Made by a program: the position numbers and the translations under genes
Notes under the pieces: generated by a model
What the model was told of the DNA's origin: nothing
The model's database searches: none
What the model saw: the letters and a program-made list of their open reading frames with translations, nothing else
NCBI GenBank assembly: GCA_029964075.1
Contig: CM057145.1
Location: 1,922,001-1,986,000, forward strand
Source of the DNA: Patiria pectinifera
Lineage: Eukaryota > Echinodermata > Asteroidea > Valvatida > Asterinidae
Direction: 5' to 3'
DNA length: 64,000 bases
Shown: positions 1 to 64,000 of the stretch, piece by piece
Layout of the letters: each line of letters starts with the position of its first letter
Numbering within the stretch: position 1 is the first letter of the stretch

Positions 1-360
1 CAGTAAATACTGTTGCTAAATGCTTATCGTTTTGAACGTCATGAAACTAAACGTGCTTAGCTTTTTGAAACCGTGACCTGTGAAGCTAAACCAAGAGAAT
101 AGCGTATAGTATAGGTTAGGCATATCGTATGTCATTTGTACAACTTGATATATACGTGCTTTTTCAAAATCTCGATTTTCTTTTCCTAACGAAATTCAAA
201 TGATTATAATTTTCAGTAAAAAATAAATTACTCGTGTGTTTTTCAGTGCAGGCCTTTGTGTCGTGTAACAAGTGGTTTTAAGTGGCACATTTTGTTTCAG
301 TGAGGAAGTTATTAATTTGAAATAACTATTTAGGCCTTTCATTTCATGTAATTGTTTGGG

Positions 361-670
361 TTTTTTTAATTCACATGCTGGCTTTGAATTTTGTGGGATT
401 TTTTTATGAATCTGTTTAACTTTTAATAATTTTTTGATTTAACTTTTTCCCCCCGTGGAACATCATAGTGGAACATACAGGCAGCTACCTGTAAGGCCTT
501 GAAGGATAATCTTCCCAGAGCTCCAATACTCCTTTTTGATGATTGACATTGCATCTATTTGTAGGGGATTAAACTTGATCATTTTTTAATTCACATGCTG
601 GCTTTGAATTTTGTGGGTTTTTTTTACGAATCCGATTAACTTTTTATACTTTTTTGATTTAACTTTTTTG
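361..670. repeat. Two-copy tandem duplication, ~222-bp spacing
   Basis: A block of about 88 bases starting near 361 recurs near 583 with only a few substitutions; both copies contain TTCACATGCTGGCTTTGAAT. The DNA between them is AT-rich and non-coding. The rest of 1-1280 shows nothing I recognise. Confidence 0.7.
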
Positions 671-1287
671 TTTAATACGGAACCTTCATTTTTCTTGCAG
701 TGTATGCAATGGTGTTTATGTGGGTTTTTTTTAAAATAGAGATTAGAAAAGACTTCGTTTTTATATCTTATTTATTTTATTTATTGGCTTATAATGTTTA
801 CTAATATTTATTGAGTTAATAATGTTATGTTTGAAAGTGTTTATGTTTTAATGCCATACTTTCCAATTTAATTTTTCTTATGAAGATCTGTTCTTAATGT
901 GTATACTCGCTACGTTGAAGTTTGGATTAAAAACGAAATAAATTGCTGTTAAATTTAGCAAGATAGTGTTAAGTTTTAACGATGTCAATTAATATGTTTT
1001 AATGAAAATAAATAATTGGTTAAACTTTTAAAGCGCAATATGTTTTAATGGAAACAAATAAAAATAATAAATAATTAATTACACTTTTAAAGTGCATTTC
1101 AAAATAGCATTTCAATGCGCTTTACAACGACAAAAATGTTATACTGCTGCAATACAGATATGAGATAATTTACCTTACAGTTACAATGAAAATTTATACT
1201 AAACAGCATCACTGTAATAACAGATGAGAAGTGGACAAACTTTATGAAATGAATGATTGAAAACGATGTCGAATGATTGAAAACGAT

Positions 1288-1487
1288 GGGTCCGAGTTGG
1301 TCATGCACGGGTCCGAGTTGGTAGTGGGTCCGAGTTGGTTGTGGGTCCGAGTTGGTAGTGGGTCCGAGTTGGTAGTGGGTCCGAGTTGGTAGTGGGTCCG
1401 AGTTGGCATGGGTCCGAGTTGGTAGTGGGTCCGAGTTGGCATGGGTCCGAGTTGGCTTGAGTCCGAGTTGGTTTGGGTCCGAGTTGG
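1288..1487. repeat. Minisatellite, 12 copies of a 16-17-bp unit
   Basis: Twelve head-to-tail copies of a unit with the core GGGTCCGAGTTGG and a variable TAGT/CAT/TTGT linker. Just upstream the phrase GAATGATTGAAAACGATG occurs twice in tandem. Open frames across this block, on both strands, are artefacts of the repeat and contain no stops only because the unit lacks them. Confidence 0.92.
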
Positions 1488-1836
1488 ATCGAAACCAACA
1501 TGTACATACAAAAGTACATGCACTAGGTTCGCAATGTTAATGTTAATTCCTACCTTTTTTTATACCGATTTTCTTTCCAGATTCCTCGACACACAAACGT
1601 TCAAGTTCTTGAGTATCCTATCTACATAGCACACACATCATATCGGAGCCGTAGTCATGGTAAGCACTAAAAATTATAGCAGTAATTCTGCAGTCCGTTT
1701 ATAAAATACGCAATACACAATGACATAAACACAGACTAAATGCACAACCTCTTTCCCAGTGCCTAACTTAAATGCACACTGTTTAACAAGGTGTACGTAG
1801 TGGGCCTGCTCGCTATTGTTAACGATGTTGATGACG

Positions 1837-1871
1837 TGACGTCACGGACATCAGCATTTCAAAATGGCGGC
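1837..1871 (+). promoter_or_regulatory. Core promoter: CRE plus YY1-like site at the start codon
   Basis: A perfect palindromic CRE, TGACGTCA, lies at 1837-1844. At 1861-1871 the sequence AAAATGGCGGC matches the YY1 consensus and contains the ATG of the following short exon. YY1 sites over the start codon next to a CRE are typical of TATA-less housekeeping promoters in animals. This fits the phosphatase-like first exon that begins here. Confidence 0.55.
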
Positions 1872-1915
1872 GCCCATTGTCAGAGCAGGGAAGTCGGTGC
1901 TCTTCGTTTGTTTCG
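1864..1915 (+). CDS. ACP1: First exon of a low-molecular-weight protein tyrosine phosphatase-like gene (partial)
   Basis: The exon reads MAAPIVRAGKSVLFVCF and then one base of a split Gly codon before the donor GTAAAAAG. LMW-PTP proteins start with a short tail followed by KSVLFVCLGN, leading into the catalytic loop C-x5-R-S. As I recall, the vertebrate gene also interrupts this Gly codon in phase 1. The Cys here would be the catalytic nucleophile. A Phe replaces the usual Leu. The exon sits directly on a CRE/YY1-type promoter. I found no downstream exon (NICRSPIAEA-like) on this strand, so the gene may have a very long intron, be nested around other genes, or be an orphaned first exon. The match is short, so chance remains possible. 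Confidence 0.45.
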
Positions 1916-2549
1916 GTAAAAAGTCAAATTTCCTCGCAAAATGTTTCAAAAAATAAATAAACCTTATTCAAACTGTTGTCATATGGTCATGGAAAAGCAA
2001 AATATAGGGCAATTAAACCTTCCAGACAAAGTCTTATAAATGCAAACATATTTTAAATTAATCCGGTTTTTATGATCAGTTAATTCTTAGCTAGGCTAGG
2101 GGACGGTCTGTGATATGATAGCAGTTTATACATGTAGCTACACTTTTAGTAATCATCATGTGTAACTGTTTGGTTTATATGTGTTTTTTGGTTAGGGGTT
2201 CGCATTATTTTTTAGGAAGTTGTATGATAGGTTTTTTTGTGACAGGGCTGGGGGGGGGGTGACCCCAAAAACCCTCCCCCTGGATCTGCGCCTGCTATAT
2301 GTTTTGTTTAAAAAAAATTTTTTAAAGTCTTGTCTATTTTTGTAATTTTATTTTCTTTGTTTCATTCGGTTTTCATGTAATTTTACTGTGAGGGCTCCTT
2401 TGGAAAGCAGGTTTTTTAAACTGAAATGGACTACCCTCGTTACAAATTACAATAGGCCTAAATAAATAAAAAATATGTTTTACTAATGTTTCATCAGGAC
2501 GATCATTATGTATGTGTGACATGTCAACCTGTGGCTATCACACTATTCA

Positions 2550-3250
2550 AGACAGAGATTATTCAAGACTATTTTCATTGGCCTAGAACGATCACGTGTT
2601 AAGTTTATAAAAACAAATGAAAACAGTTATGGCACACTCCCTGTGGGATCACAGGGACTGTGCCATGACTTTTACCGTGTGAAACGCTTGGGTCGTGGGA
2701 TGTCACGTACGTACGTGATATCCCACATACAGGGAGTGTGATATGACTTTTACGGTGTGAAACGCTTATATCGTTAGTACCCACGCTGTTTTCACACATG
2801 AAAGGGAGCAGCGAACTAGCTGCAGACGATCAGGTGTTTCGAGCACGTTACATCTGCATATGGGAGTTGATGTTCGATCGTCATGATTGATGTGTTTACT
2901 GCTGTTCGTACGGCGTGATATTTACACCAAAATCCAAAAACAAATCCAAGACAGAGGTATAACAAAACTATTGTGGACTGCTCGATGTAGGAAATGAAGT
3001 TTTGAACACCCGAGGTTCGCCTCGGGTGTAGGCCTATGCGTCCCTTGGGTGTTCAAAACGTCACATCCCGCATCACAGCAGTCATGAACAATTGTTATAC
3101 CTCCGTCTTGAATACTGTATTTCCATTCGTCTAGAACGATCACGTGTTAAGTTGTGCATAGCACACTCGGCTTCACCTCGGGTGCTATGCGCCCCTCGGG
3201 CGTTAACAACGTCATATCCCTATCACAGCAGTCAACAATTGTTAATTATT
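2550..3250. repeat. Foldback element cluster (family A)
   Basis: Inverted copies of AAGACAGAGGTATAAC and GTTATACCTCCGTCTTGA flank a centre near 3020 that reads forwards and backwards as ACACCCGAGG/CCTCGGGTGT. The phrase AGAACGATCACGTGTTAAG occurs at about 2586 and 3131. The same family recurs at about 10515-11285. Nothing in it is coding. Confidence 0.7.
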
Positions 3251-3567
3251 GTTAACTAACACTTGAAGTGTACATTGTACACTTGGGTCAAGTAATAGTG
3301 TCAGTGACATTTTCCTGTCCCTGTTAATTTGATACTTTGTAATTTTCACTGAATTATTGAAATAACATTTAAAAACAAAAGGTGATGGGTATGCTAAGTA
3401 CATGTACTTTTAGTTTGCTGTTCGTAATACAATAGTAGTTCATCAGCAGTATTATACCAGCAAATGGAAAGTAAGTTATATTGAAATGCAATATTATTTA
3501 TTGTGGCTTTCATTTATGTTGTGACTAAATGTAAATTTGTTGCAAAGGGAACAGCTAAGGCCAAAAC

Positions 3568-3660
3568 AAAAGTCTCCGGTTTCTGGTATGCGCGCGCGTC
3601 GCCGTAGCCGCGCGCGTCGGCAAAATGAAAACGTTTTTTTTTTCAATAAAAGATGATGTC
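3568..3660. repeat. Fragment of foldback family B (AAAGTCTCCGGTTTCTGG end)
   Basis: This end matches the left terminus of the complete element at 11800-12163, including the CG-rich GCGCGCGTCGCCGTAGCC stretch. A matching right end was not found nearby, so this copy is partial. Confidence 0.65.
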
Positions 3661-4852
3661 TCAAACCGCTAAACTTTTTTTGACATTATTGTAAACTTAA
3701 TGCTGTGACCAAAAATATATTATTTTCAGGGTTTATTTAAATGTATTTTCACGATTTGTTCTGTGGAAATCGTATGTGTGTGTTTGTTTTACAATAAATA
3801 GGTGCTCACCATACACACCGCTGCAGTACAATGTCGTCGTTCTTTGCTGTTGTTGTCATTAGCAGGGCTTCAAGCAGCGAGCGACTGGAGCGAAAACTAA
3901 TACAGCGCGCACAAGTGGCAAAGCCACGAGGCCTTTTGTAATGTGATTTTGTTGAATTATTCATATTGTTTATTCAAATAAGTAAAGTGCTGAAAGGTTA
4001 ACCAATCACAACGCGGATTTTGCCTAGCTGTGTCCATTTCTGAAAGAAGGGTGAGTAATGGAAACGTAAGAGGAAATAGCCATAAGTTCACGCAGACAAA
4101 ACAAATAAGTTCATACACTCAAGTAATTTCTTGAACAATTACGCGGTCACGATCTCGTGGAGAATTAGAACTAGACTGGCATTTTTTAGTTTTTAAATTT
4201 TGTACCAGCATCTGGGGCGCGCATGCGTCCGGTATAAGCCACGCGCGTCAAAGGTTAATAATGTAGACACATGTGAGAGGGGAGGGGGAGAATCTTTCCT
4301 AACCCTCCCCCAGTATTTATGCCCATGCATTAAGCCTCCCCGTTAAAAAAATGTTTTGAGCCGCCACTTGAACTTCAGATTCCGTTGGTTTAACAATTAG
4401 TATCGTCATATATCTAAGTTCCTTTATCTAAGCACACAAAGTGCACACTTCAAGGAACAATTTTATATTCCCTGCAATGCAGAGTGTGACTTTCGCAACT
4501 CGGTTGTACCAACAAAGAAGGAAAACAGAGCAAACATTGAAACTAAAAATGAAACTAAACGGGGAACTACTTGATGCAGAAACAGGCATAGGACTCAAGT
4601 GGCTACAAAATACTTCAGAGAGACGGCTGACCTAAAATAATACCAAAATCAATACGCCTTCCGTTAAAATAGTACCACTCCACTGTATAAGGCCTTTTTA
4701 GCGCTAGCGGCGCAGTAACCTAAATTCTGTGTATATGAGTGGCGCAATAATAAACTTAAATTCACTATAGACGTTGCATCATAATAGTGAGAACGTACCG
4801 TATCATTGGCAGGTGTCGGACTTGGACACAACCGAAGACTTTTAAGTAAGGC
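3661..4852. other. Intergenic, no gene recognised
   Basis: AT-rich sequence with two GC-rich patches (3590-3620 and 4215-4250). A 64-codon open frame at 4441-4635 (+) has no recognisable domain, signal peptide or splice context and is not called. The proximal promoter of the following secreted-protein gene must lie just upstream of 4853, but I see no clear TATA box. Confidence 0.5.
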
Positions 4853-5069
4853 ATGGCATCCGTTTTGATATTGATGTTCATTCTCTGTCTTACTGCACAG
4901 CAAGTCATAGCTGATACTGAGCCAGTAGGTGTGTCTGACACCTCATGTAGCCCCGACACTGGCCCCAATGACCAACAGCACACTACCGTATCAGCGGTCC
5001 TGCAGGTTTCCTCTGCTGATATTGAAGCCAGGCAGGAGACTTCCTTCACTCTGAAGTCAGCAAATTCAG
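4853..5069 (+). CDS. Secreted-protein gene, exon 1 (signal peptide)
   Basis: This ATG is chosen because a classical signal sequence follows at once: a short n-region, a hydrophobic run VLILMFILCL, and a small-residue site after VIA. The remaining ~50 residues are polar and Ser/Thr-rich with one Cys. The exon ends in phase 1 at CAG|GTAAGA. Confidence 0.75.
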
Positions 5070-8000
5070 GTAAGATTTATTTCGGGTAAAAATGTTTGAA
5101 AAATGGAAGTAGGCGGCCCTTGTTCTCATATGTTTTTATATCAGCTGTGCGAAGCACGCTTATTAGGCCATCAGCCTGGTGTTTGGTCAGTATCAAATCA
5201 GGGCATAAATGGTTATAGTGCGCATGCGTGAGGTATACCGCCCCTAGATATAGAGTGGGAACAACATTTTGATGGACATTTTGAAAAAAAAAATTGCAGC
5301 CATGTTCAGTGTATTTTTCAAACTCTTATTCTCAAATTTCGTATTCCTGACTTATTTGGTTGTCGATATCGAGTTATTTCAAATTCATCATTTTTCAAAC
5401 GCACGTAAAAACAATATAAAAAACAGGAGTTTTTGGGAAGGTTTCAAACCACCACGCACGATACTGTGAATGTTGTTGTAGTTGCATTAAAAAACGATGC
5501 CATCCGTGCGAGCGCGGCCGACCATGTTGACAGGCAAATTGCACGCACAGTGCCGCACACTCCATAGACTTTGTACACAATTAACCGCTGAAGTGGCGTC
5601 TGGATACTGCGTTCTTTCGGTTTGTTTTAGCAGCAGTGCCACTAATTAGGTAAAGGTAGCCAAGTATTCGGCCAGATACCCCGCCGCGGATGAAAAAGTA
5701 CGGAGGCAAATAAACCACACAATTGCTGCGATTATTTTTTGATGGTTTATGCGGATTAATCTACAGGCATTAACTACTGTTTCGTGTATTGTCTTGGCGG
5801 CTATTTTATGTAATGTTTCGGCGGGCTTTATGTCAAATGTTCATATCTGTTTCTCTTACATTCTTCTGCCGATTTCAGCCACATGTAGAAATGATCACCT
5901 TGTGGTCAGTGCGAGTCAGTATTCAGACAAACCGTTAAAACGGCAATTTAGGCTGATATCCGTGCTTCGGGAAGCACGTATACATTAGCTCTAGTTATGA
6001 TCATATTTCAACGGGTAGGCTTTTTCAGTTGCTTAAACTGCTGTTCTGAAAGACCATGAATACATTTTTAAAAAATACCATAAATGACGTTATAACAGCA
6101 GATAAGTTAAAACAAAAACCATTAAAGTACTTAGATAATTAAATAAAAATAGTTCATTAAAAGTCGATAAATAAAGTTGATATAATTATACGAGTGAGAA
6201 ACCAAAAAAGAAAGTAACTTGACCAAAATATTATCTAATCTAGATCTGTATTTGAAGGCAAGGTTGATAGTTTGTTTATGGCGTAAATCGAGGGCACACA
6301 TGCACGTGCAACATCATCGATGAATCGAAAACAGAAACCGAATTGAGGACTCCTTGGTTGGAAAACGTGTACAAAATTAATGAAAGCTGTTGCAAAAAAG
6401 GAAAACGTGTACAAAACCAATGAGAGCTGTTGCAAAAAAGGAAAACGTGTACAAAACCAATGAGAGCTGTTGCGAAAAAGTATAAAGGAAAAGGGAAGAG
6501 GAACAAAAGAAAATCCTCGATTTACACCATAAACAAACGTGTGAGTTTGTTTCTGCATTCAAAAGGGGACGTTGAACAAAAAGTTAGTAGGGTCCCTAAT
6601 TCCCGAAAGGTCGCTAATTTTGGATTCGTGTACAAAACATATTCGAGGTCTTCCTCAAAAGTTAGCACAAACAAAAGATCAAGGGGGGTAGGTTCCCCAA
6701 TTGCTGACAAACACACACACATGTGTGGGTGTGTGTGTGTGTGTGGGGGGGGGGGGGGCAGGCGCACGTACGCCCTGACTAAAAATTAAAAAATGGGCCC
6801 CCCCCTTCTGTCTCCCCTCCACTGGAAATGTGTTAGTCCTGTAAGTAACCGTTAGCGGGTTTAACAGAAATTGCCACCTCTACTGTAACATCCAGCCCCC
6901 TATATTGTAAGAACCAGTGGCTACATCGCTGAGTATAAGACTTATTATCAGGTCCTTAGATTGAGTATTTCTGTTTCTGCAACAGCGCAACCGATTTTGA
7001 ACACCACACAGACTTGTTCAGACAACGCGCACAAGTTGGGGCAAAACCAGTGCGGCACCGACGTCGTAGAAATTCTGAGGTCTCTCCAACAAACTGTGGA
7101 AGAACTAAAGACCATTGTTGCTGAACTGTGCACCAAGACACCATGCTCCGCCAACGTCACCGACGCCCCAGTTGAGGGTAAGTCACCGGAAAAAAATAAA
7201 CACTAGAGGAACAAAATTACCAGATTTGATCCCATGTAGTGTTGCATTTGGACTTCATGAAATACAGACTCATTTGTTGTATTTCGCATGCTTCAGTGAA
7301 GATATAATTTGGACAGTGAGCGGTCACGTGTGGGTATTAAGAGTCCATAAGGTAAAAGAAACCAGTGTTCGTAGGAGTCCAAATATCATACGACACCGGA
7401 ACCGGGGTTCTGTTTGGCTTAATACCTTTCCGGCACTTCAGGGTGGAAAGTGACCCTCAAAATGATCAAAAAGCAGTGTCATATTTTACCCGGGAAACAA
7501 ATGTCACGAAGACCCTGAAAAGTACTAGGCCAAAAGGAGCCCGGATGCCTGACTGTTTTCTTCTTAGATTGCACACAAAATATGGTCTGACAATATCGTC
7601 GGTGTTTTCACGAAGTGACAAAAACCTCCAAAATCGAAAATATTTCGATTTTGAGTTTTGCCTACCAATTTATTGCATTTGACAAAAGGAAGAATTTGGC
7701 TGAGATTCAAAGCGAAATATTGTTTACTTTTGTAATTATCGTAAACAAACATTTGACAAAATGCCTAAAATCCGTGTTTTCTGTTTTCACGAAGTGACAA
7801 AAACTTAACTCGTTAGCTGGGCCAAAGGAATAAAGCATTTCTCTACACACGTACACACGTTAGGATGGGATTGGTCGGGATTGGACGCGCACGCCGTGAA
7901 CGAAGTCGATAAGAACGGACGCGCGCGCGCTGCAGTGACGTCAGACGCGCAAATGTAACAATTTCTTAGAACGTTTTATGTTTTCACGAAGTGACAAAGA

Positions 8001-11000
8001 GTGTGTACAACTTAATGGGACAAAAAAGTGAGGCCTCTGTGTTTTGCCGTTTTTCACAAAGTGAAAAAAACTTCTCTTGATCTTTATTAATGAATTACAG
8101 TTTAATTAAGAGAGACTCCTAATAAACAACTTTGAATTAGCAAAGAACAAATTAAGCATACGTTGCTTGACAATGCAAGAATATCTTTAATCCATAACTA
8201 AAAACAAGTCGAAAGGTGTTTTGAAAAAAACGATTAACTTCAAAGGCGATTATCTCGGTGTGACCTTTTTGCATGACATTGAGGTTTTTTTCACTTCTCG
8301 AAAACACCGACGATATGTTTACCTCTGCATTGAAACGATTTGTATAGGAATTTAAACACTTTTTTTACCCCTCAGCCGAGAGGCTCGAGGGGTATTGTCA
8401 TCGCCTACGGCGTTCGTCCGTCCGTCCGCATGTCCGTCCGGGCAGCTTATTTCCGGATGTTAGCTTGAGTTAGAAATGTTGTTTGGGATTGTAGCTTCGG
8501 TAGGGAGTTGCCCTTAGGAGTAGGCAAGTTGGGATTGGTTTTGAGGTCAAATGGTCAAAGGGCAAGGTCACCGTGGTGAGTTTAAGGTAAACGGTTCCCG
8601 GATGATAACTTGAGTTAGAAATGAGATGTTGGTGTCTAACTTTGGAAGGAGGTTGCCCTTAAAAGTTGGCAAGTTGGGATTGGTTTGGGGGTCAAAAGGT
8701 CAAAGGTCCGGGTCACCGTGGTAAGTTAAAGGTAAATGGTTTCCGGATAATAACTTGAGTTAGAAATGAGATTTTTGTGTCTAACTTTGGTATGGGGTTG
8801 CCCTTGGGAGTAGGCGAGTTGGGATTGGGTTTGGGTCAAAAGGCCAAAGGTCAAGGTCACCGTGGTGAGTTAAACGTAAATGGTTTCCAGATGATAACTT
8901 GAGTTAGAAATCACATTTGCTGTCTAACTTCGGTAGGGGGTTGCCCTTGGTGTACGTACAAAATACAGGCAAGTCGGGATTAGCTTTGAGGTCAAAAGGT
9001 CAAAGGTCAAGGTCACCGTGGTGAGTTAAAGGTAAATGGTTTCTGGATGATAACTTCAGTTAGAAATCACATTTTGCTGTCTAAATTTGGTAGGGGGTTG
9101 TCCTTGGGTACAGGCAAGTCGGGATTGATTTTGGGGTCAAAAGTCAAAGGTCAAGGTCACTGTGGTGAGTTAAAGGTAAATGGTTCGCGGATGATAACTT
9201 GAGTTAGAAATGAAATTTCGGTGTCTAACTTCGGTAGGGGGTTACCCTACATGCAATTAAGATCGGAGTGAATTTGGGGTCAAAAGGTCAAAGGTCAAGG
9301 TCACCGTGGTGAGATAAAGGTTAATGGTTTCCAGATGATAACCTGACTCTGGCCGAGGGGTTTCAACAGCAACGCTGTTATTTTTTGTACCCACTTTAAT
9401 CTTGTCTTATCTATAAACAAAAAGAAACGAAAACCCAATACCCTGAAGTGCCAATATTAAAAACTTGTGAATAAATTAGGTTAAGTTACTTACAAGTATG
9501 AGTACTTTTTCTGGGACATGTTTTGAAAATCATGAGAGTAAAGTGTGTACCTGTCCTGACTTAATACTTAAACTCCGTAAGTCATATTTTACTATTTACG
9601 CTTGATAGGGTACTTAGAGGCTTTAATACTATGCTGGAACACTGCACAGACATAATTACTAAACGTTAAATAGGGTAGCTACATTGAGTGTTTGGAAGTC
9701 TTGTTGAGCTCTAAATAAATGTTAACACTTCAGCAAAAATAATTATGTTGGTAAAATAGCATCTTCAGATTACCCCGTGGTCAACGAGGATGGAGTACGT
9801 TGGAGGTTGTTCTGGTGGTGGACTGGTACCGTTTGGCCGGGCACAGATGTTGTGAATGACGTATTGCAAGGTAAAACCGTATAGAGAAGATCACAATACC
9901 CACAAAATGTCCATGTCCAGGTTCATGTCCATGTCCATGTCCATGTCCAGGGTCATGTCAATGTACATATCCGTGTCAATGTCCATGTCCATGTCCATGT
10001 TCATGTCCGGGTTCATGTCCATGTCCATGTAAATGTCAATGTCCATCTTCATGCAGTGGCACACCCGGGGGGGGGGGGGGGGGCTTGGGGGGCTTGAGCA
10101 AATGATCACTTCATCTGATTGTTGTTTTGTTTTTGTTACGGTAATACGATTTACTCAGCTCTTTTCTACTTTTAATGATCGTGCACAAACGCAAATTATT
10201 TGTTTTTAAATCAAAGGACAATCACTTACATAATAACATTTGAAGTCCTCAACTTGAATCGCCTTTGACCTTCCATTTCGGCGATACCCTCCCGGTATAT
10301 ATTTGTCACATTCTCTTCCATTACAGACGAATATGGCGAGTGTGAGTCTAGCGCCCTCTATTGTTTTAGTCGGCTGCCTCAGGAACTGCAGGAATCTTCG
10401 TCAGAGATGCTTGGCAGAGATTCAGCTGGGAATGTATACAGGTACGTGCCTTAAAGGTAACTATTTTCTGACTCGTCTACAGTTGATATAACACTGTTTA
10501 TAATGTGTTATCAAAAGGGCTAGTATTATTCGCCTTGGGTGTTATGCGCCCCTCTGGTGTTCAAAAAGTCATATCCCACATTACAGCAGTCAACAATCGT
10601 TTTGTTATACCTCTGTCTTGGATTCTTTGGATTTTGATGTAAAAAAAAATCACGAAATCATGACAATCCAACAAGAACTTACATGCATGTCGCGTGCTCG
10701 AAACAGCTGATCGTCTCAGACTGTGCTCCCACTCATGCGTGAAATCATGGTGAAAATAGCGTGGCACCACTGCACATGTTTGTTTTACATACTTAGTGTT
10801 GACATTCCTTTGTTTTCGTGTAGTTAAGAAAAACCAGTGAAAAAAAATGTCATTTTTCTCAAACTGTGAAAACTCTATCAACCCAATTTTGTTTCTTCTA
10901 TGATTCTCTTTATTGTTTTCTTCATTTTGACACTGATAAACCTAAGCCAAAAATGCCTCTAAACCTGTTTTCCAGAGAGGGGAAAACCTTGTGTGGACGT

Positions 11001-14000
11001 GGGCAAGTCCACACAACGTCGCTGCTACCTGGTTTATGTGGACATATTTTCTTCGGGAGTCCACACAGTGAATGCAATGCTTGTCCAACGATACAAGCGT
11101 TTCACAACGTACGTGCTGACTACTGCACGTATAAAGTCATAGCACAACAAACACTCCCTGTGGGATATCACGTACGTGATATCCCACATACAGGGAGTGT
11201 GTCTTGATTTTTTATCAACTTAACACTTGATCGTTCTAGGCCGGGGAAAATACAGTATTCAAGACAGCGGTGTAACAATCGTAATTTTACTCTGTAGCCC
11301 TAAAAAAATTGCTCTAACAATAATATGGGCCTGATATGAAAAAGTAAAAGTATGCCTCCTATTCAGGCTGTTGTCATTTTAATGACATCAATTAGAGGAC
11401 CTCATACAGGGCGAGTCAAAAAGTAGTTTTGGTCATCTAAAAGTAGTTTACTTAGTTGACTTACCAGTCATAATTATTTTTGGTGCTACATAATTCTTTT
11501 AAATATGAAATATATTGTTTGGGGTTTGGGTTCCGCTGTTTTGGACTCACCCTGTTTATATGTGCTAGTAGGCTAGGCCATCAAGCTACTTTGAATGTGA
11601 AGGGGGGATGAAGAGAGAGAAAAAAAATTATCATTCAGTAAAAAATTATCGATTGCTTTAATTGAGCGGTATTGCCTGGTCATAGATGCCCTCCTTCTAA
11701 TTAAGCACCTGAACGCATTAGCTTTTTTTCTGAGATATGGTATAGAGGCGATAGGGGGCGTTGTTTGGTTTGGGGGCGAACATATTTATGAGCAGTTATG
11801 CCAAAAAAAAAAAGTCTCCGGTTTCTGGTATGCGCGCGCGTCGCCGTAGCCATGCGCGTCGGCAAAATGAAAAAGTTTTTTTTTAATGAAAGATGATGTC
11901 CCAAAACCGCCAAACTCACTGGTTTGACTGGAATACTGCTGCTGCACAATTTTAACGTGTTTTTAGATTGGGTTATGGTCGAGAATAAGCTTTATGTGGC
12001 CTCTCTGGACTCCCATATATTTGCACTAAGTTTAGACGGACACCATTTGCAGTCATCAGCACACATTTGAAGCAAAAAAGTCAGGTAAAAAAAAAAAAAG
12101 CCGCGTCGCCGCATCACTTTTTGGGCAAGCTTCATACCAGAAACTGGAGACTTTTTTTTTGGCCTGACACTAACTTATAGCGCCTCCTATTGTGTCCGCC
12201 ATAACTCATAAAGGCTAATGTTACGCGATTTGCGGTCGACCCACTCGAATTAGTCCCAGGAAATATTTGACCCGAAATTCAGGTTTTATTTCGCATGATG
12301 CTTTTCAGGGTCAACATGACCCCTTTATTGGTCAAAGTGACACGGAGAATGATCCGGAGAACTGTCGTTTTTGACTCTGAAAAGTATTAAAGGGCCCATG
12401 ACATGAAGTTTACTTCAGAATATTATTTTGTGCCACATTCTACTCTACTAAAATGTATGAAAACAACTTGGCATCCCTTTTTGGTTTATCTAATTGAAAC
12501 TTGCACTTTAAACATTTAAAGTGTACCATGCTTTTTTTGGGACAAATGAGGGCGCTGTTGCTGTGATGTCATTTTAGGAACACCCTGTTCAGCTGAGGGG
12601 TTTTCTGTGCCAATACCCGAAATTTGCTCATTGCGTTTTGTGAGAAAACGTTGCTCATTGGCTTACTGCCATGTGCTGAAATAACGAATTAACAAAGAAC
12701 ATACAATTCCCGCCAGCAGAATATCCAAACTTCTGGCAAATGTTGGTGCCGAAGTAGCTGTCACATTTAGTTTTCTGCCTGATATGATATCACACTAATG
12801 CTCATGAATATGGAAATTTGTATTAGCATAAAGACCAAAAGGCACCAAAAGGCCGCTAAAATGTTGAAATGAAAATTGAAAATAAAGTTAAATGGGACAC
12901 GAAGAAGCATTTACAAGGACTGCATTAAAAATACATTGCATGTGCCTCTAAACCAAATAAAACCTGTATTCTTGGTCAATCTGACCGGCAACTTTTTGTG
13001 GAGTGCAAGACCCTCCTGTATGCAATCTGCATGTAACGTACTATTCACTGCTTTATCTGGAGTGTCATGGCCTAGCGCTTAAGAGCACCACACCGGACTC
13101 ATGGTGTTTCAGAGGCATCAGAATGTGGGTTCGCGCCCCCCCCCCCCGGGTCTGGACACTTGTGCCCTCAAGCAAGGCACTTAACCATTAATGCTTCGTC
13201 CTTTGGATGGACGTAAAACTGTAGGTCCCGTGTGTTGTGTGATGCAGTAACACTTATCACTAAGAGAAGGGGTTTGCCCCGGTGTTTCTGGTCTCCTGTT
13301 AAAACTCCCCTGCGGAGTACCATGGAAATATGAACGGAAGGAGCCAGAACTCCAGTACCTCAAAGCATAGAGCTAGGACCCAAGGAGTTCGTACTCCAAG
13401 ACTTCAAAAGTAAAATGATCGTCGCCGCGCTCGAAAGCTACAATAGAAAGCACCTGGCGCCAGCTTGCTCAGTTGCTCACTACGCTAATCTCGACACAAT
13501 AGAGATCCGCGCTCACTAATGCCAAAAAGGAGTTTGCATGGCTTCGTAGACAGTACCATGGTAAATACGCATGCGCAGTTGTCATACATCGCTAAAAATG
13601 AATGATTTTGAAGTGTTTGTTCGAAGTTGGATGATACTGTATATAAATGTGGTCAACATCACTGGAACAATCATTTCATGAAGAACAAAATGCTCTGTAC
13701 CTTTAGTGTGAAAACTTGTGAAATTTTCCAAAAAAACACATTTCATCAATGATATATTGCCAATTAAAATGTCTGAAAATACATGAAAACTTGTCTGAAA
13801 GAAATCCAATTTATCTCCAAATTACAGGGACAGATAACCTCTTAAGCACCAACAACTGCACATTGCTAACTTGAGTTCATAACTCACATCTAACAACTGC
13901 GCAGTTGTAAAAACATATCTTGTCGTAAAATATATTTTTCAAAAAAGAGCAGCGACGTGACATGACTTATTATGCAGCATATAGGGAGGTTGTTGGTTAC

Positions 14001-17000
14001 CAACTAAAAAGGCGGCGACGATCATCGTGTTCAAAGGCCGCTGGCATTTACGCTTTGAATGGTCGAGGCTTGCGGTCACAGTGCTGTAGCTATAGACATT
14101 CCCGAGGGATTGGTATGTTAATGGCAAAATGTAAATCGCCCAAGAGTTCTGACTCCTTGGGTCCTAGCTCTATGCTCAAAGTGATAATCATCGCCGCGCT
14201 CGAAAGCAACAATAGAAAGCACCTGACAGTCTGCTTGCTCAATCGCTCACTTTGCTAATACCTATAGAAAAGAGATCAGATAGAGTTTGCGTTGCTTTGT
14301 GGATAGCGCCATGTATATACACATGCGCAGTTGTCATACATCGCCAAAAATGGATGATTTTCAAAGTGTTTGTTCGGAGTTGGCTAATACTGGCTAACAA
14401 AGTGGTCATAAATCACTGAAACAATCATTTCATGACGAACAAAATGCTCTATACCTTTAGTATGAAAACTTGTGAAATTTCCCAAAATATCTCATTTCAC
14501 AAATGATGTATTGCCAATTTAAATTTCCGAAAAGACATGATAACTCATCGGAAAAGAATTAAATATTATCAAATAACAGGAACATTTAGCGCTTTCAAGG
14601 ACCAACATTTGCACATCGATAACTTGAATTCATAACTCACGTCTGACAACTGCGCAGTGTTCAAAACCTATTTTGTCGTAAGCTTTATTATTAAAAAAAA
14701 AAAAAAAAAGCCATGACTTTTTATGCAGCATATAGGAAGGTTGTTGGTTAACAACCAAAAAGGTGGCGACGGTCATCGTGTTCAAAGGCCGCTTGCAGTC
14801 ACGCAATGAATGGTCCTGGGTTGCGGTCACAGTACTTTAGCTGGACATTCCCGAGGGATTGGAATGTTAATGGTCAAAATGTAAATCGCCCAGGAGGTCT
14901 GACTCCTTGGGCCCTAGCTCTATGGGAGTACTTAGGAGAAGAACCAAGTACCAATATATCTGATTTCATTTTCTATAAGGTGGACATTCAATCCTAGTAA
15001 TGACGTAGCACACGCTGTCTGGCAGGCATTCCATGATCACCAGGAAGGCAAGGTCACCAATGGAAATGCTTGGGATCCAGTTACTGTGGCTGGTACGTGT
15101 TGCACCTGATAAATATCCATGCACCTCGTACATAGTTATAAGTCGAACGCATTTCTTTCATTGGTCAATGTCCCAATGCGTCTGGGATGTAAAACTAACC
15201 ACCACGCAGGCGGCTGCTCGGCATAAGGGTACACCCCGGTAAATAGGCCAAAAAAATCCGTCCGCCAAGCTCATGAATAAAAGTTATACACTAAAATTAT
15301 TTATAGAGTTTTGATAGCTATGACATGGAATGGGGGAATTGAAGAGATATGGCAATGCACCTCTGGCCTGGACTTGGTGCTTCCAATTCTGATTATTTGG
15401 ATGCAATTAATTGGGCCCGAAAGTGGCGCTATTTAGCCATGTTGTGGAGGTATCTTTTTTTCCAAGATGGCTACTTTTCCAGTTTGGGAAACATCACTCG
15501 TTTTAGGGGTGGTCTTTTTTTGGGTGAGAATTTCTCGAAAAGTCAATGGTCAACCCACCAACAATTGAAAAGAAAATGAAAGATGACATGTTGATCATCG
15601 TTTTTCTGGGCAGCCTGAACGCCTGTGAGAGTTCTGAGTATTTTAAAAAGAATGTTTAAGTATGGCCATTTATCACTGGGTCTATGGGAAATGTATACTG
15701 GGATGCACCCAAAGAGTGCTAGACGGACTTTGACGGGTCAGGGGTAGTCTGGTTCCCTGACCTGACAATTTCCCCGACGCCCTGACGTCTTTATGTAGGT
15801 CAGATAGCCGCCACGGCTAAAAATAAACATGATGATCCTTTCCGAAGCGCATCATTTCCGGTTTGCCTTTATCATTAAAAGCTCTTATTATATTCCTGTA
15901 AGAAAATGTTAACTGATGTTGAGCTGGAATTTTCAAAGTTAGGGACCTAAAAGCAGGCGAAGCCGACATGGAGACCAAGCCGAGTTTTGGAATACCCCTA
16001 TGGGTAACCGTCGTCAGATTCAAATTAGTACATGCATGACGCAGCAGAGCTCGCCCCCATACGATCCAAGTGCATATACGATATCGTCGCCGTTTTCATG
16101 AAGAGGCGAATTTAGTATTTCACCGTCTGAACAAACATTCGAGATAATCGCAATTAAAGTTGGTCCCTTTTTCATTTGACAATTTGAAACTTAAAGATGC
16201 ATAAAAATATGCAAGATTTAGGTGTCAGAGGAAAGAAGAGCTTCTAATCTTCCTAAATATAGCAAACTTTAAGAAAAATAGGTGATTAGTTTGGCAGAAT
16301 TAATCAATTAAGAGACGTGGCTGTTCGTGAAAACGAAAAAAAAAACACACCAATTAGCAAAACCGCCCCTTCGTGAAAAAGCTAAAGTGGCAACGCGCAG
16401 ATTTCGCCCCTCGGTCTGAGACAATGCATTTTTTGTACAGTACGCGCAGATTCTGCCCCACTGCGCATGCGCCTTGAAATTCACCCCTTCGTGAAAACGT
16501 GTTATTGCACGCGCATGGAATTCGCCCCTTCGTGATAATACGCGCTATTGTATTACAATGTATTTATTTACTGAAAATTTATTAATACCATAGAGTGCGG
16601 AAATTCGCCCCGCAAAACGGTACTTTTGGCAAATTCGCCCATTCGTTAATTAGGTTAATTAAGATTTTAATTAATTTTTTGAAAGTATAGCCTCACCAGG
16701 TTGTAGATATTGATATATTTACTCATTTTCACAAAAAAAATACAACATTTCGAAAAACAGACGATTTTCATTAAATTCGCCATTCGTGAAAACGGTGACG
16801 ATATGAACAAAGTCGTTATTGAATTTCTTGTTTTTAAAATGCAACAATGAACATATGAACCCATTTTTTTTAATAAGCATGGCAGGTAATTACATCATAT
16901 TTTATACCCGGAAATACCCGGTTGCCCTCTGAGAGTGTCGACAAAATGCGTTCGGTAACTAACTCCGGACATTTTCGGAAACGGGGGGGGGGGGGGGGTT

Positions 17001-20000
17001 TTCCTCCCCTTTCTATTTTTAGTAGTGGCGGCTACCTGACCTAAGGATAGTCAGAAATAGTCATTGATCTTTTGGTCTGGGAACCAGACTTGGTCGGGGT
17101 TGCTTCCGAAAATTCAATTAAATATTTGAACACTATCTAGGCTAACGTGAACACCTCATATGGTTTACTTTGAAAATTAGACAATTACCATTTCAAATAT
17201 TTTGGGACTCTGCTTTTCAGGAACGGCGCCTGGACGTACACAAGACTCTTTCCACTATCGCCAGGAACATGGCGTCAAGTCTCTCCAAATTGACGACGAC
17301 AATTGTGACTGTTACACGTCATTGAGTATCGGCCACGGCATGTGCGGTCAGGGTTTCCACACCGGAAATGGTCCGGAAAACGTGTACGGTGTGGATATGT
17401 TGTATGATAGCCACTGCCAAACGCCCTCACCGTCAAACAGCCTGCTTTTGTACTTCAGAGGTATGTACTGGTGATGGTCCCTATACTAACGTAGCGCGTC
17501 TCGTAAGGGCCAATTAAAGCCTAGTTATGCATATCAAACCTTAAACGCACTTTGCACGAAATGATGTTAATCGGAAAGAACATTTAAAGTAGGATATAAA
17601 CATCCACACAACTATCATTTAAACAAACTGGGCGTTTTCAGGCACGGATCCAAACAAAATACAAATTCCAAATAAATAACCCCTCCTGTGACACCCCCCA
17701 AAAATTATACTTGTATGATGTCCGCCTGTTCAAAATACGGTACATCATTCTGTAATCTAGTGTTAATAATCGTTGAATGTGAACAGCGCCCCCTATTGAA
17801 ATATGGTCCCCCAGTTTTTGATTTTACGGTGGCCAGGAGTCCGGAGTAAAAACATGTGTACATTTTCAGATTTTGTTGCTGATAAACCCCCCCCCCCCCC
17901 GAAAATTCCTGGATCCGCCCCTGGTTTTTGTGTTATTACTGTATTATGCGTGCGAGAACGACTTTTGGGGTCCACCTTTGCGACACCAAAAAGTCGAGCT
18001 GTTTGGGTGCTAGTTGTGATTTCATCCGTGTTCGGATGTATAGTTTGGGAAAAGAAAATTCACGTACGGGATGACCTCTTTTTGGCAATTTACATCAATG
18101 AAATTAATTTTTTTTTTCACCATTAAAAAAAAATGGTTTCTTAAAATTCATCAGGTTCTTAATTTTTGACAAAATACAGGGTGATTAAAGAAAAACGAAA
18201 CCCAAATGTCAGGACAATTGCTCTAGTGAAGTTCTGTACGTAGCACTTTCAAAATCTAGGATATAAAAGCACAATTCATAAGCTTTCCTTTAGTACAAAA
18301 TCACTCATGTAATTTTTAAGTTATGGAATTTTAAACACAAGCACCGTTTTAAAGTTCTGTCCACAGATCACGAAAAGGTAAGTGATCTTTCAGGAAAAAA
18401 GGAAAACAAATCAGGGCTGTTTGTAAATTGTTTTCGTTTTGCTGAAAGAACTCACCCCTTTGCTGCCAACAAAAATGATACAAGCAACTACATTTGTATG
18501 CATATGCTATCATTATAGTTACACTCATAACATTAAGTCTAACTTTACCAACAAATATAGTATTCGAATGCAGTTCTTGTTTTAATTATTTTGTGGTAAA
18601 GAATACCAATAAATACAATATTATATTTTCAAAATCCTCAATCCAGTTATGCTTAAAATGTACAACAAAATAGTACTAATATCCACGCATTCATTCACAT
18701 TTTCGGTATAGGCCAACACTGTATCACAAAAAAGGAAAACGTTCAGAATAGTTATCGAAGTACGCTGTTTTGCCATAAAATTGTATTAGCATGTCAGATC
18801 GGAGTTAATCTTCGCCTATAATTGATGGCATTTTCCGTGCAATATTGTTTCAGAACGGTTGTAGTACAGGTTTGTTGTGTATCAAAATGTTGTCAAGTGG
18901 TCAGACGGCAGCAACCTGCCGTTAAGGGAGCTTCCTATTCTTGTTGACAAGATGGTTGATTATTCATGGCCACTTGGCATTGATATTGTATGTTCCATGC
19001 ATGGTTGCAGGACTGTACTGCAGTTTGTAGTACACGCAAGGGTAAACTATTTGCTGTCAATTGTTCAACTCTGAGACTGGTTAAAGGGAATATACAACAT
19101 TTGCAAACGACAAAAACAAATTTACCAAATTATTATCAAATACCTAACTGGACTATTAGTAAATGACAGTTTAAAGCATCCTGTTATATCATGGCACCTG
19201 GTGTACTGTCATTTTCAAAAAAGTTCACTTTTTGTATCACTTTCCTACGTTTGTCGTCTGACCTGCGTTGGAAAAAAATGGTTGTTCAAATACTGCCCCC
19301 GATTTACCATTGTTTGGACCCACACATTTCAGGATAATATAACAAATTACGTAAAACGACAACGACAACAACGACAAAAAAAGTGCGACTGCACAATAAG
19401 CTATGGCCGTCTTGCATGAAAGTCTTTCATGAAATGATACAATTACACATGTACTCACTAGGTCGTGATTGTCAAATGAAATAAGGATTTCCCAATGCAT
19501 GAATTAAAGTCTTGCATGCAATGATACACAAACTTGGTTTTGATTAAGGGAATAAATGTGTGCTCTGGAGGTTTTTATCACTCTGTTTAAGACCACTTAG
19601 AGTCTGGGTGCTGATAATTACCCGAGCCGGAGGCGAGGGTAATTATCAGCACCCAGACTCTAAGTGGTCTTAAACAGAGTGATAAATACCGACGGAGCAC
19701 ATATTTATTCCCATTCATAAATACCTTTTCGGTAAGAAAAAATCATATAATTCGTTCAAAACATCCCGATTTTGTTCAACAAATTCACTTTATGCTTTTT
19801 GAAACATCCCTCTTGCAAAATAATGGAGTGTTCAGCTGGCGAGTAAGATGTAAACAACCCTTTTATGGAGATTGACGCGCGCGTATCATGTTCTGTGCGA
19901 TGTCGCGCAGAACGCACCTGGCGCGTTGCGTTTTGAATTTAGAACTATAACATTCTGACTCCCTGGTAGTGTTGCACATGCCTACGTGAGGATTGTGAAC

Positions 20001-20848
20001 GTTCAACCAATGAAACGATAAGAGGCACTGTGGACTACTTTTAGGAGTCCACATTTTTAGGAGTCCACAGTGGACTATTTTTAGGAGTCCACATTTTATT
20101 GTGACACTGGAAAAGTGTTTAAGACCAGCTAGCCATGTCTTTATCATCCGTTTAAGACCGGCCACGTGACGGGCTCTCGACCAATAGGAATAGCTAAACT
20201 GTCTGAGGTATTTATGAATGTCAATTGAAATAAGAATTTCCCATTTTGTTGAAAGTCACAATGCAAAATAATAGTGACCTTCATAATGAAACTGTATCCT
20301 CACTCCAAGCCATGGAGACTCGTGAACCTGTCACAGGGCCAGAGGCAGGTGTAATGTATAGTGATAGGTGTGTAGAAGCCCCCTAGCTCCTCAAGTTTAT
20401 GGCGTGTGTATATACCACGTGACTATTACATTCACACACATTTTCTTGCCCCTATTGAAAAAAAACCCTAAACAATGTGACGAATTGTACACACAAAAAA
20501 ATTCGTCAAGTATTTATCGTGTTTGCTTTTTTTTTGGACAGTTAACATTTGGTACTTAAATTATGGGTGAGTAAGGGGGTTCGTTTTTTGTCATTTTTTT
20601 TTTTGGGGGGGGAATACCAACCGACCGACTGACACCCGAGTGACTTGTAGAAGCTCTGTTGTCAGAGCTTAAAAACAGGACATTCGCCGCAGCCTGAAAT
20701 TAAATGACATCCCAAAATAGCAATGGTTTTGAAATGAATTCCGGTTTGTTTTACAGATGACGATGAGTGTGCTATCGTCACATGCCCTACCGGGTACCAC
20801 TGCGTCGATGGTATCAACTCCTCCACTTGCGTAGAAGGGACTGAGTAA
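4853..20848 (+). CDS. Secreted protein of unknown family, seven exons, 356 residues
   Basis: Exons 4853-5069, 6986-7177, 9769-9870, 10327-10441, 14980-15092, 17221-17460 and 20757-20848 join at AG/GT sites in consistent phase to exactly 357 codons including the stop. Residues 1-20 form a signal peptide (MASVLILMFILCLTAQQVIA). Residues ~100-120 form a short amphipathic helix, probably a coiled coil (ILRSLQQTVEELKTIVAEL), flanked by Cys. Residues ~137-326 form a domain I do not recognise, starting with a Trp-rich strand (LFWWWTG) and containing a DDDNCDCYTS segment. Residues 327-356 begin like a calcium-binding EGF module (DDDEC) but stop after four Cys. A helix before a globular C-terminal domain resembles oligomeric secreted lectins, but no family is claimed. 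The 5' UTR may hold unseen exons. Confidence 0.75.
5070..6240. other. Intron 1, first part: nothing certain
   Basis: The motif GCGAAGCACG near 5148 is inverted relative to CGTGCTTCGGGAAGC near 5960, suggesting a degenerate foldback element of about 850 bases. An open frame at 5749-5988 (+) starts like a signal peptide but has no splice context or domain and is not called. Confidence 0.3.
6241..6600. repeat. Foldback element with three 40-bp tandem units
   Basis: GTTTGTTTATGGCGTAAATC at ~6270 is inverted at ~6515 (GATTTACACCATAAACAAAC). Between them a 40-bp unit containing GGAAAACGTGTACAAAACCA is repeated three times at about 6359-6478. Open frames here follow the tandem units and are not genes. 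Confidence 0.65.
6713..6760. repeat. Microsatellite (CA/TG)n and G-run
   Basis: Short ACAC and GTGT tracts meet in an inverted arrangement and run into an uninterrupted G-tract. The G-run is likely to vary in length between alleles and reads. Confidence 0.8.
6986..7177 (+). CDS. Secreted-protein gene, exon 2 (coiled coil)
   Basis: The acceptor follows a pyrimidine tract (TTTCTGTTTCTGCAACAG) and the donor is GAGG|GTAAGT, both phase 1. It encodes NTT and NVT glycosylation sequons, four Cys, and a heptad-like Leu/Val/Ile pattern suggesting oligomerisation. An alternative upstream AG at 6959 would not keep the phase as well. Confidence 0.72.
7594..8316. repeat. TIR element with iterated end motif (family E1)
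   Basis: The ends ATATCGTCGGTGTTTTCACG and its inverted partner (AAAACACCGACGATAT) define a ~720-bp element. The sub-terminal phrase TTTTCACGAAGTGACAAA is also repeated inside near 7785 and 7981, with a diverged copy near 8050. No protein is encoded. A related element with a different internal phrase is at 16079-16804. Confidence 0.75.
8366..9385 (+). repeat. Tandem array, six ~144-bp units with AGGTCA-type half sites
   Basis: Units begin near 8453, 8597, 8743, 8887, 9043 and 9187 (spacing 144-156), with a partial seventh at 9331. Each carries AACTTGAGTTAGAAAT, a GGTTGCCCTT segment and a block like GGTCAAAGGTCAAGGTCACC. The array is framed by CCGAGAGGCTCGAGGGG on the left and GGCCGAGGGGTTTC on the right, so it is probably the body of a mobile element. 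It lies in intron 2. Confidence 0.85.
9769..9870 (+). CDS. Secreted-protein gene, exon 3
   Basis: A 34-codon exon, phase 1-1, between CTTCAG and GTAAAA. It encodes a Trp-rich strand: five Trp in about 16 residues (WRLFWWWTGTVWPG). No database family is recognised. It opens the unknown domain. Confidence 0.7.
9903..10055 (+). repeat. Hexanucleotide repeat (CATGTC)n
   Basis: Degenerate copies of CATGTC/CCATGT run for about 150 bases. The opposite strand gives a false Met-Asp-rich frame. A long G-run follows at ~10068-10083. Confidence 0.85.
10327..10441 (+). CDS. Secreted-protein gene, exon 4
   Basis: It begins after CATTACAG and ends in phase 2 before GTACGT. It encodes an acidic start DEYGECESS, two Cys, and a GRDSAGNVY segment that continues into the next exon. 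Confidence 0.7.
10515..11285. repeat. Foldback element, family A, longer copy
   Basis: Left arm TTATACCTCTGTCTTGGATT near 10607 and right arm TATTCAAGACAGCGGTGTAA near 11257, with TTGATCGTTCTAGGCC at the right side. It contains the inverted sequence GGGATATCACGTACGTGATA near 11162. It matches the 2550-3250 copy. Some open frames occur inside but share no domain. Confidence 0.65.
11800..12163. repeat. Foldback element, family B, complete copy
   Basis: Ends are AAAGTCTCCGGTTTCTGGT at 11811 and the inverse ACCAGAAACTGGAGACTTT ending near 12154, each extended by an A/T run and GCC/GGC. The interior is non-coding with GCGTCGCCG patches near both ends. Confidence 0.75.
12395..12965 (+). repeat. 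Dispersed repeat G, copy 1
   Basis: Aligned by eye to 24030-24615. Shared phrases include AAAGGGCCCATGACAT, ATGAGGGCGCT, GCTGTGATGTCAT, TGCTCATTGGCTTA and TTCTGGCAAATG. No coding potential. The copies are clearly diverged, so the family is old. Confidence 0.75.
13053..13340 (+). mobile_element. tRNA-derived SINE
   Basis: Polymerase III A-box-like TGGCCTAGCGCTTAAGAGC at 13067 and B-box-like GGGTTCGCGCCC at 13128 are spaced as in a tRNA gene. The body contains CAAGCAAGGCACTTAACC and a GGACGTAAAACTGTAGGTCC segment, which resembles a conserved central domain seen in several animal SINE families (from memory). Part of its open reading is spurious. Confidence 0.7.
13363..14175. mobile_element. TIR element H, first unit of a tandem dimer
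   Basis: The left end ATAGAGCTAGGACCCAAGGA is inverted at 14150-14175 (TCCTTGGGTCCTAGCTCTAT). The interior has no recognisable transposase. Phrases such as CATGCGCAGTTGTCATACAT are repeated in the second unit. It lies in intron 4. Confidence 0.75.
14145..14930. mobile_element. TIR element H, second unit sharing the central end
   Basis: This unit runs from the shared central end to a third end at ~14900-14930 (TCCTTGGGCCCTAGCTCTAT). Its body matches the first unit along its length, giving the order end-body-end-body-end. It finishes about 50 bases before exon 5 of the secreted-protein gene. Confidence 0.72.
14980..15092 (+). CDS. Secreted-protein gene, exon 5
   Basis: The phase-2 acceptor after TTCTATAAG restores an Arg codon, and the frame reads WTFNPSNDVAHAVWQAFHD onward. 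The donor GTACGT is phase 1. The exon lies immediately 3' of the tandem TIR-element dimer at 13363-14930. Confidence 0.7.
15746..17090. mobile_element. TIR element with AGTCTGGTTCCCTGACC ends, carrying a nested element
   Basis: The left end AGTCTGGTTCCCTGACC continues to GTCAGATAGCCGCCAC. The right end GTGGCGGCTACCTGACC continues to GGGAACCAGACT at 17090. The interior is occupied mainly by the E2 element at 16079-16804. Similar ends occur at 32790-32872, 42442-42523 and ~22000. Confidence 0.7.
16079..16804. repeat. TIR element with iterated end motif (family E2), nested
   Basis: Ends ATATCGTCGCCGTTTTCATG and the inverse GTGAAAACGGTGACGATAT. The phrase AATTCGCCCCTTCGTG or close variants recurs at least five times between 16380 and 16780. 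It lies inside the 15746-17090 element, so it inserted later. Its layout matches E1 at 7594-8316. Confidence 0.72.
17221..17460 (+). CDS. Secreted-protein gene, exon 6
   Basis: An 80-codon exon, phase 1-1, between CTTTTCAG and GTATGT. It encodes four Cys in SLQIDDDNCDCYTS, HGMCGQG and DSHCQTP, and ends in SLLLYFR, a hydrophobic closing strand. The acidic DDD run next to Cys could bind calcium, which is inference. Confidence 0.75.
17461..18176. other. Intron 6, first part
   Basis: No exon seen. It contains a C-run at ~17888 followed by TTCCTGGATCCGCCCCTG, a phrase that commonly ends G/C-run-bearing repeats; a similar phrase is at ~2279. Otherwise AT-rich unrecognised DNA. Confidence 0.4.
18177..18465 (+). 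repeat. Dispersed foldback family F, left portion
   Basis: It starts CAGGGTGATTAAAGAAAAAC and shares GTGAAGTTCTGTACGTAGCA, AAATCTAGGATATAAA and CGTTTTGCTGAAAGAAC with the fuller copy at 52118-52556 and the copy at 20990-21310. Confidence 0.7.
18466..19080. other. Intron 6, middle part: no exon accepted
   Basis: An open frame at 18877-19074 contains KWSDGS, faintly like the middle of a C-type lectin domain. It lacks the flanking lectin Cys pattern and good splice sites, and lies in a gene with no lectin half. It is noted, not called. Confidence 0.3.
19081..19236 (-). repeat. Dispersed repeat I, one end only
   Basis: TTAAAGGGAATATACAACAT and the next 150 bases match the inverted right end of the 42288-42806 copy, including CCTGGTGTACTGTCATTTTC. 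Confidence 0.65.
19546..20225 (+). mobile_element. Non-autonomous element J with a near-perfect hairpin end
   Basis: The first ~165 bases (19548-19712) fold into arms of about 80 bases centred on CCCGAGCCGGAGGCGAGGG. The rest carries GACGCGCGCGT, CGATGTCGCGCAGAACGC and CCTACGTGAGGATTGTGAAC, and ends near GGTATTTATGAATG. Copies lie at 36204-36935, 55437-56090 (inverted) and 53925-54130 (partial). No protein is encoded. Confidence 0.8.
20757..20848 (+). CDS. Secreted-protein gene, terminal exon (short EGF-like end)
   Basis: The exon starts in phase 1 after TGTTTTACAG and stops at TAA 20846-20848. DDDECAIVTC and the following GYHCVDG resemble the start of a calcium-binding EGF domain. The protein ends after the fourth Cys, so the last two Cys of a normal EGF fold are absent. 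Confidence 0.75.
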
Positions 20849-20967
20849 ACGGCCGGCTACCAACGATGTCAAATCATGTTGATGCCGAAACCAGTTTTAG
20901 GTTTGACCTTCAATGATAGTAATGCTGTGGCGCTACTATTATGCTGATACAGTGTACAATGATCATT

Positions 20968-20973
20968 ATTAAA
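20968..20973 (+). promoter_or_regulatory. Poly(A) signal ATTAAA
   Basis: The common variant signal ATTAAA lies 120 bases after the stop codon of the secreted-protein gene. A GT-rich stretch (TTTGTTGTG) follows within 15 bases. A repeat begins at 20990, so the 3' end is expected just before or within it. Confidence 0.5.
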
Positions 20974-20989
20974 GTGCTACTTTGTTGTG

Positions 20990-21310
20990 CAGGGTGATTA
21001 AAAAAGAAACCCAAATGTCAGGATCATTTTTTAATGAAGTTCTGCATGTAGTACTTGCAAAATATAGGATATGAAATCCCAATTAATTAGCTTTCTTTTA
21101 GTACAAGAATCATTCGAATCACTCATGTACACCCACATGTGATTTTTTTTTCGTTTTGCTGAAAGAACGCTTACTTTGTTGTGATCCGTGGACTTAACTT
21201 CAAAACGGTGTTTGTTTTCAACATTCCGTATTAAACTTGAATAGTACATGAGTGAACTTCACTAAGTATTTGGTCCTGCCATTTGGTTATATTTTTTTAC
21301 TCACCATGTA
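20990..21310 (+). repeat. Dispersed foldback family F, second copy
   Basis: CAGGGTGATTAAAAAAGAAA begins 17 bases after the poly(A) signal of the secreted-protein gene. It continues with the family's AAATATAGGATATGAAATCC and TTTTGCTGAAAGAACG and ends near an inverted end. The remainder to 21840 is AT-rich and unrecognised. Confidence 0.65.
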
Positions 21311-21844
21311 TATCTAGCTTAGTACACAGAAATACATTTTAAAACGAATGCGGCTTATGTGTAATTAGTACCGCTTTCGAAATTGTCAAGAATTGCCATT
21401 ATAATTTGCTTCCCGAATTATCACGTATAAGCTTCCTTTAAAATATGAACATTTGTGTCTATGTTTAGCATAATTGCTGGCACCATGACTATTATTTTAT
21501 ATAATATGAAAACAAATTATATTAGCTATAAAACAAGCATATCACACGATTTTTTTTAACTTTAAGTGTACAGTGAAATTAGAAAAGAGCTTTAATAATG
21601 TGGGATGGAACCGGGAACAGGACTGCGAGCAATTGTATTTCTATGAAATTTGTATGAAATTGGGCCCTAAAATACCCTTAGTCTACCTTGCAATTGAGCG
21701 CATAGACAGCATTTAAACAAAAATGGCGATGGCAATCAACATTACTTTCAGGGGTGTTCATTTAGTATGGAAATTTCTCCTAAGAGTCATCGGCATACCG
21801 CAAACAAATTTAACAGAAAATGAAAGATGATGAAACGAGCTTTA

Positions 21845-22333
21845 ATAAAGGGAATGTAAAACGTTCGCTTTTGCTGCAATTTTCATAATTAAATGGACTT
21901 GGAGGATTAGAATGCTATAGCAAATATTGTTAAAATGACTTGTTACACGTTTTGGGCTTGTAGATGCTGGAAAAACCAAGAAAACCTATCATGTTCGTGT
22001 AGTCTGGTTCCCTGACCCCAGTTAAGATGAAACTGATAGACTTTGGGGAAGTTTATGGTTAGAGAATGACAATTGCAGAGAAAATGCGGAATAACTAAAT
22101 ATGAAAAATTATGGGCATTTTTTGAAAAAAAGCCAGTTTTCTCCTACGCTGGTCGGCCGACCATGCGTTGGCAAAATACCATTTTTTTCTTGAAAATTGT
22201 CAACACAACAGGAGCCACAACTTTCCAAGATGCTTTAGACTTCCATTCCCTCAGAATCAAGTAAGGTATTTCGTGATAATTTGATTATTTCGTATTTTTT
22301 TGGTGTTTCCAAATGCTGTATCCTCACTTTAAG
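21845..22333 (+). repeat. Dispersed repeat I, copy 1
   Basis: Matches 42288-42806 along its length: TTTTGCTGCAATTTTCA, AAAACCAAGAAAA, GTAGTCTGGTTCCCTGAC, GCTGGTCGGCCGACCA. The ends are inverted relative to each other (AAAGGGAAT... and ...TCACTTTAAG). Confidence 0.72.
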
Positions 22334-22629
22334 TTGATGTGTGTCTCAAGCATCGTGGAGAGTTGTGACTAGTTTCCCCAATCTTCTGTTTTAAGTGGGC
22401 GTTATTATCACAAGTGTCTAAGGCATTTTTTTTTAATAGACTGCAGCCATTTTCGAGACGTTGGCCAAGTCCATGAGGTATTTTCATGGGCCCTCAAGTT
22501 GTTCGTCAGCCCCGAATTGTTCGTAGGCCCTAGGTACAGTGCCGACCCTGCCTACAGTTGTAAACACGTACATGTATGTACTCTTTTAATAACCATTTCT
22601 AAACACAAAATTGCCACTAACTTTTCAAA

Positions 22630-22920
22630 TCACCTCGTCAGTGGAAACTCCCACTTCGGTTTCACAACCTCACAAAGGCATCATTAGTGGGTCCAATCGA
22701 TATGACTTGTTTGTTTCCTTCTCAAGGTTAAAACACTGACAAGTACGTGTTTATTGTCAAGCTCTTTATATTTTGCTTCTAGATCACGTATATCATATAG
22801 GCCTGGCCAGAACTGCGAGCGCTCAATATGGCCGCGTTTTGGGTAATGTTGGCGGTCATGTTTGCCGCGGATTTGGTCGATATTGCTCAAGCAACATGTT
22901 CGCCGTGCAACCTTCCTTTA
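22630..22920 (+). pseudogene. Duplicated copy of the lectin gene's first exon and upstream flank
   Basis: From ~22630 the sequence parallels the region from ~23170: GTCAGTGGAA, CGGTTTCA, TTAGTGGGTCC, then a start codon at 22828. The frame reads MAAFWVMLAVMFAADLVDIA before Ala-Thr-Cys-Ser-Pro-Cys-Asn, against MAMLVMLAVVLTADLVDFA in the intact gene. Homology stops at about 22920, where a pogo-like MITE sits, and nothing after the MITE continues the lectin domain. It keeps a good signal peptide but only the first two lectin Cys, so it cannot make a lectin as it stands. It could also act as an alternative first exon if spliced onward, but no donor is obvious before the MITE. Confidence 0.75.
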
Positions 22921-22925
22921 AAATA

Positions 22926-23111
22926 CAGTCGAGTCTCGTTAATACAAACTTGTTCGGACCTAGCCAAATTCTTTGTTAGATCAGAATTTTGTATTAAGAG
23001 GAATATCAGTCCCATTCATTGTGCACATAAATGCACAGTCGGGACCAAGGCCTTATGTTTGTTAAAACCAGAATTTGTATTAACAGCGTTTGTACTAACG
23101 AGAGTCGACTG
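22926..23111. mobile_element. Pogo/Tc1-mariner-type MITE with TA target duplication
   Basis: The ends CAGTCGAGTCTCGTTAATAC and the inverse of GTACTAACGAGAGTCGACTG define a 186-bp element flanked by TA on both sides. The terminal pattern CAGTCGA-CTCGTTA is typical of pogo-like elements, known from memory. It disrupts the duplicated lectin exon. Confidence 0.82.
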
Positions 23112-23375
23112 TATATAACCATAAACATTTTGGTCTTATGTTACATTTTGGCCATATATCATAATAACTTCTAAAATCACCCTAGTTTCGTCAGTGGAAT
23201 CGCCCGCTTCGGTTTCATCGCCTCACAATGGGTTCATTAGTGGGTCCGATTGATGCCTTTGTTTTCTTCTAAAGGTTAAAATATTGACTACACGTTTTAA
23301 GTTAAACGCTGTATGTTGCTTCGAGTGCACTGGCGATCACCAATCACAAAGCCAGAACTGCGTGGGCCCCTCAAC

Positions 23376-23700
23376 ATGGCAATGTTGGTAATGCTGGCGG
23401 TCGTGCTTACCGCGGATTTGGTCGATTTTGCTCAAGCAGCTTGTTTGCCGTGCAATTTTCAATGGACGGAGAACAATGGCTCGTGCTACAGGTATTACAC
23501 CAATTCTCTGTCGTACACTGAAGCCAAGGCATTCTGTCAGCGTCTCAACTACCACGGTCAAAATGGCTCCCTCGCAACGGTAACAAGCCCTGATGACATC
23601 TTATTCATTTCGAAGTTCGCTGATGACATGTTCAAGTACGCGACTGGATTTGATGTGCCGTCATTCATTTGGCTAGAAACACATGCCATGAGCACCACGG
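23376..23700 (+). CDS. Lectin gene, exon 1 (signal peptide and first half of lectin domain)
   Basis: The start at 23376 is preferred over an in-frame ATG at 23313 because the hydrophobic signal (MLVMLAVVLTADLVDFAQA) follows directly and the upstream duplicate also begins here. Lectin features follow in order: CNFQW, GSCYRYYTNSLSYTEAKAFC, GSLATVTSPDD, and FIWLE in place of WIGL. The donor GG|GTAAGT is phase 1. Confidence 0.82.
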
Positions 23701-26700
23701 GTAAGTCTGTACACCATTATGAATCTTGTCATGACATTTTAAAATCAAATTTCATACAAGTAAATTTATAAAAATATCAAAAATCAATGGTAAAGAGAAG
23801 ACCGGGTAAAAATGACAAAATCTGGATGAAAACGTTTCATATTTAAAATGCACATCGATTGGATATTTTTTTTTACCCTCAAATCCTTTTGTGCTAATAT
23901 TACTTAAATGAACATGTGACCTTTAAAGACTTCCATCATAACTCCTGAAAACACGTTCAAACTACATGAACACGAAACGTCATCCGTCTTGAAATTTCTT
24001 ATACATTTTTATTGAACTTTTTTATATTGCAAAGGGCCCATGACATCATCTTACATGGGAACATTATTTTGTCCAACTTTCCACTCCCCTGAAATGTAGG
24101 AAAAATATTTCTTTTTGGTATTTTTTTAATTCAAAAATGCACGTTTTTCTTACACGTTTACAAATGTCCGTGCTTTCCTGACAGATGAGGGCGCTCTTGC
24201 TGTGATGTCATGTCAGGAAGACACTGTTTTATTCAAGGGTTTTCCATTCAAACTGTGAACTCAAAACTTGCTAATTGAAAACGTGTGAGACATTTGCTCA
24301 TTGGCTTAATGTCATGCACTGAAACAACAACGAATAACCAAAGCAAAGACAATTTTACGACTCACAGCAAAAGTATCCGCGATTCTGGCAAATGGTGGTG
24401 CTGTAAGTAGGTGTAACATTGAGGTTTCTGCCTGAAATGTCATCACACTTTTGCGCATGAATATTAATTCGCATTAGCATGAAAACCAAAGGGCACCAAA
24501 ACGGCCTTAAAAGTGCTAAATTGAATATTGAAAATCAGGTTAAACTGGACACAAACGTGTATTTTCAATGATTGCATAAAAATACATTACATGGGCATTG
24601 AAGTCACCTATCTATTATTTATCTTGACATCTACCATGGGTACCATGTATTCTGTATCTTTAAAAGACTGATTGATACCGAATGCATTTTTTTCCAGAAG
24701 TTAACATTGTTCATGTCTATGTTTCGATTTACGGCATTCAATGCAGTATATGCCCAAACGACAGTAATATTTTGCAATTAACACAGCCAAAAACATTTGA
24801 TTTCTGATCAGAATATCAGACCCTTACTATTTTAGAAGCTACAACAATCATCAACCCAGCATTATTTGTGTAGCGAATGAGTTGGCCTTTTACGAAGCAC
24901 AAAATGTTATTTTCCCTAGAAATCGCAACTGTCCAATTAAATACTTGGCTTTTCCCCTTTGTTGCGGAAAGCTGTTCTTTTTGTTCTGATTTTGTCTTTT
25001 CCGCATAGTTGCGAAAAAGCCTTTCTTTTTGCTCTGATTTTTTTTCTTTGTTCCTTTTGTTCCTTTTTTTCCCGCCCTTCACTTTTGGCATTCATCTTTA
25101 TTATACATCTTTCAAAGTTACCATAGTCATAGTCCTTATAGCAAAGATGTGTCTCGAAGAGTGAAGTCACGATGACGTTATAATGGGTAACGTGACGTCA
25201 CGTGTAGAACTTTTAGATTAAATCTTTGAAAAACAATATAAAATCACCCATTAAATACCCGAACTTGACTTTTGCGGGAATTGATACAAGTATCTAGGGT
25301 TTTTATTTTATCTCTCATATGAGCCAAATCACGTGACCCTTCCTTCCAGTCCAAAAAGGAAGTGCCTTATAATTTAAAGTTGGAAAAAGAGGTGAACTTG
25401 TTTTCAACGATGTTAGTTTCTGACTAGGTTGTACTTCACCCAAGAAATGCCGGCGACGTCAAAACATGCCGCCCTCTTGCGGCAGGTGGAAAAATGTTTA
25501 AAATGAATTATTAGTTGATGTGTGTGGCGAAGTTTGCTTAGATAACTTTATAATTGATGTATGTAGTCAGCTTCATGCTAAAAAAAAAACGGAGGGGAGA
25601 AAGATTCATGACGTCACCAGACCGGAAGTTAAAATAAAAAAAGACCTTTAATTTAAACCTTACATAATTGCTGAAAAATAAACCGCGAGAGATTCAATCC
25701 AGATTTTCGCTTCAAATAGCACAGTTAACATAGCTCTCGAGCTTTCTGGTATTGACGTCATGAGGACGTTAACAAGAATCAGATTACAAGCAACCAAAGA
25801 TTTCTAGATTGAATCTTTGAAAGTCAATATAAAATCAACTGTGAGAAATCTGGATATTATTTACAAGAAGTTTTAGAATAATGCAGAGTCTGTAGTGTTT
25901 GATATATATAATGTGCACAATCACGTGACCCTTTCTCCCGGTTGAAACCGAAAGTGTCTTGTAATTTGAAATTGGTAAAAGATGTGAACTTGCTTTGCCG
26001 TTTTGCGTTCAACTGGAAATGTCAAGTCGCCGTTGGGTCATGTGACGTCATAATGTCATCATGATGTAGTTAGGGGGTCATCAGACGTCATGTGTCATCA
26101 TGAGTCCTGTGACGTCGTCATGATGTCATGGGTCATGTAACGTCATCTTATCTGTGCATTTTCTAAGGACCCATAAAAATGCAAGACCTATTGGTTTGAA
26201 ACTTGGTATGAACATGTACAGGGATGTAATGCAGGTTAAAATTGAGGTGATGTCATGATTACGTCTTCATGGGTAATGTAAAGTCTCTTCAAAATGCATA
26301 CATCTAGAGAACTGCAAGGTTTACCAAGCAGCAAATCAGTCATGAAACTTTGTACTTGTATTAAAATTCATCATTTGCCTGACTGCACATGGACAAAATA
26401 AGCATGAACTCATACAAAACTCATTTCGCGGAAAAAACAAACGTATGTTCCGTCCATGTAACAGACATAACTCTATTTTGTTTCGTTCTGCTCCTTTTGT
26501 TCGCACTTTTTTTTCTGGCGTTCATCTTTGGCACGCATCCTTCAAAATTACCAAAGGCATTACAGTCCCTATATCAAGGATGTGTCCGAAGACCTCACCA
26601 TCATGGGTCACGCGACGTCACGTTAAAGAATTCTGGATTTAATCTTTGAAACTCAATATAAAATCTACCTGGACATGACTTTTGCGAGAATTGATAGAAT

Positions 26701-29700
26701 AATCCAGGATCTTCATTTTATCCCCTGAGCTAAATCACGTGACTCTTCTTTCCGGTCCAACCCGAAAATGCCTTATAATTTAAAATTGAAAAAAAATAAA
26801 TAAACCAAAAAGATGTGAACTTGCTTTCAACGATGTTAGTCTCTGGGGTCTCTGGCTAGGTTTCACTCCACAAACAAAATACCGGTGACGCCATAACATA
26901 AAACAGCGCCCTCTAGCGGCAGGTTGAACAATGTGTGAAACAAATAATCAGTTGATGTGTTTGGCAAAATTTGCTGAAATCACTTTGTATTTGATGTATA
27001 AACTCAGCTTCATGCTAAGAAAAAGTTGAGGCGGAGAAAGATTGATGACGTCATCAGACCAGAGGTTAAAACGGACCTTTAAACTTTAAACAAATGCTAA
27101 AAAAATCAACTTTGAATAGCACAGTCAACATAACTCTCAAGCTTACTGGTAATGACGTCACGATGACGTCAACAAATTTCAGATGACAAGCAACCAAAGA
27201 TTTCATGATTTAATCTTTGAAAATCAATATATATATATAATCAATTGTGAGTGCTATGATTTTGCTTTTTACGGAATGGATAAAATAATCCAGGGTCTTC
27301 ATTTTGGATATTACCTGCAAACTCACGTGACCCTTCCTTCTGGTTCAAACCGGAAGTGCCTTATAATATGAAAGTGGTAAAAGCTGTGAAATTGCTTTCA
27401 ACGATGTAAGTCTGCGGCAAGGGTGGGTTTTTCAAAAAATTGACTAGTGACGTCATGCATTATTCGAGGGCGCTATGGCGGCAGGTGATCACAGGTCTTG
27501 TGACGTAGTCTAAAAGATGAATTTTTAAAAATATACTTACAGAACCATAAGTCCAATTGGGTTGAAACGTTGTACACACATAGTCAGGGACGTGTTATTG
27601 TTAACAAAAATATGTTCCGTTCATCAAACAGACATAAGACTTCTTGTTTTTTCTTCTTTTTCTTCTTCTTTTTGTTCGCTTGCAAATCCCATACACTTTG
27701 TACACATTTTTCCGGCCGTCACTTTTGGCATTCATATTTGTCATACATTCTTCAAAGTAACAATAGGCAAAGTGCACATTTGTGTCCCGCAGAGTGACGT
27801 CATGATGACGTCATCATGTGTCATGAGACGTCAGCTTAAAAGTGCATATTTTAAAGTCCTATATCTAGAAAACTTTAAGTCCGATTGGGTTGAAACTCGT
27901 TTTGTACTCAGACCAATACGGGTGGCTTGGGTGGCTTGTGCGTAAAGCGCTCGCCTCTCACCAAGGTGACCACGGTTCGAATCCTGGCCGCGGATCACAT
28001 GTGAGTAGAGTTGTGCGTTGGTTCTCTCCTGTGCCACGAGGGTTTTTCTCCGGGCCCTCCGGTTTTCCTCCCTCCGGAAAAATCAAACACTTTCGATCTC
28101 AGGCTGTGCTCCGTGGTCATATATGGGTCGATGTGGCGCCGACCACGTTGTAGCCGCGTCCTTCGCAATTCAGCATACCAGCTGCGAGTAAGGATGATTA
28201 GCCTCCCAAATTATTATTATTATTATTATTATTATACCCCCAGCTGTACTTCCTTTGCCGGTGAGGGGGTACTTGTGAACGGAGCGGATAGTCGCACTGT
28301 GGTGTGTGTGAGTGTGAATGCGTGCAGGTGCAGTATGTACATGTGCAGAGTAAAAAAAAAAGAAGATGTACATGTGTATGTGGTTTACATCACTGGTTGA
28401 TCCCTTATTAGCGCAGACTTGATAGGTGTCATTAGCGCAAACTTGATATTATTATTACCAGGATGTGTTATAGGTAAAAATTGAGGTAACGTCGTCATGA
28501 CGTCATCGTGTGATTTTATATAGATTTTTGAAGTTTTAAAGATTGCCAAATGCCAAATCCGAAATTCTTTTTGTATTAAGTGTGTTATATGTATTAGGTA
28601 TATGCACAACATTTTTAAAAATGTCTGACGTCACGATGACGTCATCAAAATGCGATTTTTCAAAACACAGATATAGGTAAGTCCGATTGTCTTGAAATCT
28701 GGTCGGTAGGTAAATACTGCTTCTAATATGCAAATCCCGAGGTGACGTCTTCATGACGTCATTCGATATTAGTTGATTTTGTTCCTTTTTTAAATATTTA
28801 AAATTTTATTCCGCTTACAAAATTTTACACTTTCGTTCATCCGATTGACTTCAAACTTAGTACAAGCCAAGACCACAGTGTACAATATGCACTGACAAGT
28901 GTTGGTACGATGACGTCATCGCGGGGCATTTGACGTAATCATGAAAGTACATTTTTTCAAAATCTCGTATTGACAAAAACTAACGGTCTGATTGGGTCAA
29001 AATTGGGGAGATTTACCCAAAGTCACGATAAACATGACTTTTTCAATGTGATTTTTTTTATCACATTGACCTATTCGGCCTGTTCGGCTGCTGTATTGGG
29101 ATGCTTTAGTATAATTCCTTCTGACGATAATGCAAACTTTGGAAAGTAAAATCTGAGACATGACGAAGAATCCTCAACACTGTCAACAACAAACATGTGA
29201 TGACAATTTAACTGAATGGAACATTGTTCCTTTTTAAAATCCCAAAAAATGAATAATTGATACTTTTATACTATGTGAACATAAATAGAGCGTTTCTGAA
29301 ACATAATCAGAAAAAAAGGTCAAATGTCACTGACGATTTTAAATGCAGACTCTTGCTTAGTTGAGTATGGTAAGAATTGAATGACTTATGCTCACTTTAA
29401 CCGTGACAAACGTTATTGTATTATGAACTTCACTCATGAATAATAAGATATGTTGTTGATACACATATAAGGGTTGGATGGATCGTCATAAAACGTTGTG
29501 GGAAGTAAGATAATGTTATTAGTATGTACAATCCGAAGTGACGCCATAATGACGTAATCGGTTGCTTTTTTTTTTTTTTATAAATGTTCATATTCATTTG
29601 TTAAAAATGTTAAAACAAAAGGCAGAACAGCCCAGTGTTCTGTACATCAAACGGACAAAGACCTCTATTTTTTTTCCTGTGAAACATGCCCCTGTTAAAT

Positions 29701-32700
29701 TATCGACCCTATCGGTCGATCATGACGATGTCGTCGATCGCGCTGCCACCAGTTTAACATCTTTTCTTACTTATTCGCGGCTCTGGAAGATTCAAAGGTA
29801 CTAAGTAAAGTCCGAGATATCCTACAGAATCGACCAATCGCGCAACGCAATCCACCGATCGCGCATATCGACCGATTGCGGCCAACAGCCCAACCGAAGA
29901 CTGTTTTACAGGATGATCTAGCGTCCGCGTAAACATGGGTCCCTTAATTACTTTGAGGATGAAACAGCAAATGAAGTTTTGCCTGGGACACAATTCTTGC
30001 CAACTCTAAGCCCATCTCGTTTTACTCGGGTTTATATTTCAGTTTCAGACTTTAAACCAATTCTGGACCAACCCTTCGGCCAAATGAGTGACGTCACTCC
30101 GTGCGAGAATAACCAAGTGGTGGATAACGAGGCGTATCAAGTGGTGGGGACTGCTCAAATGGTTCCTGGCCCAGGACTAGTGGAACAGCCATGCGCAGTG
30201 CACGCACCACTTGGGTCCTACTTAGATCTCGGAGACTTTGCAGGGAGTTGTGTCTCAGACCCTGGACTGTGTGAGTCTGAAAGTGTGACCTGGTCCATTT
30301 GGTTGAAAATCGACACGCCGGTGTCTGTGAACAAAAACAACTGGTATTACTTGAGCTCTGGGGGACAGACTGGTCGAGCCAGAGGAATAGCTTTCATGTA
30401 TAAAAAGGACTCTCAGAAATTCCTGATCACGGCAAAGTCCGAACAATTTAGGGTCCATCGTAGATATGACAAAAGTAAGATACCGCTTGACGAGTGGTTC
30501 CACCTCGCATTCACGGCGGACTTGTCAGACACGCGGGGCACAGACTTGCAAGTATTTGTCAATGGGGAGAAGGTCAATGCGGACGTGACGGAGAACCAAT
30601 CTACAACTCAATCGGACGGATGCACTCATCTTTACATCGGCATGTCAAATACATGTCCTGGCACATACTCCGTTGACACCTACGGTGGCTCTGCGGCATA
30701 CAGCAATCTGGTTGTGTTTGACGGTCTTCTGAGCTCACAACAGATAACAAACCTGTACCAGTGTGGATCTATAGGTACGTATACCTTTTAATACCTGAAA
30801 TTGATACATTTGTGGAATTTAATAAAATATTACCGGGAAATGTATCCGATGTGCAATTTCTGTCGACAAACAAAATCAAGGTTAGCCTTCTTGTGAAAGA
30901 TGTTGATAAGTTGTTGTTTGTTATTGTTGTTGTTGGTGCTGATGTCTGGTGGTTGTGTTGTTGCTGTTATGCTGTTGTTATCACTGTTGTTTTTGTTGTT
31001 GCTGCTTTTGCTGATGTTACTTTTGCTGCTGTGGTGGTTGTTGTGGTTGCTGTTGTTTTTGGTGGTTGTGGTGGCTGTTGTGGTCGTGGTGGTTGTGCTG
31101 GTGGTAGTGGTGGCGGTGGTAGTTGTAATCGTTATGGTGCTGTTGGATGTGGCTGCTGCAGTTGCTTTTGTGGTGGTTATTTTGGTGTTGGCTATTGTGC
31201 TTTGCGGTGGGTTGGTGTTGTTTGCACTTCATGAGTTTTGTATTTTTGCTTGTTTTATCTTTGTGTAGATTGGCGCCCTAGGATCATCAACTTCACAATG
31301 ACCCACTACGACATCACTGACAGCGCAATCCGTTTTAACTGCACGGCCGACGGTGACGTCATCACCTGGAGTGTACTCCACGAAAACAACCACAACAACA
31401 TTAGTTGGGAGAATTTGGCAACCACAGGGGGAGCCGGCTACACAATTCAAGCAGTGAATGCTTCTAGATGCGTCATTCACTCGACTCTTGTGATTTACCG
31501 CAACCACGGTTTGCCGCTTGAGGGCGCTTTAGTGGCCTGCACGACCCATTCGTATCGTCTACGCGACAAGGCGTCTATGTTCATCTATAAAGGTATTCCA
31601 CATAATGAGCTTACGGACAACTTTTTCACTAATTCATTTTCAGTAAGCATCAAGTCGCCTATAAGCATTCTGTTTCTTATATAATTCAGATTGACAAACT
31701 GTTTAATGTGGATAACCAGGTGAAAAAGTTTCATTTCCTATTGATATGCGTTATGCACAATTTGTTTTAGGACCGAAAGTTCTAAGAAGGTCTGGTAATT
31801 TCAGACTCATTTTGAAGGGTTGGTTTTATGGTATTTCATAAAGAAAGCCAAATACCTAGATTATTACTGTGTTAACACGTAGTATTTTTTGTTGTGTTTT
31901 TCCTGATTCATGTCTTCATATTGCTTTTAGCTCTTGTTGTTTTTCGTCACAATTCGTAATTTTTACTGTAATTTTAGCCAGTTTTTAACTTATATCACAA
32001 AATCAACTATATCATTACAAAGTATCATTCTTGCCCTTTCTTGAGAACTAGATTTTCGCCTTCAAAAAATGCTGCTTGACCGGTAAGAGTAATTCACAGG
32101 CCTACAACTCACTCTTATTATTTGAAAAAGGCGCCAGATTCAAGTATTTTAGTTTGTGTATTATTACTTCAAACTGAAGATAATCCTCAAATTTCACTGT
32201 TCCTATTTTTGAGGAAAGTGGCCATTTTTGATGAACTGCCTAAATAGGATACAATCCCCAAGCTTTTCTCACCAGATATTGAAAAACTAATGTTGGCTCT
32301 CATTATATCCTGAATGAAAAAATTCTGAGACTCCTGGCAAGTTGAACTTTTGAGGGACAAAAATAGTGTAAAAATTACAATTTTGCAAGTTCTAAAAACG
32401 TGCTTTAACGCATGTTCTAGAAATCGCATAAGGGTGACATTTTCAACAATTATTGTTTGTTCTCAAGTAGGGGCAAGGATGATACTTTGTAATTATAAAG
32501 TTGAATTTGTGATATAATTTTGCATTATGGCGATTTTTTAAAAATAAGTAAAAAAGAAGAAGACTTTTTGAAGCCCTAAAACTGGCAAACAAATGCCCCC
32601 CCCCCGCCCAAAAAAAAAATGAAGTTCTATTTTTGGTTTCTTGCTCATTAAGTCCTTTCATATTAAAAAAAAAAAATGCCGAGGACACTTATATAAAATA

Positions 32701-34150
32701 TTTACGTGGACCCACATTAAAAGCTGTTAATGACAAAGCCAAACCGGTAACGAAGCCGAGCTTTGAAAAAGGGCCATCATGTGTATTTTCAGCCCACTGG
32801 CGGTTACCTGACCTACAATTTAGACGTCAGGGTGTCAGGGAATTGTCAGGTCAGGGAACCAGACTAGTGAATACGCCGTAGGCGGGGTTACGTCATAAAC
32901 CGCCGAGGTCACGCGTTGCCGAAGTCAGGCGTTCCACATAAACCCTGACCTTACGTATAGCGATAGCAAGGGGCCCATTTTCATCAAATTTTCATCCGTT
33001 TGGAAGTAAAAATAACGGGCATCTGTCACGTTCTTAGTGATGAATACAGTCAGCTACGAAGCACTGTGCCATTTTCCCAGCCTTATTTTGTTCTTAATGT
33101 CTGGGATATCTCAACTAGAAAATGTTAACCTAAACCGCCCAATTAAAATGGCGGACGAGATATTGTGTGGAACGATCCCTATTGGAGACGACCCCGCGTG
33201 AATTATTCATGTAAATTTGAAAAACCCAGAATCCCAAATGATGTCAAATTTTGACAATTCTATTTTCATGTTTTAAATTCTATTTTTATTTGAAGGCAAA
33301 CAAGTGAATATCGGAACAAGCGACCATGGTTCTATCGGTAAGTGTGATTCCGTGTGTTTACTCTCACATCGACAGAATGATCATCAGTTGTTTTGTAAAT
33401 TACTAGAGGGATGCCGCGCTTTGCCCGGCACCCGCTAGCAGGATGGAGTCATATACTAATGTTTACTGTAACCTCAGTTGGCATGTTGACCCAAGTGGGC
33501 GTGGTAATTCCTTGGTGAATCAATTTTTATCCCATTTCTCATCATCAATGTTGTGTTTACCAATACGTTTCAGTATGATCTGTTTGATTTTTTGTGAGAG
33601 AAATTGTGTTATTTTCCTCCTTCCTTCCCCTTTATTGACGTGGGTATGGTCCGCTACACATGCAGCGATTTCACTGTCCTCTGAAGTCACAGTTGGCACG
33701 TGAAAAAAAATGTATTGATTTGTTTTGTTTTGCTTAGACGGCAAATTTGGTGTTTTTTTTTACTACAACATAACCTCTGTGAAAACACACCGAAATGTAT
33801 TGCACGGCCATTATGGTTCAACAGTTTGAGGTTGTCGCAACGCTCTTTATCTACGGCTCTGGTCTAAATGTATGCACAGCGCCACCAAGTGTCAGAAACC
33901 CCGGTAACAAAATCCTTGGAACATTTCCAAGCCAAGTTGCTACTTTACTCAATCGGCTTTCCTCCTTTTTCAACTGAACGTCGCAGGTCTTTCCTTGCGG
34001 GAAGTAGGAAACCATGAAGCCCAGTTCATAATCCAAGATGGCGACTACTCTGACACGTATTGCGACTCGGCGCATCCTACCACCGCATCAAACATCGGTG
34101 AATCTTGCTCAGAGGATCAACAAAATCATCCCTTTATTTGCCAGATGTAA
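23376..34150 (+). CDS. C-type lectin gene with LamG-like and Ig-like exons placed between the lectin halves
   Basis: Exons 23376-23700, 30049-30774, 31269-31592, 33296-33337 and 33987-34150. All internal joins are phase 1. Joining all five gives 527 codons including stop. Skipping the LamG and Ig exons gives 177 codons, a usual size for a small secreted lectin. The first exon holds a signal peptide and the first half of a C-type lectin domain through the WIGL-like FIWLE. The last exon holds the closing Cys pattern ending FICQM. The middle exons are a complete LamG/concanavalin-like module (~242 residues) and an Ig-like module (~108 residues). Which combination is used cannot be seen from DNA. 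No EPN, QPD or WND sugar-binding motif is evident, so calcium-dependent sugar binding is doubtful. A poly(A) signal follows at 34372. Confidence 0.68.
24030..24615 (+). repeat. Dispersed repeat G, copy 2
   Basis: Same family as 12395-12965: AAAGGGCCCATGACAT at the left, then AGATGAGGGCGCTCTTGCTG and TCATTGGCTTAATGTCATG. It lies in the intron after the first lectin exon. Confidence 0.75.
25080..28960 (+). repeat. Long degenerate tandem array rich in TGACGTCA
   Basis: Blocks recur every ~0.6-1.4 kb: CACTTTTGGCATTCATCTTT (25079, variants at 26511 and 27719), TTTAATCTTTGAAA followed by CAATATAAAATC (25218, 25812, 26638, 27209), ATCACGTGACCCTT (25330, 25920, 26734), CGGAAGTGCCTTATAAT and a CCCTCTTGCGGCAGGT segment. 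At least a dozen perfect TGACGTCA palindromes occur, some in pairs. No coding frame persists between units. A SINE sits inside it at 27917-28235. Confidence 0.75.
27917..28235 (+). mobile_element. tRNA-derived SINE with (ATT)n tail, copy 1
   Basis: A-box-like GGCTTGTGCGTAAAGCGC near 27936 and a perfect B box GGTTCGAATCC at 27974. The body contains GAGGGTTTTTCTCCGGGC and GATCTCAGGCTGTGCTCCGT and ends in AGCCTCCCAAATTATTATT. An inverted second copy is at 41045-41370. Confidence 0.88.
28961..30042. other. Intron before the LamG exon
   Basis: Mostly AT-rich unrecognised DNA. Around 29700-29890 there are repeated, partly inverted CGACCGATCGCG-like phrases (ATCGGTCGATCATGACGAT, CCGATCGCGCATATCGACCG), perhaps a small degraded foldback. 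No missing lectin segment was found here. Confidence 0.4.
30049..30774 (+). CDS. Lectin gene, LamG/concanavalin A-like exon
   Basis: A single 242-codon exon, phase 1-1. It shows the jelly-roll signature of LamG/pentraxin-like modules: GSYLDLGDFAG, ESVTWSIWLK, WYYLSSGGQTGRARGIAFMY, EWFHLAFTAD, LQVFVNGEKV, LYIGMSN and YSNLVVFDGLLSSQQITNLY. A pair of tandem acceptors, TTTCAG at 30037-30042 and again at 30043-30048, allows a two-residue NAGNAG-like choice in the same phase. An open frame runs back to 29979, but it has no signal peptide, so this is not a first exon. Confidence 0.85.
30900..31225 (+). repeat. Trinucleotide repeat (GTT/GCT/GGT)n
   Basis: About 325 bases of interrupted GTT, GCT and GGT triplets with strong strand asymmetry (G+T on the + strand). 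The open frames it creates (poly-Val/Leu, Gly/Cys or, on the other strand, His/Asn/Gln) are artefacts. It ends ~40 bases before the Ig-exon acceptor. Confidence 0.9.
31269..31592 (+). CDS. Lectin gene, Ig-like exon
   Basis: A 108-codon exon, phase 1-1, after TTTGTGTAG. It has the Ig pattern IRFNC, then ITWSV ten residues on, and LVACTT near the end, giving the Cys-Trp-Cys core. Sequons NFT, NCT, NIS and NAS are present. It follows a long trinucleotide repeat that fills much of the preceding intron. Confidence 0.78.
31593..33295. other. Intron between the Ig exon and the microexon
   Basis: Mostly AT-rich with no exon accepted. It holds a C-run near 32597, an A-run near 32665 and a short AGTCTGGTTCCC-type foldback end at ~32790-32872. 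Confidence 0.5.
32790..32872. repeat. AGTCTGGTTCCCTGACC-type terminus
   Basis: GGCGGTTACCTGACCTACAA and then GTCAGGTCAGGGAACCAGAC match the right end of the 15746-17090 element. No matching left end lies within a few kb. Confidence 0.65.
33296..33337 (+). CDS. Lectin gene, 14-codon microexon
   Basis: GKQVNIGTSDHGSI, phase 1-1, between a T-rich tract ending GAAG and the donor CG|GTAAGT. It would fill part of the loop between the FIWLE strand and the terminal lectin segment. Because it is so short its reality rests on splice sites and phase only. Confidence 0.45.
33987..34150 (+). CDS. Lectin gene, terminal exon (end of lectin domain)
   Basis: The phase-1 acceptor after CTTTCCTCCTTTTTCAACTG...CGCAG opens a frame of 54 codons ending TAA. 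The Cys spacing C-x14-C-x10-C, closing with FICQM and stop, matches the end of C-type lectin domains (C...C....FIC). The usual W-N-D before the penultimate Cys is not seen. Confidence 0.66.
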
Positions 34151-34371
34151 ACGCATTTTTCAGCTAGGAAGTATGAACAAGGGTAGTTGTTTTCACTGAT
34201 ATCGTTGGACAACAACATGCATCTCAAAAAAAAAAAGGCACACAAAATTGTCCAGGTCACGAAAAATACTGGCCCAAAGTGTCCTAAACTGACTCATTCT
34301 CAAATCTTAATTCGCACAGTCGAAGTTAAAACACTGAACTTGCACACATTTCCACAACAGTGCGAGTCAAA

Positions 34372-34377
34372 AATAAA
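34372..34377 (+). promoter_or_regulatory. Poly(A) signal AATAAA of the lectin gene
   Basis: A canonical AATAAA lies 222 bases after the lectin stop codon. It is the first such hexamer downstream, which supports ending the gene at 34150. Confidence 0.55.
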
Positions 34378-34389
34378 ATGACCGAGTCA

Positions 34390-35729
34390 GAGAATATATA
34401 TATAAAAAACATATGATTCGCTCCATTAAATAAACAATAACACAGGAATGCAGTACAGGCTATTTTTTGACTAGTATAACTGTAACCATTTCACGTAATT
34501 TGCATACTATAATCATAAGTTATCTCTATTTTAATATACATGTACCACAAAATTCAGCCGCTCATCACCGATTGTTTACCGATACGCATTGATGAATACA
34601 TGTTATAGTTTAAGTACAATGAACCATTTGAGTTTTCCTACCTTCATCAATGAATGAAAACTCGCAAAGGAAAATCGACAAAAATCACCATCATCATTTC
34701 TGAGAAAGACTGGATTTGTTCCCCCCAAACAAAAACTTACCGAACAATTATGTTTCACACTTGACTAAAATTATTACAACCTCACTTGTGTGTGAATTCA
34801 TGCGTAATCTCTGGTTCTCAATCAGCCTAAAACCTTCAAAACATTTACAATAATAATGGACAGCTGTAAAAAAGAAAAGAAAAAAAAGAAGAAGTTATTT
34901 TAGTAAAACATGCATAACATCTGATAACAAGGGTCGATTTCTGTATATTTTATTCAAATGAGTGAAACAACAGGCTCGTTTAGTGCATGCTTTATTGGTG
35001 TATCAAATTTAATTGTTTTTTTTTTCTTATTTGTTATTAATTCTCAGTGGTCAATTCTGTTAGACCCACTCTGATATATTAATGTGTTTTGTGCACAAAC
35101 CGTCGCAACAGCTGACGTAATAAAGTGACTTAACCCTAAAAGGGCCGGTGGCGGAATCCGTCCCCTCTCAACTTTTTCCGCGATACCCTTGCAAAAAACA
35201 ATTCCGGACCCGAGCTTTCCTAACTTTTAAGCCTCAGTCGAGTCTTACGCGTCTTTTGATACCAAAAACATAAAATTTCAACCGTGGGTTACCGCGCAGC
35301 GATTTTTTTTTCTCAAACTGAATTTCCCCTTATGTTGTGTACACAAAGCATAACAACCATTGGTGCTTATCAATAGTTAAGTAGCCGATAATTCCAAAAC
35401 CCTTAAACCCATAGTCATGGGATTTCTTGGGTATGTTCATAGATTAAGTTGTTACACCAAGTTTCAAATGTTTTTGTCACTAAATGGCAGGAATCCGTCC
35501 CCGGGTGTGAGATGGTCAAAATAACCCAGCTCCTTTATAGTTAAAGCGTTTGAAAATGCTTTAAAACGTTTCAGAATCAAACGAATTGTTAATATATATT
35601 TTCAACAAATTTCATTTTGCCTTTAAGTAGTTTAAGTCTCGTATTAATCCGTTTGTAATTTTGTAACAGTTATTGCACCTTATCTATTGTTCTCGAAAAT
35701 TAAGTAAAATGCTTCTAGATTAGTGTCCT
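34390..35729. other. Intergenic, no gene recognised
   Basis: AT-rich sequence between the convergent lectin and MAM genes. The phrase GGAATCCGTCCCC occurs at ~35153 and again at ~35489, perhaps part of an unclassified repeat. No coding or RNA feature is supported. Confidence 0.5.
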
Positions 35730-36095
35730 AATTCGGGCGATTCACAATGCAGTGCGCCACCAAGAGTTTGCCACGGAGAGTTATTTTTCTCCAGTGCATT
35801 GTGGGAGATGGTCGACAAATTCGCAGCGCGGGACATTTAAAATCGTTAGTTTTTCCGGTCAGTGGTTTTCGAAAGCGTATGATTCGAGGCTCTGTTTGCC
35901 CATTTCTTTTCTTCTTATCAATATGGTGTTTTTTGGTAAGGCGGCAGAACGCTATGCCCCAATCTTTGACATATAAGCTCAAGTTGTCTACCGACATTCA
36001 TTCAAATGGGCCATGTTTTGTCGACCGTAAACTTTAAAAATTGACTCTCCGTGGCAAACTCTTGGTGGCGCACTGCATTGTGAATCGCCCGAATT
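35730..36095. mobile_element. MITE family K, complete copy
   Basis: Inverted ends AATTCGGGCGATTCACAATG and the inverse CATTGTGAATCGCCCGAATT, each continuing through CAGTGCGCCACCAAGAGTTT. The length is ~366 bp. Further copies lie at 37388-37739, 47216-47375 (half), 49250-49617 and 50707-51058. Open frames inside (for example MRHQEFATES) are shared MITE sequence, not proteins. Confidence 0.88.
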
Positions 36096-36203
36096 GGATG
36101 AAGTTTCACAATTGTTGACACGTACATAACAGCAATAGATGGTGATATTATATTGTGTATAGTAATGGTTAAACATGTTTGAGCATTTACGTGTGTATTA
36201 TTA

Positions 36204-36935
36204 AGGGAATACATGTGTGCTTGGGAGGTGTTAAAAACTATATGTTTAAAACTGGCCGGAGTCTGCAGTGCTGGCCGAGGGTAATTATAAGCACACCAGA
36301 CTCCATTCAGAAATACCTTTTCGGTCAAAAACTCAAAACTTTTCGGTCCAAAAGTCAACATAAGTCGAAAATTAAAAAGGTCCAACGATTTTGTTCAACA
36401 ATTTTTACTTTCTGTTGTTCGTAACACCTCTCTAGCTTTATAATGGAGCGTCCAGCTCGCGAGTAAGACAATTCCTTTTTATGCAGATAGACAACTCCTT
36501 TTCTGGAGATAAGCGCGCGTCGCGCGTACTGCGCGTTGACGCGCAGATGCAGCTTTAGTGAGTGCGTTGTAAATTAAGGACTATAAATTGTAGTATAGAC
36601 CGCTTGCAGACGCGTTCGATAATTGACGCGCGAAGGTGCGCGACGCCATGTTGTGGGACAAAATGTGCATGGATAGATATGCGCTTGTCCCACAACATGG
36701 CGTCGCGCGCCTTCGCGCGTCGATAATCGAACGCGTCTGCAAGCGGTCTATTGCGCATGCCTACGTGAGGATGGTAAACGTTCGACCAATAAAACAGTTA
36801 AAGGCACTGGATTTCATAGGAATCTAAATTTCATGTGACACTGGAAAAGTGATTGAGACCAGCAAGACCGGCCGCGTGATGGGCTCTCGATCAATGGGAA
36901 TGGGCTAATAACTGTCTTAGGCATTTATGAATATT
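36204..36935 (+). mobile_element. Element J, copy 2, with a nested palindrome
   Basis: Shares with 19546-20225 GGGAATACATGTGTGCT, CGGTCCAAAAGTC, CTCGCGAGTAAGA, CCTACGTGAGGATGGTAAAC and AGGCATTTATGAATAT. The long hairpin end is reduced in this copy. A 155-bp palindrome interrupts it at 36596-36750. Confidence 0.75.
36596..36750. mobile_element. Near-perfect 155-bp palindromic MITE, TA-flanked
   Basis: TAGACCGCTTGCAGACGCGT is inverted at the right end (ACGCGTCTGCAAGCGGTCTA). The arms of ~65 bases meet around GACAAAATGTGCATGGATAG. Comparison with the empty site in copy 1 of element J shows that it is an insertion. TA at both borders suggests a Tc1/mariner-type event. Confidence 0.8.
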
Positions 36936-37387
36936 AATTTATGCTTATCGTAAGTATTCACTTGCTGCTTTCGTGTATAAATGAACTATGAGAACCTAGC
37001 GATTTGAAAGGCGATACTTTGTAGATTTTAATTACTTCATGTTTCGATTCAAGGAGCCAAAGGCACTCTGTGCTTGCTTGATGAATCTCAAATTTAACCT
37101 GGCGCTTTCCCAGGCGAAGCTTACTACACGAGTGAAACAAGCCGCTGAGACCAGCATCGAACAATAAGGGAATATAGTGTGAGGGTGTTGTTATATCATC
37201 TGGTTTAAAATTGTTCTATGGAATATCCCCTTGCACAGCATGCGTCTATTATGTGGCCTATTATGATAATGTGGGGTATTAATTTGCAAAACAAGACTAC
37301 GTCTTCACCCAGCAATTCTGAACATTCTGGGCGCCTTCTATCGGGTCTTCAGTAACCTGATGCAGTCTGATTTTGCATTATCAATTC

Positions 37388-37739
37388 AAGCGTTTCACAA
37401 TGCAGTGCGCCACCAAAAGTTTGCCGTGGAGAGTCCATTAATCAAGTTTACGGTCGACAAAACATGGCCCATTTGAACGAGTAGACTACGAGCTAATTTT
37501 TGTTATAAATTGGGGCATAGCGTTCAGCCGCCTTACAAAAAAAACTCCGTATTGATAAAAGGCATAGAAAAGGGCAAACAGATATTGGAATCATGCTTAC
37601 GAAACTAATGACTAGAAAAAAACTAACAATTTCAAATGTCCGCGCTGCGAATGTGTCGACTATTTCCCACAATGCACCGGGAAAAAAACTCTCCGTGGCA
37701 AACTCTTGGTGGCGCACTGTATTGTGAAACGCCGGAATT
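37388..37739. mobile_element. MITE family K, second copy
   Basis: GTTTCACAATGCAGTGCGCC on the left and the inverse GGCGCACTGTATTGTGAAAC on the right. The interior matches the inverted interior of the 35730 copy (ACGGTCGACAAAACATGGCC). Confidence 0.82.
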
Positions 37740-37844
37740 GCCCAATTTGCTCGCATGTCAGTGACGCTCGCGTGGCAGTGGCTATTCCACAGCCAACCGT
37801 CCCATTTTTGTTCAAAACATATTTCAATGTTGGTCTTTGCCCTT

Positions 37845-37925
37845 CTCCGACGTATAAACACTGTATACTCAGCGTGTAACCTCCCGAGTGAAAGTTGGAA
37901 AAGATCACTCTGGTGGGACAAAACG
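37845..37925 (-). repeat. Fragment of the tRNA-like repeat seen at 60.0-60.5 kb
   Basis: CACTGTATACTCAGCGTGTA, then ACCTCCCGAGTGAAAGTTGG, matches the arms at 60012-60530. The tRNA-like head is missing. Confidence 0.6.
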
Positions 37926-38249
37926 TATTTTGTGTTCACAGAATCGCAATGATGTATTAAACGGTACTGGCATCTGTTTTTTGGAATTTCCTCTCTTTAA
38001 ATAATGGAAGAAATGCGTGACAATGTCCTCGTGTTATGTGTGCAGCTCCATTGTCAAACATGCAAATGGTAGCCAAGCGAAACGATTAAACAGTACAGAC
38101 AAAATACCTTTCAGGAAACGGGGGTTTGTTTGTTTATATTGGTTTATTTTCATTCAACTCGTGGCCCTCAGGCCAAATTGTAAGAATGTTACAATATAAA
38201 AACATTACAAAAACTTACACAACAATATAGTTCAAATATGAAAAAGAAA

Positions 38250-38440
38250 AAAAAAATCCCCAGGTTTGGGGATTTTGATATGGATGGTACACCCTGCTAG
38301 GGGTCTGGGAGTGTGCGGACCCAGAACATTTTGAAATTTATTACGATTTATCCTGCATTCTACGGCAATTTGAGAATAATTCGAGAATACAGTTGGGAAC
38401 TTCAGCATTCAATTTATTATTTGTAGCCCTGTTTTAAGAG
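38250..38440 (+). repeat. Dispersed repeat, pair with 50230-50390
   Basis: Shared phrases: GGGGTCTGGG, TTTTGAAAT, CTACGGCAAT, GAGAAT and AACTTCAGCATTC. The 50 kb copy differs by many substitutions. Identity is unknown. Confidence 0.5.
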
Positions 38441-39292
38441 TTTCATGACATCAATCAGGGGCAGAAAGATGCGCAAGGCTCGAGGCTAATTCAGACTTTA
38501 AAACAAAAACTGCGAATTGCAAACTGTAAAAAAATATACACATTGATGCGTGCTTCAAAACAATTATAATCAGCTGTCAATCAAGACGCATTCTCTTTTT
38601 CTATTGTCAGTTTCTGTGTGTGCCATATTTGCTAGTTTTACTATCCAACCGATCTGAACAAGTACATTTTTTATGAATTTCAAACTTGAATAAATAACCA
38701 ATACATTTTTTTTATTGTGGTGTATTTCCAGAAAGGTCAAACAACAGGTATTTTAAATTTAGATAATTCATCGTCAAAAACCATGTGTGGTTTACTGCTT
38801 TGATTTGTGACCTGCTTTTGTTTTGCATGGCTGGGGTTACCCTACGCATAGACGACGTGAACTTTATTGGATCACAATTTACCCTTCTTTGGTGGTAACA
38901 ATAATTGCCTTTGCCCAACCGTCCGTGACCTACAAGGCTATACAATTACCGGTTACTTACTGGGTTTTAGTCTCACGGGTCCCTTACAATAGCCGCTAAT
39001 TTAGGTCAATTTGTGTGTGTGTGTATTCTCATTGGAGCCCCATTGATCCATTCTCGCACAGTAACACATGGATGAAATGCACTCTAGACATTTCCATAAT
39101 TACCAAGGACAAGTCCCTATCTTGACAAATGTTATCAGATACCTGAATAAAAAGTGAACCAGTCTATACCATACGGGGAGTTCGCATGATTTGCTGGCCT
39201 CGGCCTCGCCCCATAGGGTAAGGTAAAATAGTATTTGTTCAATACTTTGTGGTCACAGAAGCGTAAGCTGATAAAATAGAAAGTACTGGCAA

Positions 39293-39324
<32 letters not shown>

Positions 39325-40004
39325 TTTCTCTCTTTGAAATAAAACAAATTCCAGTCCTGTTTGATAGTGGCCTCGTGCATTGCGTGCAGCTCCATTCGGT
39401 GGGTTATGCTAGTGTAATTTTCCTCGGCTTTATGTGTGCGAGCAGAGACAGTGTCAGCATTGTAAACACAAACATTGTTTGTTAATTTAGTGTTTATAGG
39501 TCACATAATTCAGGGGCTGAGAAAACTAGGACACAGGTCGAGCGCTCGCGTCTGTATACAAAAGGCACATTCAGAACGGGGTTCAGACGGAGTGAAAATA
39601 GAGCTTTGACTCGTGTCATTTCAGTCCGATTTCCAGAAATTTATTTCAATCAGTACATTTACGGTTACATTTACGGATTACATTTGCGGGTTACACGTGT
39701 GGGCTGCAATTACCAATTAAACCAGTTTCTTTAGATAATATCTATATTTATGTAAGCGGCAATATATGTAAATTGTAGAGGTGATTATACAGCGAATAAA
39801 ACAAGTAACAGAGTGATTGTCCCTGCACAGAATTAAACTGTCCTTTTGTCCATTATTGTATCCTTATTATTGCGTGAACCCAAGAGATTAACAATCAACT
39901 ACAAATCGGTGGAAAATTGCTCCCAAAACGAATCCATGTTGCTCATGCCCTAGATCGCTCTGACGATCTCCGCAGTTCCGACAGGTATAACAGGGAATCA
40001 AGCC
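38441..40004. other. Intergenic, little recognised
   Basis: No gene. A long T-run lies at 39294-39321. From ~39650 the sequence GGTTACATTTACGGATTACA repeats a short GGATTACATTT motif and then leads towards a possible retroelement primer-binding site at ~40020. Confidence 0.4.
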
Positions 40005-40045
40005 GAGATCCGCCACAAATGGTGTCGGAAGTGGGATGCTTGATT
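39600..40045 (+). mobile_element. Possible LTR-retroelement fossil (primer-binding-site-like sequence)
   Basis: At 40019-40036 TGGTGTCGGAAGTGGGAT is complementary to a tRNA-Leu type 3' end (…CCGACACCA). This is the usual layout just downstream of a 5' LTR in Gypsy- and BEL-type elements. The sequence before it could be an LTR, but I cannot place its start, and no gag or pol frame is recognised after it. If real, it is an old, broken, truncated copy. Confidence 0.3.
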
Positions 40046-41044
40046 TGAACTGATTAGGTTGATCTCTTGTGAGTAAAGTTCATGCTGGTTTGGATATTTT
40101 CTGTGTGGTCAGTCGTCAGTCTGATTGTAAGTTGTATACGTGATCCGATACACCGTGCCCTCTGGAGACATGCACACAATAGGGAACAACAGATTGTATT
40201 CGTCTCCACAGGGCAATTTCTATCGATGAATACGTCTCCACAAGGTTTTCATGAAATAAATATATGGACTTTACTCAAAAACTAGAAATGTTCAAGGTGG
40301 GTTGATCCATCGCAAATGGAAGAGTTTTAGAAAAGGGATATTAAGTCCGAATTTCAGCCAAGGAAATTAATTCTGGTTAAAATAACAGCATTTTGAAATT
40401 ACACTTTCAAACTACAAATGTCTCCACAAGGTTACACATTTCAGTATGGTAGTTTGGTTGTTGTGTGGAATCCGTGTGGAAGTGAGAAGCTTGCGCAGAT
40501 CCGCAAGGGACAACACGAGGACTCTGTTAAGAATTAACACTGTAGTCAGCAGGACAGAAGAGAGAACTGCCCTGAAGAGTTTAGAGGAGAAATTACACAA
40601 AATATTTTTAAAAAAAATGTTGCCACCAAAGATATTTATAATGTGTTCAATATGCACAGTAGATTCTATAGTTGTAATATCAAACGAATTATTGCGGTTA
40701 GACAATAAGGCAAACAACGTATGTATAAGGCATTCAACAAGTTAACGTCATTACATATAAAGAATAACAACCAAGGTTACATTTTATTTACACATGTATA
40801 GGTTAATTCCAATCCAGCGTTTACCATCCATTTTGATTAAACATAAGCCAAATGCTAAAGGCTCTTTTGAAGCCCGTTACCGCACCTTTCGTGAGATTAG
40901 AAGATTCGCACGATGAAGATCAGCAATAAGGATAAGTTTGCGTTGAGAACACATTAAACAAATAATAATGGTGTGTGTAAGATTAAGATATTCTAACTAT
41001 GGTGGGTATAGGAGAACTAGAGGTGGTGCACATAGCATTCATTG
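40046..41044. other. Intergenic, no gene recognised
   Basis: Open frames at 40082-40285 and 40446-40745 (+) show no domain. A short inverted pair GTGCCCTCTGGAGAC/GTCTCCACAGGGC is at 40153-40213. Perhaps part of the interior of the possible retroelement fossil, which cannot be shown. Confidence 0.35.
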
Positions 41045-41370
41045 TGTGATAATAATAATATTTTGGGAGGCTAATCATCCTTACTCGCAGCTGGGATGCT
41101 GAATTGCGAAGGATGCGGCTACAACGTGGTCGGGCCGCTGGCACGTGAAGGCGCCTATGGCTGCCGGCCACATCCACCCATATATGACCACGGAGCACAG
41201 CCTGAGATCAAAAGTGTTTGATTTTGCCAGAGGGAGGAAAACCGGAGGGCCCGGAGAAAAACCCTCGTGGCACAGGAGAGAACCAACGCACAACTCTACT
41301 CACATGTGATCCGCGGCCAGGATTCGAACCGTGATCACCTTGGTGAGAGGCGAACGCTTTACGCACAAGC
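41045..41370 (-). mobile_element. tRNA-derived SINE with (ATT)n tail, copy 2 (inverted)
   Basis: The inverse complement of the 27917-28235 SINE: AATAATAATA tail, GGAGGCTAATCATCCTTACT, ACGGAGCACAGCCTGAGATC, CCCGGAGAAAAACCCTCG, and the inverse B box GGATTCGAACC. It has about 45 extra bases near 41130-41170 relative to copy 1. Confidence 0.88.
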
Positions 41371-41407
41371 AACCCATTCACCTCTCAACAAAAGAGGTTC
41401 ACATCAA

Positions 41408-41525
41408 CCAGGTAGCAGAGACGTTGTGTGGAATTGCCAACGGCAACACAAGGTTTCCCTCTCTCTTGATAACAGGATTAGAGGCATTTTGAGCTTAGGG
41501 TTACTGGTCTCAATCTGAAGAGGAA
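41408..41525 (-). repeat. Inverted fragment of a repeat also at 10935-11040
   Basis: AACCAGGTAGCAGAGACGTT and CACAAGGTTTCCCTCTCT are the inverse of sequence at ~10975-11036 (CCTTGTGTGG, CGTCGCTGCTACCTGGTT). GATTAGAGGCATTTTGAGCT continues the match. Confidence 0.6.
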
Positions 41526-42287
41526 TGTCCACAGCAAGTATGAAAGGTAAACGACTGAACTTCTGCGCTGAACGACTGAGCAGATAGCTCTCGTGTGCGC
41601 CAGTCTTTCCGCCTCCAGTTCTAAACAAGTACCCACCACCGCAGGGATCTCTCTCTCTCTCAATTCATTTCAATTTGACTTTATTATCCCTGACGGGAAA
41701 TCCCATTGGCCTTTTACATTTAAACACGTTAATGAAAAAAAAGTTACAAAATTACAAATAATATTTTACAAAAATCACAACACATGTAGCCTACTTCACT
41801 AAGAAGAAATATATATAAACAATATTAACATTGATACAGATAAAATACTGCCCATAACCTAAAAAGCCTTTTTAAATTCCATGTGGTTCCAATTAAAATC
41901 CTGTGTTATACAAACTACTCGAACAAATGTTCGGGTAATATTCACTATTTCAATCCCAGAAATAACGACGAGCAGAATGTGCACCTAAAACGTTGAATTA
42001 CCCCCAGTTCCTTTTAAGAACCACACAAATGTACACACAACAATTGTCAAATAGTGCTAACGCCAACTTACTCATTACTTCTAAAACCTCCACTTTATTG
42101 ACTATAAAAACCGTCACGCTGCATAGCAATCAAATCGACGTTGCGTACATAACTATTGCATTTGAAAATTATACCTTTTACAGTCACATAAATATCAGTA
42201 ATATAAAATTTAAAACATTGCTTTTTTTATTCAATTATAAACAATCCCAAATTCACTGACGTCATTTCCAATTTTTACTTTACGATT

Positions 42288-42806
42288 AAAGGAAATATAC
42301 ATCATTTGCTTTTGCTGCAATTTTCAGAAACAGATGGAATTGGGGAGTTGGAAATATATAGCAAATGTAGTTACACTGACTTTTTTGAGGATTTGGGTTC
42401 GAAAATGCTATAAAAACCAAGAAAAACAATCATTTTCCTGTAGTCTGGTTCCCTGACTCCATATAAGAAGAAACAGAGCAGTTTACATACATTGGGGAAT
42501 TGTAAGGTCAGGGAACCAGTCTAGCGGGCTTGTACCCGTTCATAGGTGTGTAATCGATTGCAAACAAGTGCGATGGTCAATTGAAGCCAGTATTTGAAAA
42601 AAAGCCAGTTTTTTTTCCAACGCTGGTCGGCCGACCAGCGTTGGAAATTTTTACAAACTACCAATTTCTTGAAAATGACAGTATACCAGGTGCCATGATT
42701 TTACAGGATGCTTTACACTGTCATTCACTAACAGTCCATTAAGGTATTTCAAAATGATTTGGTAGTTTTATTTTCTGATGTTTGCAAATGTTGTATTTTC
42801 CCTTTA
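42288..42806 (+). repeat. Dispersed repeat I, fullest copy, with a nested mini-MITE
   Basis: Inverted ends TTAAAGGAAATATACATCAT and ATGTTGTATTTTCCCTTTAA. The centre includes the palindrome CAACGCTGGTCGGCCGACCA. An 82-bp foldback with AGTCTGGTTCCCTGAC ends occupies 42442-42523. Between 41530 and 42287 I see nothing else. Confidence 0.75.
42442..42523. repeat. 82-bp foldback with AGTCTGGTTCCCTGAC ends
   Basis: Left AGTCTGGTTCCCTGAC and right GTCAGGGAACCAGTCT, nested in repeat I. The copy of repeat I at 21845-22333 carries the left end at the same place, so the insertion predates spread of that repeat. Confidence 0.7.
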
Positions 42807-43082
42807 AAAAGTATATGCACGCTACCCAAATGAATAAAAGTCATTATGATAATAGAATATAAAAAGAAATAAATGTTACGATATTTATGTATTGTTAGTT
42901 TTGTTACATTTTTTAGTATTTGACTGGTTAAATATGTTCACCCCTCTAAAAATCAATGTTGACGAAAAACACTATAAAGCTGAATGAAATAAAGGCCAGT
43001 AAACAAAAGGTTTCGGGTCACACACCGGCATTGATACACTGCATGTAGGCTACTGAAGTATACAGTAAAAATATGACGAGAT

Positions 43083-43127
43083 TCAGTAGAAGAAATCGTC
43101 TCTCCTTTCTTGATCCATTTGACGCAT
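43083..43127 (-). CDS. MAM gene, terminal coding exon
   Basis: Phase 0 from AAAAAG, reading MRQMDQERRDDFFY then TGA. The C-terminus F-F-Y has hydrophobic residues at positions 0 and -2, as in class II PDZ ligands, which is only a possibility. The 3' UTR runs to lower coordinates and its poly(A) site was not pinned. Confidence 0.7.
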   Translation of the reverse strand: MRQMDQERRDDFFY

Positions 43128-46100
43128 CTTTTTAAAAAGAAAAATATAGAAAATAATTGCAAAATAAAAGTTCAGTTAAATACTCAGAACTGATCGTTCA
43201 TATAAAATGTGACAGCACAAACACATTTCTACCATCAATCCGATTACATGTCCTACATGTTTTAAACTAAAAGCCAGTAGGAGTTGTTGAACCCTGACCT
43301 ATGTGTTTGAAAAAATAAAAGGGTGTACTTACCAGTGCTGGGCCGGGTATCATGTATGGAGATGTACTGGGAGGCCCCGAGAAGCCGTCCTCTCTACGAT
43401 AGTTAGTACTATAGTCATAGGCGCCATAGAATGCGCGTGCGTCGTCCATTGATCCATCGTCCATTGCCTGCATTGCCATGAAAAACAGGACAAAAAGTGT
43501 TAGTGCCACTTAGTAAGTGCCACTTCATATAAAAAATATCCCTTAGAGAAATACAACACTTGTGTCTTACAAAGTTCAAAGTTTTATGATCGGAAAAATA
43601 CTTTGTATACATTAGGTTCACAAACGAAATGAGCTGGAAAATCACATTAGAAGTGAATAATTATAAGCCAGTTTGGTATTCCAACTGCGCAAGTGCACAC
43701 ATGTGGATAAACCTTTCATCGTATGCGTGCAAGAGCATAGCGGGGTACCAACCAAAGTGAAGAGATCATCGTGAAGTATAACATTTTGCAAAAAACAAAA
43801 GTGGACAGCGAAGTGTTTTATAGTGTTTTGTGTGTCAAAACTTGTGTGCGAACGAAAGTTCAATCTCTTTTCCATTGCACGAAAAAAATGCACAGACTGC
43901 AGATTTGGTTACCATGTCCTCCATAGCCTGGTATGCATTTATTTGCCGCGGTTATTCCGAGAAAGACAAATCGTCGAATCTTGCTGTGTACCAGACTATT
44001 TTGGAATACCGAACTGGCTTATTGGTAAGCCCTCCATTTACATAATGCAAACAAGCCATCGTGATTCGGCTTGTTGCGTGTATATTGAACATGCTTACCA
44101 AGACGGTGCGGGGCATGATAGCAGGACGAGTCCAATTCCTCACTCCGTAACCATAACGCTCTCTGGCATGGTCCATATCCTATTTGGAATAGATGGACAG
44201 AATTTACACACACTAGTTACACAATGATACAATATTAGAAAGCATTTCGGTCATACAACTTATAACTGAACATATTTGAGTGAAACTTGATTGGTCTTTT
44301 TTTTGTAATTATTAAGCGATTGTCTGACTTTAGAACAAGTACTAGAACATTCAGCGTATTTGGTACTTTTGTGCGTTGGACATTACAAACAACCGAGTCG
44401 TATCATAACAGATGTAGTAATGATCAGACAGTGACCCATGCTTGATTCAGTATTTGAGACTTTATAGATTCCTTCCTGAGCTGTTTTTGTGGGTTTTTGT
44501 CCAATTACAGTCGATTAAAAATTAGACGTCATACTAAACTGACAGACAAAGTTCCATATCTCTATTACCTGTTGTGCTAAACGTTTGCGTCGTTGAACAT
44601 CATAGAGGCTTTCAGAGCGATTTGCCATGATGAAGCACATGCACATCGCCACAACAATGCAGCATAACAGGATTGCCCCGACTGTACTGGCAATGGCAAT
44701 GATTCCACCGTTGGCAAGTCCATCTGTTATGATAAAATCAATGGGAAAGATTGCCCTTTACTATTAAATGACGCAACGAGAAAATAGCCGACTTAATTTG
44801 GGACATTCAATGTATTAAGATTATACCGGTACTGTTCACATTCCTATGTGTTGTTCGTAGAAGTTAGTACAAGACACACACCGAGCTCGCGTCTAGAGAT
44901 GAACAATTACACTAATTAGCCGTTGAGTAAAATGCAGTTATGAAATATATTCTTGTTCAACCAGTATGAAGCGGCTGTTTCATGTCATTTTTGCATTGAC
45001 GTACAGAGCAAACATTTCGCACCTGTTTCCTCGCAATTGGTCCCGCTGTAACCATCCGTACACCTGAGAAATGATAACGATTTCAATACATTAATCATTA
45101 CAAAGATTTATAAGAATTTAAGTTTACTTACAAATATTAAAAATCCTCGACTCAGTGACTTCCCTGTCTAATTTAGGTAGCCTCTAAATTGAAAATATGT
45201 TCAAATCATAGCCCCATTTATATATCAGACGACCTTTGACGACATCAGACACGTATTACGAAGCCATTGGATACATTTTCCTAGTTTTAAGTGCACCACG
45301 TGTTCACATATTGTTTTTTTAAGATTTGCAGGACTTACTCGCACGTGTACACATAATCTGGGAAACTTCCAATTTGTGTACAAACACCTCCGTTTTTACA
45401 ATGATATTCCGGACAACCGTCAGTGGGAGCTGTTTTAAGAAAACAAATCATCAAAATGAACTTAGGAGTTGTAAAAGCGTCATTATTACGTTTTAATAGA
45501 CAGTCACTTCCACGAACGTTAGAGCGTGTAGAATAAGAACGCCAGCTCAATTTACGGAGCTAGTTGTAGACAAAATATTCCTTCAAATTTGTACCAGACA
45601 CTTCATTAGCAGATTTGTTTTTGGCAAAATTAGTATGTTGTATGTTTTAATGATTAAAGGATTCCGAAAAAGCACCAAAAGTTAACTAATTGTTTAATGA
45701 TGTCCTACTATAGTGGCTATAAAAAGACAGGCATTGTTTACGTTAATGTCGTTAATTATTTCACGTATGTAGTGAATGCTGAATTAAACCGTCAGAAAAG
45801 ACTTGTAAAAAGCCTATTTGATTCGGGATAGAAGATTCAAGTAGAAATAGAGGGGGGACGAACAAATGCTTTTCCTTTACGTTGCAAAAAGCAAACAAGC
45901 AAAAAACGAAAACGAAACAAATGAACGAAAACAGCAGCTTTGAAACATTTTAGTTTTGGTTTAAATTGAAGTTTGCTCGGGAGCGTATTGGACCTAAGTT
46001 TCAAAGGATGACAGAATCATCGATGTGTCAAGTTTACTTCAAATATGACCAAACATATTCAACACATACCTGTCACGACTGTGCCCGACTGATCAATGGT

Positions 46101-49100
46101 GAGTGAGTTGTCGATCTGTCCGTTATTGGCCGTCGCGTCGCCGTGAAGCACTTCTCTGATAGTTTCACTCTCAATGACGGAGTTGACAGGGAATCGGGCC
46201 ACACCGTTCACCAACAAACTCCCGTCACGAAAAGAGGTCACTTCATAGTCCACTACATTGGATGTCCTAGGTGACCTGCGGAGGGCTGCAATCACCTATT
46301 GAGTAGAGAAGCACCGTCAAGCAAGAGTACAACATTACAAAACATCAAATTATGCATCTTCAGAAAGAAAATCACAGCTACTTAGCCTCTAATGAACAAT
46401 AAATGTAGGAATAGCATGTGACCTATCCCCCCAAAAATATTTGCTTCAAATTAAAATTGCCATGTTGCAGTAAAGTTAAAGCTAATAATGTACTAACCAA
46501 CGGATAATGTTTCACCAACCTATAATGTATCACAAATTGACCGATGATTAATGTATAGTAACCGATAATGTAACAAAGATTGACTGATAGTGTAATGAAT
46601 TAAGGTACTTTATCAGTCATTTTTGTTAGATTATCGGTTGGAACCAATAATGTAATACCAATTGACTGATAGTGTAGTATATTTTACCACCTTTTCGGTA
46701 TTATTTTGTTACATAATCGGTTAGTGATACAATATCGGTCAAGTCTAGTGATACGTTATCTGTTGGTTCAATGCAAAAACTGTGGTAATAATTTAACTGG
46801 TATCTATATAGGATATACAACACAAATTTAAATTTAGCACCAGATGGTCTGTATAGATATATTTAATTTTTTTAACTGCAGTTTTTTGCAGTGTTAAAGT
46901 TATATCAGTTAGCAAGTACAGTAAGCAAGGCCAGCATTTTGAAGGAGTGGGTCTTTCATCCCATTTCATTGGTTGACTGTTTATTCATTGTCACACAACT
47001 TCAGACCTGCGGGATTTTCGAATGCCATTTCTCGATTAACAGCTTTACTACTTCAAGTAAGTTGGTGGTTTGTTTTTCCGTTACTGCAGTTGGTACCCTT
47101 AAATGTTATGTACATATCATTGGAAAGCTCCTGTTCGGCAGAATGCAAATAAATAAATCTCTCAATTCAGGGATTTACCACAGTGCGTGCCCAAGAGTTA
47201 ATATAATTTGTTTATAAGGCGGCAGAACTCTATGCACCTACTATAACAAATTAGCTCAATTTGTCTACTGACACTCATTCAACTGGGCCATGTTTTGTCG
47301 ACCGTAAACTAGATAAAAGGGACTCGACATGGCAAACTCTTTGTGGCGCACTGCATATTGTAGATCGCCCGAATTTGGATAAAAATCTGACTTAAGCTCA
47401 TTTTGTGATGACGGTTATGACACATCCAGCAGAGCACAGCACTTGACAAATCGTGAAATTTGCGGCAACAGATTTATAAATATTGGCCAGAAAGGACTTC
47501 TGTCATAAATATACATTGGACCATTTTACTTGGGGGAAATTAACCAAATGTGTTACAAATCAAAACCATGTTTGATCAATGTTGTTGTTATACTGAATAA
47601 TTAGTTTATAATACTAATACAAAGCTGTATTGTTTACTTACTGCATTGCGAACACATACTGCTCGTTCACGGAATAGTTGCGAGGTACTGTCCCTGAGTT
47701 GTTCATTGAAAACCGCAGGCTGACCGCACAGTTCAAGAACCAGTAACTGTGTGCCGAACTGCAAGAGACCTGTTACAGCAAAATATATCCGGCTATTTAC
47801 ACAGTAACTCTCAAGTAACTCTGTGCCGAACTCCGACAGCCCTGTTTGGACTAGAGAACATGCGGACTATTGAACCTTCGGACTACCGGGCGGACAACAT
47901 TTACGACTACCCTGGTTTGACCTGGTTAGAGAAGATGGCTTAGTGTCGTACCTCCAGAAGCTGACGTTACGCTGAGAGTTGACAACTCCCCGAGTGGTGC
48001 TCCTGCTGTGGATAGTCCATCACTTGTTAAAGTGTGCGCCGTTGTTGGCAGCTGACCCGGCAGACCGGTTGTGGCAAGCTGATCGACCGGTGGGTCTGTT
48101 GAAGGGGATGCTTGGCTGGTGGTGTCGATTGGTGATCCTGTGGTTTGTTCAATCAATTGATGAGTTGCGGATACCCCAACAGTGGATTCTGGTCTAGTGG
48201 ATGCTTGGTCGACGAACACATCCGTTGTTGCCATCCCACCTTCTTGGTCAGTAGTGGATTGCTGGATTGTTGCCTCGGCAGTGGGAGTTTGGTTGATCGA
48301 GGACTCTGTTGTTGTAATCCCACTCTCTTGGTCAGTAGTGGATTGCTCGACTGTTGCTTCTGCAGTGGAAGTTTGGTCGGTCGAGGCCTCCGTTGTTGCC
48401 ACATCGCTCCTTTGGTCAGTAGTGGATAGCTGGATAGTCGTTACTTCTGTGGTTGGTGTTTCTTCTGTAATAACGTTAATGTAAATATGTCGGTTTTTTT
48501 TGTTAAAACTTGTAGTCATACAAGACCATACAGACCAAATTTGGCTGAATTTTACAGAAATTCTAACCAAACCAACATCAACCCAATTTCGAGTTAATTG
48601 CAGTTTTCAACCTTTTTGGGGTAAATGAGCCAAGGCAATTTTTCAGTGTAAAGACCCATTACATATTTCTGATTACATATGAATGTCAATATGTTTTTCT
48701 GATATGAGATTGTAACACTCCTTGAAAAATGGCAACATTTTAAATAAGGGTTCTGCTTATTACCTATTGGAATAAATTTGAAAAAAAAAAATTGTTTGAA
48801 GTCATTGTTAATTATACTTGAATGGTTAATTACAAAATACCAACACCCACGTAACACCAGACCTTCATTGTTACAACTTGCTGAACCTCAAGAAACCCCC
48901 TTTTTAAGTGGGCCTATGGGAAGCAAAACACCAAACAGTGCCAACAAAAACAGAAACGAAAAGTATACCTTCGACCAATGCTATTCCCACGTCATCGATT
49001 GCGATATCTGACAGAGCCGTCGGGCCACGAACTGCTTGGAAAGCTATTCTGAAGCTTGACGTCACTTCCGACAGAACCTCGTGCTGGATCCAGCTGGGGT

Positions 49101-52100
49101 CACCTAGCCCTCCGCCGGAAGTGAAGAGAAGGTCGCCCTCGGATAAACTCCCATTTTCTGGGGTTTTGAAGACATCTAAACGACCTGCAAATTTCAATGA
49201 TGAAGTCAAAATGCAAAGCGAACATTAATCTAAAAAAAAAAGGTGACATAATTCGGCCGTTTTAAAATGCATTGCGCCACCAAGAGTTTGCCACGGAGAG
49301 TCTATTTTTTTGTAGGTTTACAGTCGGCAAACCATGGCCCATTTGAATGCGTGTCAGTAGAAAGCTTGGCTAATTTGTTATTGATTGGGGCATAGCGTTT
49401 TGTCACCTTACTAAAACACCATATTGACAAAAAGAAAAGAAAAGTACAAACAGATACTCGAATCATACGCTTACGAAACTACTGACCGGAAAAAGCATGA
49501 ACACTTTCAAATGTCCCTCGCTGCAAATTTGTCGACCGTCTCCCACAATGCACTAGGAAAAATGAACTGTCCATGACAAACTCTTGGTGGCGCACTGCAT
49601 TGTGAAACGCCCGAACTTTAATGGTATATTGCTGTGGTATGATTAAAGGGTAGATTCGAAGGAGTTGTCACACTATATTATTCTTCAAGGAAACAGAAAC
49701 AACTTCTTTGCGGCAAACAACCATGTAGAGCAAAGAGAGCTTCCCAAAGGTTCTGTAGCGACACGTAATTAAAATATTTTTGTCCGTTTGGCTGACCATA
49801 CTTGCGTTGTACTTTGGAGACACATGTCGCTGCACAAACAAACGCACATGTATGTACAAATCGCCATCTTTGTCATCGTTGCATTCAGAAGAGTTAGTAC
49901 GTCAATTTCATAAATTTTTCATCATTTTTCATCGTGTTATACTGTATATATTTTCGTCATTGTCTTTAGTAAATATTTTCACCCATTTCGTCTTTGTCAA
50001 CTGTACATAACTGTTTGTCTCCGTGAGTGTTATTTCTGCCATATTCGACGGGAATAAAACCCGAGCTGTGATTCACCGAACGCACGGCTCCGACCAGGTC
50101 GCGGTGCACCGCCATCGGACTATACCACGCTGCAGCCCTCGATCATCGGACAGGCGTAGACATCAGTCATCAGAGGTGAGTCGATGTTGGCAGTTAACCT
50201 TAGATACCCCACCGTTTTTAATGGTAAAGGGGGGTCTCAGTGAAGGCGTGCCTTCCTGCCCTGCTTGTGGGGTCCAGGGCATGCCCCCGATTTTTTGAAA
50301 TCTACCAAAACCTTCTCCCATTCTAAGGCAATCCGAGAATGAAATTAGGAACTCTAGCATTCCAGGTTTTATTTGTTGGCCCCATTTTCTGTATCATAAC
50401 AGTAGTCAGCTGTTGGACGGGGATGAAGGGGAAGGGGGGGGGGGCTGGTTCTACATCCGCTACCGATATAGAACCTATCACCTGCTAAATATGAAAGGGA
50501 ATGAAAGATATTCCTACCTAGTCCACTGCCGTACATGTGATACCAGAAGCTGAAGGTCACGTTGCCAGTATGTGTCACAACAGGACTAAGTAAGACAGCG
50601 GTATCCCCCTCAGAGGAAAAGTTCCCGTCTAAGTAGAGATAGGATCCACCTAATTCCACAAAATGACCAATGGAAAGGAATTTAACGATGTGCGCAATGT
50701 CCACAATTCTGGTGTTTAACAATGCAGTGCGCCCACCAAGACTTTGCCACGAAGAGTCCATTTTTAATTTTACGGTCAACAAAACACGGTGAATTTGAAT
50801 GAGTATCAGTAGTGAACATCAGCTGAAATGTTAGGGATTGGGGAATAGCGTTCTGCAGCCTTACAAAAACACCATATTGATAAACTTAAAGAAAAGGGCA
50901 AACAGATGCTTGAACCACGCTAACAAAACTACTGACCGGCAAAGCTAACAACTTTCAAATGTCACGCACTGCGAATTTGTCAACCTTCTCCCTCAATGCA
51001 TTGGGACAAAAATGCACTCTCCGTGGCAAACTCTTGGTAGCGCATTGCATTGTGAATTGGTTTGATCGAATTTAGATCCACTATTTGGTTGGTATTAAAA
51101 ATACCATATTTCACAAAATATGGAAAATGTCTTAAATACGAAAATCTGGTATAATACAGTTTCTTCGTCCCGCCTCAATCATTAGATTGATATTTTGTTT
51201 ATAAAGGCGTACTTTTTAACAGTATTTGTGTCGACTTGAGCCTATTTTTTATCGGTTGGGTCACATAGGCTTAATTAGTATAATGACGGAGTCGGGACGA
51301 AGTGATTACAATATTAGGGGGGGAGGGAGGGGGAGGGGCTTGGGCTGGTACCATTTTCCAAAATAGGGGGCGCTCTTCAAAACCGGCCATTGTGCGCAAA
51401 CTACGCATTGTGTGCCCATTTTCAAGGCTTATTGTAAGGGTTTTGGGGCTTTCATCTTCCTCGTTCATATCAGAACTCTCTATTAATGATGTGCATCGGG
51501 TCAGGTTGACAAGGCCAAACCGAACCGACATGTTAGAGATATAAACCGAATCTGAACCGAAACCGATCTTAACTCCCTTAAACCGACCCGACCCGACCCA
51601 ACAAAAAAATACGGTAAAACGGACCCGAACCAGACCCGACCCGACCCGGAAAAAACCCGAATATTTGGCTGGGACTAAGTGATCACTTTTTTGTGCCTGT
51701 CCTTATCCACGTGGCATGAATTCTTTTGCAAAAACATCGTCTCTCTCTCTCATACTCAGTGGGTTGATATGATCGAGAAAAAAATCCGCTTATTGAACTA
51801 AATTAAAACTAATCTTACTTCCAGTAGTGTGATCAGATTCAGGTCCAGTGCCAGCTGTGACGGTATCTCCAATCTCCATGAGCCAGTTCGTATCATCGTT
51901 TTGCGACTGCAACCATCCACATAACGAACCTTCTTCAAAAGTGCAGTTAAAGTTTGTATCTCCTGTGAATAAAAAGAAGATAAATGCAGCGTAAAGCCCG
52001 GTTCATACTTCACGCGAAAGCATGTGCGAAGCGAAATTCATGTCGTCAACAATGGTGGACGCGCTCCGAATGTATTGTTGACGTCACGCTTTCGCGTGAA

Positions 52101-55100
52101 GTATGAACCGGGCTTCAGTAAAAAAAAAACTAAAAAAAAACACCCAAATGTCGGGACCATTGTTTTAGTGAAGTTCTGTATGTGGCACTTTCCAAATCTA
52201 GGATATAAACGCCGAATGCATAAGCTTTTTTTGAGAACCAGAAACACAAACATTGAAGTGTTCTTTTCAGCAAAACGAACACAAATCACATTCAGATGTG
52301 TGTGAATTGTTATCGTTTTGCTGAAAGAACGCACACTTGATCACTGTGATCCGTGGATCAAACTTTAAAACGGTGGTTGTGTTTACAATTCCGTGGGATG
52401 TAAATAAGTGATTTGAATGATTTTTGTACTAAAGTAAAGCACATGAACTGGGCTTTTATTTCCTAGATTTCAAAAGTGCTTCATACAGAACCTCACTAAA
52501 ACAATAGTGCCGACATTTGAGTTTCGTTGTGTTTCTACCCATCCTGTATATCTGTTTGATATGTTTCAACAACTACGATCAACGCATACGTGAGATACAC
52601 TTTTCGTCGAGATATGACGATATTCTTAAGTTCGCTTAATACCATATGGCTTGTTGCCAAATGGAGCCACGGTAAGGAAGAGGCGTCGATATTAAGTTCC
52701 AAGAGGAGCCCACGGTAGTGAAAAGGTTAACACAGCTAGATTTCCTCTTTCCCCGTTGCAGAAATTGTTTTCCAGCTTAACTCAATTTAATTTAATTATA
52801 AAATCTGCCGCACTTAAAATAAATAATTATGTTCCTCCGAATGTGCTATCAGAGATCAGTAGTCGTGTACCAAGCAATTAAAATACACAAATACAAAACA
52901 AGGACTTCAAAACTTCAAAAAATGTTAAGGAATATATAAAACGAAACAACGTGTATCAAATCAATATCTCAATATCGTTATTTTCATTATACAAACAAAT
53001 CCCAGCACGATCTAAAAGTTGGACACACAAAAATGAGGCAGTTAACTCAATATTCTATGGTTCATTGTGGCTTAAGCAGCCTTATTTTTGATTTTCTTGG
53101 CTAAGCAAAATAAATTGGGTATAACTTTGCTTGTAAAACCAGGGTATATAGCCAAACTGCCGTTCAGTTTCACAAGCCCAGGGAATACAACATTGTGTCT
53201 TGCGGCAAACCTTGGGGCCACCTTTACAGGTTGGATAAATTATTTGAAGCCAATACTATGGCCTCAAATCGATTAAATCAAATCATATGAGTCAAATAAT
53301 GTATTTCTTACTTTCACACAAACCCATCCGCAGGTTGATGTCATCGATCGCTATATCACCATCAAGTCCTCCGTTGCTTGTTGCTTTGAAGTAAAAACTA
53401 ACATGAGAAGTTACACTTCCAATGTCGACCAGCCCATGAAGCCATCCCCTCCTTCCTGTCTGTCCCCCTCTCGCGCCGAAAACCTCCATGGTGCTGTTGT
53501 ACGCATACGCCTGAAGCACACCTTGAAAATATAATAGTTAAGTATTTGATTGACGTACAACGAGTAAAGTATATGGTGCTTAAAGAGGTTGTGGAATGCT
53601 CGAAGACATTTCCGTCATTGTTTGGGTATATGTAGCCTAAGGTGTGATGAAATAAAAACGACTATTGTTTCTCGAACGTGCAATTTGTGTAAACGTCGTC
53701 GTTGCGGGCAGCAAAACAAAAACAGTAAAATCGTGACGTGACTCGTTGCTGCCCGCAACGACGACTTTTACAATAAATTGCACTCGAAACATTAATGTTG
53801 TCGTTTCTCTGGTTTATAAAGCTTAACGCATGTCTTGCCTGTTCACATTTTATGTGAACGTATTCGCACCAAACATAGACAGGTCTAGTCACAGACGCCC
53901 GTGTTTGGTTTTATATAATATTCGTTAATACCTCAGACGATTTACCCATTATAATTGGAAGAGAGCCCGTCACGTGGCCGGTTTTAAACGGTTGACAAGG
54001 ACATGGCTGGCTGGTCCTTAACACTTGTCCAGTGTCACATGAATTGTTGACTCCTATAAAATCAGGTGCTAGCATCGTTTTGTGCATTGGTTGAACGTTC
54101 ACAATCCTCACGTAGGCATGTGAAACACTACTAGTGAGTCAACATTTCATTGCACTACATTTTAATGTTTTTACTCGAATTCTCCATTAAGAACCTGTTC
54201 ATGTGCTATTACTCGTACTTGTACTCAGAGGCACAAGTACTCAGACTCGGCTTTACAGAATGTGCACTTGAAGGTCGAATAATAATAATAATAATAATAC
54301 TAACACGATTTATAGCGCGCATTTTCGCAAGTATCAATGCGCAACTAAGAATAACTCCAGAAGACAAGTTACAGGTTATGTGGAGAGAACAGATCAGTTT
54401 TCAGTCTGCCCTTTAAGTTGTCAAGAGAACTGATGTTGCGGATGTTGTGTGACAAGGAATTCCAGCATCGGGGACCAGACACTGAGAAGGCCCTGTCCCC
54501 TGCCTTTTTGAATGTGCGTGGAACTCTAAGGTTGTTACTGGAGCGGAGGCCACTACGGCTGGGTGCATTAAGGTTGAGTGATTCCATTATGTACTGCGGC
54601 ATTGTGTTATGCAGTGCTTTGTGCATGAAAACTGCTGTTTTGAAGTTGATGCGTTGTCTAACTGGTAACCAATGTAATTGTTGAAGGAGTGGAGAGGCAT
54701 GTGTGTATTTGGTCGAAGTACTTGGACTAGGGTACTGTACTCGTTCTCAGTGGACAAAGTACTCAGATGTTCGTGGTACTACTTGGTAGTTCGGTACTCG
54801 GCAGTATTTGGATAAAGATACTCGACTACAACACTACCAATGTGCCCCACCCATCTTAAAGCAGGCACCTAAATGTCCCTTCAAATTGGATCACAGTTAC
54901 GCTACCTGTATTCAAGCGATGCCCTCAAAATGGAATAAACAAAGAAGATTGGTATATTACCTATATATCGCCCGTACATGCTGTACCAGAAACTAAGGCA
55001 AAAGTCTACTCCATCCTCCTCGTTAACTTCCACCACAGGACTGTCAATTATGGGCGTGTCGTTCCGAGTCGAAACCTTAAAGTAAAGATACCTTCCGGTT

Positions 55101-58100
55101 TCCTCTATAGCAGGATGAAAATGAAAAAAAAAACAGATGTAAGTTAATTGGAATAGGAATTTGTTTTGTCTTTCGAAGTTGCAAATTGTATTTACTCATA
55201 TCACAGACATTTATAAACCTAAATATGTTGAAGATTGAAACACATGAAATAAAGGAGGTACAAGTCAGTGTTCATTATGTTAAACTCTGAACACAGTTTG
55301 TACAGAGCACAGCGCGTCTCAAAATACCCTTCACTTTTTTTTTCTTTTCTTTTTGCGAGGCTCTAGCGTCGCCGTGGAAATACGTACCGCCATTATTTTT
55401 ACATAATGTTTAAAGCTTGGAATCTTAACTTAATCCCTGATTCATAAATACCTCAGACAGTTTAGCTATTCCTATTGGTCGAGAGCCCGTCACGTGGCCG
55501 GTCTTAAACGGATGATAAAGACATGGCTAGCTGGTCTTAAACACTTTTTCAGTGTCACATAAAATGTTGACTCCTAAAAATCCAGTGCTTCTTACCGTTT
55601 CATTGGTTGAACGTTCACAATCCTCACGTAGGCATGCGCAACACTACCAGCGCGCGAGTCAAAATTTTATAGTTCTAAATTCAAAACGCAACGCCCCAGG
55701 TGCGTTCTGCGCGACATCGCGTCCATGTCGCGCAGAACATGCTACGCGCGCGTCAATCTCCACAAAAGGGTTGTTTACATCTTACTCGCCAGCTGAATAT
55801 TCCATTATTTTTCTAGAGGGATGTTTCAAAAAGCATGAAGTGAACTTGCTGAACAAAATCAGGATTTTTTGAACGAATTGTTTGATCTTTTTTTTACCGA
55901 AAAGGTATTTATGAATGGGAATAAATGTGTGCTCGGTCGGTATTTATCACTATGTTTAATACACTATGTTTAATACCATGGCTGCTGATAATTACCCTCG
56001 CCTCCGGCTCGGGTAATTATCAGCAGCCAGACTCTAAGTGGTATTAAACAGAGTGATAAAAACCTCCGGAGCACACGTTTATTCCCTTATTAAAATTAGT
56101 TTAATTTTCAAAAGGGTTTATAAATTATTCGTGTTCAAATAAAGGCATGTCAAACACAAACTCAACAGATTTCAAGGAGAATCAATCATGCGCACTTTCT
56201 GGTTCATCACGTTCATGATGTGACAATCAAGTTGCCTTTTACTTTCTGTGTTTCCTATTCTTTTTGATCCACTTAGACTTCACCTTAGATGAAGTCACAA
56301 TATTTTCCTTCGTTTCAGCTTCATTGTGCAGCTGTTTACCTATTCAAAAATAGTGCTCGAAGTGTAATGCATCATCAACTTTCCTTGAAATTGGTTTAGT
56401 TTGTTTTCCACATGCATCCGCATGAACACTTTTAATACAATTCTTTGAAATATCAAACTAATACTACCGAGGGTTAAAGTTCGGATTGCAATCTTTAAAA
56501 TAATATACAAAATAATGGCAATACGTGTTTCCGCGTTGACGCTAGAACCTCAGAATAACAAGTTGTGGGTATTTCGAAACGCACTGAAGAAGGGTGTGTA
56601 TAAAAAAATGCAAACAAAATATTATACAAGTAATGAATGTTTGTGAGTGCAATGGAAAGAATAATTTCATGAGGTGACAGATGAAATGTTACATTTCACG
56701 AGGCGAAGCCGAGTGGAATGGAACATTTCATCTGTCACCGAATGAAATTATTCTTTCTATTGCACAAACGTAAAACATTCATTATTTGTTTTATATAACA
56801 CCTGAATAAATCCTCGTCATCTGATTGGTTGACTTTTAATAGCCAATTTATTCATTGGCTTACAAGTTTGACAAGTTCCGAGTTATCATATTATGCATAC
56901 TGTTCAAAAGGTTGAGAACTTAAATATTCAATTTATCTCACCTTAAAACTTTTCCATAAGTTTAGAACTCAAACAGTTCAATAAGTTCAGAACTTTTATT
57001 GCCAATTTAAACACCACAGCGCCACCATCGGCAACATGTGCAGTGACAGTGCAATAGTACTTCTAATCACAGTGCAATAGTACTACCATTGCACTGTGGC
57101 GCGCGCCCTGCGTTGGTACGAATAATTCAATGACACGTGATCAACGGTCCACCAATCAGATGACGGAGATTTATTCAGGTGTTGTATAAAACGGAATGTC
57201 AGATGTAGATTGTGCAACCAACACATGTAATATAGGTATGCCTTGAAACATACGTCTTTTCACTTTAAAATGGGAAATCAAACGTTTACATCTGATATTT
57301 TTGGACAGAACTTATGAGTAATTTTCATAGAGAGGTCGAATTGGCCATGGAACCGTATTTTTAACTCTTTGTGGATTACTCGTTGTGGATTATTTCTTGG
57401 GACACACAAAATGTGTTAAGCGAGTAAACACAATTCTAAACACTTTTTGCTATTAGTATGTAAACATGTTCAAATGCTAAATATTCTTAGCATGAGGTGA
57501 TAGCAAGAAGGTGTTTAGAATTGTCATTTACTCGCTAAACACACGTTTTTGTGGGCAAGGCAAATATCCACACAGGGGCAATTAGGCTTGTCCCAATACC
57601 TAAAATTTAAAAGTTGGTCCCATGGTCAATTGACTTCTCGTGTTGGAAAATTACTCATAACTCTGGCATACAAAATCGGATTTGGACATTTGATGTCTCA
57701 TTTTAAAGTGGAAAGGCGTATTTTTTTAACCATACCTATGGTATATATGTTGGGTACACATTTTACATCTTGCATTCCACTATGTTGTTTGCATGTTGTT
57801 TGAGACACACTGTATAGATATGACGTACCTCCTAAAGTGTGATCGACATCAGGACCAGTCTCGGAGGTGGGTGTGCTGCCTGCTCCCAGTAGCCAGTTAC
57901 CGCCGTCACCCTCACGCTGGGTCCAGCCGCAATACCCATCCTCAAAGGAACAGTTGAATGGTCTGTTGTCTTGAATGCAATGGGCAGGTAATACGGAATA
58001 ACATTCATATGTGGAGTAGTCCACTCAAGTTATTGAAACGGAGGGTTTTCCCCTTTAATGTTTTTTTGCAAAAAAAGTCAAGTATACGTTGGTTTGTGTG

Positions 58101-61100
58101 TTGAGCAAAGAAAGGCCGTCGTTTATCTCCGGTTTCAGTAGTAGGAAAATACAAAGAATATTACCTCCTCCCATATATGGGACGCCAGTCCACCGCAAGT
58201 TACTCCCCAGGTAATACCGGTACCCATTGTATAGAGACAAGTGAGGGTGAAATCGATTGACCAAGGACCTAACATATGACCAGCAGCTGGATTTGAGCCC
58301 TGACCCTCGGATCATGAGTTTCGAATCCTAACCACTAGGTCACAATATAATACTAAAACGGTAAATTAATTTATTATAGTTAAGTAGTGCACTCTGCGTG
58401 AAAACCGCGTTTTATGTAGTTGAAATTTTGTGCTGAAGCATGTAATTATCCCCCTTCTCATCGGGCAACAAAAATAACATTCCAACGACAACAATGGCTA
58501 CAAAGGGGGTATTCAGCTTGATACGATTTTGGCGAAACCCAACTCACGGTTTACTTTCCCTGCCCTTAACGTAACCATTATTTTACTCCTGGGCTGGATA
58601 ACATTGTATCTCGCACAGTCACCTGTTCATGTCTCCGTTTTATAACGAGCTCGTTTGAAGACTTCTGGTTGGATGACGTCCTCGTTTTATACTTTATTCT
58701 CAACTTACCTGGACATACACCTGGCTGAATGTCTACGTCGTCGATTCCTATGTCCCCGTTAGAAATTGGGGAACCAGCACGACCGACAAGTCCGACATAG
58801 AAGTCCTCGGTTTGATCGATAATATTAGCCATTGCCTGCAGCCAAACATCCTGACTCGTTTGCTGCTGATATAAACGATAGATGGGTGTGCCCAGAGGCT
58901 CGGCCAGGTTTGTTGTCACAACCGCCTCCAATTCACCTAAGAGAAATGAAAACAAACCATTAGCTCGTATTGCAGCTGCTGTTCGTTCGGCAGCCACAAT
59001 GCGTGAGCCAGGCAAAAAAAAAAAAACATGTCGAATTTGCAACTTTCTGGTTTTATATGTTTATTAAATTTTGATCCAGTTTTGGATTATTTGTAAGAGG
59101 GGGTGGTAGTCCATATGCGTGTATGCAGGTTAGAATTATTAGTACATGTTTTTTCATTGGACCGACCACAGACAAATACGTTCGTGCATCAATGGTTTAT
59201 TGTAGGTGGCTAACAATAAAAACCGAAAAGACGTCATGCACCCGTATTCAGGGATGACATGTCTAACCCCAAACAACTCTTGATGGATAAAATGACCAAA
59301 AGGATGAATTTCTTTATACTGGGTGGTGCAAAAAAGAAAAAAAACACTTTTCACAGCATTTTTTACTTACCTGTTGAGCGTATTTCGAGAATTCAATTAG
59401 ATGGTACGTTGATCTTTAAACGTAAGTGAAAAAAAATGATTGAATGTGCATATTTTGTCTCTCAGATATGATAGTTTAAACATTTCCTGCGCCAAACCTG
59501 TTTGTCAACGGACAGCTTTATTCCATCCGCTTGACTGAGCTCTAGAGCTTGATTTGAACACAACAAACACTACACTAGCCTTACACGTGGGCGACAGTGA
59601 TTTTGATGACTGATTTTGATTTTGAATAAACCCAAGATTCTTGCAATTTGTTTAAGATTGGTTCAACATAAAAAAAACAGACAAGAAGTAAGTAGGTAAG
59701 AATTCCAGTCAAAAATGGGTTTGCTTCCTTTTTGCACCACCATGTATAATAATAATCATGTTCTTTTCTCATCATTGAAAGTATGACTAATTTCAGGAGA
59801 AAGTCTGCAAACCCTCATACTTGACATTTACACGCGTGCTTGCTGCGTAGTCTCACACAACTAGTCCGCTCTTTTCAAAACCAAGTATTGATGTCAATCC
59901 AGAAACGCCATAGCACTTTGAATGGAGAGGGGGAGGCTGAAAACCATCTTTATTTAGGGGGGGGGGGGGCTGTTAAAAGCCGATGACCATGACACTGCAG
60001 TTCATTCAAATAAGGTTTTGCCCTTCACCGACGTTTAAACACTGTATACTCAGTGTGTTACCTCCCGAGTGAAAGTTGAAAAAAAAAATAACTCGGTGGG
60101 ACTCGAACCCACGACCTCCTGCTTTCTAGTGCAGATGTCTTACCACTCGACCACCGAACTGTCGGGATCGGTTGGCTGGTACATAGCAGCGGGTGCCGCA
60201 TAAACTATTATAAGATGGAATGTTGCGTCGTGGTGAAAGCAATCAAATTAGGTTTTGCCCTTCGAACACCGACGTTTAAACACTGTATACTCGGTGTGTT
60301 ACCTCTCGAGTGAAAGTTGGAAAAAATCACTCGGGTGGGACTCGAACCCACGACCTCCTGCGAGTGGTAAGATGTCTGCACTAGAAAGCAGGAGGTCATG
60401 GGTTAAAGTCCCACCCAACTTTCACTCGGGAGGTAACACACTGAGTATACAGTGTTTACACGTCGGTGAAGGGCAAAAACCTAATTTGATTGCTATCACC
60501 CCGACGCAGAATTCCATCTTATAACTGCAACTCATTCATTACCTATATCTTCTCCGTACATGTTGTACCAAAAACTGAAGCACCATGAGTTGCTTTGATT
60601 GCCAGCAGTGTTGACTCTGGGACTGAGGAGCACAGCATACTGAGGGGAGACTAATCCTCTCGACTGAAAATAGTAGTAACGGCCAGTTATAGCTACGAAT
60701 AAGAATAGTATAAAGAAGAGGTGAACACTAGGAACATGACGCTGTTTAAAGGTAGGGCAGACTTACATTTTTTTGGAAATGCAGGGTGTATCAAAAAAGA
60801 GGAAAACTCGATGTAAATGTAAATTATATTAATACGGGCGATTCCCAATAGTGCGCCTCCAAGAGTTTGCAACGCGTTGGCCAATCACAATGCGCAAAAT
60901 CTGTCGACCCAATGCGCGTTTGGAAAAGGTCGACTGATTTCGCGCATTGTGATTGGCCAACGCGTTGCAAACTCTTGGAGGCGCACTATTGGGAATCGCC
61001 CGTATTATAGTAAATATTTGCAAATAATAAGAGATCATGTGAAACGCCGATACGTCTCCTTTCAAATGATAGTATGATTGTGTGTCTGTGGCCATGGATG

Positions 61101-63592
61101 AATGTGCACAAAAAGTATGTGCAGAAAGGGTAACTGATATTCTAGGTATTTGGAACGGCTTAATTTAAAGAAAGAAGTCATCCTTTTCTTTGATTTAACC
61201 ACTCTCATCGTTGAAGTAAACACCTCATGGCTAAATGCCTTCCACGTGGGCATCACTTCTTTCCACACAGATAATCAGTAAATATATTAATCCCATGCAT
61301 ATGATCTAATGTAAAGCACTTTCACGGGATCCAATGGGATCACACTTTAAAGCCCCTGTCACACTTGTCCGAATCTATAATTCCGTTCATAAACCGATCT
61401 GAAATATTATTAATTCGGACACGTTCGGAGAGAAATGTCAAAAAAACAGCCAGAAATGAAAATACACCGATCATAATCCGGTCTTATTCCGGATCTAATA
61501 AGTTGCTATTCCGATTGCAATCCGTCTATATTCAGAACCTCTCCGATCATCACCTGACATGCCAAACTTTGAAAAATTCATTGATTTCAAGACCGACCGC
61601 TTTCCGAACATTCCGTTTATATTCCGTTCGTCTCCGTTATATATATGGTATTACATCGTGGTAATGCGGTATATCATCGGATAAAGTGACATCAAAGTCC
61701 GTTTTTTGATCGGCATTACAATGTGGGTTCGGAATGAACTCTGAATACATACGGAGGCCTGTTCCGTACTCTTCCGTACCTATTCCGCATTGCAACGAAT
61801 GGCAACGAATGAGTACAGTGTGTATTCCGTGCATTCCGTGCATATTCCGTGTGTATACCGGATACCGTCCGTATTGAGGTTGCCGCGACAATTCGGAGAA
61901 ATGATTAAACAGGTTCAATAATTTCTCCGAGTTCCTCAGTGCATCACCGAACGTACACGAGTATATAGCGTTGGAAAACCGAGGAAAACCGAGGGAAATC
62001 CGTTTGAGTTCAGTTCAAACCGATTAAACACCGAATCCACAATGTTTTACTCGGAACATGAACGGAGTGACGATTCGGCCAAGTGTGACAGGGGCTTAAG
62101 GTTTCCAATCGGATCACACTTTATATGATCCAATGTCATCGCACTTTTAGTATCCCATGGGATCTAATTTATCATGTTCCAATGGAATCACAGCGGGTCC
62201 CATTTAACATAATACTATAAGGTTTCCAATCGGATCACACTTTATATGATCCAATGTCATCGCACTTTTAGTATCCAATGGGATCCAATTTATCAAGTTG
62301 CAATGGAATGACAATGGGTCCCATTTAACATAATACTATACGGTTTCCAATGGGGAAACACTTTATATGATCCAATGGGATCCCATTCATCGGAATTCAA
62401 TGGGGTCACTCTTTTTAAGATACAATGGGATCATACTTTATAGAATACAATTGGATTACACCATATGTGATCCAATGATCCCATTTAAAGGAATCCAAAG
62501 GGATCACACTTTATAGGATCCAATGTAATCTCCCTTTTTTTTTAGGATCCTATAGGATCACAATGGGCCCCATTTAACATGATACAATGGGATTCAAATT
62601 GGTATCATTTATCATGATACAATGAGATCACACTTTATAGGATCCAATGGGATTACACTTTAAGGGGTCCAATGGGATCACATTTGGGATCACACTTTAC
62701 AGAATGCAGTGGGATCCCATACAACGGGGCCAACATGGGACCCAATTGAAGGTGTTCTAAATTCAAATGGGATCCAATTGCTCTCCATTGCATGGGATCG
62801 CATGAATACCATTGGAACCGACTGTTTTTTTTTTCATGGAGTACCTGTACATATTTGAGTGTACATGTACATTACCTTGTAGGTAGTCGTACACCCTATG
62901 CCAACTTGCCATGGTAATTTCAACCGTCACCTCGTTTTTTTAACATCCGGTGGTACCATGGTAAGGTACCATGATAAGCATGCCACGTTCTCTCTAAATT
63001 CCAAAGAGTGAAAATTCACTCCATTCGAGTGAAGTTTCACTCCCACATTCGGAAACTCTGAACTAGACGTTTTAGAGTCAATCGTAGAGATGCTTCATCT
63101 GAAGTGGTTCATTTTTCAGACCTTTTCAATCAAGCATGAGAGTGATTTTCACTCTAAAACGTCTAGTCCCTAATTTCACTCTTTGGAATTTAGAGAGTTG
63201 CGCCATCTTTTTTCAACATCTTACATTACTATAGTGGTATGTGTACAATTGTCGTTCCATTTAGAAGTACGACGGTAATATCAGCGATATTGCCAGAACA
63301 TCATTATATCCTACTCAGAACTTCAAATCCGATTTGCCTTTTGGAAAGTCAATACGCCCTAATATGTATCCAGTGAGAGCGCAAAGCAATAAAAAGGCCA
63401 CCAACACCCTCGGCTAGGGCGATGGGGCCGAGGGAAGTGTGTTCTCACCCCCAGTAGTGTGGTCAGTCACCGGTCCGGTGCCGTCTGTTACGGTCTGCCC
63501 TTGTTCCAGAAGCCAGTTGAAATCATCATGCTCTGACTGAGTCCAGCCACAGGAGTGCTTTTCAAACGTGCAGTTGAAGCTCAAGTCCGGCT
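43083..63592 (-). CDS. Membrane mucin-like protein: MAM x3, Thr/Ser stalk, SEA, EGF, TM, cytoplasmic tail (5' end outside window)
   Basis: Eighteen exons join in consistent phase to 973 residues plus stop. Order: MAM1 (residues ~1-174), MAM2 (~175-339), MAM3 (~340-503), Thr/Ser-rich stalk with 28-residue repeats (~504-674), SEA domain (~675-792), EGF (~793-836), transmembrane helix (~843-868), and a ~110-residue Tyr- and Arg-rich tail ending DDFFY. Extracellular module exons are nearly all phase 1, as in shuffled surface proteins; the two SEA exons and the cytoplasmic exons join in phase 0. Stalk-SEA-EGF-TM is the plan of membrane mucins. MAM domains ahead of it suggest cell-cell or matrix adhesion. 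The gene is convergent with the lectin gene. More N-terminal exons, including the signal peptide, must lie beyond 63592. No known single orthologue is claimed. Confidence 0.85.
43333..43467 (-). CDS. MAM gene, exon P: Tyr-rich cytoplasmic tail
   Basis: A 45-codon exon, phase 0-0, with AFYGAYDYSTNYRREDGF and SPYMIPGPAL. Five Tyr in a short acidic/Ser-rich stretch (including YMIP, a YxxP-type motif) could be phosphorylation or adaptor sites, by analogy only. Confidence 0.8.
44099..44179 (-). CDS. MAM gene, exon O: cytoplasmic tail
   Basis: A 27-codon exon, phase 0-0, reading DMDHARERYGYGVRNWTRPA and then IMPRTVL. It is Arg- and Tyr-rich with no known domain. Confidence 0.75.
44569..44723 (-). 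CDS. MAM gene, exon N: transmembrane helix
   Basis: Reads GGIIAIASTVGAILLCCIVV, then AMCMCFIMANRSESLYDVQR followed by RKRLAQQ. The hydrophobic span of about 26 residues contains four Cys near the inner face, which might be palmitoylated (inference), and is followed by a basic stop-transfer cluster. Phase 1 in, phase 0 out. Confidence 0.88.
45023..45063 (-). CDS. MAM gene, exon M: EGF domain, last two Cys
   Basis: A 41-base exon reading ECTDGYSGTNCEET that completes the six-Cys EGF fold (C-x-DGYSGxNC). Phase 2 in, phase 1 out at ACAG|GTGCGA. Confidence 0.83.
45339..45429 (-). CDS. MAM gene, exon L: EGF domain, first four Cys
   Basis: Reads DGCPEYHCKNGGVCTQIGSF and then YVYTC, an EGF module start with the typical C-K-N-G-G-x-C phrase. 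It starts in phase 1 and ends in phase 2 within a Glu codon. Confidence 0.85.
46070..46295 (-). CDS. MAM gene, exon K: SEA domain second part with a G-S cleavage-type site
   Basis: Begins in phase 0 with VIAALRRSPRTSNVVDYEVT and continues SFRDGSLLVNG, the strand that carries the autoproteolysis site G|S in mucin-type SEA domains (usual form GSVVV). It then reads IESETIREVLHGD. Ends phase 1 at ACAG|GTATGT. Confidence 0.82.
46495..46770. repeat. Small TIR element with iterated ACCGATAATGTA motif
   Basis: ACCAACGGATAATGTTTCAC on the left is inverted at the right (GTGATACGTTATCTGTTGGT). Variants of ACCGATAATGTAAC recur several times inside, on both strands. It lies in the intron between the two SEA exons. 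Confidence 0.65.
46771..47215. other. SEA intron, remainder
   Basis: A 108-codon open frame at 46891-47217 (+) lies antisense in this intron. It has no domain and no splice logic, and its end runs into MITE sequence. Not called. Confidence 0.4.
47216..47375. mobile_element. MITE family K, right half only
   Basis: Contains AAGGCGGCAGAACTCTATGC, GGGCCATGTTTTGTCGACCG and the end GGCGCACTGCATATTGTAGA ahead of TCGCCCGAATT. The left half is absent. Confidence 0.75.
47642..47769 (-). CDS. MAM gene, exon J2: SEA domain first part
   Basis: Reads LLQFGTQLLVLELCGQPAVF, then NEQLRDSTSQLFRERAVCVR, matching the SEA start in which a strand is followed by LxDxxSxxF and a helix. It enters in phase 1 and leaves in phase 0 at GCA|GTAAGT, fitting the next exon. 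It is shorter than the open-frame tracks show because it ends at a splice site. Confidence 0.75.
47952..48464 (-). CDS. MAM gene, exon J: Thr/Ser-rich mucin-like stalk
   Basis: A single 171-codon exon, phase 1-1, dominated by Thr, Ser, Gln and Pro and lacking Cys, as expected for an O-glycosylated stalk. About two and a half copies of a 28-residue unit are visible, each beginning STTDQ and containing TAEAT: STTDQRSDVATTEAS..., STTDQESGITTTESS..., STTDQEGGMATTDVF.... The opposite strand gives long false open frames. Confidence 0.85.
48969..49184 (-). CDS. MAM gene, exon I: MAM3 third segment (fourth Cys absent)
   Basis: Reads RLDVFKTPENGSLSEGDLLF, DPSWIQHEVLSEVTSSFRIA, then ALSDIAIDDVGIALVE and splices straight into the stalk. 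The final Cys of a MAM domain (G-x-C) is missing, matching loss of its partner in exon H. Phase 1-1. Confidence 0.85.
49250..49617. mobile_element. MITE family K, third full copy
   Basis: Starts ATTCGGCCGTTTTAAAATGC, with TTGCGCCACCAAGAGTTTGC. The right end is GGCGCACTGCATTGTGAAAC followed by GCCCGAA. It lies ~65 bases upstream of the exon I acceptor. Confidence 0.83.
49660..50162 (+). mobile_element. Possible solo-LTR fossil
   Basis: A TGTCACACTA start at ~49664 and an ...AGACA end at ~50162 enclose ~500 bases with GGGAATAAAACCC near the right side, the layout of a solo LTR with its poly(A) signal. No clear target duplication is seen, so the call is weak. If real, it is an old remnant with no internal region. 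Confidence 0.2.
50230..50390 (+). repeat. Dispersed repeat, pair with 38250-38440
   Basis: GGGGTCCAGGGCATG, GATTTTTTGAAAT, TTCTAAGGCAATCCGAGAAT and GGAACTCTAGCATTCCAG match the phrases of the 38 kb copy in order. Confidence 0.5.
50518..50649 (-). CDS. MAM gene, exon H: MAM3 second segment (third Cys absent)
   Basis: Reads GSYLYLDGNFSSEGDTAVLL, then HTGNVTFSFWYHMYG. Where MAM1 and MAM2 have Cys before the FWY strand, this domain has Thr (NVTF in place of SWCF and DFCL). Phase 1-1, donor CTAG|GTAGGA. Confidence 0.87.
50707..51058. mobile_element. MITE family K, fourth full copy
   Basis: Left AACAATGCAGTGCGCCCACC, right AGCGCATTGCATTGTGAATT. It lies close above exon H and creates the false N-terminal extension of that exon's open frame. 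Confidence 0.82.
51059..51818. other. Intron between exons G and H
   Basis: No exon. It includes a G-rich run at ~51317 and a Pro-type CCGACCCGACCC repeat at ~51585-51660 (short GACCC/GAACC iterations). Confidence 0.5.
51819..51962 (-). CDS. MAM gene, exon G: MAM3 first segment
   Basis: Reads FNCTFEEGSLCGWLQSQNDD, TNWLMEIGDTV and TGPESDHTTG. Phase 1-1, donor GGAA|GTAAGA. Cys1 and Cys2 are kept, so the first disulfide should form. Confidence 0.9.
51992..52118. mobile_element. 127-bp MITE
   Basis: AAGCCCGGTTCATACTTCAC and the inverse GTGAAGTATGAACCGGGCTT bracket a short centre that also carries GTTGACGTCACGCTTTCGCG. It abuts the next repeat directly. Confidence 0.82.
52119..52556. repeat. Foldback family F, fullest copy
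   Basis: The left arm (AAATGTCGGGACCATTGTTT, GTGAAGTTCTGTATGTGGCA, AAATCTAGGATATAAA) is inverted on the right (CTAGATTTCAAAAGTGCTTC, TAAAACAATAGTGCCGACAT, CATCCTGTA). The centre has TTTTCAGCAAAACGAACAC facing GTTTTGCTGAAAGAAC. Partial copies are at 18177 and 20990. Confidence 0.78.
52557..53311. other. Intron between exons F and G
   Basis: AT-rich with no exon or classified repeat recognised. An open frame at 53088-53276 (+) has no support. Confidence 0.5.
53312..53521 (-). CDS. MAM gene, exon F: MAM2 third segment
   Basis: Reads VLQAYAYNSTMEVFGARGG, RRGWLHGLVDIG, FYFKATSNGGLDGDIAIDDI and then NLRMGLCE with the fourth Cys. Phase 1-1, donor GAAA|GTAAGA. Confidence 0.88.
53655..53808. mobile_element. 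Palindromic MITE, ~154 bp
   Basis: GTCGTCGTTGCGGGCAGCAA and its inverse TTGCTGCCCGCAACGACGAC face each other. Outer arms AACGACTATTGTTTCTCGAA and TAATGTTGTCGTTTC extend the symmetry. Confidence 0.8.
53925..54130 (-). mobile_element. Element J, partial inverted copy
   Basis: ATACCTCAGACGATTTACCC, AGAGCCCGTCACGTGGCCGG, ACACTTGTCCAGTGTCACAT and GTTCACAATCCTCACGTAGG are the inverse of the right third of element J. Confidence 0.75.
54280..54710 (-). mobile_element. LINE 3' fragment with reverse-transcriptase C-terminus
   Basis: On the minus strand the frame reads LHWLPVRQRINFKTAVFMHK, then GPRCWNSLSHNIRNISSLDN and LKGRLKTDLF. This is the familiar C-terminal region of CR1/L2-type LINE reverse transcriptases. 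It ends in a short 3' UTR and an (ATT)n tail at 54280-54298 (AATAATAAT on +). Only the 3' end is present, as is common for 5'-truncated LINE copies. Confidence 0.8.
54961..55104 (-). CDS. MAM gene, exon E: MAM2 second segment
   Basis: Reads ETGRYLYFKVSTRND, then VDFCLSFWYSMYG, keeping the third Cys. Phase 1-1. A LINE fragment and a partial element J lie in the intron towards exon F. Confidence 0.87.
55437..56090 (-). mobile_element. Element J, full inverted copy
   Basis: The inverse of 19546-20225: CATAAATACCTCAGACAGTT, GGCATGCGCAACACTACCAG, GCGCGACATCGCGTCCATGT, and a long hairpin end at ~55918-56088 centred on CTCGCCTCCGGCTCGGG. Confidence 0.82.
56624..56788. repeat. Hairpin repeat, ~165 bp
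   Basis: AATGAATGTTTGTGAGTGCA is inverted as TGCACAAACGTAAAACATTC; inner arms GACAGATGAAATGTTACATT and GGAACATTTCATCTGTC surround GAGGCGAAGCCGAG. Confidence 0.78.
56789..57191. mobile_element. TIR element, ~400 bp
   Basis: TTTTATATAACACCTGAATA with TCATCTGATTGGT on the left and ACCAATCAGATGACGGAGAT with TTATTCAGGTGTTGTATAAA on the right. The centre has tandem TTGAGAAC/CAAGTTC-type phrases. No coding content. Confidence 0.8.
57245..57735. repeat. Nested palindromes, ~490 bp
   Basis: Outer arms TACGTCTTTTCACTTTAAAA and TTTTAAAGTGGAAAGGCGTA; middle arms ACTTATGAGTAATTTTCATA and AAAATTACTCATAACTC; inner arms GTTAAGCGAGTAAACACAAT and ATTGTCATTTACTCGCTAAA. The three levels share a centre near 57470-57490. 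Confidence 0.78.
57829..57969 (-). CDS. MAM gene, exon D: MAM2 first segment
   Basis: Reads FNCSFEDGYCGWTQREGDGG, NWLLGAG and TGPDVDHTLG. Phase 1-1, donor GGAG|GTACGT. Cys1 and Cys2 are present. Confidence 0.9.
58112..58350 (-). mobile_element. tRNA-derived SINE (second family)
   Basis: On the minus strand TGACCTAGTGGTTAGGATTC serves as an A-box region and GGGCTCAAATCC as a B box. The body reads GTACCGGTATTACCTGGGGA and GGTGGACTGGCGTCCCATAT, a phrase shared by several animal SINE families (from memory). Confidence 0.78.
58709..58936 (-). CDS. MAM gene, exon C: MAM1 third segment
   Basis: Reads LGTPIYRLYQQQTSQDVWLQ, then DFYVGLVGRAG and GDIGIDDVDIQPGVC, the closing strand of a MAM domain with the fourth Cys. 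Phase 1-1, donor CCAG|GTAAGT. Confidence 0.88.
59041..60011. other. Intron between exons B and C
   Basis: No exon or classified repeat recognised. It contains a G-run at ~59957 and short A-runs. Confidence 0.5.
60012..60205 (-). mobile_element. tRNA-like SINE-type repeat, copy 1
   Basis: On the minus strand CGGTGGTCGAGTGGTAAGAC and GTGGGTTCGAGTCCCACC look like the D-arm and T-arm of a tRNA gene with good A and B boxes. The anticodon arm has an eight-base loop, so a working tRNA is unlikely. The attached tail CACTCGGGAGGTAACACACT recurs at 60250-60510 and 37845. Confidence 0.7.
60209..60530. repeat. Head-to-head inverted pair of the tRNA-like repeat
   Basis: TTATAAGATGGAATGTTGCG at the left is inverted at the right (CGCAGAATTCCATCTTATAA). 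Both arms continue through AATCAAATTAGGTTTTGCCC, CACTGTATACTC and the tRNA-like ACCCACGACCTCCTGC, meeting near 60360. Confidence 0.8.
60543..60692 (-). CDS. MAM gene, exon B: MAM1 second segment
   Basis: Reads GRYYYFQS, then QYAVLLSPRV and SWCFSFWYNMYG, with the third MAM Cys. Phase 1-1, donor ATAG|GTAATG. A tRNA-like repeat pair lies just below it in the intron. Confidence 0.88.
60832..61018. mobile_element. Short palindromic MITE related to family K
   Basis: TAATACGGGCGATTCCCAAT and its inverse bracket arms with GTGCGCCTCCAAGAGTTTGC and GTTGGCCAATCACAATGCGC. The TIR starts GGGCGATTC like family K but the body is different and nearly perfectly palindromic. Confidence 0.85.
61348..62100. mobile_element. 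TIR element inserted in a tandem array, possible TAA target duplication
   Basis: AGCCCCTGTCACACTTGTCC and the inverse AAGTGTGACAGGGGCT are flanked on each side by TAA, the PIF/Harbinger-type target. The interior repeats ATTCCG/CCGTAT-like words (TTCCGTGCATTCCGTGCATA). Flanking DNA on both sides is the ACTTTA-GATCC array, so it inserted into that array. Confidence 0.75.
62101..62830 (+). repeat. Tandem array of GATCCAATGGGATCACACTTTA-type units
   Basis: Two ~120-bp higher-order copies (starting ~62099 and ~62219, each GGTTTCCAATCGGATCACAC) are followed by degenerate ~30-40-bp units built from GATCCAATGGGATCA and CACTTTATAGGATC. The array begins before the inserted element, at about 61290. Confidence 0.85.
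62991..63197. mobile_element. Palindromic MITE, ~207 bp
   Basis: CTCTCTAAATTCCAAAGAGT and the inverse ACTCTTTGGAATTTAGAGAG; inner arms GAACTAGACGTTTTAGAGT and ACTCTAAAACGTCTAGTCC. Confidence 0.85.
63449..63592 (-). CDS. MAM gene, exon A: MAM1 first segment
   Basis: Reads LSFNCTFEKHSCGWTQSEHD and DDFNWLLEQGQTV, then TGPVTDHTTG, the standard opening of a MAM domain with Cys1 and Cys2. Phase 1-1. The acceptor (TCTTCTTAG) means that a further upstream exon exists. Confidence 0.88.
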
Positions 63593-64000
63593 CTAAGAAG
63601 AGAGAAGTCGGTATATTTCCAATCGGTAATAACGATCAGCTTATCTGACAATACATTAATTAATACATTTGCTTAACAATGCTCAATGAATGTTTTGGGT
63701 TGCTCACTTCAAAATCAGTGGTGCCCCCACATTTGTTTTTTTGGAGGGGGGATTGGGTAGTCCATGTGAGAGACCATGGGCAAAGCCATGGTCTATTATA
63801 TGTGAACAGATTCGTTGATTAATTATGCAAGACAACCGCCTCTTGACCTCTAGATTTTGACCAATCAGCAGACGCTTTCTATATCGGGTCTTCGATCATT
63901 TACCCATTGTCGCGTCATAGACAGGACCAAAAAAATGAACACAGCAAACCAAGGTTGTGGTCACGCGATCTGTAATAGCTTGTTTAGGTTTTATAAATCT
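63593..64000. other. Upstream intron of the MAM gene, no exon seen
   Basis: The remaining sequence has an inverted AGACCATGG/CCATGGTCT pair at 63769-63793 and no MAM-like frame. The next 5' exon must lie beyond the window. Confidence 0.5.

Follow-up and report, generated by a model that had tools for sequence, protein, structure and literature searches.

The stretch of DNA analysed here, a window of 64,000 nucleotides of Patiria pectinifera (CM057145.1:1922001-1986000; this contig is referred to as C17 below), was found to contain five exons on the forward strand that can be joined into one open reading frame. Coordinates of exons are given as window positions. The first exon, e1 (23376..23700, 325 nt), starts with the ATG at 23376, ends FIWLETHAMSTT and is followed by a phase 1 donor, 23700|gtaagt. 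It encodes a hydrophobic, signal-peptide-like N-terminus and then the N-terminal half of a C-type lectin-like domain. The second exon, e2 (30049..30774; 726 nt or 242 codons, phase 1-1), for which a second in-phase acceptor is present at 30043, encodes a LamG or concanavalin-A-like domain, and e3 (31269..31592; 324 nt or 108 codons, phase 1-1) encodes a domain that we tentatively regard as Ig-like. A short exon, e4 (33296..33337; 42 nt or 14 codons, phase 1-1), has splice sites that are shared by the paralogues. The last exon, e5 (33987..34150), ends HPFICQM followed by a TAA stop and carries candidate strands 3-5 of the lectin-like fold.

Inspection of the splice sites and translation of the spliced exons gave 526 codons with phase 1 at every junction, and 176 residues for e1+e4+e5 without e2 and e3; the junctions, the phases and both totals thus agreed with the original prediction. 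The same exons recur in the same order in paralogues, indicating that the set is more than a chance association. We consider it probable that the window holds one five-exon gene of a multi-copy family, the predicted product of which, approximately 525 residues long, would have a lectin fold interrupted by LamG and Ig domains. Upstream of this gene and on the same strand lies a truncated duplicate (22327..22914) of its 5' region and of approximately the first 28 codons of e1, with an ATG at 22828 after which the frame departs. This duplicate was matched in the e1 search at window positions 22834-23004 with an E value of 9.6e-4.

The description of e1 as a signal-peptide-like N-terminus followed by the start of a lectin was borne out. 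When e1 was compared to the PDB, C-type lectins were matched with E values down to 3.7e-6, and a score of 34.2 bits was obtained against a lectin model made from eight domains of the same genome (eight lectin ORFs, several of them near-identical C1 copies). The score against Pfam Lectin_C was 15.7 bits, under the cut-off of 22.6. The motifs C..W....CYRY, FCQ/YCQ and WL were invariant in six aligned sequences, and the cysteine pair of the long form, the helix-1 cysteine and a WIGL-like strand were all present. Over 19 residues, Kyte-Doolittle values of 1.69-2.52 were obtained at the N-terminus and none above 1.11 elsewhere in the product, which is thus probably secreted.

Lectin_C matches in this genome occurred in clusters on C1, C6, C12, C14, C21 and C22 and numbered at least 150 (all of the 150 that were scored from a list of 1413 candidates). 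Outside the family, e1 was most closely related to the single-exon lectin-like proteins of the C22 cluster, such as L001, which have, like e1, a hydrophobic leader and an N-terminus of the form C-x-C-x-x-x-W...CYRY...C. When e1 was aligned with single-exon lectins of the genome, it ended a few residues past the strand that carries WIGL. The C22 lectins differ in that the whole domain is contained in one frame of approximately 160-190 amino acids with no inserted domains, and L001 has both EPN and WND. In contrast, a string search found EPN, QPD and exact WND absent from e1+e4+e5 in all seven intact members of the family, and the usual Ca2+ sugar site is therefore not expected.

The LamG-like label given to the 242-codon exon was upheld: e2 scored 50.8 bits against Pfam Laminin_G_3 (cut-off 27.6) and spanned model positions 8-150 of 151. 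The exon resembles other LamG and pentraxin-like domains of the Laminin_G_3 kind, and differs in lying here on one phase 1-1 exon between two parts of a lectin. Its score against Pentaxin was 14.8 bits, under the cut-off of 25, and its three PDB matches, the best with an E value of 0.23, were not informative. The Ig-like label of the 108-codon exon stood in part. Thirteen of the 16 PDB matches of e3 were nanobody, VHH, antibody or Roundabout chains and a C...W...C pattern is conserved, but the best E value was 0.09 and no Pfam match was obtained. These matches suggest that e3 may adopt an Ig fold. Single-sequence structure models were of no use for either exon, with a mean pLDDT of 42.9 for e3 and 34.7 for e2.

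When the 613.5 Mb assembly was searched with each exon separately, e2 was found at 14 places (three on C17, two on C18, one on C1004, six on C20 and two on C250) and e5 at 13 (three on C17, one each on C18 and C1004, six on C20 and two on C250). In the same orientation, e5 lay downstream of e2 at 13 of the 14 places, the exception being a copy at 17.4 Mb on C18 that ends within e3, and e1 lay upstream at 11 of the 14. Two of the places without e1 are 2.4-3.2 kb from a contig end. At 24.10 Mb on C20, the nearest e1 lay 50 kb upstream, beyond two copies in reverse orientation.

Seven copies were intact from e1 to e5, namely the window gene (W) and copy A on C17 and copies F, G, H, J and K on C20. 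They comprised 522-529 codons including the stop, had no internal stop, and had GT/AG and phase 1 at all junctions; e4 was recognisable across copies with its splice sites kept. As F and G are nearly identical, and J and K likewise, the seven represent fewer than seven independent lineages. The other copies were excluded: B (C17, 2.02 Mb) for a frame break in e2 and a TGA in e3, C (C18, 17.4 Mb) for its end within e3, D (C18, 18.0 Mb) for broken e2 and e3, E (C1004) for an e1 absent from the contig and a frame-shifted e5, I (C20, 24.10 Mb) for doubtful pairing with e1, M (C250, 3-5 kb) for an e1 not found at the contig end, and N (C250, 11-17 kb) for several stops. Copies C and E have equal LamG scores and could be one gene represented on two contigs. 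In copy F, the intron between e2 and e3 (L041:3855-6746) contains ORFs that look retrotransposon-like by eye.

The original prediction had named three ways in which the middle exons could have come to lie between the lectin parts, namely a nested gene with its own start, alternatively spliced cassettes and a true domain insertion. A LamG-Ig gene nested in or adjoining the lectin gene and never spliced to it would fit the length of intron 1, which is 6.3 kb in the window gene and 14.6 kb in copy A. It was contradicted by the presence of e5 downstream of nearly every LamG exon, which shows that the LamG and Ig exons do not make up a gene of their own, by the conservation of exon order and phase across the family, and by the e1-e2 introns of F and G, where only 193 and 194 nt separate the two exons. 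Moreover, e2 starts mid-codon after its acceptor in seven of seven intact copies, and we regard two separate genes as highly improbable. The second possibility, that e2 and e3 are cassettes and that both a 176-residue lectin-like form and the 526-residue form are made, draws on the phase 1 of all exons, owing to which any exon skip keeps the frame. However, phase 1-1 exons are also expected from module shuffling. The 176-residue form was no better a lectin according to Pfam (19.7 bits, below the cut-off), and no copy with e1 and e5 that lacked e2 and e3 was present among the matches listed. Alternative splicing of this kind thus appears improbable, if less so than two genes. A true domain insertion was the best supported of the three, with closure of the lectin fold by e5 as its conjectural part.

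A standard middle lectin exon elsewhere in the transcript, which would have spoken against the prediction, was not found in a scan of the window ORFs with the lectin model. In that scan (six-frame ORFs of at least 20 amino acids), only e1 was obtained at an E value below 1, and the ORF of e5 appeared at 8.9. In copy H, the e2-e3, e3-e4 and e4-e5 introns are 345 nt, 234 nt and 116 nt long, respectively. Introns as short as those of F, G and H could hardly accommodate an overlooked lectin exon.

Nei-Gojobori counts over all exons gave dN/dS of 0.53 for W-A, 0.64 for F-H, 0.48 for F-J, 0.51 for H-J, 0.70 for F-G and 0.87 for J-K. W and A are similar in their introns as well, and taken alone this pair is therefore a poor guide to constraint. 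For W-F and W-K, dS was infinite (saturated) in e1-e4, and amino acid identity was 35% and 39% in e1, 41% and 47% in e2, 34% and 31% in e3, and 27% and 39% in e5, respectively. The saturation of dS across groups, together with identities of 31-47% in e1-e3, indicates that the arrangement is old and that its frames are constrained. The last exon changed fast, the ratio of nonsynonymous to synonymous changes in e5 being 9:1 in J-K (L048 compared to L049) and 7:1 in F-H, both from small numbers of changes. This rapid change could reflect relaxed constraint.

The claim that the last exon ends a lectin was supported by short motifs but not by whole-domain scores, which were below significance both in Pfam and in the lectin-model scan of the window. 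The Lectin_C score of the window gene was 20.9 bits for e1+e5, 19.3 bits for e1 with reversed e5 and 19.7 bits for e1+e4+e5, all of them, like that of e1 alone, under the cut-off. For copy F it was 14.6 bits both with and without e4+e5, and no Lectin_C match was obtained in Pfam for K or for the 526-residue form. Because the score with reversed e5 was almost as high, Pfam was rejected as proof of a lectin e5. The own-genome lectin model was rejected likewise, as it did not tell real e5 apart from shuffled e5: e5 added at most 1.4 bits in the seven members, a gain equalled by shuffled e5 in 8 to 145 of 300 trials, and in five of the seven the alignment stopped within e1.

The motif [HY]PFIC was found in all 11 e5 copies read (W, A, B, D, E, F, G, H, I, J and K) of the 13 e5 places, and was kept although e5 identity between W and F is so low. 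In the 86,662 amino acids of six-frame window ORFs, PF[IV]C occurred a single time, in e5. In a profile comparison, the end of e5 aligned with the last strand of lectin domains from the genome, with a score reached by none of 100 column shuffles in the C17 group and by one of 100 in the C20 group. In e5 of the C17 group, the FIC segment is preceded by a WND-C-like segment. The score of the two segments in this order was reached by 0, 1 and 0 of 5000 shuffles in W, B and D, and by 3, 3 and 5 of 5000 in F, H and K, respectively (p of at most 0.001 in six members, themselves related to one another). The WND-like segment alone was not significant in the C20 group (p 0.14-0.19).

These motifs bear on the reading that competes most closely with the one that we prefer, namely that there is one gene, but that e1 is a truncated lectin fragment serving as leader or dimerising module and e4-e5 an unrelated C-terminal tail, so that the fold is unclosed and the LamG and Ig domains do the work. 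Such a tail would agree with the lack of any Pfam match for e5 alone, with profile scores barely above those of reversed or shuffled e5, and with the position of e5 as the fastest-diverging exon. It would also agree with the e5 of the C20 group, which has only 38 residues and a single cysteine, that of PFIC, and lacks the two middle cysteines. An unrelated tail would not be expected to keep [HY]PFIC in every copy read and in register with the last lectin strand, nor WND-like and FIC segments in order. Moreover, the e1 cysteine expected to partner that of PFIC lies in FCQ/YCQ and is thus invariant in the six aligned rows, and the PFIC cysteine is the very one that the C20 group has retained in e5. 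We hold the unrelated tail to be unlikely, though clearly less so than either cassettes or two genes. Judged from the motifs, e5 likely closes the lectin fold begun by e1, and a cysteine pair may be formed between the two exons.

In C-type lectin domains, the long loop emerges from the core after strand 2. If the preferred reading is correct, e1 would supply the N-terminal half of the fold as far as the WIGL-like strand, e2 and e3 would contribute the LamG and Ig-like domains, and e4 and e5 would re-enter the fold, which the last strand and the PFIC cysteine would close. The inserted domains would then project from the point at which the long loop normally exits the core, and would take the place of that loop. 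WIGL has been assigned to strand 2 and WND to strand 4; no part of the domain varies more than the long loop, for which an evolution independent of the remainder has been proposed (PMC7618208). The phase 1-1 structure of e2, e3 and e4 fits a phase-1 intron downstream of WIGL, and the arrangement likely originated by the shuffling of such modules into that intron. The LamG or the Ig domain may bind a ligand, with the lectin core as a base, and from the domains alone our guess for the function is a secreted recognition or matrix protein. We propose, tentatively and with more doubt than for the gene itself, that the lectin fold serves as a holder and not as a binding site, with its long loop replaced by LamG and Ig domains, and that the copies of the gene form a family of secreted recognition proteins whose last exon changes rapidly.

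Fish antifreeze-protein-like lectin genes and salmon serum lectins also have an intron downstream of WIGL, but what the introns divide there is an ordinary lectin domain, and nothing is described between its parts in the available text of that source (PMC514892). Multidomain proteins such as the predicted Fugu DEC-205-FUSE likewise combine C-type lectin-like domains with other extracellular modules, but there, as far as the same text goes, the modules lie between whole lectin domains, whereas here they lie inside one (PMC514892). LamG and Ig domains inside a C-type lectin domain were not found described in the titles and abstracts searched, which came from a collection with few subscription papers. 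The arrangement belongs to an already known broader kind, the multidomain C-type lectin-like proteins. If true, whole domains at the place of the long loop would show how far the tolerance of this loop goes and would be an example of domain nesting via exon shuffling. The family lends itself readily to testing, since some of the intact paralogues have short introns.

Other features were observed in the window. A 210-nt element is present in inverted copies that are 97% identical, one in intron 1 (27928-28137) and one downstream of the gene (41167-41376). It carries what we take to be a tRNA-like B box and is perhaps a SINE. On the minus strand, a MAM-domain gene occupies positions 47929-59060, with exons scoring 36.2, 28.9 and 27.2 bits, above the cut-off of 26.4, and another scoring 19.2 bits, below it; a Thr/Ser-rich stretch of this gene is encoded by an 84-nt tandem repeat at 48196-48447. 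A tRNA-like sequence at 60087-60162, also on the minus strand, scored 40 bits in Rfam, was given an odd two-base anticodon by ARAGORN and lies near repeat family D16; it may be a pseudogene or repeat-derived.
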